A stretch of 39,806 nucleotides of DNA, from assembly GCA_036265815.1 (NCBI GenBank), contig DATAOI010000083.1, positions 1 through 39,806 of the forward strand, written 5' to 3'. The stretch is from Gemmatimonadales bacterium. GTDB taxonomy: Bacteria > Gemmatimonadota > Gemmatimonadetes > Gemmatimonadales > GWC2-71-9. The notes beneath the pieces are model-generated. The model saw nothing but the letters and a program-made list of their open reading frames with translations, was not told the origin of the DNA and did no database searches. Positions 1 through 39,806 of the stretch are shown piece after piece; the stretch's first letter is position 1; every line of letters begins with the position of its first letter. The position numbers and the translations under genes were made by a program.

Positions 1-108
1 ACGGCCAGCTTCCATCCACCCACGCCGGACACGTATACCATCGACATTTCGCTCAACGGCGTGCTGATCGCGGACAACCCGTTTTCCGTGCGAGTTCGGC
101 TGTTTTAG
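1..108 (+). CDS. C-terminal end of a protein cut by the window edge
   Basis: Frame 1 is open from the first base to a TAG at 106-108 and encodes the last 35 residues of a protein. The peptide alternates polar and hydrophobic residues (TYTIDISLNGVLIADNPFSV), like the closing strands of a beta-sandwich domain. There is too little to assign a family. The reading frame, not the function, is what is supported. Confidence 0.6.
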   Translation, partial: TASFHPPTPDTYTIDISLNGVLIADNPFSVRVRLF

Positions 109-166
109 TGCGGCCGTTTCTCGCTTGACCCCCTCTCGTACGGGGGGTATCTTGCACGCCCGCAGC

Positions 167-248
167 GCCCTGGTGGTGAAACTGGTAGACACGCTATCTT
201 GAGGGGGTAGTGCCGAAAGGCGTCGCGGTTCGAATCCGCGCCAGGGCA
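167..248 (+). tRNA. tRNA-Leu (anticodon GAG)
   Basis: A complete class II tRNA cloverleaf. The acceptor arm GCCCTGG (167-173) pairs with CCAGGGC (241-247), and A248 is the discriminator. The anticodon stem CTATC/GGTAG encloses the loop TTGAGGG, giving anticodon GAG for CTC/CTT Leu codons. A long variable arm, typical of tRNA-Leu, follows, and the T arm contains GGTTCGAATCC. The 3' CCA is not encoded. A strong hairpin terminator lies directly downstream. Confidence 0.97.
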
Positions 249-254
249 TCGCAT

Positions 255-290
255 CGGGGGCGCACCGCCGTGCGCCCCCGTCTTGCTTCT
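255..290 (+). terminator. Hairpin terminator after tRNA-Leu
   Basis: An 11-bp perfect stem (CGGGGGCGCAC, 255-265, with its complement at 270-280) closes a four-base loop and is followed by the T-rich tract TCTTGCTTCT. Its position between two tRNA genes suggests that they are separate transcripts. Confidence 0.75.
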
Positions 291-292
291 CC

Positions 293-364
293 GCCACTGT
301 AGCTCAGGGGTAGAGCACTCGATTCGTAATCGAGCGGTCGTCGGTTCAAATCCGACCAGTGGCT
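293..364 (+). tRNA. tRNA-Thr (anticodon CGT)
   Basis: A 72-nt cloverleaf. The acceptor arm GCCACTG (293-299) pairs with CAGTGGC (357-363), and T364 is the discriminator. The anticodon stem CTCGA/TCGAG encloses TTCGTAA, giving anticodon CGT (ACG codons). The T arm contains GGTTCAAATCC. The 3' CCA is not encoded. A hairpin terminator begins 28 bases downstream. Confidence 0.97.
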
Positions 365-391
365 CTCGGCAGCTCGCTCCGCGATCGTCAC

Positions 392-417
392 CGCCCGCCA
401 AACTTGGCGGGCGTTTT
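392..417 (+). terminator. Hairpin terminator after tRNA-Thr
   Basis: CGCCCGCCA and TGGCGGGCG form a 9-bp stem around AACT, followed directly by TTTT. This is a canonical intrinsic terminator for the tRNA-Thr transcript. Confidence 0.85.
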
Positions 418-622
418 GATACCCGGCTGTGCGTAAGGCTCTCGCGCCAAGAAGCGCCTATTGCTGTGGGCTTGTGAGAGGTCTCCTGTTCAAGCCTGCG
501 CTGCTCGCGGCCTCGGCGTCCCGTATGTGGCATGCACCCTGTCGGCCGTTCGCATGAGGACCCATCTTACAATGCATTGACCTGCCCGCTCTCCCGATCG
601 GAACGAGAAGGGGCAGGCACGG

Positions 623-904
623 ATGGGCACGCACCCCTGGGCCAATCTCCGGCGCTACATCGACAACTCGCCCTATTATCAGGCGGACAGCATCATGACC
701 CCGCTCCTGATCGTGCACGGCGATCACGACGCGGCGTACCACGACGGCCAGAAGCTGTTTACCGCCCTCCAACGACTCGGCCGGCCGGCGGAGTTCGCCT
801 CGTATGCGGGGCAGGGCCACGTGATTTACGAATGGACCCGGGCCGCCGCGGTGGACGCGGCGCGTCGGATGGTGGCGTTCTATGGGAAGCACCTGCGACA
901 CTGA
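623..904 (+). pseudogene. C-terminal remnant of an S9-family (prolyl oligopeptidase-like) peptidase
   Basis: The 93 residues match the end of the alpha/beta-hydrolase domain of S9 peptidases: a segment like WANLRRYIDNSPYYQADSI, then TPLLIVHGDHD with the Asp of the catalytic triad, LFTALQRLGRP, and GQGHVI with the catalytic His. The propeller domain and the nucleophile Ser (GxSxGG) are missing. The frame upstream of the ATG closes at a TGA (578-580), so the gene is truncated and not just mis-started. An SD-like GAGAAGGGG lies about 10 bases before the ATG, so the fragment could still be translated, but it cannot be an active hydrolase. It is the leftover of a deletion or rearrangement next to the tRNA pair. 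Confidence 0.75.
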
Positions 905-932
905 GGCCGGCGTGCAATCGCTTTCCTTCCCG

Positions 933-2030
933 CTAGTCCCGCTCCGCCCGCCCCAGCCCCACCTCGAACGGCGCCCGCACCACCAGCCGGTACGAGTACT
1001 CCCACTTGGAGTGCCCCAGCGCGATGCTGTTGAGATCGTCGAACCGGTGGAACCGCAGCTCCGTGTCCAGGGTGATCGCCGACTCGATGGTGGTGCGTCG
1101 CGCGATACCGTACTCCTGATATCGCCGGCTCGAGCGGTAGTACGCCGGGTCCGAGCCCGTCGACCCGTAACTGTTGTCCCCTTCGTCCGACAGGAAGTCG
1201 CGTCCCCACCATTGGATCGTGAACAGCTCGGCCCACCCATGCGGCGCGATTGACCCCCGCACGTAGGTGCCGTGCCCATGATCCGGCCTCCCCGCCGGAG
1301 GAAACGCCTCGATGTTCCCGTGGCTCCCCAGCAGGAACACCGCGAGCTCGCTGGCGCCAGCCACCGGCAGCCCGCCATGCACCCGAACACCACCGGCCGC
1401 GACCTCGTTGTTGGTGACCGGCACGCCCGCGGTGTAGAGCTGCCCTCCGTGGTGCAGGCCGTGCCCCTGGAACTCGAGCGTCAGATATGACGTCGGCCGG
1501 GCGTGCAGCAGCAGCCCGTAGTCGAACACCTCCCGACTGTCCCGAGTGTTGAGGTGCTGCCAGTCGATGAAGATCTCCCCTCCGAAACTGTGCTGGTCCT
1601 CCCGCCACTGCAGCCCGTACTCCACCGGACGGGTGAACTCGAGGGTGCTCACCTCGAGCGGCTCGAGATAGCCGTGGCGGTCCTCGGTCACCAGCGTGCC
1701 CAGCACGCCGAGGGAGCTCTTGGTGCGGTAGCGGAACCCGAGCAGCGGCTTGACCGTGTCGAGAAAGTCGCTCCGGCCGCTCAGATGGTTGCCATACGCG
1801 CCGAGGATGATCTCGGTGCGAGGGCCCAGCACGGCGGACAGGTAGGTCTCCAGCTGCGCGCCGAGGATGGTCTGCCCGGTGCGGTAGGGATTGAAGAATT
1901 CGGTGTTGTCGCCGTAGAAGATGACGCCGCTCTTCCAGGCGAAGGCTTGCGCGATCGCCGTCCGCGGCCCGGCCACGAGACAGGCCAGCGCCACACATGC
2001 GGTCCGGGTCAGGCGGGGTCGGGTCGTCAT
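933..2030 (-). CDS. Predicted outer-membrane beta-barrel protein, function unknown
   Basis: 365 residues. The N-terminus has a basic start and a hydrophobic stretch ending in ...AIAQAFAW, a typical signal peptide with cleavage after AQA. The rest is rich in short alternating strands and aromatic residues (for example TLEFQGHGLHHG, AELFTIQWWGRDF, EYSYRLVVRAPFEVGLG), as expected of an outer-membrane barrel. No catalytic motif or named family is recognised. Conserved-looking DNTEFFNPYRTGQTILG near the mature N-terminus and many Trp/Tyr/His residues hint at a porin-like or surface protein. It is convergent with the S9 remnant (28-bp gap) and stands alone on its strand, with an 80-bp gap to the MgtC gene. 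Confidence 0.65.
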   Translation of the reverse strand: MTTRPRLTRTACVALACLVAGPRTAIAQAFAWKSGVIFYGDNTEFFNPYRTGQTILGAQLETYLSAVLGPRTEIILGAYGNHLSGRSDFLDTVKPLLGFRYRTKSSLGVLGTLVTEDRHGYLEPLEVSTLEFTRPVEYGLQWREDQHSFGGEIFIDWQHLNTRDSREVFDYGLLLHARPTSYLTLEFQGHGLHHGGQLYTAGVPVTNNEVAAGGVRVHGGLPVAGASELAVFLLGSHGNIEAFPPAGRPDHGHGTYVRGSIAPHGWAELFTIQWWGRDFLSDEGDNSYGSTGSDPAYYRSSRRYQEYGIARRTTIESAITLDTELRFHRFDDLNSIALGHSKWEYSYRLVVRAPFEVGLGRAERD

Positions 2031-2110
2031 GGCCCTGCGGGTTGAGAAAGGAGCTCAAATCTAGCGAGCGGGCGCGCGCCCGCCAAACGCGGAGATCGCT
2101 CCAGGCCCGC

Positions 2111-2563
2111 TTACGGCCGCTCTACCCGGGGGAGCACGTGAAGCACCAGCGCCAGCAGGAGGGTGGCCCCGACCGCCAGAATGAAGCGCCCATACCCCAC
2201 CGCGATTCCGATGGCCGCGGTGGCCCAGATCGAGGCGGCCGTGGTAAGCCCCAGGACTTCTTCGCTGTCCTTGGCGATGCGGATGACGCCACTCCCGAGA
2301 AACCCGATCCCCAGGGCGACGGCCTGGATCACCCTGATCGGATCGGACCGAAGCCCTTCGGGCCGCGCCGCGGCATCGTCGAGCTCCATCGTCCCAATGG
2401 CGGTGTAGAGCGCGGCCGCCATGCAGACGAGCATGTGGGTGCGAAAGCCGGCGGCCTTGCCCGCGTGCTCCCGTTCCCAGCCGATCACCGCGGCAAGCCC
2501 GCCGGCGAGGATGACACGGAGCAGGAGCAGCGTTTCGAAGCGGGCCGTATCCCCCAGAGACAT
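2111..2563 (-). CDS. MgtC/SapB family inner-membrane protein
   Basis: 150 residues, from the ATG at 2563. The MgtC/SapB signature is clear: a first membrane segment (about residues 9-25), then GWEREHAGKAAGFRTHMLVC, further hydrophobic segments, and GIGFLGSGVI. Family members have four to five membrane segments; some aid growth at low Mg2+ or modulate F-ATPase, and many are uncharacterised. The frame stays open further upstream, but that extension is antisense-like and overlaps the zinc-ribbon gene, so the internal ATG is preferred. That gene ends 17 bases before this start, so the two are probably co-transcribed. The C-terminal cytoplasmic ACT-like domain of long MgtC proteins is absent; this is the short SapB-type form. 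Confidence 0.85.
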   Translation of the reverse strand: MSLGDTARFETLLLLRVILAGGLAAVIGWEREHAGKAAGFRTHMLVCMAAALYTAIGTMELDDAAARPEGLRSDPIRVIQAVALGIGFLGSGVIRIAKDSEEVLGLTTAASIWATAAIGIAVGYGRFILAVGATLLLALVLHVLPRVERP

Positions 2564-2580
2564 CCGAGTCCGGTCACCCG

Positions 2581-2715
2581 TTAGGCAGGGACCCAGCGGC
2601 GGCACCGGCAATGGCCGCAGGAGATCGACTCCGCGATGGCCCCGGCCGTCTCCGGCTTGGAGAGTGTTACGGTGATCTGAAAGCCGCACTCGAGGCACTG
2701 CAGGGTGACTGGCAT
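2581..2715 (-). CDS. 44-residue zinc-ribbon protein
   Basis: This short gene runs from ATG at 2715 to TAA at 2581. An excellent Shine-Dalgarno GGAGGAG lies 4 bases before the ATG. The product has two Cys pairs, CLEC at residues 7-10 and CGHC at residues 34-37, separated by 23 residues, the arrangement of a small zinc ribbon. A further Cys follows at residue 39. The stretch FQITVTLSKPETAGAIAE between the pairs would form the beta/alpha spacer. It has no signal peptide and is probably cytoplasmic. It precedes the MgtC/SapB gene by 17 bases on the same strand, suggesting one transcript. No named family is recognised; metal sensing or nucleic-acid binding are possibilities only. Confidence 0.75.
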   Translation of the reverse strand: MPVTLQCLECGFQITVTLSKPETAGAIAESISCGHCRCRRWVPA

Positions 2716-2810
2716 CGTCTCCTCCCAGGAGTCAAGGCTGAGAGATAGACGATTGGGGGCGGGCCCGCCGTGCGCCGCAACACAGACGGCCGGACCGGAG
2801 CGACTTGGGC

Positions 2811-3875
2811 TTAGACGATGCGACCGGTGGTGAGGAGCTTCCGGAGCGGGTGCCTGCGGTAGAGCGGCTGCAGCGCCAGATAGCGCGCCATGACGCTGGT
2901 CCCCGGCACCAGCAGCTCGTAGTGCTCCAGCAGGTCGCTCGAGGCGGCGGTGGGGTCAGCCGCGGCGGTGGTCTGGAGGAAGTGGATGGCGAAGGCGACC
3001 GCCTCTGCCTGGTGCTCGGAGATGCTCTCGTGTCCGTAGCGCTTGGGGTCCTGAATCGGGGGTACGCCCTGCCACAGGATCGCGAACTGCGCGGGCGCCC
3101 GGGCCTGCCACCGGTGGGCCAGCTCGTGGGCCAAGGCGTGCCGCATCTGCGCCTCGCTGCCGATGTGCCAGGGGTCGAGCGAGAGCGAGTCGCGGGACGC
3201 GATGTATTCGCCGAGCCGGCCCGCGCTGCGCCCGCGTTCACCCACCAGACCGAACGGGCAGCTCGGCCGCCCGAAGAGGGCATAGAGCGAGTCGGCAAAG
3301 CTGCTGCGGGCGAGTGTCTGGACCGAGCGGGTGGCCGACGCCGTGTCGCCCACGCTCACCACCGGCCCGTACACCGCCCACTCGCGCGAGACCAGGCTGT
3401 CCAGCCAGGCCGGATGACCGGCCACTTCGAGCAGGGGGCCCGGCATCCGGGTCTCGAATACCGCCCCGTCCATCCGGAACAGGTACACCGTCCCGCCGCC
3501 GCGCTCGGTGGCATACGCCAGCGAGACGGCCGGCGCACGCCAGAGCCGTCCGCCCGATTGCCGTACCGGACCGATCAAAGGAAAGGTGGCGCGGACGCTG
3601 TTGTCTGCGGAATGAAAGACCAGCCCGCTGTCGGTCACCAGCACCTGGCCGCGGAGGGGCGGCAGGCCGCGAGGCGAGAGATAGCCGTCGATGGCGATGC
3701 CTCCGCCCAACGCGGCGCGGCCACCGGGAGCCACGGGCGCAGCAGGGTGGAGCGTATCTCCGATGTCCGGCCCCATCGCGGCGTAGCCGGACACCTGAGC
3801 ATCCGGCCGCGGCGTGCCCGCCGGGGACGCGAGAGTGACCGCGAGGGCGAGGAGGCTCCGGACGGAGACCGTCAA
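2811..3875 (-). CDS. Predicted exported zinc metallopeptidase (HELAH motif)
   Basis: 354 residues. Residues 1 to about 27 form a signal peptide (...LLALAVTLASPAGTPRPDAQ). The C-terminal half has the zinc-peptidase motif HELAH (His250, Glu251, His254) inside MRHALAHELAHRWQA, with a candidate third ligand Glu291 in EHQAEAVAFA, about 37 residues later as in gluzincins. The N-terminal half (about 60-150) is beta-rich and contains GQVLVTDSGLVFHSADNSV, like a small PH/GRAM-type fold, which is unusual beside a peptidase. Its start overlaps the stop of the small membrane-protein gene by four bases, so translation is probably coupled. The substrate is unknown; a cell-envelope protein is likely given the transglycosylase upstream. 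Peptidase assignment rests on the motif; the family is not identified. Confidence 0.65.
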   Translation of the reverse strand: MTVSVRSLLALAVTLASPAGTPRPDAQVSGYAAMGPDIGDTLHPAAPVAPGGRAALGGGIAIDGYLSPRGLPPLRGQVLVTDSGLVFHSADNSVRATFPLIGPVRQSGGRLWRAPAVSLAYATERGGGTVYLFRMDGAVFETRMPGPLLEVAGHPAWLDSLVSREWAVYGPVVSVGDTASATRSVQTLARSSFADSLYALFGRPSCPFGLVGERGRSAGRLGEYIASRDSLSLDPWHIGSEAQMRHALAHELAHRWQARAPAQFAILWQGVPPIQDPKRYGHESISEHQAEAVAFAIHFLQTTAAADPTAASSDLLEHYELLVPGTSVMARYLALQPLYRRHPLRKLLTTGRIV

Positions 3876-4078
3876 CGCTGGGCGATGATGCTCTGGTCGA
3901 CCGCGGGCGGAAGCTCCGCCGCGCTCGCCGGGTTCACCCAGGTGGAATGCACCAGCAGGACGGTGAGGGCCAGGATGAGAAACAGCATGGTGCCCAGTAC
4001 GGCGATCGCCACGCGGGTGGACACCGGGGCGGTTGGAGCAGTCTGGCTGGCGGCAGCGGCACTCAGGGCGGCGGACAT
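3872..4078 (-). CDS. Small single-pass membrane protein
   Basis: 68 residues. An Ala/Thr/Ser/Pro-rich N-terminus (about 1-20) is followed by one strong membrane segment (about 24-44, VAIAVLGTMLFLILALTVLL) and a short tail ending SIIAQR. An SD-like AGGA lies four bases before the ATG. The stop overlaps the start of the metallopeptidase by four bases, and the transglycosylase ends 33 bases upstream, so all three genes are probably one transcript. No family is recognised; it could be a membrane partner of the peptidase. Confidence 0.6.
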   Translation of the reverse strand: MSAALSAAAASQTAPTAPVSTRVAIAVLGTMLFLILALTVLLVHSTWVNPASAAELPPAVDQSIIAQR

Positions 4079-4111
4079 TGGATCCTGGCGAGTCGGTGAA
4101 GGGTGAATGGA

Positions 4112-5698
4112 TCAGCCGGGGATGCGAAGGCGCATTCCGGCACGGATGACGTCGCGCGAGCGCGAGAGAGCATTGGCCCGCCGGAGCGCCAGCACCGACA
4201 CCCGGTACCGCCGGGCGATGCCGGTCAGCGTCTCGCCCCGGCGTACCCGGTGGATGCCGCGACCGCCACGGCGGTGCGCGTGGGAGGAGCCGATGGTGCC
4301 GGTGGCCTGCATCGCCAGGCGGGACGGAACGGCCACCGCCGGAATGACCAGCCGTGTGCCCTTCGCCGCCCAGGCCGAACGCACCCCTGGATTGGCCAAC
4401 CGGATCTCGCTCGCCGGGAGGTGATAGCGCGCCGCGACCGAGGTGAGCCGCTCGCGGCGCCGAGGGGCGTAGGAGAGGAAGTGCACCCGGGCCCTGGCCG
4501 GGAGCGCGGCGTACTTGGCCGCGACCGTCGGGCCGGTGCCGGGAGGAAGCCGGATGACCATGCTGGAATGCGGCGGAGTCGCGAGCCGGAGATACTGGGG
4601 GTTGAGCTGATGGATCTCCGTAACACTGGTTCCGGCCAGCCGGGCCACCACGTCGAGTCCGGTCGCCTCGGTGACCATCAGCGAGTCGTAGGCGAACGGA
4701 GCGTCAGACACCGGCGTCAGCCCGTAGCGCGCGGGCTCTTTCGCGATCAAAGCGGCCGCGATCAGCTTGGGCACGTAGTCCTGGGTCTCGGCGGCGAGGA
4801 GATCGTTGGACGCGAGCCGGAAGAAGGCGGCATCGCTGGTGACCAGGTTGACGTCCGCGGCCACCTCCAACTCCTCGGCGGTGGAGTCGGCCTCCGCCAG
4901 GGTGCTGTCGTCCTCCTCGGCCAGGGTGTCGGGGTCGGCCGCGGTGCTGTCGGCATCGGTGGTGTCGGATTCCGCGCTGTCCGCCTCAGGCGTGTCCGCC
5001 ACGGCGGGAGCGTCCCACTCCAGCTTTCCGAGACTGCGGGAGACCTTGCCAGCGCCGGCATTGTAGGCCGCCGCGGCGAGATAGAGTGAGCCGAACCGCT
5101 GGCGCAGATCGCTCAGATGACGAGCGGCGGCGTCGGTGGCCTTCACCGGATCGCGCCGCTCGTCCACCCAGGAGTCCACCCGGAGGCCGTAGCCGCGGCC
5201 AGTTCCCCGCATGAACTGCCACATGCCCACGGCGTAGGACCGGCTCACCGCCTCGCTGGAGTAGCCGCTCTCGATCAGGGCCAGGTAGCCAAGGTCGCCG
5301 GGAAGCCCGGCGGCCTCGAATCGCTGGCGGATCATCGGCTCGAAGCGGGCGCCGCGGGCAAGGAAGACCTGCATCCGAGACCGGGCGGGGGCCTGGAAGT
5401 AGCCGAGGTAGAACTGCACCCGCGGGTGGCTGGCGAAGGTCTTGACGTCGATGTCCCAGCGGACGCGCTGGGCGTCGAAGGCGGGGACGACGGCGGGATC
5501 CGGTGCGGTCACGGCCAGATCGTTCAGCACCACTGCGTCCGCGGCGGCCTCACCGGACACGGCCGAGAGATCGACCACAGGCACCAGTGAGTCCTGCACC
5601 GCCGCGGCAACCGGCTCCGCGCTCGGTGCGGGCGGAATGCCGGCCGCACAGGCCGTAGCGCCGAGAAGGGCGGTGCAGAGGAATAGCGATCGCTTCAT
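4112..5698 (-). CDS. MltD-like lytic transglycosylase with LysM domains
   Basis: 528 residues, from the ATG at 5698. An N-terminal signal ends in GATAC (Cys17), a weak lipobox. The SLT domain (about 115-225) shows the catalytic Glu143 in ALIESGYS, then GMWQFM and AYNAG. A very acidic, low-complexity Asp/Ser/Thr/Glu linker follows (about 230-280). The C-terminus has two LysM-like modules: one starting RERLTSVAARYHLPASEI and a better one RRGETLTGIARRYRVSVLAL ending MRLRIPG. Such enzymes cleave peptidoglycan glycan strands with 1,6-anhydro ends in the periplasm. MltD of E. coli also joins SLT to LysM, but the acidic insert is unusual. Followed by a small membrane protein and a metallopeptidase in one probable operon. 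Confidence 0.88.
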   Translation of the reverse strand: MKRSLFLCTALLGATACAAGIPPAPSAEPVAAAVQDSLVPVVDLSAVSGEAAADAVVLNDLAVTAPDPAVVPAFDAQRVRWDIDVKTFASHPRVQFYLGYFQAPARSRMQVFLARGARFEPMIRQRFEAAGLPGDLGYLALIESGYSSEAVSRSYAVGMWQFMRGTGRGYGLRVDSWVDERRDPVKATDAAARHLSDLRQRFGSLYLAAAAYNAGAGKVSRSLGKLEWDAPAVADTPEADSAESDTTDADSTAADPDTLAEEDDSTLAEADSTAEELEVAADVNLVTSDAAFFRLASNDLLAAETQDYVPKLIAAALIAKEPARYGLTPVSDAPFAYDSLMVTEATGLDVVARLAGTSVTEIHQLNPQYLRLATPPHSSMVIRLPPGTGPTVAAKYAALPARARVHFLSYAPRRRERLTSVAARYHLPASEIRLANPGVRSAWAAKGTRLVIPAVAVPSRLAMQATGTIGSSHAHRRGGRGIHRVRRGETLTGIARRYRVSVLALRRANALSRSRDVIRAGMRLRIPG

Positions 5699-5850
5699 GT
5701 CGACTGGCGGAGAAGGGGGCTGGCGATGGCGCCCGGAATCGAGGGTCGAAAGAGCACAAAACGGGCCGCCGGACGAACAAACCCAACCCATTGCAGCTCA
5801 GTGAGTTGCGGCAGCAAAACGGGACGATGCGTGAAGTGGCACCGGCAAAC

Positions 5851-5880
5851 TTCGGCGCCGTCTGCAAAACGCGCTATTTT
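5851..5880 (+). promoter_or_regulatory. Candidate promoter for a leaderless MFS transcript
   Basis: TATTTT at 5875-5880 sits 9-14 bases before the MFS start codon, with a poor -35-like TTCGGC at 5851-5856 (spacing 18). A start site about 7 bases after TATTTT would fall at or next to the ATG. No Shine-Dalgarno sequence is present, which fits leaderless translation. The -35 match is weak. Confidence 0.25.
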
Positions 5881-5888
5881 GCGGCCCG

Positions 5889-7133
5889 ATGACTCTCCCT
5901 CTCGCGCGCCACGATCCCTACGCCTCGCTCCGCATTCCCAACTTCCGCTGGTTCATCGTCAGCCTGCTCACGATGAACGTGGCGACCCAGCTCCAAGCCG
6001 TCGTGGTTGCCTGGCAGATCTACGCGCTCACGCACGACCCGCTCTCGCTCGGCCTGATCGGTCTCGCGGAGGCGATCCCGTTCATCGGTTTCGCCCTGCC
6101 GGCCGGTCATGTGGCGGATCGGTCCCGCCGACTGGCCATCGCCCGGATGGCGCTGGTAGCGCTGCTGGTCTGCTCGGTCTCGCTGCTCACCTTCACCATC
6201 CGGCGGGGGCTAATCCATGAGGGCCAGGTGTGGCCGATCTACCTGGTGATCTTCCTGAGCGGCATCGCCCGCAGCTTCCTCCAGCCCGCGCGCACCGCCC
6301 TGAGCGCTGAGGTGGTGCCCCGGCCGCTCTACCCCAACGCCGTGACCTGGCGCAGCTCCACCTGGCAGCTCGCCGCCGTGCTGGGTCCGGCGCTCGGCGG
6401 CCTGATCTATGGCTTCGGGACGGCCACGGCGGCGTATGCGGTGGACGTCGGACTGATGCTGGTCGCTCTGGTATCGATCACCCGGATCGATCACGTCCGC
6501 AAGGTCCCGCCTCCCTCAGAGGATTCGGTGCTGCAGAGCCTGGCTGGCGGAGTGCGCTTCGTCCGGCGGCAGCCGGTGGTGCTCGCGGCGCTCGCGCTGG
6601 ATCTGTTCTCGGTGCTCTTCGGCGGAGCCACAGCGCTGCTCCCGGTCTTCGCCGATCAGATCCTCCATGTGGGTCCAAAAGGCCTCGGCGTGCTGCGGGC
6701 GGCGCCGGCAGCCGGCGCGGTGCTGATGTCGCTCGTGATGGCTCACCGGCCGCCGCTCATGCGGGCGGGACGGACTCTGCTGGTGAGCGTCGCCTGCTTC
6801 GGGCTGTCGATGATCGGGTTCGGCCTCTCGCGCAGCGTTCCACTCTCGCTGGCACTGCTGGTGCTGAGCGGCATGGTGGACACGGTGAGTGTGGTGGTGC
6901 GCTCGACCCTGCTGCAGGTGCTGACCCCCGACCATCTGTTGGGCCGGGTGTCTTCGGTCAACGCGATTTTCATCGGAAGCTCGAACGAGATCGGGGCGTT
7001 CGAGTCGGGGGTGGCGGCGAAGCTGCTGGGCACCGTGCCCTCGGTGGTGCTGGGTGGGATGGTGACGCTGGCAGTTGTGGCGGTGACCGCGCTCAGGGTA
7101 CCTGAGCTTCGACGGCTGCGGGAGATTCGTTAG
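5889..7133 (+). CDS. MFS transporter, EntS-like exporter family
   Basis: 414 residues with about 12 hydrophobic segments. It begins with the EntS/MFS_3 style RHDPYASLRIPNFRWFIVS; the loop 2-3 MFS signature GHVADRSRRL follows, and FLQPARTALSAEVVP lies in the first half, typical of this exporter family. It acts in the inner membrane as a proton-driven exporter; some relatives export siderophores, but the substrate cannot be read here. There is no SD before the ATG, and the gene may be leaderless. It faces the 7234-8283 gene, and the gap between them holds an inverted-repeat element that starts directly after the stop codon. Confidence 0.85.
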   Translation: MTLPLARHDPYASLRIPNFRWFIVSLLTMNVATQLQAVVVAWQIYALTHDPLSLGLIGLAEAIPFIGFALPAGHVADRSRRLAIARMALVALLVCSVSLLTFTIRRGLIHEGQVWPIYLVIFLSGIARSFLQPARTALSAEVVPRPLYPNAVTWRSSTWQLAAVLGPALGGLIYGFGTATAAYAVDVGLMLVALVSITRIDHVRKVPPPSEDSVLQSLAGGVRFVRRQPVVLAALALDLFSVLFGGATALLPVFADQILHVGPKGLGVLRAAPAAGAVLMSLVMAHRPPLMRAGRTLLVSVACFGLSMIGFGLSRSVPLSLALLVLSGMVDTVSVVVRSTLLQVLTPDHLLGRVSSVNAIFIGSSNEIGAFESGVAAKLLGTVPSVVLGGMVTLAVVAVTALRVPELRRLREIR

Positions 7134-7222
7134 AAGGGCGGGAAGGACGGGAAAGGCGGAAAGGAGGGGAAGGTTTCCAATCCCTGCACTTCCGAACCTT
7201 CCCGCCTTTTCCGTCCTTCCCG
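7134..7222 (+). repeat. Inverted array of 9-nt G-rich units (element R1)
   Basis: Left arm (about 7134-7173): degenerate 9-nt units such as GAAGGACGG, GAAAGGCGG. Right arm (about 7196-7222): the complement, ACCTTCCCGCC then TTTTCCGTCCTTCCCG. The arms pair over about 26 bases with few mismatches around a spacer of about 22 bases. It lies between two convergent genes, where it could act as a two-way terminator; however, three similar elements lie in other kinds of gap. Confidence 0.8.
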
Positions 7223-7233
7223 CTGCCGGCCCG

Positions 7234-8283
7234 TTACGCCGCGGACTCTCCGGCGCGGTTGGCCTTGCGGGTCTCCACCTGCCGCTTGAGCCAGTCGATC
7301 TGGTCCTTGATGGTTTGCCGAGTGGCTTTGCTGGCCAGCCAATCGAAGGCCCGCTTCCGCTCCTCCTCGGAGAAGACGGGCGACTCCGCGAGCCGCTGAT
7401 AGAAGGCGACCTGCTTCTCGGTGGGCGCGTGCGGGCCGACCCGGCTGATCGGCTCGGCCAGGGGTGGCTGCAAGGTCGGGGTGGGCGCGGGCGCTGCCGG
7501 CGCGGGCGCTGGCGGCGCGGGCACTGCCGGGACGGCCTTGTTGACGCCACGAAGAGTGCCGGTCCGCGCCTCGACCACGCGTGCCTGGCCGTGCTGCCTG
7601 GCGCTGGCGATGACCTGGGCCCGCACGTTGCCCGGAATCAGGCGGAAGCGCGCGTTCCGCGCCGCCTTCATGGCGCCGGCCTCGTACCAGTGCGGATTGA
7701 GCTGCCGGCCGCGCTGGGCCACGATCTCTTCACCGGCGAGAATCCGGCGAACGAAGTCGCGGATCTGCCCCTCCTGAAAGTTTTCCGCCATCCAGCCGAG
7801 GTAATCCCGGCCGTCGTCGGTGGCGAGCAGCTCGCGGTAGGTGCTTCCCTTGTACTTCTTGCTCGGGACCTTGGCGTCGAGATCGAGCTGCGCCGGCTCG
7901 TAGTAGAGGGGCTGACGCTTGACGCCGATCACCTGGTCCAGACGGACTTCCTGTCCTGCGGGTGACACGGCATAGCGGGCAGCCTTCACCTTGAACAGCG
8001 CCTCCCGATCTTCAGCCTCCCCGATGACTTCGTATTGGAGATCCTCTTCCCGGATGACCTGTCCCTGGGAGACGAGCGCCATGCAGCATTCGTCCACCCC
8101 GGTCTTGGACAGCCCCACGACTTCCTGGCCGCCTTCCTTCACCACGTACACCAGCTCGGTGCTGGCGACCCCCTCGAGCTCCTTGCGGAGCGCTTCCTCG
8201 TCCATCCGGTCCATCAGTTGAAACGGATCCCATGGCGCCGCCGACGCGGCGGGGACCTCAACGGCATTCGTCATCTCTGACAT
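7234..8283 (-). CDS. Putative phage-type single-strand annealing / recombination protein
   Basis: 349 residues, ATG at 8283 with an SD-like GGAGAG about 9 bases upstream. Residues 44-70 (ELVYVVKEGGQEVVGLSKTG) resemble the core entry of RecT/Erf/Rad52-type annealing proteins. At 143-185 is an exonuclease-X-C-terminus-like segment, KKYKGSTYRELLATDDGRDYLGWM. At 203-217 AGAMKAARNARFRLIP matches the K-x-RNA-x-IP pattern common in phage annealing proteins. An Ala/Pro linker (about 250-285) leads to a C-terminal helical region starting PTEKQVAFYQRLAES, seen in similar proteins. The expected role is annealing or loading on single-stranded DNA in the cytoplasm. No phage genes surround it, so it is a solitary or domesticated copy. 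The family call is tentative; the domain order is what can be seen. Confidence 0.45.
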   Translation of the reverse strand: MSEMTNAVEVPAASAAPWDPFQLMDRMDEEALRKELEGVASTELVYVVKEGGQEVVGLSKTGVDECCMALVSQGQVIREEDLQYEVIGEAEDREALFKVKAARYAVSPAGQEVRLDQVIGVKRQPLYYEPAQLDLDAKVPSKKYKGSTYRELLATDDGRDYLGWMAENFQEGQIRDFVRRILAGEEIVAQRGRQLNPHWYEAGAMKAARNARFRLIPGNVRAQVIASARQHGQARVVEARTGTLRGVNKAVPAVPAPPAPAPAAPAPTPTLQPPLAEPISRVGPHAPTEKQVAFYQRLAESPVFSEEERKRAFDWLASKATRQTIKDQIDWLKRQVETRKANRAGESAA

Positions 8284-8561
8284 CGTCTCACTCTCCAGCA
8301 TCCGATTACGTGTGGGGACACGCGGAGTGTCCGCGGTCCGCTTCCGATTCCATTGCCCCGAATACCCTGGGGTCCCTCCGTTGGGCCCGAGCCTCTGTGC
8401 CGTGGTGTCGCCACTGGATTCCGGGTTCCGAGGTCGCTGGGGCGACGGATCGGACCTGCGCATATTGCCAGGGCGCAAATCGCGGGTGAGAGAGCCGAAA
8501 CGTGCGGTGGGAACTCACAGCGGCAGTGCGGCCCGTCCCCTCACGACCCAACGTAAGATAC

Positions 8562-8589
8562 AAATTAACAACAACTTAGTTGCTGTCAA
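8562..8589 (-). promoter_or_regulatory. Candidate sigma-70-type promoter for the 7234-8283 gene
   Basis: On the minus strand a perfect TTGACA -35 (8589-8584) is followed after 16 bases by TAATTT (8567-8562), a moderate -10. This reads toward the annealing-protein gene and would give a leader of about 270 bases. The inverted repeat centred on the -35 makes repression here plausible. Confidence 0.4.
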
Positions 8590-8613
8590 GACAGTGTATG
8601 TCGTGTCCTGACA
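8584..8613. promoter_or_regulatory. Paired operators TGTC-NN-GACA, 20 bp apart
   Basis: Two 10-bp palindromes, TGTCAAGACA (8584-8593, extended to 12 bp by flanking C/G) and TGTCCTGACA (8604-8613), have centres exactly 20 bp apart, about two helical turns, so a repressor could bind both on the same DNA face. The first covers the TTGACA -35. A third inverted repeat, CAAC-TTA-GTTG (8572-8582), lies in the spacer of the promoter. Confidence 0.5.
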
Positions 8614-8740
8614 AGGGGTTCTGGCTAGGCAATTTCAATAGGGGAGGGGGCTATGAAACGGAGGGTGGGTGGGACCACCTAAAAGCACGAGGGACCGGCG
8701 TTCCGGTCCCCCTCAGGCTTCCATCATCGGTGAGCCGAGC

Positions 8741-8923
8741 TCACTCATCGCTGTCCTCTTTCTTGTAGAGCCAATACTCCGGACCGGCGAGATTTTCCGG
8801 CCAGTCCCCCAGGTGCACATCGCCCCGCCACGCCTCCGGATCTCCGCCTTCCAATTCCGAGTCCGGTGTGTCCCAGGGAAGGTCGCCTTCGCCCTCCCAC
8901 GGCCTTCCATCGCTTTGACTCAT
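8741..8923 (-). CDS. 60-residue acidic, Trp-rich protein, unknown
   Basis: ATG at 8923 with a very strong SD (GGAGGAGAGG) a few bases upstream; stop TGA at 8741. The product is strongly acidic and has five Trp residues (PWEGEGDLPWDTPD, AWRGDVHLGDWPENLAG, YWLYKK). There is no signal peptide or membrane segment, so it is probably cytoplasmic. No family is recognised. The start was chosen for its SD; the frame continues open upstream but without one. An imperfect sigma-54-like element lies 55 bases upstream. Confidence 0.6.
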   Translation of the reverse strand: MSQSDGRPWEGEGDLPWDTPDSELEGGDPEAWRGDVHLGDWPENLAGPEYWLYKKEDSDE

Positions 8924-8977
8924 CGCCCTCTCCTCCGTTTCAGCCTCGGTGTGTTGGCGCCCTGCGCCGAAAGTCAA

Positions 8978-8993
8978 AGCAAGTGCCGGGCCG
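8978..8993 (-). promoter_or_regulatory. Weak sigma-54-like element before the acidic 60-residue gene
   Basis: On the minus strand CGGCCCG-GCAC-TTGCT keeps the -24 GG and -12 GC of the sigma-54 consensus, and its GGCACTTG core matches the element at 14537-14552. In GC-rich DNA such matches occur by chance; this one is the weakest of three. Confidence 0.25.
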
Positions 8994-9216
8994 GACCACC
9001 AGCCCGCTGGATCCTTAAGGGGCCCCTCTAGTATCGGAGTAGGGCGGCAGAGCATGAGGTGGGGCGAGTCACCGGGCCCAGGGGTGGGCTGGCCGGGGCC
9101 CCGTTCCAGGGGTAGTCTCGCAATCTGCACCCGGGCATGGCGCGGAGCCCAGGTACGCCGCCCACCGGGCCTTCCCTCGGGAATACCTTGGAGATACACT
9201 TCCGCTCCTCGTAGTA

Positions 9217-9290
9217 CGGGACGTGGCGCAGTCCGGTAGCGCACTGCAATGGGGTTGCAGGGGTCGCGGGTTCAAATCCCGCCGTCCCGA
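9217..9290 (+). tRNA. tRNA-Pro (anticodon GGG)
   Basis: A 74-nt cloverleaf. CGGGACG (9217-9223) pairs with CGTCCCG (9283-9289), and A9290 is the discriminator. The anticodon stem CTGCA/TGCAG encloses ATGGGGT, giving GGG (CCC/CCT codons). The initial C of the acceptor arm and the GGTTCAAATCC T arm are typical of tRNA-Pro. The 3' CCA is not encoded. Confidence 0.97.
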
Positions 9291-9294
9291 CTCT

Positions 9295-9320
9295 GGCCGA
9301 CCTTCGGGTCGGCCTTGTCG
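9295..9320 (+). terminator. UUCG-loop terminator after tRNA-Pro
   Basis: GGCCGACC (9295-9302) and GGTCGGCC (9307-9314) pair perfectly around TTCG, followed by TTGTCG. This is a compact stem with a very stable tetraloop; the T tract is short. Confidence 0.75.
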
Positions 9321-9364
9321 TTGCCGGACCCAGCCACGCTCACTTTCCTCAGCTCGAGGTACTC

Positions 9365-9820
9365 ATGCGATTGCTCCCACTGTTCGGCGGGCTCATGCTG
9401 CTGGCGGCCTGCGGGTCCCGCGACCGCGCTCCCCGCTCGGAGACCGCCCAGGCCGGCGGCCCGCCGGTGGACATTACGGCCGTGACGCGAACCGCCTCGG
9501 GCCTGGGATACAAGGACGTGACGGTGGGACAAGGCGCCGAGGCCACACCGGGACACCAGGTGAAGGTGCACTACACCGGCTGGCTACTGGACGGGAAGAA
9601 GTTCGACAGCAGCAGGGACCGCGGCGAGCCGTTCGAGTTCGGGCTCGGCGCCCACCAGGTCATCGCCGGGTGGGACGAGGGAGTGGCGGGGATGAAGGTG
9701 GGTGGCAGACGCACACTGGTGATCCCGCCGGACCTGGGATATGGCGCCGGTGGAGCGCCGCCGGATATCCCTCCAGGAGCAACGCTGGTGTTCGACGTCG
9801 AGCTCCTCGACGTACGGTAA
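9365..9820 (+). CDS. FKBP-type peptidyl-prolyl cis-trans isomerase lipoprotein
   Basis: 151 residues. The N-terminus [18 protein letters not shown] is a lipoprotein signal with lipobox LAAC (Cys16), so the enzyme should be anchored in the envelope. A short linker leads to one FKBP domain (about 45-151) with [18 protein letters not shown], the FEFGLG strand, [26 protein letters not shown] and a closing VFDVELLDV, all hallmark FKBP segments including the active-site Trp. It catalyses prolyl isomerisation of exported proteins. It is a single-domain protein transcribed away from the tRNA-Pro terminator and convergent with the OmpA-like gene. Confidence 0.93.
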
Positions 9821-9830
9821 AGCGAGCGCG

Positions 9831-11945
9831 CTACTCCTCGGCTCGCTGCAGCTCCACTCGCCGATTCAACGCCCGGCCCGCGGGCTTGCGATTGTCCGCC
9901 GCGGGCCTGCTCGAGCCGAACCCGCGCGTATGGATCCGCTCGGACGGAACTCCCCGGCGCACCAGGTAGCGCCGCACGGCATCGGCGCGAGCGAGCGATA
10001 GGGCAAGGTTGGCCCGCCGGCCGCCAGTGGCGTCCGTGTGTCCCTGGATCTCCACCACCAGCTCGGGTGTGGCCACGAGCCGTTCCGCCAACGAATCGAG
10101 AGCCGGCCGGAACACCGGTGAGATCCGTCGCGATCCCCAGGGAAAGCGGGCCGGCACCCGGTGAGGGCCCAGGATATCACGATCGAGATCGATCGTCTCG
10201 ACGGGAGGGAGCACCGCGGGCTCGGGCGCCGCGTGGCTCTCTCCGATGGGAGCGCTGCTCTCCTCGCTCGGGGCGTCGGACGTGTCCGGACTCGCCGCGG
10301 GCGGCGCGGCAGGTGGCGGGGAGAGCATCGGCTCCGCCCGGCGAAGCACGAATTCCGCGGGCGCGTCCCGCCCCTCGGGCCGGGCGTCGATTGCCGCCGG
10401 GCCGTGGACCAGCTCCCAGCGTCCCGGGAAGAGGAACTCGGTCAGCAGTATCGTCACCGGTAGTCGCCGGGGCCGGCTGTCCCGCAGGAAGAAAACGCCT
10501 TCCGCATTGGTGAAGACCACCTGTCCGCCGAGGTCGAGCGCCGCGCCTTCTACCGGGGCGCCGGACTCGTCGCGGACCGTGCCGCGAGCGACGTAGCGGG
10601 CGATGCCGGTGTGGAGCTGAAGCGGCTGCGCTCCAGTGGAGGAGCCCATGTAGAGGAACGTGCTGCCCGAGGCAGAGTAGTCCATCGCGCCATCCGGGCG
10701 CATGTAGGTGCCGAAGTTGGTCGAATAGCTTCCCAGTTGCAGCCGAGCCGTGAGGTTGAGCGCGCTCCGAAACGGTTTGAACGGCTGGAACGGCTGGTGA
10801 ACGATCTGATAGTCCACCCCGAACTCCCCGATCCCGGTGATCACGCTGGCGCCGAAGAGCACCGTGGCCCGGCGGTCGCGGTAGCTGATCTGCTGCATCA
10901 GACCGAGGTGCGGGCCCACGTGCCAGCGGAGATTGGCGAGCGGCGTGGTCGCGACCGGCTGCCCCTGGGGCCGACTCTGCAGAATGAAGAGCTCCGTGTC
11001 GAGCCAGGAGCTGAGCTCCCGGCCGAGGGCAAAGTAGGAGCTGAGGTTGCGGATCCCCTGCGAGCGGGAATCGTAGATGCCGGCGGTGACCCGCCAGTCG
11101 CTCAGCCGCCCGCCTGCGAAGGCCGAGTTGCCGCTGGCCCGCACGGCCGGGCGCGAGTCGGCCGAATCCTGCACGAAGTTCTGCCGGGCCACTCCGACGC
11201 TGAAGGCGGGCGTGAGATCGTAGGTGACGACTGCGTTCTCCCGATCGTTCTCCGTCTGGTAAGGCGACGGTACCGCCACCCTCCGGAATCGGTCGGGGTT
11301 CCAGGCGTACGCCGCGCGAACGCCGAGGGGCCCATGGCGCCACTGGGCGCTGGAGGCGGCATAGGGCCGGTCGGACCCGATTCCGCCTGCCAGAGCCGCC
11401 GTGAAATCGGGCGACGGCTGCCATTCGAGTCCCGGCACCACCGTCTGGCGCTCCGCGACCACTGCCGTGCCGCTGAGCCGAAGCACCGGGGATAGTCGCC
11501 GCGTGACGATGAGCGCCCCGAGCGGGCGCTCCACGCTGGTGGGCTGAAAGGTCTGGGCGCCGAGGCCGCTGGAGCTGGCACCGCCGAACAACGCATAGGA
11601 CGTGCGCGCGTCTCCGCCGGTCCAGCCGGCGCCCTGGACGAGCAGGTTGTGCCCGCTGTTGAAGATGTCGGTGGGGAATCGGATCTGAAGGACGTCGTTG
11701 CCGAGCCTCAGCGTGTCGCGTCCCACCGAAGTACGGAGGAAGGCGCCCACCCGGAGTCCATCGAGGTAGCCGATCCCGATCCAGCCGTCCGCTCCGGGCC
11801 GCCAGAAGTTGGCCGTGGCCCCGTAGCCGTTCACCAGGGTCGAGCCGCCGCCCTCGAGCTGCACCACGGTCTGGGCGGCGGCAGGAAGGATGGGCGCCGT
11901 TACGAGCGCGGCGAGCAGGAGCCCCAACGGACGGCGGCGCAACAT
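9831..11945 (-). CDS. Outer-membrane barrel protein with carboxypeptidase-regulatory-like and OmpA domains
   Basis: 704 residues. A signal peptide (to about residue 24, ILPAAAQ) is followed by a long beta-strand-rich region (about 25-455) with repeated strands such as NRENAVVTYDLTPAFSVGVA, likely a barrel. Next comes a carboxypeptidase-regulatory-like beta-sandwich (about 457-520, RGTVRDESGAPVEGAALDLG), a Pro/Ala/Ser-rich linker (about 540-590) and an OmpA-type peptidoglycan-binding domain (about 605-704) with EIQGHTDATGG, NLALSLARADAVRRYLV and NRRVELQR. It is the last gene of an operon with three subunit-like proteins and a chaperone-like protein, in the place an usher gene would take. It may therefore be the outer-membrane assembly or anchoring component of a fimbria-like system. 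The domains are clear; the usher role is inference. Confidence 0.75.
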   Translation of the reverse strand: MLRRRPLGLLLAALVTAPILPAAAQTVVQLEGGGSTLVNGYGATANFWRPGADGWIGIGYLDGLRVGAFLRTSVGRDTLRLGNDVLQIRFPTDIFNSGHNLLVQGAGWTGGDARTSYALFGGASSSGLGAQTFQPTSVERPLGALIVTRRLSPVLRLSGTAVVAERQTVVPGLEWQPSPDFTAALAGGIGSDRPYAASSAQWRHGPLGVRAAYAWNPDRFRRVAVPSPYQTENDRENAVVTYDLTPAFSVGVARQNFVQDSADSRPAVRASGNSAFAGGRLSDWRVTAGIYDSRSQGIRNLSSYFALGRELSSWLDTELFILQSRPQGQPVATTPLANLRWHVGPHLGLMQQISYRDRRATVLFGASVITGIGEFGVDYQIVHQPFQPFKPFRSALNLTARLQLGSYSTNFGTYMRPDGAMDYSASGSTFLYMGSSTGAQPLQLHTGIARYVARGTVRDESGAPVEGAALDLGGQVVFTNAEGVFFLRDSRPRRLPVTILLTEFLFPGRWELVHGPAAIDARPEGRDAPAEFVLRRAEPMLSPPPAAPPAASPDTSDAPSEESSAPIGESHAAPEPAVLPPVETIDLDRDILGPHRVPARFPWGSRRISPVFRPALDSLAERLVATPELVVEIQGHTDATGGRRANLALSLARADAVRRYLVRRGVPSERIHTRGFGSSRPAADNRKPAGRALNRRVELQRAEE

Positions 11946-11949
11946 CGGC

Positions 11950-12711
11950 TCAGGGTGCCGCGGCGGAGATGGGCGGCGCGAGCATCGTGTCGAGCGTAAA
12001 CTTGGCGGTGCGAACCATCACCCTGGTCGGGGGCTCGGCCCCGGCCCAGGACGACTCGACCCAGCGCAGGCTGTGGGGGAAGATGGGGAAGCCGCCACTC
12101 GCCCCGGAGCGCGCATGTCCGTCCGTGGCGGTCAGCTCGATGATCCGGCCCAGGCGATCACTTCGGTTTTCCAGCTCCACTCGCACCCGCCGGCCGGAGG
12201 AATCCATCTCCATCGTCCGCACCAGCACATCGCTGGATTCCAGCCGTCGCTTCTGATTCAGGTAGACCACGTGCGGCAGCAGGATACGGACGTTGAGGCC
12301 GTTGTCGCTCCGGGCTCCGGTCATCGCGCTGATGATGTTGAACCACGCCGGCAGGCTGTCCGCACTGGCCTCGTAGAACACGGTGTACGATGCCCGCGGA
12401 GGAATCCGGAAGCTCATCGCCGAGAGCTTGAGGTGGAGACGCGTGGTGTCGAGCGGCACGTCCACCACCTCGCCCTGTTCGGTCACCCGGAACCCGCGGA
12501 CCTCGAGCACCACGTTGAGCGGGTACAGGCTGCCGTTGCTGAGCCGGAAGCTGGAGCTGGCATGCTCCTGGTATTCGGCGATCGGTGGAGTGACGGACTG
12601 GGCGGGGAGGAGTTGGGGAACCAGCAGCAACAGGCCGGCGAGCCGGGCCAGCCGGCTAGCCGGGCATCGAACGCGCCCGACGACTGCGATGGGAGCACGA
12701 AGCCAACGCAT
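11950..12711 (-). CDS. PapD-like periplasmic chaperone-like protein (second cluster)
   Basis: 253 residues. A basic start and hydrophobic stretch (LARLAGLLLLVPQLLPAQ) form an export signal. The mature part begins SFRLSNGSLYPLNVVLEVRG, which fits the first strands of a PapD-type Ig domain, followed by LKLSAMSFRIPPRASYTVFY, corresponding to the F1-G1 region. The second half (about 130-245) is another beta domain. Sequence is well diverged from classical chaperones, and the subunit-binding Arg/Lys pair cannot be placed with certainty. It lies 6 bases after the last subunit-like gene and 4 bases before the OmpA-fusion gene, so it belongs to that operon. Expected role: binding and delivering the small exported subunits in the periplasm. 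Confidence 0.6.
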   Translation of the reverse strand: MRWLRAPIAVVGRVRCPASRLARLAGLLLLVPQLLPAQSVTPPIAEYQEHASSSFRLSNGSLYPLNVVLEVRGFRVTEQGEVVDVPLDTTRLHLKLSAMSFRIPPRASYTVFYEASADSLPAWFNIISAMTGARSDNGLNVRILLPHVVYLNQKRRLESSDVLVRTMEMDSSGRRVRVELENRSDRLGRIIELTATDGHARSGASGGFPIFPHSLRWVESSWAGAEPPTRVMVRTAKFTLDTMLAPPISAAAP

Positions 12712-12717
12712 GGGACC

Positions 12718-13146
12718 TCATTGGGTGATCGCTACCAGATTGAGCGTCCGGGGGTACGTCCCCGCGATCAGGTCGGGCCGATCGATCAGGTCGATCCGGA
12801 CCTGGATTCCATCGCCGCGGCCGCTTCCCGCCTCGAGCGCAGGGATGGGCGGAGTGAACAGCCTCACGCTGCTTCTGGACGCTCCCGCGGATCCCGGCGC
12901 CTCGACGAACGCGACCAGGGAGACCGCCACGGGTTCGGCGGGGTCAGCGCTCCATGAGGTCGCCACGGGAATGGGGACATCCCCAAGTTTGGCCGCGGCG
13001 CCGCCGGGCAGCGTCACGGATACACTGGGCAGACGGGTGGCGATCAACGTCACGGACCGAGGGACGGAGGCCAAGCCGACTTGAGCGGCCAGCGGGGCCG
13101 TGTGGAGCAGGATCGCTCCGGCCAGCAGGGGGGCGGATCGGCGCAT
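12718..13146 (-). CDS. Small exported subunit-like protein (third paralogue)
   Basis: 142 residues. The signal peptide ends LAAQ; the mature protein starts VGLASVPRSVTLIATRLPSV, nearly the same opening as the paralogue at 13922-14473 (VGLTSSPATVSLTATKSST). It ends LNLVAITQ, matching LNLQAVVQ and LTIQAVTQ of the other two, so the three are tandem paralogues. This one is the shortest, lacking about 40 middle residues. The beta-only pattern and AGTYPRTLNLVA closing strand are like fimbrial or spore-coat-protein-U-type subunits. It lies 190 bases after the previous subunit gene and 6 bases before the chaperone-like gene. Confidence 0.65.
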   Translation of the reverse strand: MRRSAPLLAGAILLHTAPLAAQVGLASVPRSVTLIATRLPSVSVTLPGGAAAKLGDVPIPVATSWSADPAEPVAVSLVAFVEAPGSAGASRSSVRLFTPPIPALEAGSGRGDGIQVRIDLIDRPDLIAGTYPRTLNLVAITQ

Positions 13147-13252
13147 TGGCCGAAAGTACGGGCCGGAGCGGGAAGCCGCCAGGAAGCCGCGCCATGAGGT
13201 CGTATCCTCGGGTCAGTGTCGTGTCGGGGTACCACCTCGGGTCAAGGGTTCA

Positions 13253-13336
13253 GTATCGTCGCCAGGCCGTATCCGCGTGAGTCCATCCACTGCCACTGCC
13301 ACTGCCGCTGCCGCCACCGCCACCCCCAGCGCCACG
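13253..13336 (-). other. In-frame Gly-Ser tail after the UAG of the middle subunit gene
   Basis: Directly after the TAG of the gene at 13337-13915 the same frame stays open for 28 codons to a TGA at 13250-13252. It encodes RGA, a run of Gly, alternating Gly-Ser (GGGGGGSGSGSGSG), then WTHADTAWRRY. At DNA level it is a degenerate 6-nt repeat of the GGCAGT/GGTGGC type. This looks like a protein linker and not random non-coding DNA, so either the stop is read through or the gene was recently shortened. Confidence 0.4.
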
Positions 13337-13915
13337 CTACTGGGTTACCGCCTGGATCGTCAGGGTGCCGGTGTAGGTACCGGGCGTCAGCGTCGGGAAC
13401 CCTACCAGATTGAGCTCCAGATCCAGGTTGTCGGTCCGGCTGGCCACCTTGTTGGCGCCGTTGATCGCCTGGGTAAACAGGTTCAGGCTTCCGCCGGCCG
13501 TGCCCAGGCCACCCACACTGCCCTGGTTGATGGCCGTGAACGTGGTCGGCGCGCCGGTCGTCATCCGTCCCAGCACGCGGCTGGAGGGGATCTGGGTGCT
13601 GCCGCCGACCAGCGCCTGCGCCGGAACCGCGAAGTACGCCACCAGGGAGACGGATGCGGTCTGCCCGGGGTTGAGGTTCCAGTTGGTCAGCACCCCGACC
13701 GGAGACGGAAAGGAATTGACCGCATTGTCGGTCAGGCTGGCGATCGACTGCGTCGCCCCCGAGGTCACCGTCACGCCCAGCACGCTGGGCGACGCGGCCA
13801 CCAACGCCAGAATCTGCGCGGGCCCGAGCTGACCCGTCTGCGCCACGACGCCCCGCGTGGCCGGCGCCCCCGAGAGCAGGAGCAAGAGCGCACAGGCGCG
13901 CGGGGCATTGGGCAT
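13337..13915 (-). CDS. Small exported subunit-like protein (second paralogue)
   Basis: 192 residues with a signal peptide (residues 1 to about 26, ending VVAQ). The body parallels its neighbour at 13922-14473: both have a segment like LTNWNLNPGQTASVSLVAYF, a PAQA-x-GG/NG motif, IPSSRVLGR versus IPSSKVEGR, GGSLNLFTQAINGANKVASR versus GSLVLYSQAVGAGSFLGSR, and the final GTYTGTLTIQAVTQ. All-beta and Cys-free. It starts 6 bases after the previous stop. The TAG stop is followed in frame by a Gly-Ser-rich tail (see 13253-13336). Likely a secreted surface or fimbrial subunit served by the chaperone-like protein; the exact family is not recognised. Confidence 0.65.
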   Translation of the reverse strand: MPNAPRACALLLLLSGAPATRGVVAQTGQLGPAQILALVAASPSVLGVTVTSGATQSIASLTDNAVNSFPSPVGVLTNWNLNPGQTASVSLVAYFAVPAQALVGGSTQIPSSRVLGRMTTGAPTTFTAINQGSVGGLGTAGGSLNLFTQAINGANKVASRTDNLDLELNLVGFPTLTPGTYTGTLTIQAVTQ

Positions 13916-13921
13916 GATGCG

Positions 13922-14473
13922 CTACTGAACCACGGCCTGGAGGTTGAGAGTCCCGGTGTAGTTGCCCGCGACCGTGAAGGTGTTGGCCAGGTTGAGCCGC
14001 ACGTCCAGCTGATCCGACCGGCTGCCGAGGAACGAGCCGGCACCCACCGCCTGGGAGTAGAGCACCAGGCTTCCGTTCGCCACGCCGACGCCGCCAGTCG
14101 CGCCGCTGGTGAACGGCGCGAACGCCGTGGCTCCCACCCGCCCCTCCACCTTCGACGACGGAATGAAGTCGGTCCCATTGGCCATCGCCTGTGCCGGGGT
14201 GGCGAACCAGCCCACCAGCTTCATCGAGGTACCGGCCGTCAGATTCCACGCCGTGGTGAGCGTGACGGGAGTGAACACGTTGGCCGCGGAGCTGTCGGTG
14301 ATGCTCGCGAGGGTGGCGGTTCCCGAGGTGGGGCTCAGCGTCAGCGTGCTGGACTTGGTGGCCGTGAGCGACACCGTCGCGGGGCTGGACGTCAGACCCA
14401 CCTGGGCGTTGGCCACGCCGGCGGCCAGGGTCAGGGCGAGGGCACCCGCCATTCCGCGCGTGACGAGCTGCAT
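13922..14473 (-). CDS. Small exported subunit-like protein (first gene of the second cluster)
   Basis: 183 residues, ATG at 14473 (the frame is open further upstream, but this ATG directly precedes the clear signal peptide MQLVTRGMAGALALTLAAGV ending ANA). The mature protein is beta-rich, Thr/Ser/Val-rich and Cys-free, ending GNYTGTLNLQAVVQ. It is the leading member of three tandem paralogues, followed by chaperone-like and OmpA-fusion genes. A sigma-54-like element lies about 64-79 bases upstream. Probable role: major structural subunit of a surface fibre; this is inferred from the operon. Confidence 0.7.
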   Translation of the reverse strand: MQLVTRGMAGALALTLAAGVANAQVGLTSSPATVSLTATKSSTLTLSPTSGTATLASITDSSAANVFTPVTLTTAWNLTAGTSMKLVGWFATPAQAMANGTDFIPSSKVEGRVGATAFAPFTSGATGGVGVANGSLVLYSQAVGAGSFLGSRSDQLDVRLNLANTFTVAGNYTGTLNLQAVVQ

Positions 14474-14536
14474 GAGGTGACTCCGGGGGCTAAAGGGTGG
14501 TCGGTGGTACGTGTACACTGGTTCGGGTGGCGGAAT

Positions 14537-14552
14537 TACAAGTGCCGTGCCA
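14537..14552 (-). promoter_or_regulatory. Sigma-54-like promoter of the second fimbria-like operon
   Basis: On the minus strand TGGCACG-GCAC-TTGTA matches the sigma-54 consensus TGGCACG-N4-TTGCW except that the -12 C is T. Transcription would begin near 14526, giving a leader of about 53 bases before the ATG at 14473. The same TGGCACGG-x-ACTTG core precedes the first operon at 19978-19993. Confidence 0.55.
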
Positions 14553-14570
14553 GCTTTCGCATAGGCTGAA

Positions 14571-14591
14571 CTGACGGAGGGCGTCAGGATT
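14571..14591 (-). promoter_or_regulatory. Possible activator site: CTGACG-N5-CGTCAG
   Basis: A perfect 6-bp inverted repeat centred about 28 bases upstream of the -24 GG. The flanking minus-strand word AATCCTGACG recurs exactly upstream of the other sigma-54-like element (20029-20038), which suggests a common activator. Confidence 0.4.
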
Positions 14592-14796
14592 CTGCGCGTC
14601 ACGCAATTCGACACCCCGGCCGGGCGGCGGGGCCGGAAGTTCTGGCGCAGTCGAGTCTTGACATCGAGGCCTGGGGAACGGTACCGCTCCCGGGTGCAGC
14701 AGCGGACGAACCGGCGATACGAAATAGGCGCGGAGCGGGCCATCCGGACGCCTCGTATCGCTCATTGTGCGAGGGCGGCCTGTACCTCCCTTCGAG

Positions 14797-17379
14797 TCAG
14801 GGGGCCTGCGGCTCCCGCCGCAGCCGAACCACGATGCCGTCCACCGGACCGCTCTGAGGAGCCGCCACCGCGAAGCTGGCCGGCGTCTGCCGAGCCTTCA
14901 GCAGGTCGAGTGTCTCGCGGGTCACCGTCGCCTCGTACGCACCCGGACGCAGCCCCGTCGCGTAGAACGAGCCGTCACTGAACGTGGTGATCCGCACGGT
15001 GGCGCCCGAGCTCACGTGGCGGAGCACCACGGCTACCCCGCCCACGCCCGCCTCATCGTCGCCGAGCACCACTCGGCCCGCCGCCTCGCTCGCCGGGAGC
15101 AGCGCCACGTCCACCGCGTCGTAGGAGTTGGGGCCGGGCACCAGCCGGTAGACCAGCGAGGCCGGCACCCACAGCGGGTCGTCGATGGAGAGAGTGTCCA
15201 CCTCGACCGAGGTGGCCTCGAACGGCACGAGGTCCCAGGCCGAGTAGCGCCCGAGCGAGTCGGTCGTGACGCCGCGGGAGCCGACCCGAAGCCGAACTCC
15301 TGCGACGCCGGGCTCCTCGGTACCTTGAATCCCGTTGCCATCGAGGTCGCGGTAGACCCGTCCCACCACTCGCGCGCGCCCGATGAGCGGCCCGTTTCCG
15401 AGCTCCACCCGCCGCAGATGACCGTCGTAGGTTGCCGAGCCCTCGAGGAGATTGGTCCCCTCGAGACCGGCCGCCGCCGTGTAGCGGCTGCGACTCACGC
15501 CGCGCAGGCCGGGCAGATTGGTGGTGAGCGCCAGGTCGAGCGCCATGCCGCCCTGGCCGCGGGTCCACCCGCCGCCCACATCGAGCCGGATCGGGCCGGC
15601 GAGCTGGCGACCGACGCCGAGCGTCACCCGCGAGAGCCCCGAGGTCTCGAGCGAGAGATCGCCGCGGAGGAACAGGTTCCGGAGGACCGGGCCGGGGCCG
15701 CGCAGGACCAGGTCGCCCGCGCCATCGATGCCGACCTGCGAGGCGTCGGCGGTAGTGGGAAGTCGGCGGTGGTGAACTCCGGTCACCACTCGCAGATTGC
15801 CCAACCGCGAGGTGAGCGCCAGCCGCTCGGCGTCGCTGGCTCCGGTGGCCAGCCGGGTGTGGGAGAGCGCGAGCTGCACGATGCTGCCGCTGGCGGGACG
15901 CGTCCGCCAGAAGACCACCGCGTCCGTCCGATCCCGCTCCGCTCCGCTGATGAGCGGCGAGGGAACCCCGCTGGCGAACCTGGTGTGCTCGACGTCCAGA
16001 TGCAGATCGGGCGTGGGGTCGAAGTCCGCGCGCCCGCGCACCAATCCTCGGCTCACGCCCTCCAGCGTCAGACTGGTGGAGGAGGTGACGGCGGCGCTCA
16101 CCAGCGCGTAGGGATGCCAGAGGTCGGGGAGCGAGTCGCGCCAGAAGTTATCGGAGCCGGTTTCCGCGGTGAGCCAGGACGTCACGCCGTATCGCGCCGA
16201 GAGCGACAGGGCGCCAGCACATGGCTCGCCGTGGCAGGCGCCTCCGCTCACGGCGTATTCGAAGCGGCCGTCGGGCAGGCGGTCGAACGGCACCTGGACT
16301 GTCCGTCTCCGGTGCACCACCTCGCCATTGGGCCCGTACGCCACCATCTCGATCGGATTGGCGCCGTATTGCAGCGGCACGTCGAGGGCATAGTGGCCGG
16401 TGGCACCGGCGGCCGTATAGCCCAGCAGCTGCTGGTCCTGATAGAGGTCCAGCTCCCAGCCGTCGGGGAGTGAGCCGTCGAGCAGCTCCTGGCCGAAGGC
16501 GGCCGGGCGAAGAAACGGCGCGTTGGTGAGCTCGATGCCGCGCAGCACGCGTCCGCGCCGCGCGCCCGGAACGATGTCGCCGAGACGGAGCTGTCGGAGC
16601 CAGCGTCCGCCCGGCCATACGCCGGACCAGGACGACCGCAGGTCGGTGCTGCCGCCCGCATCCGACTGCTGTCCCGCATACTGCAGCTCGAGGCTGCCGC
16701 CGAGGAGCTCGGCGCCAAGCCCGAGCTGCAGCAGGGAGGCACCCACCGGATCGGTGAGCGCGCCGGTGTAGGCCCAGTCGAGGACGGCGCCGTCGGCGAC
16801 GCGCCGGTTACGCGCCAGGGTGGTCTCCCAGGGCGTCGTGGCGGGGAGTCCGAGCAGCGTGCGGCGCCGCTGTTCCCGGGCCAGCCGGCGGACGACGGGA
16901 AGGTCAGAGGTATGGCTGGCCACGAGGATCAGCTCGCCGAAGTCGGCCTGGAAATCGATGCCAAGAGCGGCACCGAGGGCGGCCGTGCTGGCATACAGCT
17001 CATCGCCCCGCCAAAGGAGCGCCTCCGGCGCAACCCGCCAGACGCTGTCGCCGCGGGAGACCGTGCCCGAATCGGCGTCGAAGGCGAACGGGATGCGGCC
17101 GGGCTGGAGCACGCCCGCCATTCGGCGCCGCGCGACCCCCGAAGCGAGCCGCACCTCGGCGAGCTCGAGAAACCGGCGGACGGGCACCAAAGTGAGCGTG
17201 TCGCGCCCGAGAGCCGAGACGACCTCGACCGGCCCTCCATCGATCCGGAGCTGGAGCAGCACGTCGGTGAGCGCGCTGTCAGCGCCCGCGAGCTCCTGGG
17301 CGTGCAGCGACGTGGGGCAGCGTCCGAGCGCGACGGCGAGGGTGAGCGCGGCAAGCCGGCGCAGGACGGCCGCGCGCAC
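14797..17379 (-). CDS. Usher-like outer-membrane protein with SdrD/carboxypeptidase-regulatory-like C-terminus
   Basis: 860 residues, GTG start at 17379. A signal peptide ends near TSLHAQ. An N-terminal domain (about 40-150) has VPVRRFLELAEV and IDFQADFGELILVA, as at the start of ushers. A beta-rich pore region follows; at about 300-365 lies the plug/Ig-like segment SLPDGWELDLYQDQQLLGY...YALDVPLQYGANPIEMVAYGPNGE, very characteristic of ushers. CHGEPC just after may form a disulfide. From about 672 the C-terminus has an SdrD B-like module (YRDLDGNGIQGTEEPGVAGV) and a second beta-sandwich (SDGSFYATGLRPGAYEATV), not the usual usher CTDs. Role: pore for export and assembly of the DUF4402-like subunits. 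It begins 6 bases after the subunit gene upstream and ends the operon. Confidence 0.72.
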   Translation of the reverse strand: MRAAVLRRLAALTLAVALGRCPTSLHAQELAGADSALTDVLLQLRIDGGPVEVVSALGRDTLTLVPVRRFLELAEVRLASGVARRRMAGVLQPGRIPFAFDADSGTVSRGDSVWRVAPEALLWRGDELYASTAALGAALGIDFQADFGELILVASHTSDLPVVRRLAREQRRRTLLGLPATTPWETTLARNRRVADGAVLDWAYTGALTDPVGASLLQLGLGAELLGGSLELQYAGQQSDAGGSTDLRSSWSGVWPGGRWLRQLRLGDIVPGARRGRVLRGIELTNAPFLRPAAFGQELLDGSLPDGWELDLYQDQQLLGYTAAGATGHYALDVPLQYGANPIEMVAYGPNGEVVHRRRTVQVPFDRLPDGRFEYAVSGGACHGEPCAGALSLSARYGVTSWLTAETGSDNFWRDSLPDLWHPYALVSAAVTSSTSLTLEGVSRGLVRGRADFDPTPDLHLDVEHTRFASGVPSPLISGAERDRTDAVVFWRTRPASGSIVQLALSHTRLATGASDAERLALTSRLGNLRVVTGVHHRRLPTTADASQVGIDGAGDLVLRGPGPVLRNLFLRGDLSLETSGLSRVTLGVGRQLAGPIRLDVGGGWTRGQGGMALDLALTTNLPGLRGVSRSRYTAAAGLEGTNLLEGSATYDGHLRRVELGNGPLIGRARVVGRVYRDLDGNGIQGTEEPGVAGVRLRVGSRGVTTDSLGRYSAWDLVPFEATSVEVDTLSIDDPLWVPASLVYRLVPGPNSYDAVDVALLPASEAAGRVVLGDDEAGVGGVAVVLRHVSSGATVRITTFSDGSFYATGLRPGAYEATVTRETLDLLKARQTPASFAVAAPQSGPVDGIVVRLRREPQAP

Positions 17380-17385
17380 GGAGGG

Positions 17386-17925
17386 TCAGTTTCCGGTGTA
17401 GGCCGCCGACATGGTGACGAGACCGGTGTAGATACCGGGCTGCTGTCCCACGGTCGGCGAGACCTTGCCACCGATCCACACGAAGAAGGTATTCTGCGGC
17501 GGCGGGTTGTTGCGGATCCGGACCACGAGCGCGGTCGATGGCGTGTAGGCCGTGCAGTTGGTCTGCTGATCCTGGTTGCGGTGACACCCCATCTTCCCGA
17601 CGACCGGATCGTCGGCGAAGCTGATCGGCATGTTCTGGGTCCCCGCCTGCAGCACCGCCGGGAGCGCGAAGGTGATCCGCACCTCGGCGTTCTTGACGCC
17701 GTGGATCACGAGCTTGCCGGCGAGCGCCGTCTTCGGCCCGATGGCGAATGGCGTCCCCGGCACCACCACGCCGAAGTCGAGGCCGTTCAGCTGGCCGATG
17801 GTGACCGCCGTATTGTCGATGATGGCGTTGGCGGCGAACGAGGCGGTCGTCTGCGCCCAGGCACCGCGCGGCCCGGCCAACGCCAGCAACGCGAGCAGCA
17901 GCGCGGAGCGGCGGACCTGCCGCAT
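17386..17925 (-). CDS. DUF4402-like exported subunit (third of the first cluster)
   Basis: 179 residues. The signal peptide ends GAWAQ. The mature protein shows the DUF4402 pattern: NGLDFGVVVPG early, LVIHGVKNAEVRITFALP in the middle, FFVWIGGKVSP and the ending GIYTGLVTMSAAYTGN. A Cys pair (GCHRNQ and QTNC) absent from the two sister subunits could form a disulfide and may mark a tip or adhesin role. It overlaps the chaperone stop by one base and ends 6 bases before the usher-like gene. Confidence 0.75.
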   Translation of the reverse strand: MRQVRRSALLLALLALAGPRGAWAQTTASFAANAIIDNTAVTIGQLNGLDFGVVVPGTPFAIGPKTALAGKLVIHGVKNAEVRITFALPAVLQAGTQNMPISFADDPVVGKMGCHRNQDQQTNCTAYTPSTALVVRIRNNPPPQNTFFVWIGGKVSPTVGQQPGIYTGLVTMSAAYTGN

Positions 17926-18773
17926 CAGCGGATCTCCAGATCCACCGTCCGGCTCACCGGCTCGGCAGGGAGAATGTGGTGCTGGTCCAGGTCGCTCCGC
18001 GTGGTGGTCACGCCCAGGCGGAAGCTGTAGTGGCCCGGCGCGGCGCTATCGATCGGGAAGACGTAGCGGCGGTTCAGGCTGTGATAGACGGCGAGCGGGC
18101 TCTCCCATTCGCCGCGCACGTGGTTGCCGGCGTCGACCAGCTGACCGGTGAGGGTACCAAGGAAGGCGGCGTTGCCGCGGCGGTCGGCGCGGAGCCAGAC
18201 GACCAGCGAGTCTCCCTCCTGGGCCGCGCGGAGATCGGTGAGGTCCAGACCGGTGTGCACCTCGCCCTTCCGGTAGGACAGCGAGATGATGGTTCGGAGC
18301 TCGAGCGCCAGGCCCGCGGAGACGCCGCTTTCGCCGCTCACGACCGCAACCTTGGACCCGCGGGAGGTCGCGATGATGCGGCTCCAGTACTCGCCGTCCG
18401 CCAGATCGGCGGGTGGCGTCGCGAGCAACCGGACGACCTGCCGCTGTCCCGGAGCCAGCACCGCGCGACGGGGGTAGGCCTTGACCCAGCCGGCCGCGGA
18501 GGGCTCGCTCGAGTCGGGCTGGTCGACGAGCTTGATGTAGATGGTGCCGCTGGAGTCGGTCGCGGGGTACCCGTAGGTGAGGTCGATGGACACCTCCTCC
18601 GGGGTATCACTGGTGTTCACCAGGAACACCTGACCAGTGCGGCTCCGGTGGTCCATGAACACCGCATGGGGCGCCACCAGGATCGCCTCCAGCACCAGGG
18701 GCCACACGGCGAGTGCTCCGAGGGCGAGGGCGGCAGCGGCAGTGACCCGGCGGATCAGACGGAAGCGGCGCAT
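17925..18773 (-). CDS. PapD-like periplasmic chaperone (first cluster)
   Basis: 282 residues. After a hydrophobic N-terminal signal (about 1-30) the mature part opens with ILVAPHAVFMDHRSRTGQVF and LVNTSDTPEEVSIDL, the A1-B1 strands of the PapD N-domain. The segment RRAVLAPGQRQVVRLLAT matches the F1-G1 donor-strand region with its PGQ-x-VRL motif, and SRIIATS follows. The C-terminal domain (about 165-282) is a second Ig-like domain. The chaperone should cap subunits in the periplasm by donor-strand complementation and deliver them to the usher-like protein. It overlaps each neighbour by one base, indicating translational coupling. At 282 residues it is longer than classical chaperones of about 230. 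Confidence 0.78.
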   Translation of the reverse strand: MRRFRLIRRVTAAAALALGALAVWPLVLEAILVAPHAVFMDHRSRTGQVFLVNTSDTPEEVSIDLTYGYPATDSSGTIYIKLVDQPDSSEPSAAGWVKAYPRRAVLAPGQRQVVRLLATPPADLADGEYWSRIIATSRGSKVAVVSGESGVSAGLALELRTIISLSYRKGEVHTGLDLTDLRAAQEGDSLVVWLRADRRGNAAFLGTLTGQLVDAGNHVRGEWESPLAVYHSLNRRYVFPIDSAAPGHYSFRLGVTTTRSDLDQHHILPAEPVSRTVDLEIR

Positions 18774-19273
18774 CAGGTTCCCGTGTAGGCGATAGTCAGA
18801 GTGATGGTACCGGCATACGTGCCGGCGGTCTGCCGGGCGGCGGGAGACGCGGTGCCGCCGAGAAACAGGTACAGCCGGCCGTTCCCGCTGAGTGTGGTGA
18901 TGAGCGCGCTTCGCGGATCGAACGGTGCGGCGGTCGCAATGGTGCCGTCCCGGGTGTATCCGGCGTCTCCGGGACCGAACCCGAGCGGCACTTTGGCCCC
19001 GCGGGGCCCGGTCAGCGCCGAGGGCAATCCCAGGTCCACCCGTACCTCCGAGCCCTTGGCGCCGCGCAGCTCAAACTGCCCGGCGCGGAGCGCATCCAGC
19101 CGGCTCACTCTCGTTGGGGTGCCGGCGAACAGGGTCCCGAAATCCAGCATCTGCCGATTCAGTGCGTTGAGGGCTCGCCCCCCATTGCCCTGCCCCTGTG
19201 CACCGGCGGCCGCCGGCAGCGCCAGCTGAGTCAGGAGGCCTCCGACGAGCAGCAAATGCGGCGCGAGACTCAC
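18773..19273 (-). CDS. DUF4402-like exported subunit (second of the first cluster)
   Basis: 166 residues from a GTG at 19273, chosen because GGAGGGG lies 7 bases upstream and a clean signal peptide follows (SLAPHLLLVGGLLTQLALPA, cut after AGA or AQG). The frame continues upstream to an ATG at 19331-19333, but that extension is Arg/His-rich and lacks an SD. DUF4402 features: QMLDFGTLFAGTPTRVS, GAKGSEVRVDLGLPSAL, LYLFLGGTASP and the ending GTYAGTITLTIAYTGT. It overlaps the chaperone start by one base and lies 108 bases after the first subunit gene. Confidence 0.72.
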   Translation of the reverse strand: MSLAPHLLLVGGLLTQLALPAAAGAQGQGNGGRALNALNRQMLDFGTLFAGTPTRVSRLDALRAGQFELRGAKGSEVRVDLGLPSALTGPRGAKVPLGFGPGDAGYTRDGTIATAAPFDPRSALITTLSGNGRLYLFLGGTASPAARQTAGTYAGTITLTIAYTGT

Positions 19274-19381
19274 CCGCAATCCCCTCCGGTGATGACGATC
19301 ATTCCACGAACGGCAACGCTGGCGGACCGACATCGCGCCCGCCAGCGTTCCGGAGCCTCCATCCGTTCGGGACCGCGCCGG

Positions 19382-19906
19382 TCAGTTGCCGGTGTAGGCG
19401 GCGCTCAGATTGACGGTGCCGGTATAGGTGCCGGGGGCCTGATTGGCCGGCGGGGTAACGGTACCGCCCAGGTACAGGCTCAGCAAGCCGGTCGAGTTGT
19501 TCAGCCGCACCGTGCGGGCCACCGTGGGGTCGAAGGTCGTGGAGCCCGCCCGGGTGCCGGCCGGGTTGGTGGCCGCGGCGGTCGAGCCATAGGTGAGGGG
19601 GATCGCCGTGCCTGGACCGGTCAGCGTCGCGGGCAGCGAGGTGAAGGTGATCGTGATCTCCGCGTTCGCGCCGCCGCCGAATCCAACCTCGCCCGAAGTC
19701 ACGTCGCTGGGGAGGACCGTCCGCGCGATGCCGCCGAAGGTCGAGCCGAAATCGAGCCCCCGCACGGTCGTGGCCGTGAGAGCGGTCTGTACGACGGCCT
19801 GCGCCGGAATGCTTGCGGTGGCCGGAGTGGCCTGGGCCTGGGCGGTGCTCATTGCACCGAGCACGAGAGCGGCGCCGGCGAAGGCACCCTTCACGGACAC
19901 GTTCAT
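19382..19906 (-). CDS. DUF4402-like exported subunit (first gene of the operon)
   Basis: 174 residues, ATG at 19906 preceded by AGGTGGAG six bases upstream. A GTG four codons earlier overlaps this SD and is rejected. The signal peptide ends STAQAQ. The mature protein has the DUF4402 pattern: RGLDFGSTFGGIART, GGGANAEITITFTSLPATLT, LSLYLGGTVTPPANQAPGTY and the ending VNLSAAYTGN. It is Ala/Thr/Gly-rich and Cys-free. Being first in the operon with the best SD and behind a sigma-54-like promoter, it is the likely major subunit of the fibre. Confidence 0.78.
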   Translation of the reverse strand: MNVSVKGAFAGAALVLGAMSTAQAQATPATASIPAQAVVQTALTATTVRGLDFGSTFGGIARTVLPSDVTSGEVGFGGGANAEITITFTSLPATLTGPGTAIPLTYGSTAAATNPAGTRAGSTTFDPTVARTVRLNNSTGLLSLYLGGTVTPPANQAPGTYTGTVNLSAAYTGN

Positions 19907-19977
19907 GGCTGTCTCCACCTAAAGGTTGTCGAGTTGCCGATAGTGGTCGGGGGCGACCTGGTTTCGGGCGGGACGGA

Positions 19978-19993
19978 ACCAAGTTCCGTGCCA
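19978..19993 (-). promoter_or_regulatory. Sigma-54-like promoter of the first fimbria-like operon
   Basis: On the minus strand TGGCACG-GAAC-TTGGT matches the consensus TGGCACG-N4-TTGCW except at the -12 C. The start would be near 19967 with a leader of about 60 bases. The leader shares CGACCAC and CCTTTAG words with that of the second operon, so the two control regions look related. Confidence 0.55.
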
Positions 19994-20025
19994 GTGACCG
20001 TTCCGGCCTGTTGCGCGGCATTCGT

Positions 20026-20038
20026 TGACGTCAGGATT
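20026..20038 (-). promoter_or_regulatory. Possible activator site: TGACGTCA plus CGTCAGGATT
   Basis: The palindrome TGACGTCA (20026-20033) overlaps CGTCAGGATT (20029-20038), identical to 14582-14591. Its centre is about 38 bases upstream of the -24 GG, roughly one helical turn further than in the second operon. Confidence 0.35.
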
Positions 20039-20415
20039 TTCGACGGCGCCGCCCGTCTGGTGGCGAAGGCTTCGACAGCGCTCAGCGCCGTGCGCGGTAG
20101 CGCCGATAACTGGGAGAGGAGCGAGGAGGACCCGCGCACGGATGCGCCGGACCGCGGGACAAGCTGAGACGGGGCATATGATTGCGTCGGGCTGGGAGGA
20201 AGGGGCCAGCGGTTGCCGAGTGCAGCCCATACGATGGACGGCCGCCCGCCGGCGGTCCGGAAGAGGCACTGGTGACGGCCATCGGCCCGGTCGGGGCAAT
20301 CACCCGCTCACCGACGGTGCTCGGGGCTTCCTCTCGCGGGCTGTTTCCCGGTCGCTACTCGGGCAAGATGCGGCGACGATTCCAGTTTCGGCCGAGATCG
20401 TCGAAGTGCCGGTGC

Positions 20416-21336
20416 TCACCGGTCGTGGTCGTCATCCCGATTACGGTCGTGGTCGTCGTCATCTCCCTTCTCGTCGGACGATCGGTGCAGGTGCCCCGGC
20501 CGCACCAGTGCGACGGTGCCCTGGAACGACTCCAGCGTCACCTGTGCGCTGCCAGAACCGATGGTGAAGTTGAAGCGCTTGCCTTTCCGGGTCTCGTTGA
20601 TGGTCACCGGAAACTCCGACTGAAACTCGCCATTGAAGGTGGAGACCGAGATGGCGGCGCTGGTGCCCTCGGCAACGGCGAGCGTGACGTCCCCATTATG
20701 GCTGGAGAGGGTATAGCGTCCACCGTTGTGGATGGGGCCGTCGTAGCTGAGATCTCCGTTTACGGTGCTGGCATCGAGGCTGGTCGCGTCCACCCGCGCC
20801 AGCGTGATCTCCCCGTTCACCGTTTCAGCCGTGATCTCGCCGGAGGCGTCGAACACCGAGACGTCTTCGTTCACCGAGTGCAGGTCGATCCGCCCCCGGG
20901 CTCCGTGCAGCGTCACCGAGCCCTGGACCGAGCGCAGCGACACGTTCCCCTGGCCGCCGGTCACGTCCACGCTCCCCTGCACCGTCTCGACCGTCACGGG
21001 GCCCCTGGCCCCACGCACCGTCACGTCGCCGTTCACTCCCGAGAGGTCGAGCCCCATCCAGGCCGGCGCGGTGATCTCCAGGTCGACCGACGGCGGGCCG
21101 TGGCGCCCTTCGGTTTTCACATTCACCACCGACCCGGCGGTGGAGACCTGCACCTCCGCACGAGAGGACGGGTCCGCCTGGACCCGCACCGCATTCCGGC
21201 TCCAAGTCTTGATGTTGACCTCGCCGCCGAAATTGTCCACCTCGAGGCGTTGGCCACTCGAGACCGCCACGGTGGTGTCGACCTGTGGCAGCGCGCTCAT
21301 GGTGGCGAGAGCAGCGGTGGCGAGGGAGAGCAGCAC
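20416..21336 (-). CDS. DUF4097-like beta-helical envelope protein
   Basis: 306 residues from a GTG at 21336, chosen because AAAGGA lies 8 bases upstream and a signal peptide begins there (LLSLATAALATMSALPQ). The body is a regular repeat of short strands of the type GSVDVTGGQGNVSLRSVQGS and VNGEITLARVDATSLDAS, the pattern of DUF4097/DUF2807-type beta-helices. The tail is a low-complexity Asp/His/Arg run (DDDDHDRNRDDDHDR) that could bind metal ions. It is the third gene after an ECF sigma and its anti-sigma (13-base gap), a common arrangement for proteins of this family; the function is unknown, probably envelope-related. Confidence 0.75.
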   Translation of the reverse strand: MLLSLATAALATMSALPQVDTTVAVSSGQRLEVDNFGGEVNIKTWSRNAVRVQADPSSRAEVQVSTAGSVVNVKTEGRHGPPSVDLEITAPAWMGLDLSGVNGDVTVRGARGPVTVETVQGSVDVTGGQGNVSLRSVQGSVTLHGARGRIDLHSVNEDVSVFDASGEITAETVNGEITLARVDATSLDASTVNGDLSYDGPIHNGGRYTLSSHNGDVTLAVAEGTSAAISVSTFNGEFQSEFPVTINETRKGKRFNFTIGSGSAQVTLESFQGTVALVRPGHLHRSSDEKGDDDDHDRNRDDDHDR

Positions 21337-21349
21337 GGTCGCGGTCCTT

Positions 21350-22039
21350 TCAGCTCGCGGCGGAGACGAGGGCCGCGGCCTGCCGGAGCAGCTCCAGCTT
21401 CCGCCGCATCGTCTCCGCCAGGTGAGAGTTGAGGTAGATGTTCGCCGAGTCGGCGGCGAGGGCACGCTGGGCCTGGGCAATCGCCCGGTCGATGGTCGCC
21501 AGATTCTGTTCGATGATGCGCACCGTCGTGGTATCCAGCCGGCCGCGATTTCGGGTCAGGACCTGCTGCAGCTCCGCCACGGCCACATCGTAACTCCGCT
21601 CCGCCGGGCGTGCCGGACCGACCGCGACGGGCACCGCCGGCGCAGGGGCCGGCTGGGGCGCGACCGCCAGGGGGGGCGCCCCCGGGTGAAGCAGCCAGGC
21701 CGCTGCGCCGGAGAGAGTCATGAGGGCGATCCCCGCCGCCGCCAGCTGGGGCAGCGAGAAGACCCAGCGGCGGGGTATCCGCCCAGCGAGCCGGATCTCG
21801 GCCGGCCCGTCGGGCACGGCGGCAGGCGCGCCGATGCGGGCCGCGATGCCGGGCCAGAGGTCATGCGCCGGGGCACGATCATCCAGGGCTCGGGCCCGCC
21901 GGACGATCCGCTTGAGGTCCGCCACCGCCGCGCCGCAGGCGATGCAATGGCGGAGGTGGTCCTCGAGCGCGCTCCGATCCGCGTCGGGCAGCTCGCCGTC
22001 GAGATACTCGGACAGCCGATCGGTCCAGATGTCGGTCAT
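21350..22039 (-). CDS. Zinc-finger anti-sigma factor
   Basis: 229 residues, ATG at 22039, 10 bases after the sigma-factor stop. The N-terminus LSEYLDGELPDADRSALEDH carries the zf-HC2 motif H28-x3-C32-x2-C35. One membrane segment lies at about 93-117 (VFSLPQLAAAGIALMTLSGA), followed by a Pro/Ala-rich spacer and a helical periplasmic domain (about 145-229). It should hold the ECF sigma factor at the inner membrane until an envelope signal releases it. Co-transcribed with the sigma factor and the DUF4097-like gene. Confidence 0.88.
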   Translation of the reverse strand: MTDIWTDRLSEYLDGELPDADRSALEDHLRHCIACGAAVADLKRIVRRARALDDRAPAHDLWPGIAARIGAPAAVPDGPAEIRLAGRIPRRWVFSLPQLAAAGIALMTLSGAAAWLLHPGAPPLAVAPQPAPAPAVPVAVGPARPAERSYDVAVAELQQVLTRNRGRLDTTTVRIIEQNLATIDRAIAQAQRALAADSANIYLNSHLAETMRRKLELLRQAAALVSAAS

Positions 22040-22049
22040 GGTGTGCTCC

Positions 22050-22622
22050 TCAGCGCTCCAGGTGCTCCCGCAGCGCCATGCGGGCCCGGTGAAGCTGGGA
22101 CTTGGAGGTGCCGGTGGCGAGGCCCAGCATCTCGGCGATCTCCTCGTGGCGATAGCCCTCGATGTCGTGGAGAACGAACACCTGCCGGGCACCCTGTGGC
22201 AGCCGTTCGATCGCCACCTCGAAATCCATCGACAGCTCGGGCGTCGGTCGCCGGCTGGGCACGGTCTCGAGCACTGCGTCTCCTTCGAGGTAACGCTGAC
22301 GCCGGATTCCCAGCGTCTGGCGCCGGCCAAGAATGACGTTGACTGCCAGCCGGTGCAGCCAGGTGCCGAAGGCGGACTCACCGCGGAAGGTTCCCAGCTT
22401 CTGCCAGGCCCGCACGAACACGTCCTGTGCCACTTCGTCAGCCTCCTCGTCGCTCAGCATCCGCCGGACCAGGCTATGGATCCTCGCCACGTGACCACGA
22501 TACAGCCGGGCAAAGGCGTGAGCATCGCCGCTGGCCGCCAGCGTCGCGTCTACCGTATCCGAGTCGCTTCTGCCGGTTTGCTCGTGACGCAGCGTCGCTA
22601 CTCCAAGGCCGGATGGGGTCAT
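22050..22622 (-). CDS. ECF-family RNA polymerase sigma factor
   Basis: 190 residues. Region 2 (about 30-100) shows HAFARLYRGHVARIHSLVRR, DEEADEVAQDVFVRAWQKL and FGTWLHRLAVNVILGRRQ; region 4 (about 130-190) shows LPQGARQVFVLHDIEGYRHE and EEIAEMLGLATGTSKSQLHR, a clear helix-turn-helix. There is no region 1.1 or 3, as expected for ECF sigma factors. The ATG at 22622 has no SD; the frame is open far upstream only because it crosses repeat R2. An ECF regulon controlled by the anti-sigma factor encoded next is expected. R2 begins 42 bases upstream, so this element may sit in the promoter or leader. Confidence 0.88.
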   Translation of the reverse strand: MTPSGLGVATLRHEQTGRSDSDTVDATLAASGDAHAFARLYRGHVARIHSLVRRMLSDEEADEVAQDVFVRAWQKLGTFRGESAFGTWLHRLAVNVILGRRQTLGIRRQRYLEGDAVLETVPSRRPTPELSMDFEVAIERLPQGARQVFVLHDIEGYRHEEIAEMLGLATGTSKSQLHRARMALREHLER

Positions 22623-22663
22623 CGCGAGGGGTTGGATCGCTTGACGGAACAGAAGGTTGCAGG

Positions 22664-22788
22664 AGAGGGTGGGGCAAGGTGGGGCAGGGTGAGGCAAGGT
22701 GAGGCAGGGTGAGGCAAGGTAGGCAAGGTGGTCCCTTCCGCCCATCACCTTGCCCCACCCTGCCTCACCCTGCCCCACCCTGCCACCT
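22664..22788 (+). repeat. Inverted array of 10-nt G-rich units (element R2)
   Basis: Left arm (about 22664-22731): six consecutive near-identical units GRGGCARGGT with period exactly 10. Right arm (about 22744-22788): four units YTGCCYCACC, the complement. The spacer is about 12 bases. The plus strand at 22667-22689 also satisfies a G-quadruplex pattern (runs of 3-4 G with loops of 1, 6 and 2). It lies between the helical-protein stop and the ECF sigma start, both on the minus strand. Confidence 0.85.
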
Positions 22789-22789
22789 T

Positions 22790-23413
22790 TCACTGCATCG
22801 CGAACTTCTCCGGGAACTGCTTCGTGATCGCGCCCGCCAGCGGATCCGCGATCATCTGCATGTGGGCGGCGGCCTCGCGGAGCTTGGTGTAGGCGGTGGA
22901 CCAGGCTCCTTTGGCCTGGGCATCCACCACGGCCTTGAGGCCGACCACATGGTCGCGCACCAGTCCGGCCACGACATCCTTGGGCAGGTTGGGGTTCGCC
23001 GAGCTCAGGAAGGCGCCGAAGTCGTCGGCATAGCCGATCAGGTCCTTCACTGCCTTCTCCTGCATCGCATTGTCCTTCTTGGCCACGCCGTTGGTGTAGT
23101 CCACGAAGAAGCCGATGTGTTTCCGCCAGAGGGCCAGGAAGGCGGCCTCCGCGTCGGCGCCGTAGACCGAGCCAATCGCCCGGCTGAGCGCTACCGAGTT
23201 CGCGTCGAGCGCTCCAGCCGCATCCTTGAACTCGCCGGCCCGGCCGCCCAGCGCCGCCTCGGTCGTGGCGGCCGCGAGCCAGACGTGCTCGGCCAGGGTG
23301 TGGTTGAGGCCGACCCGAAGATCGGCGGCCGACTGGGCGCCGGCCGGGTCGGCGAGGGCGAGGGTGGCCGCCAGGGCCGTGGCGCCGGTGATGAGCTGGG
23401 TGAGGGAACGCAT
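22790..23413 (-). CDS. Exported helical protein encoded with a cupredoxin
   Basis: 207 residues, ATG at 23413. The signal peptide ends DPAGAQS. The mature part is almost entirely helical and looks like two copies of a helical-hairpin unit: LNHTLAEHVWLAAATTEAAL...AIGSVYGADAEAAFLALWRK and LVRDHVVGLKAVVDAQ...LREAAAHMQMIADPL. Conserved-looking His and Met (EHVW, KHIGF, DHV, AHMQM) could bind metal. Similar proteins exist in other phyla without a known function. The cupredoxin gene ends two bases before the start, so they form an operon and may work together in copper handling. The stop codon touches the right arm of repeat R2. Confidence 0.7.
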   Translation of the reverse strand: MRSLTQLITGATALAATLALADPAGAQSAADLRVGLNHTLAEHVWLAAATTEAALGGRAGEFKDAAGALDANSVALSRAIGSVYGADAEAAFLALWRKHIGFFVDYTNGVAKKDNAMQEKAVKDLIGYADDFGAFLSSANPNLPKDVVAGLVRDHVVGLKAVVDAQAKGAWSTAYTKLREAAAHMQMIADPLAGAITKQFPEKFAMQ

Positions 23414-23415
23414 GG

Positions 23416-23754
23416 CTAATGGGCTCCAGTGGTGTCGGGGAGAACGCGGATTTCGCCGCGCATGAAGTGGTGCCGCTCGCAGTAGTACGGATAGGTGCCG
23501 GGCTGGTCGAAACCATGAACGAAGCTCGAGCCCTTGCCGGCGAGTTGCCCGGCGAATGCTCCGTCGGCACTGTCGGGGGCGCCGGAGGTGACCGTGTGCT
23601 CGATCTCGTCCTGATTGCTCCAGACGATCCTGGTGCCGACAGGGACGTCCAGCCGCGCCTCCCGGAACTGGAAGGTCCGGACCTGCACCTGCGTGTCGGG
23701 CACCGCACCCATGGCCCCGGCCCCAACGGACCAGGCGATCAGCATCGCGCGCAT
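23416..23754 (-). CDS. Cupredoxin (amicyanin-like blue copper protein)
   Basis: 112 residues with a short signal (cut near AMGA). The cupredoxin fold is shown by [20 protein letters not shown] and [16 protein letters not shown] with Cu ligand His53, then [19 protein letters not shown] with ligands Cys92, His95 and Met98. The C-x2-H-x2-M spacing is that of amicyanin. It would carry electrons or bind copper in the periplasm. It is first of two genes; the second encodes an exported helical protein. An AGAGG SD-like sequence lies a few bases upstream of the ATG. Confidence 0.88.
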
Positions 23755-23822
23755 CGGTTGCCTCTTGGCTCGAGATTGGTCGCTGCACCCGGTCTACGGT
23801 GGCCGCATCGAATCGGATCCAA

Positions 23823-23941
23823 GGAGGGTGGGGCAAGGTGAGCCAGGGTGAGGCAGGGTCGGGAGTGTCGCGGCGGTCTCATTCACCTTGCCCCACCTTG
23901 CCTCACCTTGCCCCACCCTGCCTCACCCTGGCTCACCCTCC
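23823..23941 (+). repeat. Inverted array of 10-nt units in a divergent gap (element R3)
   Basis: Left arm (about 23823-23860): GGGTGGGGCAAGGTGAGCCA-type 10-nt units. Right arm (about 23884-23941): five to six units of CTTGCCYCAC type. The spacer is about 23 bases. It is closely related to R2. It fills the gap between the divergent cupredoxin and hutU genes and ends 13 bases before the hutU ATG, so both promoters must lie in or beside it. Confidence 0.85.
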
Positions 23942-23954
23942 TAGATTCTTCCCC

Positions 23955-25640
23955 ATGACCACCCTCACCCACCCGAGTCCGATCACGGCCCCGACCGGCA
24001 CCACGCTCTCCTGTAAAGGCTGGCACCAGGAGGCGGCGCTCCGAATGCTCATGAACAACCTCGACCCCGCCGTGGCGGAGCGGCCGGAGGACCTCATCGT
24101 CTATGGGGGCGGCGGGAAGGCGGCGCGGAACTGGGAGTGCTACGAGCGGATCGTTGCCACGTTGCGGCGGTTGAACAACGACGAGACGCTGCTGGTGCAA
24201 AGCGGCAAGCCGGTCGGCGTCTTCCGCACCCATGAGGAGGCGCCGAGGGTGCTGATTGCCAACGCGCACCTGGTGCCCCGCTGGGCCACCTGGGACGAGT
24301 TCCGCCGGCTCGAGGCGCTGGGCCTCACGATGTACGGCCAGATGACGGCGGGCTCCTGGATCTACATCGGGACCCAGGGGATCCTGCAGGGCACCTACGA
24401 GACCTTCGCCGAATGCGCGCGGCAGCACTTCGGCGGCAGCCTCGAAGGCCGGCTGGTGGTGACCGGCGGACTCGGCGGCATGGGTGGCGCCCAGCCCCTC
24501 GCGGCCACCATGAACGGGGCGGCCTTCCTCGGGGTCGACGTGGACGAGAGCCGGATCCGCCGACGGGTGGAGACCCGGTACTGCGACCGGCTGGAGCACG
24601 ACCTCGATTCGGCGCTTCGGCTGGTGAACGAGGCACGGGCGCAGCGGCGCGCGCTCTCGGTGGGATTGGTGGGAAACATCGCGGAGGTGCTGCCCGAGCT
24701 GGTCCGCCGTGGCGTGACCCCCGACGTGCTCACCGACCAGACTTCGGCGCACGATCTCCGGGTGGGATACATCCCGACCGCCCTCTCGCTGGAAGCGGCG
24801 GCCGCGCTCCGTGACCGGGAGCCCGAGGTGTACGAGGCCCGCGCGCTGGACTCCATGGTCGTCCACGTGCGCGCCATGCTGGACCTGATGGCGCGGGGCG
24901 CGGTGACGTTCGATTATGGCAACAACCTCCGGGGCCAGGTGGCCGATCGGCGAGGTATGCCGGAGGCGTTCACCATTCCCGGCTTTGTCCCCGCATTCAT
25001 TCGGCCGCTGTTCTGCCGTGGCGCGGGGCCGTTCCGCTGGGCCGCCCTCTCGGGCGATCCGGACGACATCGCCCAGACTGACCGTGCCGTGCTGGAGACC
25101 TTTCCGGCCAAGGAGCCGCTCGCCCGCTGGATCCGGCAGGCACAGGAGCGGGTCCAATTCCAGGGGCTCCCGGCCCGCATCTGCTGGCTGGAGTATGGAG
25201 AGCGGGCAGAGATGGGACGCCGATTCAACTGGCTGGTGAAGCGGGGCAAGGTGCGCGCGCCGCTGGTGATCGGCCGGGACCACCTGGACACCGGTTCAGT
25301 GGCCTCGCCCAACCGGGAAACCGAGGGGATGAAGGACGGGTCCGACGCGATCGCCGACTGGCCGCTGCTGAATGCCCTGCTCAACACCGCCTGCGGCGCC
25401 AGCTGGGTCTCGCTGCATCACGGCGGCGGCGTGGGCATCGGCTACTCCATCCATGCAGGCATGGTGGTGGTGGCGGACGGGACCGAGATGGCCGATCGTC
25501 GGCTGGACCGGGTGCTGACCGCGGATCCGGGCACCGGGGTCATGCGCCACGCGGATGCCGGGTACGAGCTCGCCATCGAGACGGCGGTGGAGCGCGGGAT
25601 CGATCTGCCGATGGTGCGGGAAGGACGGGAAGGGCGGTAA
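23955..25640 (+). CDS. hutU: Urocanate hydratase (urocanase)
   Basis: 561 residues, the usual length. It converts urocanate to imidazolone propionate with NAD+ as electrophile, the second step of histidine breakdown. Clear family segments: [75 protein letters not shown] (NAD binding), DQTSAHD, the active-site Cys410 in [11 protein letters not shown], and [11 protein letters not shown]. The ATG at 23955 is used because residues before it come from repeat R3; it has no SD. The last residues (VREGREGR) and the TAA stop are encoded by the left arm of repeat R4. hutI follows after 135 bases. Confidence 0.97.
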
Positions 25641-25772
25641 GGACGGTAAGGGCGGTAAGGGCGGCCAGGTGTTAGAGTTCGAGCTAGCCGGAGCGACGAT
25701 TCTGCTGGCGGAGGAACTGATCACGGTCCTTACCGTCCTTACCGCCTTTACCGCCCTTACCGTCTCCCGCCG
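25617..25772 (+). repeat. Inverted array of 9-nt units overlapping the hutU stop (element R4)
   Basis: Left arm (about 25617-25668): units GGGAAGGAC, GGGAAGGGC, GGTAAGGAC, GGTAAGGGC, GGTAAGGGC. Right arm (about 25723-25772): the complementary CCTTACCGT, CCTTACCGC, CTTTACCGC, CCTTACCGT. The spacer is about 54 bases. The hutU stop TAA (25638-25640) is part of a unit, and the right arm ends 3 bases before the hutI ATG. Confidence 0.85.
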
Positions 25773-25775
25773 CCC

Positions 25776-26999
25776 ATGAACCTTCTCCACAACATCTCCC
25801 AGCTCGCCACCTGTCGGGATGAGGGCGGCCAGGGCGAGATCCACGAGATCCGCGACGCGGCGCTGGTCTGGGAGGGCGAGACGATCCGATGGGTGGGGGC
25901 GCTCGCGGATCTTCCCCCGGAGTTTCGGGCGGCGGAGCGCATGGACGCCGGCGGTGGGTTGGTCATCCCCGGCCTGGTCGATTGCCACACGCACCTGGCG
26001 TTCGGCGGCTGGCGGGCGGAGGAGTTCGCGCAGCGCATCCAGGGGCGGACCTACCTGGAGATTGCCCAGGCAGGCGGAGGCATCGCGCGGACGGTGCGGC
26101 TCACACGCGAGGCTTCCGAGGAGGCCCTGCTCCAGCGGAGCGCGGGGTTTCTGCGGGAGATGCTCACCCTCGGCGTGACCACGGTCGAGTGCAAGAGCGG
26201 CTACGGACTCGACCGGGACAACGAGCTCAAACTGCTGCGGGTGTATAGAACGCTCGCCCGAGTACAGCCGGTCCATCTGGTCGCGACGTTCCTGGGTGCG
26301 CACATCGTGCCAGTGGAGCATCGCGAGCACCGGGAGGAGTACCTCCGGCTCCTGACCGGGGAGCTGATTCCCGAGGTCGCGCGGGAGCGGCTGGCCGACT
26401 TCTGCGATGTGTTCGTGGAAGCCTCCGCGTTCACCATTGAGGAGGCGAAGCGGATCCTTCTCGCCGGCCGCGCGGCGGGGCTCGGGCCGAAGCTCCACGC
26501 CGACCAGCTCAGCGACGGCGGCGGCGCAGAGCTCGCCGCGGAGGTGGGCGCGGTCTCGGCGGACCATCTGGACCGTGCCTCGGACGCGGGCATCGCCGCC
26601 ATGGCTCGCACGGGCGTCGTGGCGGTGAGTCTCCCGCTCGCCACCCTGTACCTGGGCCAGCCGCCGATGCCGGCTCGGCGGTTCATCGAGGCCGGCGTGC
26701 CGGTGGCCGTAGCCACCGACTTCAACCCGGGGTCGGCGCCGAGCCACCACCTGCCGCTCGCCCTGACCCTCGCCTGTACCCTGCAGCGGATGACGCCAGC
26801 CGAGGCGCTCAAGGGGGCGACCTGCTACGCCGCGCGCGCGCTGGGGCTCGGCGGACGGGCCGGTAGCCTCGAGGCGGGCCGGGCGGCCGATTTCGCCATC
26901 ATCGACGCGCCCGACGTGGATCACTGGCTCTACCACTTCCGCGCCAACGCCTGCCGAACGACCGTCATCGGTGGAACGGTGCGATGGGCCGGTGCATAG
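25776..26999 (+). CDS. hutI: Imidazolonepropionase
   Basis: 407 residues, the usual length. It hydrolyses imidazolone propionate to N-formimidoyl-glutamate, the third step of histidine breakdown. As an amidohydrolase it has the metal site VDCHTHLAFGGWRAEEF, TVECKSGYGL, the ATFLGAH His, KLHADQLSDGGGAEL, SADHLD and ATDFNPGSAPSHHLPLAL. The C-terminal return to the composite domain (GGRAGSLEAGRAADFAIID) is complete. The ATG at 25776 has no SD and follows repeat R4 by 3 bases. With hutU it forms a partial hut operon; hutH and a formimidoylglutamate hydrolase are not in the window. Confidence 0.96.
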   Translation: MNLLHNISQLATCRDEGGQGEIHEIRDAALVWEGETIRWVGALADLPPEFRAAERMDAGGGLVIPGLVDCHTHLAFGGWRAEEFAQRIQGRTYLEIAQAGGGIARTVRLTREASEEALLQRSAGFLREMLTLGVTTVECKSGYGLDRDNELKLLRVYRTLARVQPVHLVATFLGAHIVPVEHREHREEYLRLLTGELIPEVARERLADFCDVFVEASAFTIEEAKRILLAGRAAGLGPKLHADQLSDGGGAELAAEVGAVSADHLDRASDAGIAAMARTGVVAVSLPLATLYLGQPPMPARRFIEAGVPVAVATDFNPGSAPSHHLPLALTLACTLQRMTPAEALKGATCYAARALGLGGRAGSLEAGRAADFAIIDAPDVDHWLYHFRANACRTTVIGGTVRWAGA

Positions 27000-27076
27000 G
27001 ACGCTTGCGCGTTCGTCCCTTCGGTTGCACTCTAGACGCTACTCGGACACAACCCAGTCATAGATTCGGAGGTGCC

Positions 27077-30037
27077 ATGGCTCAGCGCGTGTTGGGCATT
27101 GTGCTCTCGCTCTGCTTGCTGGCGGTCGGGGTCGGCTCGGCGCAGGTGCGTCAGATCACCGGCCGCGTCACCAACGCACAAACGGAGCAGGGAGTCTCCG
27201 ATGTCACGATCGCCGTCCTGGGAACCCAGATCGTGGCGCAGGCGGACAACGAAGGTCGGTTCGCTCTCAACGCGCCAGAAGGCAACGTGAGCCTCATGGT
27301 GCGCGGCATCGGGTTCAAGCGTCAGCAGGTCAACGTGCCAGCGGGGCAGGACAAGGTGGACGTGGCGCTCGATCCGGACGTGTTCAAGCTGGAGGAGATC
27401 GTCACCACCGGCCAGGCCACCGGCGTCGAGCAGCGGAACCTGGCCAACGCGGTGTCGACGGTGAGCGCCGGCGAGCTGACCCGGGCACCGACGAGCACGG
27501 TCGAAAGCGCGCTCCAGGGAAAGATTCCGGGCGCCACCATCCAGGCCAACTCCGGCGCCCCGGGTGGCGGCCTGCAGGTCAATCTGCGCGGAGTCTCCAC
27601 CATCATCGGCGATCTCGAGCCGCTCTACGTGGTGGACGGGATCGCGGTGAGTGACGTCGCCATCCCCAACGGCGCCAACGCCGTGACCCAGGCGCAGGCG
27701 GGTGGCAATCCGCGGAACCAGGACAACGCCGTTAACAGGATCGCCGACCTCAATCCGGAGGACATCGAGAAAATCGAAGTTCTGAAGGGCGGCAGCGCCG
27801 CGGCCATTTACGGATCCAAGGCCACTAACGGGGTCATCTTCATCACGACTAAACGGGGGCAGGTAGGGAAGCCGCAGTTCAATGTTACTCAGCGGTTCGG
27901 CTTCTTTGAGCGAGCTAACGAGCTGGGGTCTCGCACCTTCAGTACACTGGAAGAAGCTTTGAGCGTGTTCACCGACACTGCCCTCGTCACTTCGCTTTAC
28001 CAGCAGGGCCGGACATTCGACTTTGAGAAGGAGATCTACGGTCACAAGCCGTTCTCCTATGAGACCGATGCCAGCGTGAGCGGTGGAACCGAGAATACCA
28101 AGTACTACGTCTCGGCGTTGGTGAAGGACGATGGCGGCATCGCGACTAACACCGGATACAAGAAGCAGTCGCTCCGCTCCAACCTCGACCAGGAGCTTGG
28201 CGGCGGCTTCCAGGTGCAGGTAAACCTGAGCGGGATGCACAGTTTTTCGCAGCGGGGGATCTCGAACAACGACAACTCGGGCACCAGCCCGTTCCTCGTG
28301 TTTCCGGCCACGCCGAACTTTGTGGACCTGCTGCCCTCGGCCGGGAGCGACAGTCTTCCGTCCGACTTTCCCACCAACCCCTTCGAGCGCAGCAACCCGC
28401 TCCAGACGTTCCAGTTTCTAAAGAACGACGAGGACGTCTGGCGCCTGCTGGGCACTAGCACCCTCCGCTGGTCGGCGCTGCGCTCGGCCAGGAGTAATCT
28501 CCAGCTGATTGGTACAGGAGGCGTCGACTACTTTCAGCAGGACAACGACTTCGTCTCGCCGCCAGAGCTTCAGTTCGAGCCCAACGATGGCCAGCCGGGG
28601 ACTGTGGTCCTCAGCAAGTCCTCGAACCGCAACCTGAACCTGTCGCTAAACGCCACCCATACACTCGTGCCCGGGGATCCGGACCACGGCACGCAATGGA
28701 CCACCTCGGCCGGCGTCCAATTCGAGGAGCGCCGGCTTTTTGCTACACAGGTCATCGGGCGCAATCTCCTGACCGGTCAAACGAGCCCGCAGCAGGCAGC
28801 CAGCCAGACGGTGCTTTCCCGGCTGGAGCCGGTGCGCGATCTCGGCATCTTCGGGCAGGAAGAGGTGCTGCTGGCCGACCGGCGGCTGCTGCTTACCGCC
28901 GGGCTCCGGGCGGACCGAAGCAGCGCTAACGGAAGTCCGGACAAGTTCTTCTTCTACCCGAAGTTCGCCGCCTCCTACCGGATCGTGCGACCCTTCGGTG
29001 GGGTGGACGAAATTAAATTCCGGGCGGCTTACGGCCAGACCGGAAACCGGGCTGCCTTCGGCGCGCTCTTCTCACCAGACACTACGGGGACTATCGGCGG
29101 AAGCTCGGGAACGTTTATCGGCACTCGTGCCGGCGATCCGAACTTGAAGCCCGAGCGACAGGAGGAGTTCGAGGGAGGGTTCGATGCGCCTTTGGCCAAT
29201 GGGCGGGCCCAGCTCACCTTTACGGTCTATCAGAAGAACATCCGCGATCTACTGCTGGAACGCACTCTGGCACCTTCGAGCGGACAAGCGAATCAGATCT
29301 TCAGCTCGACGAGCACGCTGAGGAACCAGGGGATCGAGGCGTCCTTCACAGTGCAGCCAGTACAAAGCAAGAATCTCAACTGGGTGCTGCGTACGACGTT
29401 CTTCGCCAACCGGAGCAAGATCACGAGCCTGACTATTCCTGCCTATCAGACTGGTGGCTTCAGGCTCTCGCTGGGAACCTTCCAGATCGAGCAGGATAGC
29501 TCACCGACCCAGATCTTCGGCCTGGTCCCCGACGCCGGTGGTGTCCCGCGGGCAGGCAAGGTGGGGGATGCCAATCCCGACTTCCAGATGTCGTTCTCGA
29601 ACGACATCGATTTCCACCGATTCACCCTTGGCTTCTTATTCGATTGGAAGCAAGGGGGAGACATCATCAACCTGACCGAATTGCTGTACGACGCCACCCA
29701 AAACTCCATCGACTACGTTACCGCGGGCTCCGATCGGATTAGTACTTTCGCCACGGGTGACACTCGCCCCTACGTCCAAAGCGGAACTTACGTCAAGCTC
29801 CGCGAGTTGAACCTGTCCTACAACCTGCCGGACCGGGTGATTTCTGGCCTCTTCGGGCGCAGCATCCGAACGGCGCGGTTGTCCCTGACCGGGCGCAATC
29901 TGCTCCGTTTCACACCCTACCGCGGGCTGGACCCCGAGGTGAGTAATTTCGGCCGCCAAGCCATTGTGCGGAACATCGACGTGGCGCCCTTTCCACCGAG
30001 TCGCAGCTTCTTCTTCTCGATCGACCTGGGGTTCTAA
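27077..30037 (+). CDS. SusC/RagA-type TonB-dependent outer-membrane transporter
   Basis: 986 residues. ATG at 27077 with GGAGG four bases upstream; the longer frame upstream overlaps the hutI end and is rejected. A signal peptide (to about residue 23, GSAQ) is followed by a carboxypeptidase-regulatory-like domain (about 25-105, ITGRVTNAQTEQGVSDVTIA). The plug carries the SusC-type YVVDGIAVSD and IEKIEVLKGGSAAAIYGSKA. The rest is a barrel ending in the aromatic strand SFFFSIDLGF. It imports an unknown substrate, powered by TonB; the pair with SusD suggests glycan or peptide uptake, and the hut genes upstream hint at an amino-acid or peptide source. Third positions become richer in A/T from about 27700 compared with the hut genes. 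Confidence 0.92.
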   Translation: MAQRVLGIVLSLCLLAVGVGSAQVRQITGRVTNAQTEQGVSDVTIAVLGTQIVAQADNEGRFALNAPEGNVSLMVRGIGFKRQQVNVPAGQDKVDVALDPDVFKLEEIVTTGQATGVEQRNLANAVSTVSAGELTRAPTSTVESALQGKIPGATIQANSGAPGGGLQVNLRGVSTIIGDLEPLYVVDGIAVSDVAIPNGANAVTQAQAGGNPRNQDNAVNRIADLNPEDIEKIEVLKGGSAAAIYGSKATNGVIFITTKRGQVGKPQFNVTQRFGFFERANELGSRTFSTLEEALSVFTDTALVTSLYQQGRTFDFEKEIYGHKPFSYETDASVSGGTENTKYYVSALVKDDGGIATNTGYKKQSLRSNLDQELGGGFQVQVNLSGMHSFSQRGISNNDNSGTSPFLVFPATPNFVDLLPSAGSDSLPSDFPTNPFERSNPLQTFQFLKNDEDVWRLLGTSTLRWSALRSARSNLQLIGTGGVDYFQQDNDFVSPPELQFEPNDGQPGTVVLSKSSNRNLNLSLNATHTLVPGDPDHGTQWTTSAGVQFEERRLFATQVIGRNLLTGQTSPQQAASQTVLSRLEPVRDLGIFGQEEVLLADRRLLLTAGLRADRSSANGSPDKFFFYPKFAASYRIVRPFGGVDEIKFRAAYGQTGNRAAFGALFSPDTTGTIGGSSGTFIGTRAGDPNLKPERQEEFEGGFDAPLANGRAQLTFTVYQKNIRDLLLERTLAPSSGQANQIFSSTSTLRNQGIEASFTVQPVQSKNLNWVLRTTFFANRSKITSLTIPAYQTGGFRLSLGTFQIEQDSSPTQIFGLVPDAGGVPRAGKVGDANPDFQMSFSNDIDFHRFTLGFLFDWKQGGDIINLTELLYDATQNSIDYVTAGSDRISTFATGDTRPYVQSGTYVKLRELNLSYNLPDRVISGLFGRSIRTARLSLTGRNLLRFTPYRGLDPEVSNFGRQAIVRNIDVAPFPPSRSFFFSIDLGF

Positions 30038-30039
30038 CC

Positions 30040-31392
30040 ATGACGACCTTCTCGAAAGTTTCGCGCCAGGTTGTCGTTGGGCTCACCCTGGTCGCGGGAG
30101 GCTGCTCCTTCGACATCGAAAACCCGAACACGCCCAACATCATTGGGGAAAATCCCACACGCTCCGAAGTGGTGGCCACAGCAGAGGGAATCCTTATCGC
30201 CACCCGGGCAGATGTGGCTGACTGGGCGCTCGATGGCGGCATTCTCGGGCGTGAGGCGTACCGCTTCGACGGTTCCGATCCGGGCTTCACGAATGAATTG
30301 ATGCAGGGGCCACTTGATCCGGGCAGCCCTCCATTCGGTGGAGATCACTGGGCCGAGGAGTACGCCGCGATTCGGACGGCGAACGATCTGCTCGCGGTGA
30401 TCGGAACGGCCAGTGCGCTTACTGCAGAGGAGCAGAGCGCGATCCGAGGATTCGCGCATACGCTCCAGGCGTACAACTTCATAATCGTGCTAGACGCCCA
30501 CAGCCAAGACTCGATTCCGTTCGAGGTTGGTACCAGCGTGACTGCCGCTCCGGCTCCCTTCCGAACCAATGCCGACGCCTGGGCAAACGTGATCTCTCTC
30601 CTGGATGGGGCACTCCCCGAGCTAGATGCCGGGGGCGCAGCGTTCCCCTTCCCCTTGCCCTCTGGGTTCTCGGGCTTCGACACGCCGAGCACGTTCCGGC
30701 AGTTCAACCGCGCGCTCCGCGCTCGGGTGGCAGTCTACCGAGGCGATTTCGCCGGAGCGCTCACCGCCCTGACTCAATCCTTCCTCGACCCGGCCGGCGC
30801 GCTTGATGAGGGCGTGTACATGGACTTCAGTGCTGGCCCAGGTGATTTCGCCAACCCACTGGCAATCAGCCCCCAACTGGGTGAAAATTTCGGTCACCCA
30901 TCGCTTCGGACCGGTGCGCAGCTCCAGCCGGGCGGTGAACTCGACCAGCGCTTTCTGAACAAACTGGTGAGCCGTGCGCCGCGCTCCCTGGGGACGCCGC
31001 AGCTCCTCACCTCCGATCTGGGCTGGATCCGCTACCCCAACCCTAACGCACCGATCCCACTGATCAAGAATGAGGAACTGGTGCTGCTGCACGCGGAGGC
31101 GAGTATCGGATTAGGTGATCTGACGACGGCCAATACCGACATCAACCTGATTCGTACCACCTCGGGCGGGCTGCTCCCAGCTCCCGCCTTCACCAGTGCC
31201 GAACAGGCGATCACGGAGCTGCTCTATAACAAACGGTATTCTCTCATGTACGAGGGGGGACACAGCTGGATTGATTATCGCCGCTACGGTCGTACAGCCG
31301 ATCTGACCGCGTTCGATCGCCCGGGACCGCCACCGGACGCGATCTTCTCGACGCTTCCGATCCCGACTCCGGAGGTGCTGGCCAGGCAGTAG
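30040..31392 (+). CDS. SusD/RagB-type surface lipoprotein
   Basis: 450 residues, starting two bases after the SusC stop. A lipoprotein signal with Cys22 (VAGGCSFDIENPNTPN) is typical of SusD starts. Helical TPR-like segments are visible (AEEYAAIRTANDLLAVIGTA, QSAIRGFAHTLQAYNF, FAGALTALTQSFLD) and the C-terminus has the SusD ending LIKNEELVLLHAEASIGLGD, LIRTTSGGL and ITELLYNKRYSLMYEGGHSW with IDYRRYGR. It sits as a lid on the SusC channel and captures substrate at the cell surface. A short 450-residue form compared with many Bacteroidota members. Confidence 0.92.
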   Translation: MTTFSKVSRQVVVGLTLVAGGCSFDIENPNTPNIIGENPTRSEVVATAEGILIATRADVADWALDGGILGREAYRFDGSDPGFTNELMQGPLDPGSPPFGGDHWAEEYAAIRTANDLLAVIGTASALTAEEQSAIRGFAHTLQAYNFIIVLDAHSQDSIPFEVGTSVTAAPAPFRTNADAWANVISLLDGALPELDAGGAAFPFPLPSGFSGFDTPSTFRQFNRALRARVAVYRGDFAGALTALTQSFLDPAGALDEGVYMDFSAGPGDFANPLAISPQLGENFGHPSLRTGAQLQPGGELDQRFLNKLVSRAPRSLGTPQLLTSDLGWIRYPNPNAPIPLIKNEELVLLHAEASIGLGDLTTANTDINLIRTTSGGLLPAPAFTSAEQAITELLYNKRYSLMYEGGHSWIDYRRYGRTADLTAFDRPGPPPDAIFSTLPIPTPEVLARQ

Positions 31393-31533
31393 TCCAGAGG
31401 CCGGCGGTACCCGCGAGCCATCTGGCGAAGAGGGGGCTCGCTTCCCATTATGGGTGGCCGCACCCGAGTACGGCCCGAACTGGACTTCGAACCGGAGGGA
31501 ACTGCTTTCATCCGTTCCAAGGAGGACATCGGC

Positions 31534-31935
31534 ATGATTAGTCTCTCGAACGCATCCCCCCTGCGGCGCGTGGCTTGTCTGACCGCCCTGCTCACCCTCG
31601 CCGGCTGCATGGGAGAGGGGTCGAAGTACGCTGGCACCTGGAAACGGGATCTGTCGGGCGAAGGTGAAGTGGGCATGAAGATGGCGTCGAACGGCGGGGT
31701 CGAGTTGATGCTGCCGGCCCCCAAGTGGCCCGATTCCGTCGATATCAAGGCGCGAGCGAACTTCAAGGGCGACACGCTGATCTTCAGGGCCGACAGCGCC
31801 GCCCGCCCCTGCCAGACAGCCGACGCGCGCTACCTGATCAACCGCACCGAGGACGAGCTGCACATCGCGGGCATCGGGATGGACACCTGCGGGAGCCGGC
31901 ACGCGGCGCTCGTGGGCGTCTGGAAGAAAGCCTGA
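31534..31935 (+). CDS. Small lipoprotein, function unknown
   Basis: 133 residues, ATG at 31534 with AAGGAGG about 8 bases upstream. A lipoprotein signal ends LTLAGCMG (Cys26 region). The mature part has about eight short strands: YAGTWKRDLSGEGEVGMKM, GDTLIFRADS, DARYLINRTEDELHIAGIG, GVWKKA, like small lipocalin-style domains of DUF-type lipoproteins. Two Cys (ARPCQ, MDTCG) could form a disulfide. It lies 141 bases after SusD and may not share its transcript. It ends one base before the stop of the convergent aguA. Confidence 0.65.
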   Translation: MISLSNASPLRRVACLTALLTLAGCMGEGSKYAGTWKRDLSGEGEVGMKMASNGGVELMLPAPKWPDSVDIKARANFKGDTLIFRADSAARPCQTADARYLINRTEDELHIAGIGMDTCGSRHAALVGVWKKA

Positions 31936-31936
31936 G

Positions 31937-32986
31937 CTAGAGCGCCGGCCACTGCTGGGTCACGCAGTGGAAGGCGCCGAGACCCCAGACCAGATCGGCG
32001 CAGTCGATGCCGATCACCTCGCGGTCGGGAAACAGGGACTGCAGGGTACTGGCGGCCTCCTCGTCCCTCGGCGGATCGTACGTCGGGAGGAGAACGAGGC
32101 CGTTAGCGATGTAGAAGTTGGCGTAGCTGGCCGGCAGGCGCTGACCCTCGCGGTAGAGCGCCCGAGGCATCGGCAGGGTCACCACCCGGAGCGGGCGGCC
32201 GCTCTGATCGGTCATGCCTCGTAGCCGCTCCAGGTTCTCCTGCAGGGGCTCGTAGTTCTGGTCTGCGCTGTCCTCCTCCACCACCGTCACTACCGTGCTC
32301 GGATCGACGAAGCGGGTGAGGTCATCGACGTGCCCGTCGGTGTCGTCACCCACGATCCCCTCGCCCAGCCAGAGGATCTTGCTGACGCCGAGGAACTCCA
32401 TGAGACAGGCCTCGATCTCGGCGCGACCGAGCTGGGGATTCCGGTTCGGGTTGAGCAGGCAGGCCTCGGTGGTGAGCAGGGTACCCTGCCCGTTCACCTC
32501 GATCGAGCCGCCTTCCATGATGATGCCCGGATGGAACACCGGGATGTGATACTCGCTGCCGATCCGGCTGGGGATCACGTCGTCCAGGTCGTACGGAGGA
32601 TACTTGCCGCCCCAGGCGTTGTAGCCCCAATCGACGATCGCCTCCTCCCGCCGGCCTTCCACTTTGCGCTGGATGAAGATGGGCCCGTGGTCGCGGCACC
32701 AGGCGTCGTTGGTCGGATTGAGGTGGAAGAAGACGTTGTCGCAGGCGACCCCCTCGTCGCTCAGCAGCCGCCGTACCGCACCCGCCATCTCCGGCCCCGC
32801 CACGTTGATGTGCACCTCCTCGCGGTCGGCGAGCCAGCGCACCATGGAGGCGAAGATGCCGGGCACCGGGCCGAAGTTGCCGGGCCAGGAGGCCTCCTTG
32901 TGCGGCCAGCTGAGCCAGGTGGCCCGGTGGCGCTCCCACTCGGCGGGCATCCGGTAGCCCAGCTTCGCGGGCGTGCCGGTGGGCAT
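31937..32986 (-). CDS. aguA: Agmatine deiminase
   Basis: 349 residues. It converts agmatine to N-carbamoylputrescine and ammonia. Family segments: GYRMPAEWERHRATWLSWPH, NPTNDAWCRDHGPIF, NAWGGKYPPYDLDD, MEGGSIEVNGQGTLLTTEAC, GDDTDGHVDDLTRF and the C-terminal catalytic Cys341 in GAFHCVTQQWPAL, preceded by the general-base His of GDDTDGH. The ATG at 32986 has no SD; an in-frame ATG 12 codons later would remove conserved sequence only marginally. It lies 43 bases after aguB, with which it forms an operon. Confidence 0.95.
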   Translation of the reverse strand: MPTGTPAKLGYRMPAEWERHRATWLSWPHKEASWPGNFGPVPGIFASMVRWLADREEVHINVAGPEMAGAVRRLLSDEGVACDNVFFHLNPTNDAWCRDHGPIFIQRKVEGRREEAIVDWGYNAWGGKYPPYDLDDVIPSRIGSEYHIPVFHPGIIMEGGSIEVNGQGTLLTTEACLLNPNRNPQLGRAEIEACLMEFLGVSKILWLGEGIVGDDTDGHVDDLTRFVDPSTVVTVVEEDSADQNYEPLQENLERLRGMTDQSGRPLRVVTLPMPRALYREGQRLPASYANFYIANGLVLLPTYDPPRDEEAASTLQSLFPDREVIGIDCADLVWGLGAFHCVTQQWPAL

Positions 32987-33029
32987 CGGGAGGGGCGCCG
33001 CAGAGATCAGAGGTGAGCGCCGGCGGAGG

Positions 33030-33911
33030 TCAATCGAGATAGCGTCGGGTGAGGTCCTGGTAGGCGTCGATCCGGCGGTCCCGGAGGAACGGCCAGTGGG
33101 TCCGGCTGGCGTCGACCTTGGCCAGATCGCAGGCGGCGATCAGGACCTCGTCGCCCTCGCCTCCCTTGACCAGCAGCCGCCCGCCCGGATCGGCGACGAA
33201 GCTGCCGCCCCAGAACTCGATGCCACCGCCGGCGTCGCCCTCGTGTCCCACCCGGTTGACCGCGCAGACGTAGACGCCGTTGGCGATCGCGTGGCTCCGC
33301 TGAATCGTCTCCCACGCCGACTGCTGCTGGCCCCCGTGCTCCGCCTTCTCCGCGGGCAGCCAGCCGATCGCGGTGGGGTAGAAGAGGATCTGGGCACCGC
33401 TCAGAGCCGTGAGCCGGGCGGCCTCGGGATACCACTGATCCCAGCAGACCAGGACCCCGATCCGGCCGAAGCGCGTCTCCCAGCTGCGGAATCCGAGATC
33501 ACCCGGAGTGAAGTAGAACTTCTCGTAGTACTGCGGGTCGTCGGGAATGTGCATCTTCCGGTACTTCCCGAGATACCGGCCGTCGGCGTCGATCACCGCC
33601 GCCGTGTTGTGATAGAGGCCCTCGGCGCGCTTCTCGAAGAGCGAGGCGACAATGACCACGCCGAGCTCGGCGGCAAGGCTGCCCAGCGCGGCGGTGGACG
33701 GGCCGGGCACCGGCTCCGCGAGGCCGAAGTGCCGGTGCTCCTCGGTCTGGCAGAAATACCGGCTGCGGAAGAGTTCCTCCAGGCAGACGATCTGCGCGCC
33801 GCGCGCGGCGGCATCACGCACGCCCTGGAGCGCGGTCCGCATGTTCTCGTCGGGATCGAGGGTGCAGTGGTGCTGCACCAGGCCAAGCGTCACCGTGCTG
33901 GAGGAGCTCAT
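33030..33911 (-). CDS. aguB: N-carbamoylputrescine amidase
   Basis: 293 residues, usual length. A nitrilase-superfamily enzyme with the triad Glu46 (CLEELFRSRYF), Lys119 (KYRKMHIPDDP) and Cys156 (VLVCWDQWYPE). The DDPQYYEKFYFTPGD segment and the SRYFCQTE segment are typical of AguB. It hydrolyses N-carbamoylputrescine to putrescine, CO2 and ammonia, and so completes the agmatine route with aguA. First gene of the pair; no clear SD before the ATG. The divergent gene upstream is the cytochrome (139-base gap). Confidence 0.94.
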   Translation of the reverse strand: MSSSSTVTLGLVQHHCTLDPDENMRTALQGVRDAAARGAQIVCLEELFRSRYFCQTEEHRHFGLAEPVPGPSTAALGSLAAELGVVIVASLFEKRAEGLYHNTAAVIDADGRYLGKYRKMHIPDDPQYYEKFYFTPGDLGFRSWETRFGRIGVLVCWDQWYPEAARLTALSGAQILFYPTAIGWLPAEKAEHGGQQQSAWETIQRSHAIANGVYVCAVNRVGHEGDAGGGIEFWGGSFVADPGGRLLVKGGEGDEVLIAACDLAKVDASRTHWPFLRDRRIDAYQDLTRRYLD

Positions 33912-34050
33912 GGCAGATGAAGATAATGACCCGGCCTGCGGGCGCGAGCAGGCGGGTGACCTGCGTCACCGGACGAATCAGCGATGCCGACGATCTTGGC
34001 ACAGGAGCTTCGACCAGGGAACGCGACCTCTGTCTGGAAAGGATGACCGT

Positions 34051-34905
34051 ATGCCCGCTAGGCTTCGGACGGTCGGCTTCGGCCGTCGGTCTCCGTTCCG
34101 CCGCGTGCGGCCCGCCGTGATGCTGGTGCTGTTGGCCACCGCCACCGCATGTGGCGGCGATCGCGGCAAGCCGGCGTCCGCGGGCGATACCAGCGGCGCC
34201 GCGAACCGCGCCGCAGCAAACGACAGCGCTACTCCTTCGGCCGAGACAGCCGTCACGTCGGCTGCGGACAGCACCAAGTCGTCGAAAGCCGACAGCTCAC
34301 ACGCCGCTCCCGCTCCGTCCGACTCTGTTGCCCGGCGCACCGCCGCTCGACCCTCGTCCGACACCGGCAGGAAGCGCCCGCAGTCAGCCGGCCCCCGACC
34401 CGCCAAGCGCGTCGCCACGGCCACGAAGGATACCGGCGCCAGAGCCTCTGATACCGCGTCGAAGGCAAAGCCGGACAGCGGCACCCAGCAGGCGGACACC
34501 GGCAAGGCTCAATCCGACAGCGGCACGGCCAAATCAGATACCGGCGCGGTACAGGGCGGAGAGCTGCGTGACGCTTATCACCAGGCCCCGCGCGACACGG
34601 TAACCGAGACGGTGTACGATGGCTGGAAGCAGTTCAACCTGAATTGCGCACGCTGTCACGGCGAGGATGTGACCGGCACGACGATCGCCCCGCACCTGGT
34701 GGTGTCCCTCCGGCCGGATGGACCGATCAACACCAAGGAGCTGTTCGTCCAGACGGTCTGCGCCGGACGCCCCGCCAAGGGGATGCCGGCCTGGTGCTCC
34801 CTGGGGCTGGGGATGGACAAGATCCAGGATATCTATTCGTACGTGAAGGGTCGGAGCGACGGGAAGATCGCGCCGGGACGGCCCGCGGTGCGGAAGGGTA
34901 CCTAG
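34051..34905 (+). CDS. Lipoprotein-like c-type cytochrome with long low-complexity linker
   Basis: 284 residues, ATG at 34051 with GGAAAGGA about 7 bases upstream. The N-terminal signal ends ATATAC (Cys34), a possible lipid anchor. Residues about 38-170 are a Ser/Thr/Ala/Asp/Lys-rich, disordered linker with repeated D-S/T-G steps. The C-terminal domain (about 185-275) is a class I cytochrome c: heme site CARCH (199-203) and probable axial Met245 in GMPAW, with two further Cys (VCAGR, AWCS) that may form a disulfide. It likely carries electrons in the periplasm, tethered to a membrane by the linker; the partner is unknown. Confidence 0.82.
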   Translation: MPARLRTVGFGRRSPFRRVRPAVMLVLLATATACGGDRGKPASAGDTSGAANRAAANDSATPSAETAVTSAADSTKSSKADSSHAAPAPSDSVARRTAARPSSDTGRKRPQSAGPRPAKRVATATKDTGARASDTASKAKPDSGTQQADTGKAQSDSGTAKSDTGAVQGGELRDAYHQAPRDTVTETVYDGWKQFNLNCARCHGEDVTGTTIAPHLVVSLRPDGPINTKELFVQTVCAGRPAKGMPAWCSLGLGMDKIQDIYSYVKGRSDGKIAPGRPAVRKGT

Positions 34906-34914
34906 GCCGCGGCT

Positions 34915-36846
34915 TCAGCCGGCGGGGGAGATCTCCACCGCGGCCTGCCCCTGGTGGACTGGCCAGCGAAGCGTGATCGACTCGCCTTGCCGGGTCCGGT
35001 CGAGGCCACGCTCCGACTTGGCGACCGTCTCGATGTCGAACCTCCACTCCTCGGCGTCGGACGTGCATCGCACCTCGAGCGGCCCCGCCAGCGAGAGCTC
35101 GGTGGTGAAGAGATCGTCCGGGTGGGCGGTGCCGGCGTCCCAGGCATAGCGCACCGCGATCCGCCCCTCCGAGGTGAACAGCACCCGCTTCTCCAGCCGG
35201 GCGGACCCCTCTCCCAGCGTGCAGAGCACCTCGACCCCGCTCTGGCGCGGTTCGATGGCATAGGCCGCGGGCGACCTGGTCCAGTCGTGGACCGGTACAT
35301 AGGCGCCACTGGCGTAGGCCGCGAGCTCGAGATCGTGAGCGAGGACCCGGTCCAGGAAGAGGGCCCGGTCGGCGGCATCGACCGGGGGCCGCTCATTCAG
35401 CCGGATACCTTCCTCGATGTCGTGTATGGTCTGGGTTCCGCCGTCCTGGCTAGTGGTCTCCGCTCCGCGTTCGAGCGCGAGGTCGAGGTATGCCTCCCGC
35501 CGGCGGGTGAGGACGTTGGCGTAGTTGATCCCGGTCGCGAACCAGGTGTACTCCTCAAGTGCGCCGCCCCGTCTGGGGCTCAGCAGTGCCGAGAAGCGGT
35601 CGGAATGCACCCAAATCTCATTGTGACCGTCGCCGTCCAGGTCGAGCACGTCCCAGGCGAGCGGTTCTCCGTCCCGCAGCTCGCGCTCGGCGCTGGCGAG
35701 ATTCCGCCAGATGGCATCCCGAAGATGGGGCAGGTAGAGTCCGCCGAAGACCCCGTGCCAGTAGGCGTCGTTGCACTGCGCGCGACCGATCGCGCGACGG
35801 GCCCCGGGCGGATCGCCTCGCTGGCGGCAGAGCGCCGATAGCGCCTGCATCTTCTTGTGCATCCGATTCGACTCGGAATACTTCACCAGAAAGTTGCGCC
35901 AGTGGGCGCCGCGGAGGAGCGCGCCGTCCGGGCCTTCCACCCGCGACTCGCCGAGCTCCCGCTCCAGCCGTACCAGCCGGAGCGCGGCATCCGGCGGGAG
36001 CGACCAGCTCTCCATCTCGCGATAGGACGCGGTGGGCAAGTAGGCGATGCCGCCGCTCGGCACCACCTCGAGCGCGGCGTCGAGCCGGCTGAGCTGGACT
36101 TCGCCGCGCTCGACCAGGCCGCCGATCGTCCCCATGAAGCGGTCGAGCCAGCCTTTGCCGTAGACCCACTCCTTGGTGCCTGGCCATCCGCCGAACTTCT
36201 CGCCATCGTCCGCCAGGACCGCCAGCCCATGCCCCGCGTCCCGGAGCCCCCGCAGGTAGTCGGCGGTCTCCTCGGGCGGACGGAATGGGATCAGGTAGCG
36301 CAGCCGCTCATCGATGGGAAAGAGGGCGACGCGTTGCCCGTCGCTCTCGGTCCAGAACGGCTGGTGCAGCTGGTCGGCGGAGAAGCCGGTGACCAGGAAG
36401 TGGCGGTCGTCCACCAGCGCGTAGCTGACGCCGGCCAGAGCCAGGTCGGCGGCGAGCTCCGGCTCCCATACCCGTTCGGTGAGCCAGAGACCGCGTGCGG
36501 TGACGCCGAACCGGCGTTGGACCGCATCGCGCATCCAATGGATCTGCTCGATGCGATCCGCCCGGGGAAGGGAGGCCAGTACCGGCTCGTAGAAGCCGGC
36601 GAGGAGAATTTCGATCCGGCCGTCGGCGACCAGGCGGCCCACCCGGTCGAGATAGCCGGTTTCGTGGTTCTCCAGCCACTCCAGCAGCGGCCCGGAGAGA
36701 TGCAGCACGACGGGGAGAAACTCCCGCCCGGCCAGGCTCTCGACCAGGGGCCGGTAGACGTCCTCGACGTGCTGAGCGAACACGTGATCGAAATTACCGA
36801 CCGGCTGATGCAGGTGGAGCCCGAACGCGAAACGGATAGGCGGCAC
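34915..36846 (-). CDS. GH57 4-alpha-glucanotransferase / alpha-amylase-like enzyme
   Basis: 643 residues, GTG start at 36846. A GH57 catalytic domain opens FAFGLHLHQPVGNFDHVF; the nucleophile Glu124 (WLTERVWEPE) and acid Asp214 (VLADDGEKFGGWPG) match the positions of Glu123 and Asp214 of the Thermococcus litoralis glucanotransferase. KYSESNRMHKKM is another conserved stretch, and the C-terminal half (about 400-643) is a beta-rich DUF1925/1926-like region. It remodels or degrades alpha-1,4-glucan in the cytoplasm. Its start overlaps the stop of the branching-enzyme gene by one base (TAGTG), so translation is coupled. Whether transfer or hydrolysis dominates cannot be told. Confidence 0.88.
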   Translation of the reverse strand: MPPIRFAFGLHLHQPVGNFDHVFAQHVEDVYRPLVESLAGREFLPVVLHLSGPLLEWLENHETGYLDRVGRLVADGRIEILLAGFYEPVLASLPRADRIEQIHWMRDAVQRRFGVTARGLWLTERVWEPELAADLALAGVSYALVDDRHFLVTGFSADQLHQPFWTESDGQRVALFPIDERLRYLIPFRPPEETADYLRGLRDAGHGLAVLADDGEKFGGWPGTKEWVYGKGWLDRFMGTIGGLVERGEVQLSRLDAALEVVPSGGIAYLPTASYREMESWSLPPDAALRLVRLERELGESRVEGPDGALLRGAHWRNFLVKYSESNRMHKKMQALSALCRQRGDPPGARRAIGRAQCNDAYWHGVFGGLYLPHLRDAIWRNLASAERELRDGEPLAWDVLDLDGDGHNEIWVHSDRFSALLSPRRGGALEEYTWFATGINYANVLTRRREAYLDLALERGAETTSQDGGTQTIHDIEEGIRLNERPPVDAADRALFLDRVLAHDLELAAYASGAYVPVHDWTRSPAAYAIEPRQSGVEVLCTLGEGSARLEKRVLFTSEGRIAVRYAWDAGTAHPDDLFTTELSLAGPLEVRCTSDAEEWRFDIETVAKSERGLDRTRQGESITLRWPVHQGQAAVEISPAG

Positions 36847-38543
36847 TAGCCCAGGACCAGGGAACGGGAGCCGCCCAGCGCGGCGCGGACCGCCGGAAGG
36901 ATGTCCGGGAAAAGGTTGTCCCGCTGGCCCAGCTCGTCGGCGCGACGCCCGGCGGCCTCGAGCGCGCCAGGCCCCCCGTCCCGGAGCGCCTCCACCAGCG
37001 ATTCAGTATCCGCGCAGTGTTCCCGGAAGCGCAGCTCGCCATAATCCGTGGCGGCCCCGGTGGAGATGATGAATTGCCAGTCGGAGGACTGCGCCAGGAG
37101 CAGCTGGCGGGCCGCCTGCGCCAGCACCGGGCGCGCCGCGGCGGACTCGAGCGCCGTCGGCGCAACGTCCCAGAACGCCGCCTCGATCGGCCAGAGCCGC
37201 TCCCAGGTCCACGCGGTCTGCCCGCTCAGCCACATGCTGAAGTCGCCGTTGGCGCCCCAGGAGCCGGCGGGCATGCGGATGGCCTGGCGGGCCGGATGCT
37301 CGGCGAGATGACGTGAGCCGGTGACAGGGCGCACGCCCCGGTCCCTCCGCGCGAGGGCGCGATAGACCGCGCCGAGGAAATCGGGGCCCTCGAACCACCA
37401 GTGGCCAAACAGCTCGGTGTCGAACGGGGCCACCACGACGCCCTCGCGGAGGCGGGTATCGCTCTGAGCGATGCCCGCGAGGACCCCGGCGAAATGCTCC
37501 GCATGATCCCGGGCGCGGCCGAGCGCAGTCGCGGGCACGTACATCTGTTTGCCGCCGAGGTCGACGTCCGGACCGCTCACCCGCCAGAGCTTGAGTCCGC
37601 CGGGCCACCGCATCTTGTGGAATTCCAGGTACCACTCGTCCCCCGGGTACCCCTCGAAGCGACTCCAGACCTGCATGGAGGCCCGCGGATCCCTCACGTA
37701 GGCGGTCACGTTGGCGACACCGCGCGCGTGCGCCACCCGGTAGGCCTGATAGGGTGAGCGGCGCGCCTGCTCGGGCAGATCGCGGGCGCGTGGGGTGTGC
37801 AGGATCGGATCGCTGGCGCCCGGATCTCCCGAGAGGCCCAGCGCGCGCCCCGCGGAAGCGAGATGGGAATCCACGAAGAAGTAGCGGAAGCCGGCATCCG
37901 CCAGGTGCTCCTCGATCCCGCGACGGATCCCGGTCCTGGGAGCGGTGGGCCAGGGCTCCCAGGGGCCGCGGGGACGGTAGGCGCACTCGGGCAGCCAGCA
38001 GCCGGCAGGAGCGCGGCCGAACAGGCGACGGTGCTCGGCCGCGCCGACGGCGAGCTGCAGCCGGATGCTCTCGTCCCGGGCGAGGAGCGGGAGGAAGCCA
38101 TGGGTGGCGGCGGAACCGATGATCTCCAGCCGGCCGGCGGCCTCGAGCGCGCGAAAGGGGGTGACCAGATCGCCCCCGGTCTGCTGGAACAGGCGGCGCA
38201 AGCGGTGGAGGCGATCTTGCCAGAACCCGACCAGCGGCAGCAGCGCCTGGTCGCCGGTGGTGGCGAGCGAGGCCGGGGCCGCCTCGCAGGCGGCGATCCG
38301 CTGCTCGAAGAACGCCTCCATCTCGCTCACGAAGGTGGGACTGACCAGCTGATTGGCCAGCACCGGGGTGAATCCGATGGTCACCGGCGCCGGCACCGCG
38401 GCCGTTTCGAGTCCTTGGAGGGTCTCCAGCAACGGCAGGTAGGTGTCGAGCGCGGCCTCGCAGAGCCAGTCGCTGCCATGGGGCCAGCGGCCGTGATTCA
38501 GCATGTACGGCAGGTGGCTGTGCAGGGTGAAGACGAAGTCCAT
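36846..38543 (-). CDS. GH57 1,4-alpha-glucan branching enzyme
   Basis: 565 residues from the ATG at 38543; the frame is open for another hundred codons upstream but that part overlaps glgA and the GH57 fold starts here (MDFVFTLHSHLPYMLNHGRW). Catalytic residues are Glu186 (CWLPECAYRP) and Asp375 (VAPFDTELFGHWWFEG), equal to Glu183 and Asp354 in the Thermococcus kodakarensis enzyme. Trp-rich DFSMWLSGQTAWTWERLW and the C-terminal helical DUF1957 region (to 565) are present. It transfers alpha-1,4 chains to alpha-1,6 branch points. It lies 11 bases after glgA and overlaps the next gene. Confidence 0.9.
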   Translation of the reverse strand: MDFVFTLHSHLPYMLNHGRWPHGSDWLCEAALDTYLPLLETLQGLETAAVPAPVTIGFTPVLANQLVSPTFVSEMEAFFEQRIAACEAAPASLATTGDQALLPLVGFWQDRLHRLRRLFQQTGGDLVTPFRALEAAGRLEIIGSAATHGFLPLLARDESIRLQLAVGAAEHRRLFGRAPAGCWLPECAYRPRGPWEPWPTAPRTGIRRGIEEHLADAGFRYFFVDSHLASAGRALGLSGDPGASDPILHTPRARDLPEQARRSPYQAYRVAHARGVANVTAYVRDPRASMQVWSRFEGYPGDEWYLEFHKMRWPGGLKLWRVSGPDVDLGGKQMYVPATALGRARDHAEHFAGVLAGIAQSDTRLREGVVVAPFDTELFGHWWFEGPDFLGAVYRALARRDRGVRPVTGSRHLAEHPARQAIRMPAGSWGANGDFSMWLSGQTAWTWERLWPIEAAFWDVAPTALESAAARPVLAQAARQLLLAQSSDWQFIISTGAATDYGELRFREHCADTESLVEALRDGGPGALEAAGRRADELGQRDNLFPDILPAVRAALGGSRSLVLG

Positions 38544-38554
38544 CGCCGCGCCGC

Positions 38555-39806
38555 TCACCGGCCTGCTCCGGACCACGCCAGCGCTCGGCGATAGACGCCG
38601 AGATAGGCGGACACCGATCGCTCCCAGCTGAAGTCGCAGGCCATGCCGCGGCGCATGAAGGCCTCCCATTTGGCCGGTGTGGCGAAGCCGGCCAGCGCGC
38701 GGAGCGCGGCTTCCTCGAACGCCTCGGGAGTGTAAGGATCGAAGCTGAACCCGGTGACGTCGTCCTCTACCGTATCGGCCAGGCCACCCACCCGGCGGAC
38801 GATCGGCGGGGCGCCATAGCGCTGGGCCCGCATCTGGGTGAGGCCGCACGGCTCGTAGAGGGACGGCATGAGGAAGATGTCGGCGCCGGCCATGAGCCGG
38901 TGCTCCAGCCGGTCGGTGAAGTCGAACTGCACGCCGATTCGGTTGGGCGCGGAGGAGGCCAGCTCCACCAGCGCCTGCTCGTACTTCTGCTCCCCACTGC
39001 CGAGGAAGACGAATTGCGCGTCGGAGTCGAGCAGGTCCCGCGCGGCCAGAATCAGGTCCAGCCCTTTCTGGGTCACCAGCCGGCCGGTCATTCCGAACAG
39101 CGGCACCTTGCGCCGCTGGGGCAGTCCGAACGAGCGCTGGAGGGCCGCCTTGCAGCGCCGTTTGCCCTCGAGCTTGTGGGCCGAGTACTGCGCGGTGATC
39201 TGCCGGTCGGTGGCGGGGTCCCAGGCGTGCTGGTCGATGCCGTTCAGCACCCCGACCAGCCGATCGCCCAGCGACTGGAAGAGATCGTGCAGACCGAAGC
39301 CGCCCCCCGGCGTCCGAAGCTCACGAGCCTGGGTGGGACTCACGGTGGTGACGAAGTCGGTGAAGGTGAGGCCGCCCTTGAGGAAGTTCACCTTTCCATA
39401 CCACTCGAGCTGCTGCCAATTGTACAGCGACCATGGCAGCCCCACCTCGGGCATCACCTCCGGAGGGAAGTGACCCTGATAACCGGGGTTGTGGACCGAC
39501 AGCACGGTGGTGGTATCCGCCGCGAAGCTCTGGTCGGCCAGCGTGGTGCGGAGATAGACCGGCACCAGCGCGGTGTGCCAGTCGTGCGCGTGGACCAGCA
39601 CCGGCCCGGCTACCAGGCGGGGCAGCGCGGTGAGCGCCGCCAGGGCGAAGAAGGCGAAGCGACGGGCATTGTCGGGATAGTCCACCGCGTTCTCGCCGTA
39701 GATCCCGGGACGGTTGAAATACTCCAGGTGCTCGATGAAGAAAACCTGCGGCCCCTTGAGCGGGCCGGCCACGCGGAATACCCGGGCCTCCTCGGAGTGG
39801 TTCCCC
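38555..39806 (-). CDS. glgA: Glycogen synthase (GT5), N-terminal end outside the window
   Basis: The frame is open to the window edge, so the N-terminus is missing; about 417 residues are visible. It transfers glucose from ADP-glucose to alpha-1,4-glucan. GT5 segments: VFFIEHLEYFNRPGIYG, VHAHDWHTALVPVYL, VHNPGYQGHFPPEVM, NFLKGGLTFTDFVTTVSPT, VLNGIDQHAWDPATD, GMTGRLVTQKGLDLI and the nucleotide-binding SLYEPCGLTQMRAQRYG with GGLADTVEDD. It is the first visible gene of the operon with two GH57 genes. Confidence 0.95.
   Translation of the reverse strand, partial: GNHSEEARVFRVAGPLKGPQVFFIEHLEYFNRPGIYGENAVDYPDNARRFAFFALAALTALPRLVAGPVLVHAHDWHTALVPVYLRTTLADQSFAADTTTVLSVHNPGYQGHFPPEVMPEVGLPWSLYNWQQLEWYGKVNFLKGGLTFTDFVTTVSPTQARELRTPGGGFGLHDLFQSLGDRLVGVLNGIDQHAWDPATDRQITAQYSAHKLEGKRRCKAALQRSFGLPQRRKVPLFGMTGRLVTQKGLDLILAARDLLDSDAQFVFLGSGEQKYEQALVELASSAPNRIGVQFDFTDRLEHRLMAGADIFLMPSLYEPCGLTQMRAQRYGAPPIVRRVGGLADTVEDDVTGFSFDPYTPEAFEEAALRALAGFATPAKWEAFMRRGMACDFSWERSVSAYLGVYRRALAWSGAGR

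Follow-up and report, generated by a model that had tools for sequence, protein, structure and literature searches.

The window analysed here, a 39,806-nucleotide stretch of Gemmatimonadota DNA, probably contains two independent chaperone-usher-type fibre cassettes, operon A and operon B, occupying one chromosomal integration slot. The genes form an unbroken minus-strand block running from position 19906 to 9831 in two runs, as originally predicted, and ten intact genes (3+1+1+3+1+1) were counted in place of the predicted eleven. Operon A (14797–19906) and operon B (9831–14476) are separated by 320 bp, and gaps within the runs range from −1 to +47 bp, with the exception of 190 bp between T2 and T3. 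Both sets were found again in relatives with their order unchanged, indicating that these are real genes; the 273-aa reading frame at 13922–14743 (T1) probably starts at 14476. Scans for terminators and promoters gave signals no higher than those of shuffled sequences. The source organism is an uncultured soil bacterium, and the two gene sets adjoin in its one genome. The features referred to below are as follows.

9217..9291, plus strand: tRNA-Pro(ggg), left edge of the slot (ARAGORN; congeners carry this tRNA beside the slot too)
9365..9820, plus strand: FKBP-type prolyl isomerase, left neighbour (Pfam 2.3e-37, synteny)
9831..11945, minus strand: BarB, predicted plugless usher-like outer-membrane protein (AF2, Foldseek/VIA, CooC_C hint, OmpA), with barrel at ~10647–11870, C-terminal sandwich at ~10338–10595 and OmpA domain at ~9861–10145
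11950..12711, minus strand: Ch2, putative chaperone of operon B (AF2 of the G002 ortholog, Foldseek/VIA, hhalign)
12718..13146, minus strand: T3, shortened T subunit of 142 aa, middle stretch absent (profile match in two pieces)
13337..13915, minus strand: T2, subunit of operon B (family profile)
13922..14476, minus strand: T1, subunit of operon B (family profile; no Pfam match)
14797..17379, minus strand: 860-aa predicted usher (FimD profile alignment; C-terminal SdrD_B and CarboxypepD_reg sandwiches)
17386..17925, minus strand: S3, DUF4402-like subunit with an additional Cys pair (Pfam DUF4402 5.5e-4, under cut-off)
17925..18773, minus strand: Ch1, predicted PapD-superfamily periplasmic chaperone (PapD_N in orthologs; hhalign)
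18773..19333, minus strand: S2, DUF4402 subunit (Pfam DUF4402 2.3e-5, over cut-off)
19382..19906, minus strand: S1, DUF4402 pilin-like subunit (Pfam DUF4402 2.6e-6, over cut-off; family conserved)
20416..21360, minus strand: DUF4097 protein, right neighbour (Pfam, synteny)
21350–22700: zf-HC2 anti-sigma and ECF sigma genes, next after DUF4097

Operon A reads as a system of DUF4402 pilins, PapD-type chaperone and 860-aa usher, and its order (S-S-Ch-(S)-usher) is kept across several Gemmatimonadota families. Three DUF4402-like subunits had been predicted, and Pfam agrees, above cut-off for S1 and S2 and weakly for S3, orthologs of which are present in L021 and L019. Among 40 operon A subunits, six gave weak SCPU matches and 39 carried a C-terminal GxY 13–16 residues before the end. 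Single-protein scans of Ch1, Ch2 and T1–T3 against Pfam and NCBIfam returned nothing usable. PapD_N was matched weakly in 6/19 Ch1 orthologs and above cut-off in the G043 ortholog, to which the Ch1 profile aligns over its full length (5.6e-80); on these grounds Ch1 can be assigned to the PapD superfamily as a likely two-Ig periplasmic chaperone, in line with the PapD-like protein expected in this run. Comparison of Ch1 with E. coli chaperones gave P 0.0013 (hhalign).

The usher-like character proposed for the 860-residue protein was upheld by profile alignment, in which residues 260–411 (~16147–16602) pair in register with FimD residues 257–416, its barrel/plug region (P 0.00046, compared with 0.2–0.7 for the decoys LptD, FhuA and FepA); this points, at the level of sequence, to an usher barrel with a plug domain. 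Its profile also matches YehB (9.3e-5), and a conserved N-terminal region precedes the FimD-aligned part. The usher family PF00577 reached 6.6e-4, under cut-off, in one operon A ortholog and exceeded the cut-off in none of these Gemmatimonadota genomes. The window usher alone, used as query against genome contigs, found no match, and profile comparison of the operon A and operon B pores aligned the C-terminal sandwich only.

The description of both runs as chaperone-usher-like holds for operon B as well, where no sequence family was matched other than OmpA and carboxypeptidase-regulatory-like domains. Its order, T-Ch2-(T)-BarB, is conserved among relatives. In all 23 T subunits (23/23) the Gly of the C-terminal GxY stands at position −14, a fixed spacing that would be expected were the carboxylate anchored. 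For folding, Ch2 and T were taken from G002, a close relative, and joined into a single artificial read-through chain (AF2, pTM 0.48), and the Ch2 part was modelled as a two-Ig fold whose top Foldseek matches were mostly usher chaperones, CsuC being best, with WxLIP, not a fibre chaperone, also ranking high; in VIA the best match was CfaA (Z 13.3, rmsd 3.7, 195/211 aligned). The Ch2 profile is also colinear with that of Ch1 (hhalign, P 0.00066). The second chaperone-like protein of the original prediction is retained as a predicted two-Ig usher chaperone. A viral structure library yielded general Ig-like matches only. Non-classical chaperones possess a super-conserved D1 proline and F1 arginine (PMC4654587); neither was seen in Ch2, judged from sequence alignment by hhalign and by eye.

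BarB was modelled from an alignment of 14 sequences (AF2, pLDDT 74.6) as ~26 continuous strands spanning residues 26–433. Searched by Foldseek against 350,542 PDB chains, the model returned FimD/PapC as its best 16 matches (1.6e-13; best other 8.8e-7), with TM-scores to ushers of only 0.2–0.45. VIA aligned 315–329 residues with FimD/PapC at Z 17.4; as porins reach Z 16.3, it is mainly the greater coverage, and less the Z score, that puts ushers first. These comparisons suggest that BarB is a large usher-type outer-membrane beta-barrel. The plug appears to be absent, the longest insert between predicted strands (26–433) being at most ~21 residues, as does the usher N-terminal domain, barrel strand 1 starting at residue 26, straight after the signal peptide. 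Beyond the barrel, the sandwich at residues 451–536 matched CooC_C weakly in 3/10 orthologs and EcpC at P 0.008. Profile-based sequence searches of the PDB gave matches to the C-terminal sandwich or by chance, and did not reach ushers or chaperones. The proposed barrel-OmpA fusion is true of the window copy (OmpA 2.4e-22, Pfam) but not of most relatives' copies, which stop short of this domain; the tail is an addition peculiar to its lineage. A BarB profile search of genome contigs found 12 loci, all in Gemmatimonadota.

The two operons are distributed separately. Among 395 Gemmatimonadota genomes, operon A was present in 78 and operon B in 13, and both occurred together in the window's genome only. 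They occupy a single slot, bounded by tRNA-Pro/FKBP on one side and DUF4097/anti-sigma on the other, which in congeners is empty, A-only, B-only or decayed, and which also harbours truncated copies of A; flanking repeats marking a mobile element were not found at the locus. This separate distribution, together with turnover at the slot, indicates that A and B are two self-contained, exchangeable cassettes, predicted to make fibres. The original prediction had instead combined them into one fibre system, with subunits of two classes and a pair of outer-membrane partners, and had looked to their staying adjacent in relatives, where they prove to be unlinked. In such a composite both operons would act together on a single fibre. 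Their adjacency on the same strand, both intact, in the window's genome is what it would lead one to expect, but neither run shares subunits, chaperone or pore with the other, 77 genomes carry A without B and 12 carry B without A, and the shared slot of congeners holds A, B or neither. Moreover, the window's A copy falls outside the lineage that occupies the slot elsewhere among relatives (an AU test rejected grouping of its usher with theirs, p 7e-23). A composite system is thus extremely improbable.

Two further readings concern operon B alone. BarB could serve as an anchor or exporter of porin type and Ch2 as a two-Ig binding protein delivering T proteins, which would be displayed singly at the surface, unpolymerised. 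The absence of plug and N-terminal domain from BarB, the closeness of OprD-type porins to ushers in its VIA scores, the resemblance of WxLIP to Ch2 and the lack of an adhesin-like two-domain tip gene in operon B are all compatible with display. It is nevertheless unlikely, as the BarB and Ch2 models both best match components of the usher pathway, several paralogous T subunits surround one chaperone and one pore, the C-terminal stretch is equally long in all T proteins, as it is in pilins bound to a chaperone, and the gene order mirrors that of operon A. Alternatively, operon B might derive from an A-type system that had lost its plug and N-terminal domain, and be in decay or without function, as the shortened T3 and the truncated A copies in the slot could suggest; the conservation of BarB, Ch2 and T across 13 genomes from two families, where the reduced architecture stays constant and BarB identity is 36–62%, makes this very unlikely.

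The gene content, conserved order, homologies, predicted folds and slot turnover established here by computation can be read, for two independent cassettes, as the following mechanism. In each, Sec would export small secreted subunits, which a two-Ig-domain chaperone would hold in the periplasm and, through donor-strand complementation, bring to a complete fold. At the outer membrane an usher would then thread them and polymerise them into a surface fibre, the N-terminal extension of each subunit displacing the chaperone strand of its neighbour. We infer complementation, secretion and polymerisation in both operons. In operon A the pilins would be of DUF4402 type and the usher full-length, with N-terminal region, barrel, plug and two C-terminal sandwiches. 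Operon B would rely on the T subunits, Ch2 and an usher reduced to a large barrel plus a single C-terminal sandwich, with the OmpA domain tethering BarB to peptidoglycan in this genome.

Ushers as described comprise, besides the barrel and two C-terminal domains, a plug and an N-terminal domain, to which gating and recruiting roles are assigned. Operon B is the more novel of the two, its reduced pore appearing to be of a kind not found described, and the case is evenly poised that it represents a distinct, undescribed chaperone-usher branch, seen here only in Gemmatimonadota, with a minimal usher of barrel and one C-terminal domain. If so, it could show how little an export machine requires: a natural system apparently devoid of plug and N-terminal domain would allow a direct test of the parts necessary for pilin secretion and polymerisation. 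More broadly, chaperone-usher pathways would extend to Gemmatimonadota genomes with no Pfam Usher match over cut-off, and the slot is an exchange site where predicted fibre systems arrive, leave and decay. Searched for DUF4402 and for Gemmatimonadota chaperone-usher systems, an open-access library yielded no description.

Compared with classical type 1 and P pili (FimC-FimD, PapD-PapC), both the BarB barrel and the operon A usher align with FimD/PapC, but sequence identity is very low, the subunits differ, and the operon B pore is missing two usher domains. From the archaic pathway (Csu, spore coat protein U) come the best Foldseek match of the Ch2 model, CsuC, and the weak SCPU matches of the DUF4402 subunits, whereas the sequences fall under family thresholds and BarB differs in domain make-up. 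In Sphingomonadales, operons such as that of Sphingopyxis indica pMC4 contain a DUF4402-chaperone-usher trio in the order of operon A, matched by the Ch1 (4.2e-23) and usher (9e-85) profiles, with one subunit gene where operon A has three, and no fimbrial function annotated. That standard annotation would leave most such genes hypothetical was largely right: the Sphingopyxis usher is named ‘carboxypeptidase regulatory-like domain-containing protein’ and its chaperone ‘molecular chaperone’. Relative to the alternative pathway (ECP/EcpABC; CS1/CFA-I), BarB is without N-terminal domain or plug and its window copy has an OmpA tail, the conserved proline and arginine were not seen in Ch2 by sequence alignment, and none of the known pilin families is matched by the T subunits. 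This pathway combines, as A and B are predicted to do, subunit, two-Ig chaperone and an usher with a C-terminal sandwich; CfaA is the best structural match of Ch2, the BarB C-terminal domain weakly resembles CooC_C and EcpC, and EcpB is the top score of the Ch1 profile among the E. coli proteins tested.

The original prediction had placed eleven minus-strand genes in two runs, as adjacent operons of a single chaperone-usher-like fibre system. The minus-strand block, from 19906 to 9831, was borne out, with the count corrected to ten intact genes, ordered S1, S2, Ch1, S3, usher in operon A and T1, T2, T3, Ch2, BarB in operon B (S and T, subunits; Ch, chaperones; BarB, an outer-membrane barrel protein). 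Genes within operons overlapped by one base or were spaced by 4–47 bp, except T2–T3 (190 bp), and the operons lay 320 bp apart; the source genome is a 4.59 Mb draft. Two further proteins of the window had no Pfam match at 1e-5, one of 354 aa (7237–8298) and one of 450 aa (30040–31389), the gene for the latter lying directly behind a TonB-dependent receptor gene.

9217–9291: tRNA-Pro(ggg), bordering the variable slot
9831–14476, minus strand: operon B
14797–19906, minus strand: operon A
21350–22700: ECF sigma factor and zf-HC2 anti-sigma factor

Genes, gene order, conservation, homologies, predicted folds and exchange were computed for both operons, and most likely each makes its own surface fibre: we infer that the subunits are incomplete, and that they would be complemented by a donor strand under chaperone guidance, exported, and joined by donor-strand exchange at the outer-membrane pore, separately for each operon.

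Both operons used one variable slot of the chromosome, bounded by tRNA-Pro(ggg)/FKBP on one side and DUF4097/anti-sigma/ECF-sigma genes on the other. About a dozen related genomes have this tRNA beside the slot as well, which suggests an integration or recombination hot spot. The ECF sigma/zf-HC2 anti-sigma pair adjoins the slot, is conserved with it, and is a candidate regulator of the cassettes. Among congeners, the slot was empty in G003, G004 and G006 (~425–845 bp), held B in G002 and G005, as well as in G007, where the contig is broken, and held a remnant of A in G001 (usher C-terminus alone, L165 2217–3233) and G009 (usher and end of Ch1, L166 1985–4690), these truncated copies representing either loss in progress or assembly faults. 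Two genomes outside the window's genus, G022 and G029, carried A in the slot, and two more, G012 and G013, carried B there. Slot-borne operon A of relatives ran in the opposite orientation to that of the window, and an AU test rejected the grouping of the window's usher with the slot ushers of relatives (p 7e-23); operon A was therefore most likely gained separately in the window's genome, beside B.

Adjacency of the two operons in relatives, proposed as a test of the single system, did not hold: across 395 genomes of the phylum, the operon A usher (matches at E 1e-30 or better) was found in 78 and BarB in 13, with both only in the window's genome. The 60 nearest relatives comprised 27 with A, nine with B and none with both, an absence of overlap with a chance of 0.003 under independence, a figure weakened by the relatedness of the genomes. 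Named records containing relatives of operon B were all labelled Gemmatimonadetes, Gemmatimonadales or Gemmatimonas.

In operon A, S1 and S2 passed the DUF4402 cut-off of Pfam, S3 falling just short of it; 37/40 members of the subunit family matched DUF4402, six of 40 gave hints of spore coat protein U (an archaic pilin family), and 39/40 had a GxY glycine 13–16 residues from the C-terminal end. Ch1 itself matched no family, hints of PapD_N appeared in 6/19 orthologs, and the ortholog from G043 (L119), which the Ch1 profile matched over its full length (5.6e-80), exceeded the PapD_N cut-off across the whole domain. Pfam matches of the 860-aa usher over cut-off were restricted to two C-terminal sandwiches. 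Its profile aligned to the plug-bearing barrel region of FimD (residues 257–416, P 0.00046), compared with P 0.2–0.7 for LptD, FhuA and FepA, and scored E. coli YehB at 9.3e-5; one usher ortholog matched PF00577 below cut-off (6.6e-4). The order S-S-Ch-(S)-usher recurred in most loci examined, and Sphingopyxis indica pMC4 showed the same order with one subunit gene, the trio being annotated 'DUF4402 - molecular chaperone - carboxypeptidase regulatory-like' and matched by the profiles for Ch1 (4.2e-23) and usher (9e-85). Given these homologies and the gene order common to relatives and pMC4, operon A, as judged from sequence, belongs as a divergent member to a broader class of chaperone-usher systems that has been poorly named. 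A third chaperone-usher-like arrangement, seen in L118 (3476–8293, genome G039) and L120, combines small subunits with a chaperone above the PapD_N cut-off and an outer-membrane candidate of 976 aa bearing an NPCBM_assoc domain.

T1–T3 and Ch2 were identified by no sequence library searched. In the close relative G002 (L063), the TGA separating Ch2 from the T3-like gene was read through so that Ch2 and a subunit could be folded as one chain, a computing device that implies no read-through in the cell; the model (pLDDT 83.3, pTM 0.48) was usable for the single folds and not for their mutual placement. Ch2 was modelled as two beta-sandwiches, with CsuC, WxLIP, CfaA, Caf1M, YadV, FimC and similar proteins as top Foldseek matches and CfaA first by a second aligner (Z 13.3, rmsd 3.7, 195/211 residues), and its profile aligned colinearly with that of Ch1 (P 0.00066). 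By hhalign and by eye, Ch2 showed neither the D1 proline nor the F1 arginine reported as hallmarks of non-classical chaperones (PMC4654587); any carboxylate anchor it has would therefore differ. In the model, residues 1–16 of the mature subunit were disordered, which is compatible with an N-terminal extension, though no proof of one. The C-terminal GxY glycine lay exactly 14 residues from the end in 23/23 T proteins; the pilin motif that PapD reads includes a glycine in this position (−14). A middle stretch present in the other T subunits is missing from T3 (12718–13146), which may either serve as a cap or terminator or be degenerating.

By sequence, BarB carries OmpA and CarboxypepD_reg-like domains, and 3/10 orthologs gave hints of CooC_C, the C-terminal domain of CS1-pilus ushers. 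OmpA domains generally tie to peptidoglycan, and by analogy that of BarB (9861–10145) probably tethers the pore to it in the window's genome; a similar tail follows BarB in G012 (L064 ~10140–10405, out of frame in the assembly), and most other copies examined end before this domain. The AlphaFold2 model (14 sequences, residues 1–548, OmpA omitted; mean pLDDT 74.6) contained ~26 consecutive strands (residues 26–433) and a small sandwich (451–536). Against 350,542 PDB chains, its 16 best Foldseek matches were FimD or PapC (top 1.6e-13), the first other being LptD (8.8e-7). FimD and PapC pores also headed the second structural alignment (Z 17.4, 315–329 residues aligned), closely followed by OprD-type porins (Z 16.3, ~265 aligned), so the usher match is the best and not an isolated one. 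The most surprising claim for operon B is a pore that, as modelled, has neither space for a plug (longest loop ~21 residues) nor an N-terminal domain: recruiting, which normally falls to the N-terminal domain, would have to be done by the C-terminal sandwich, and closure of the pore would have to rely on something other than a plug.
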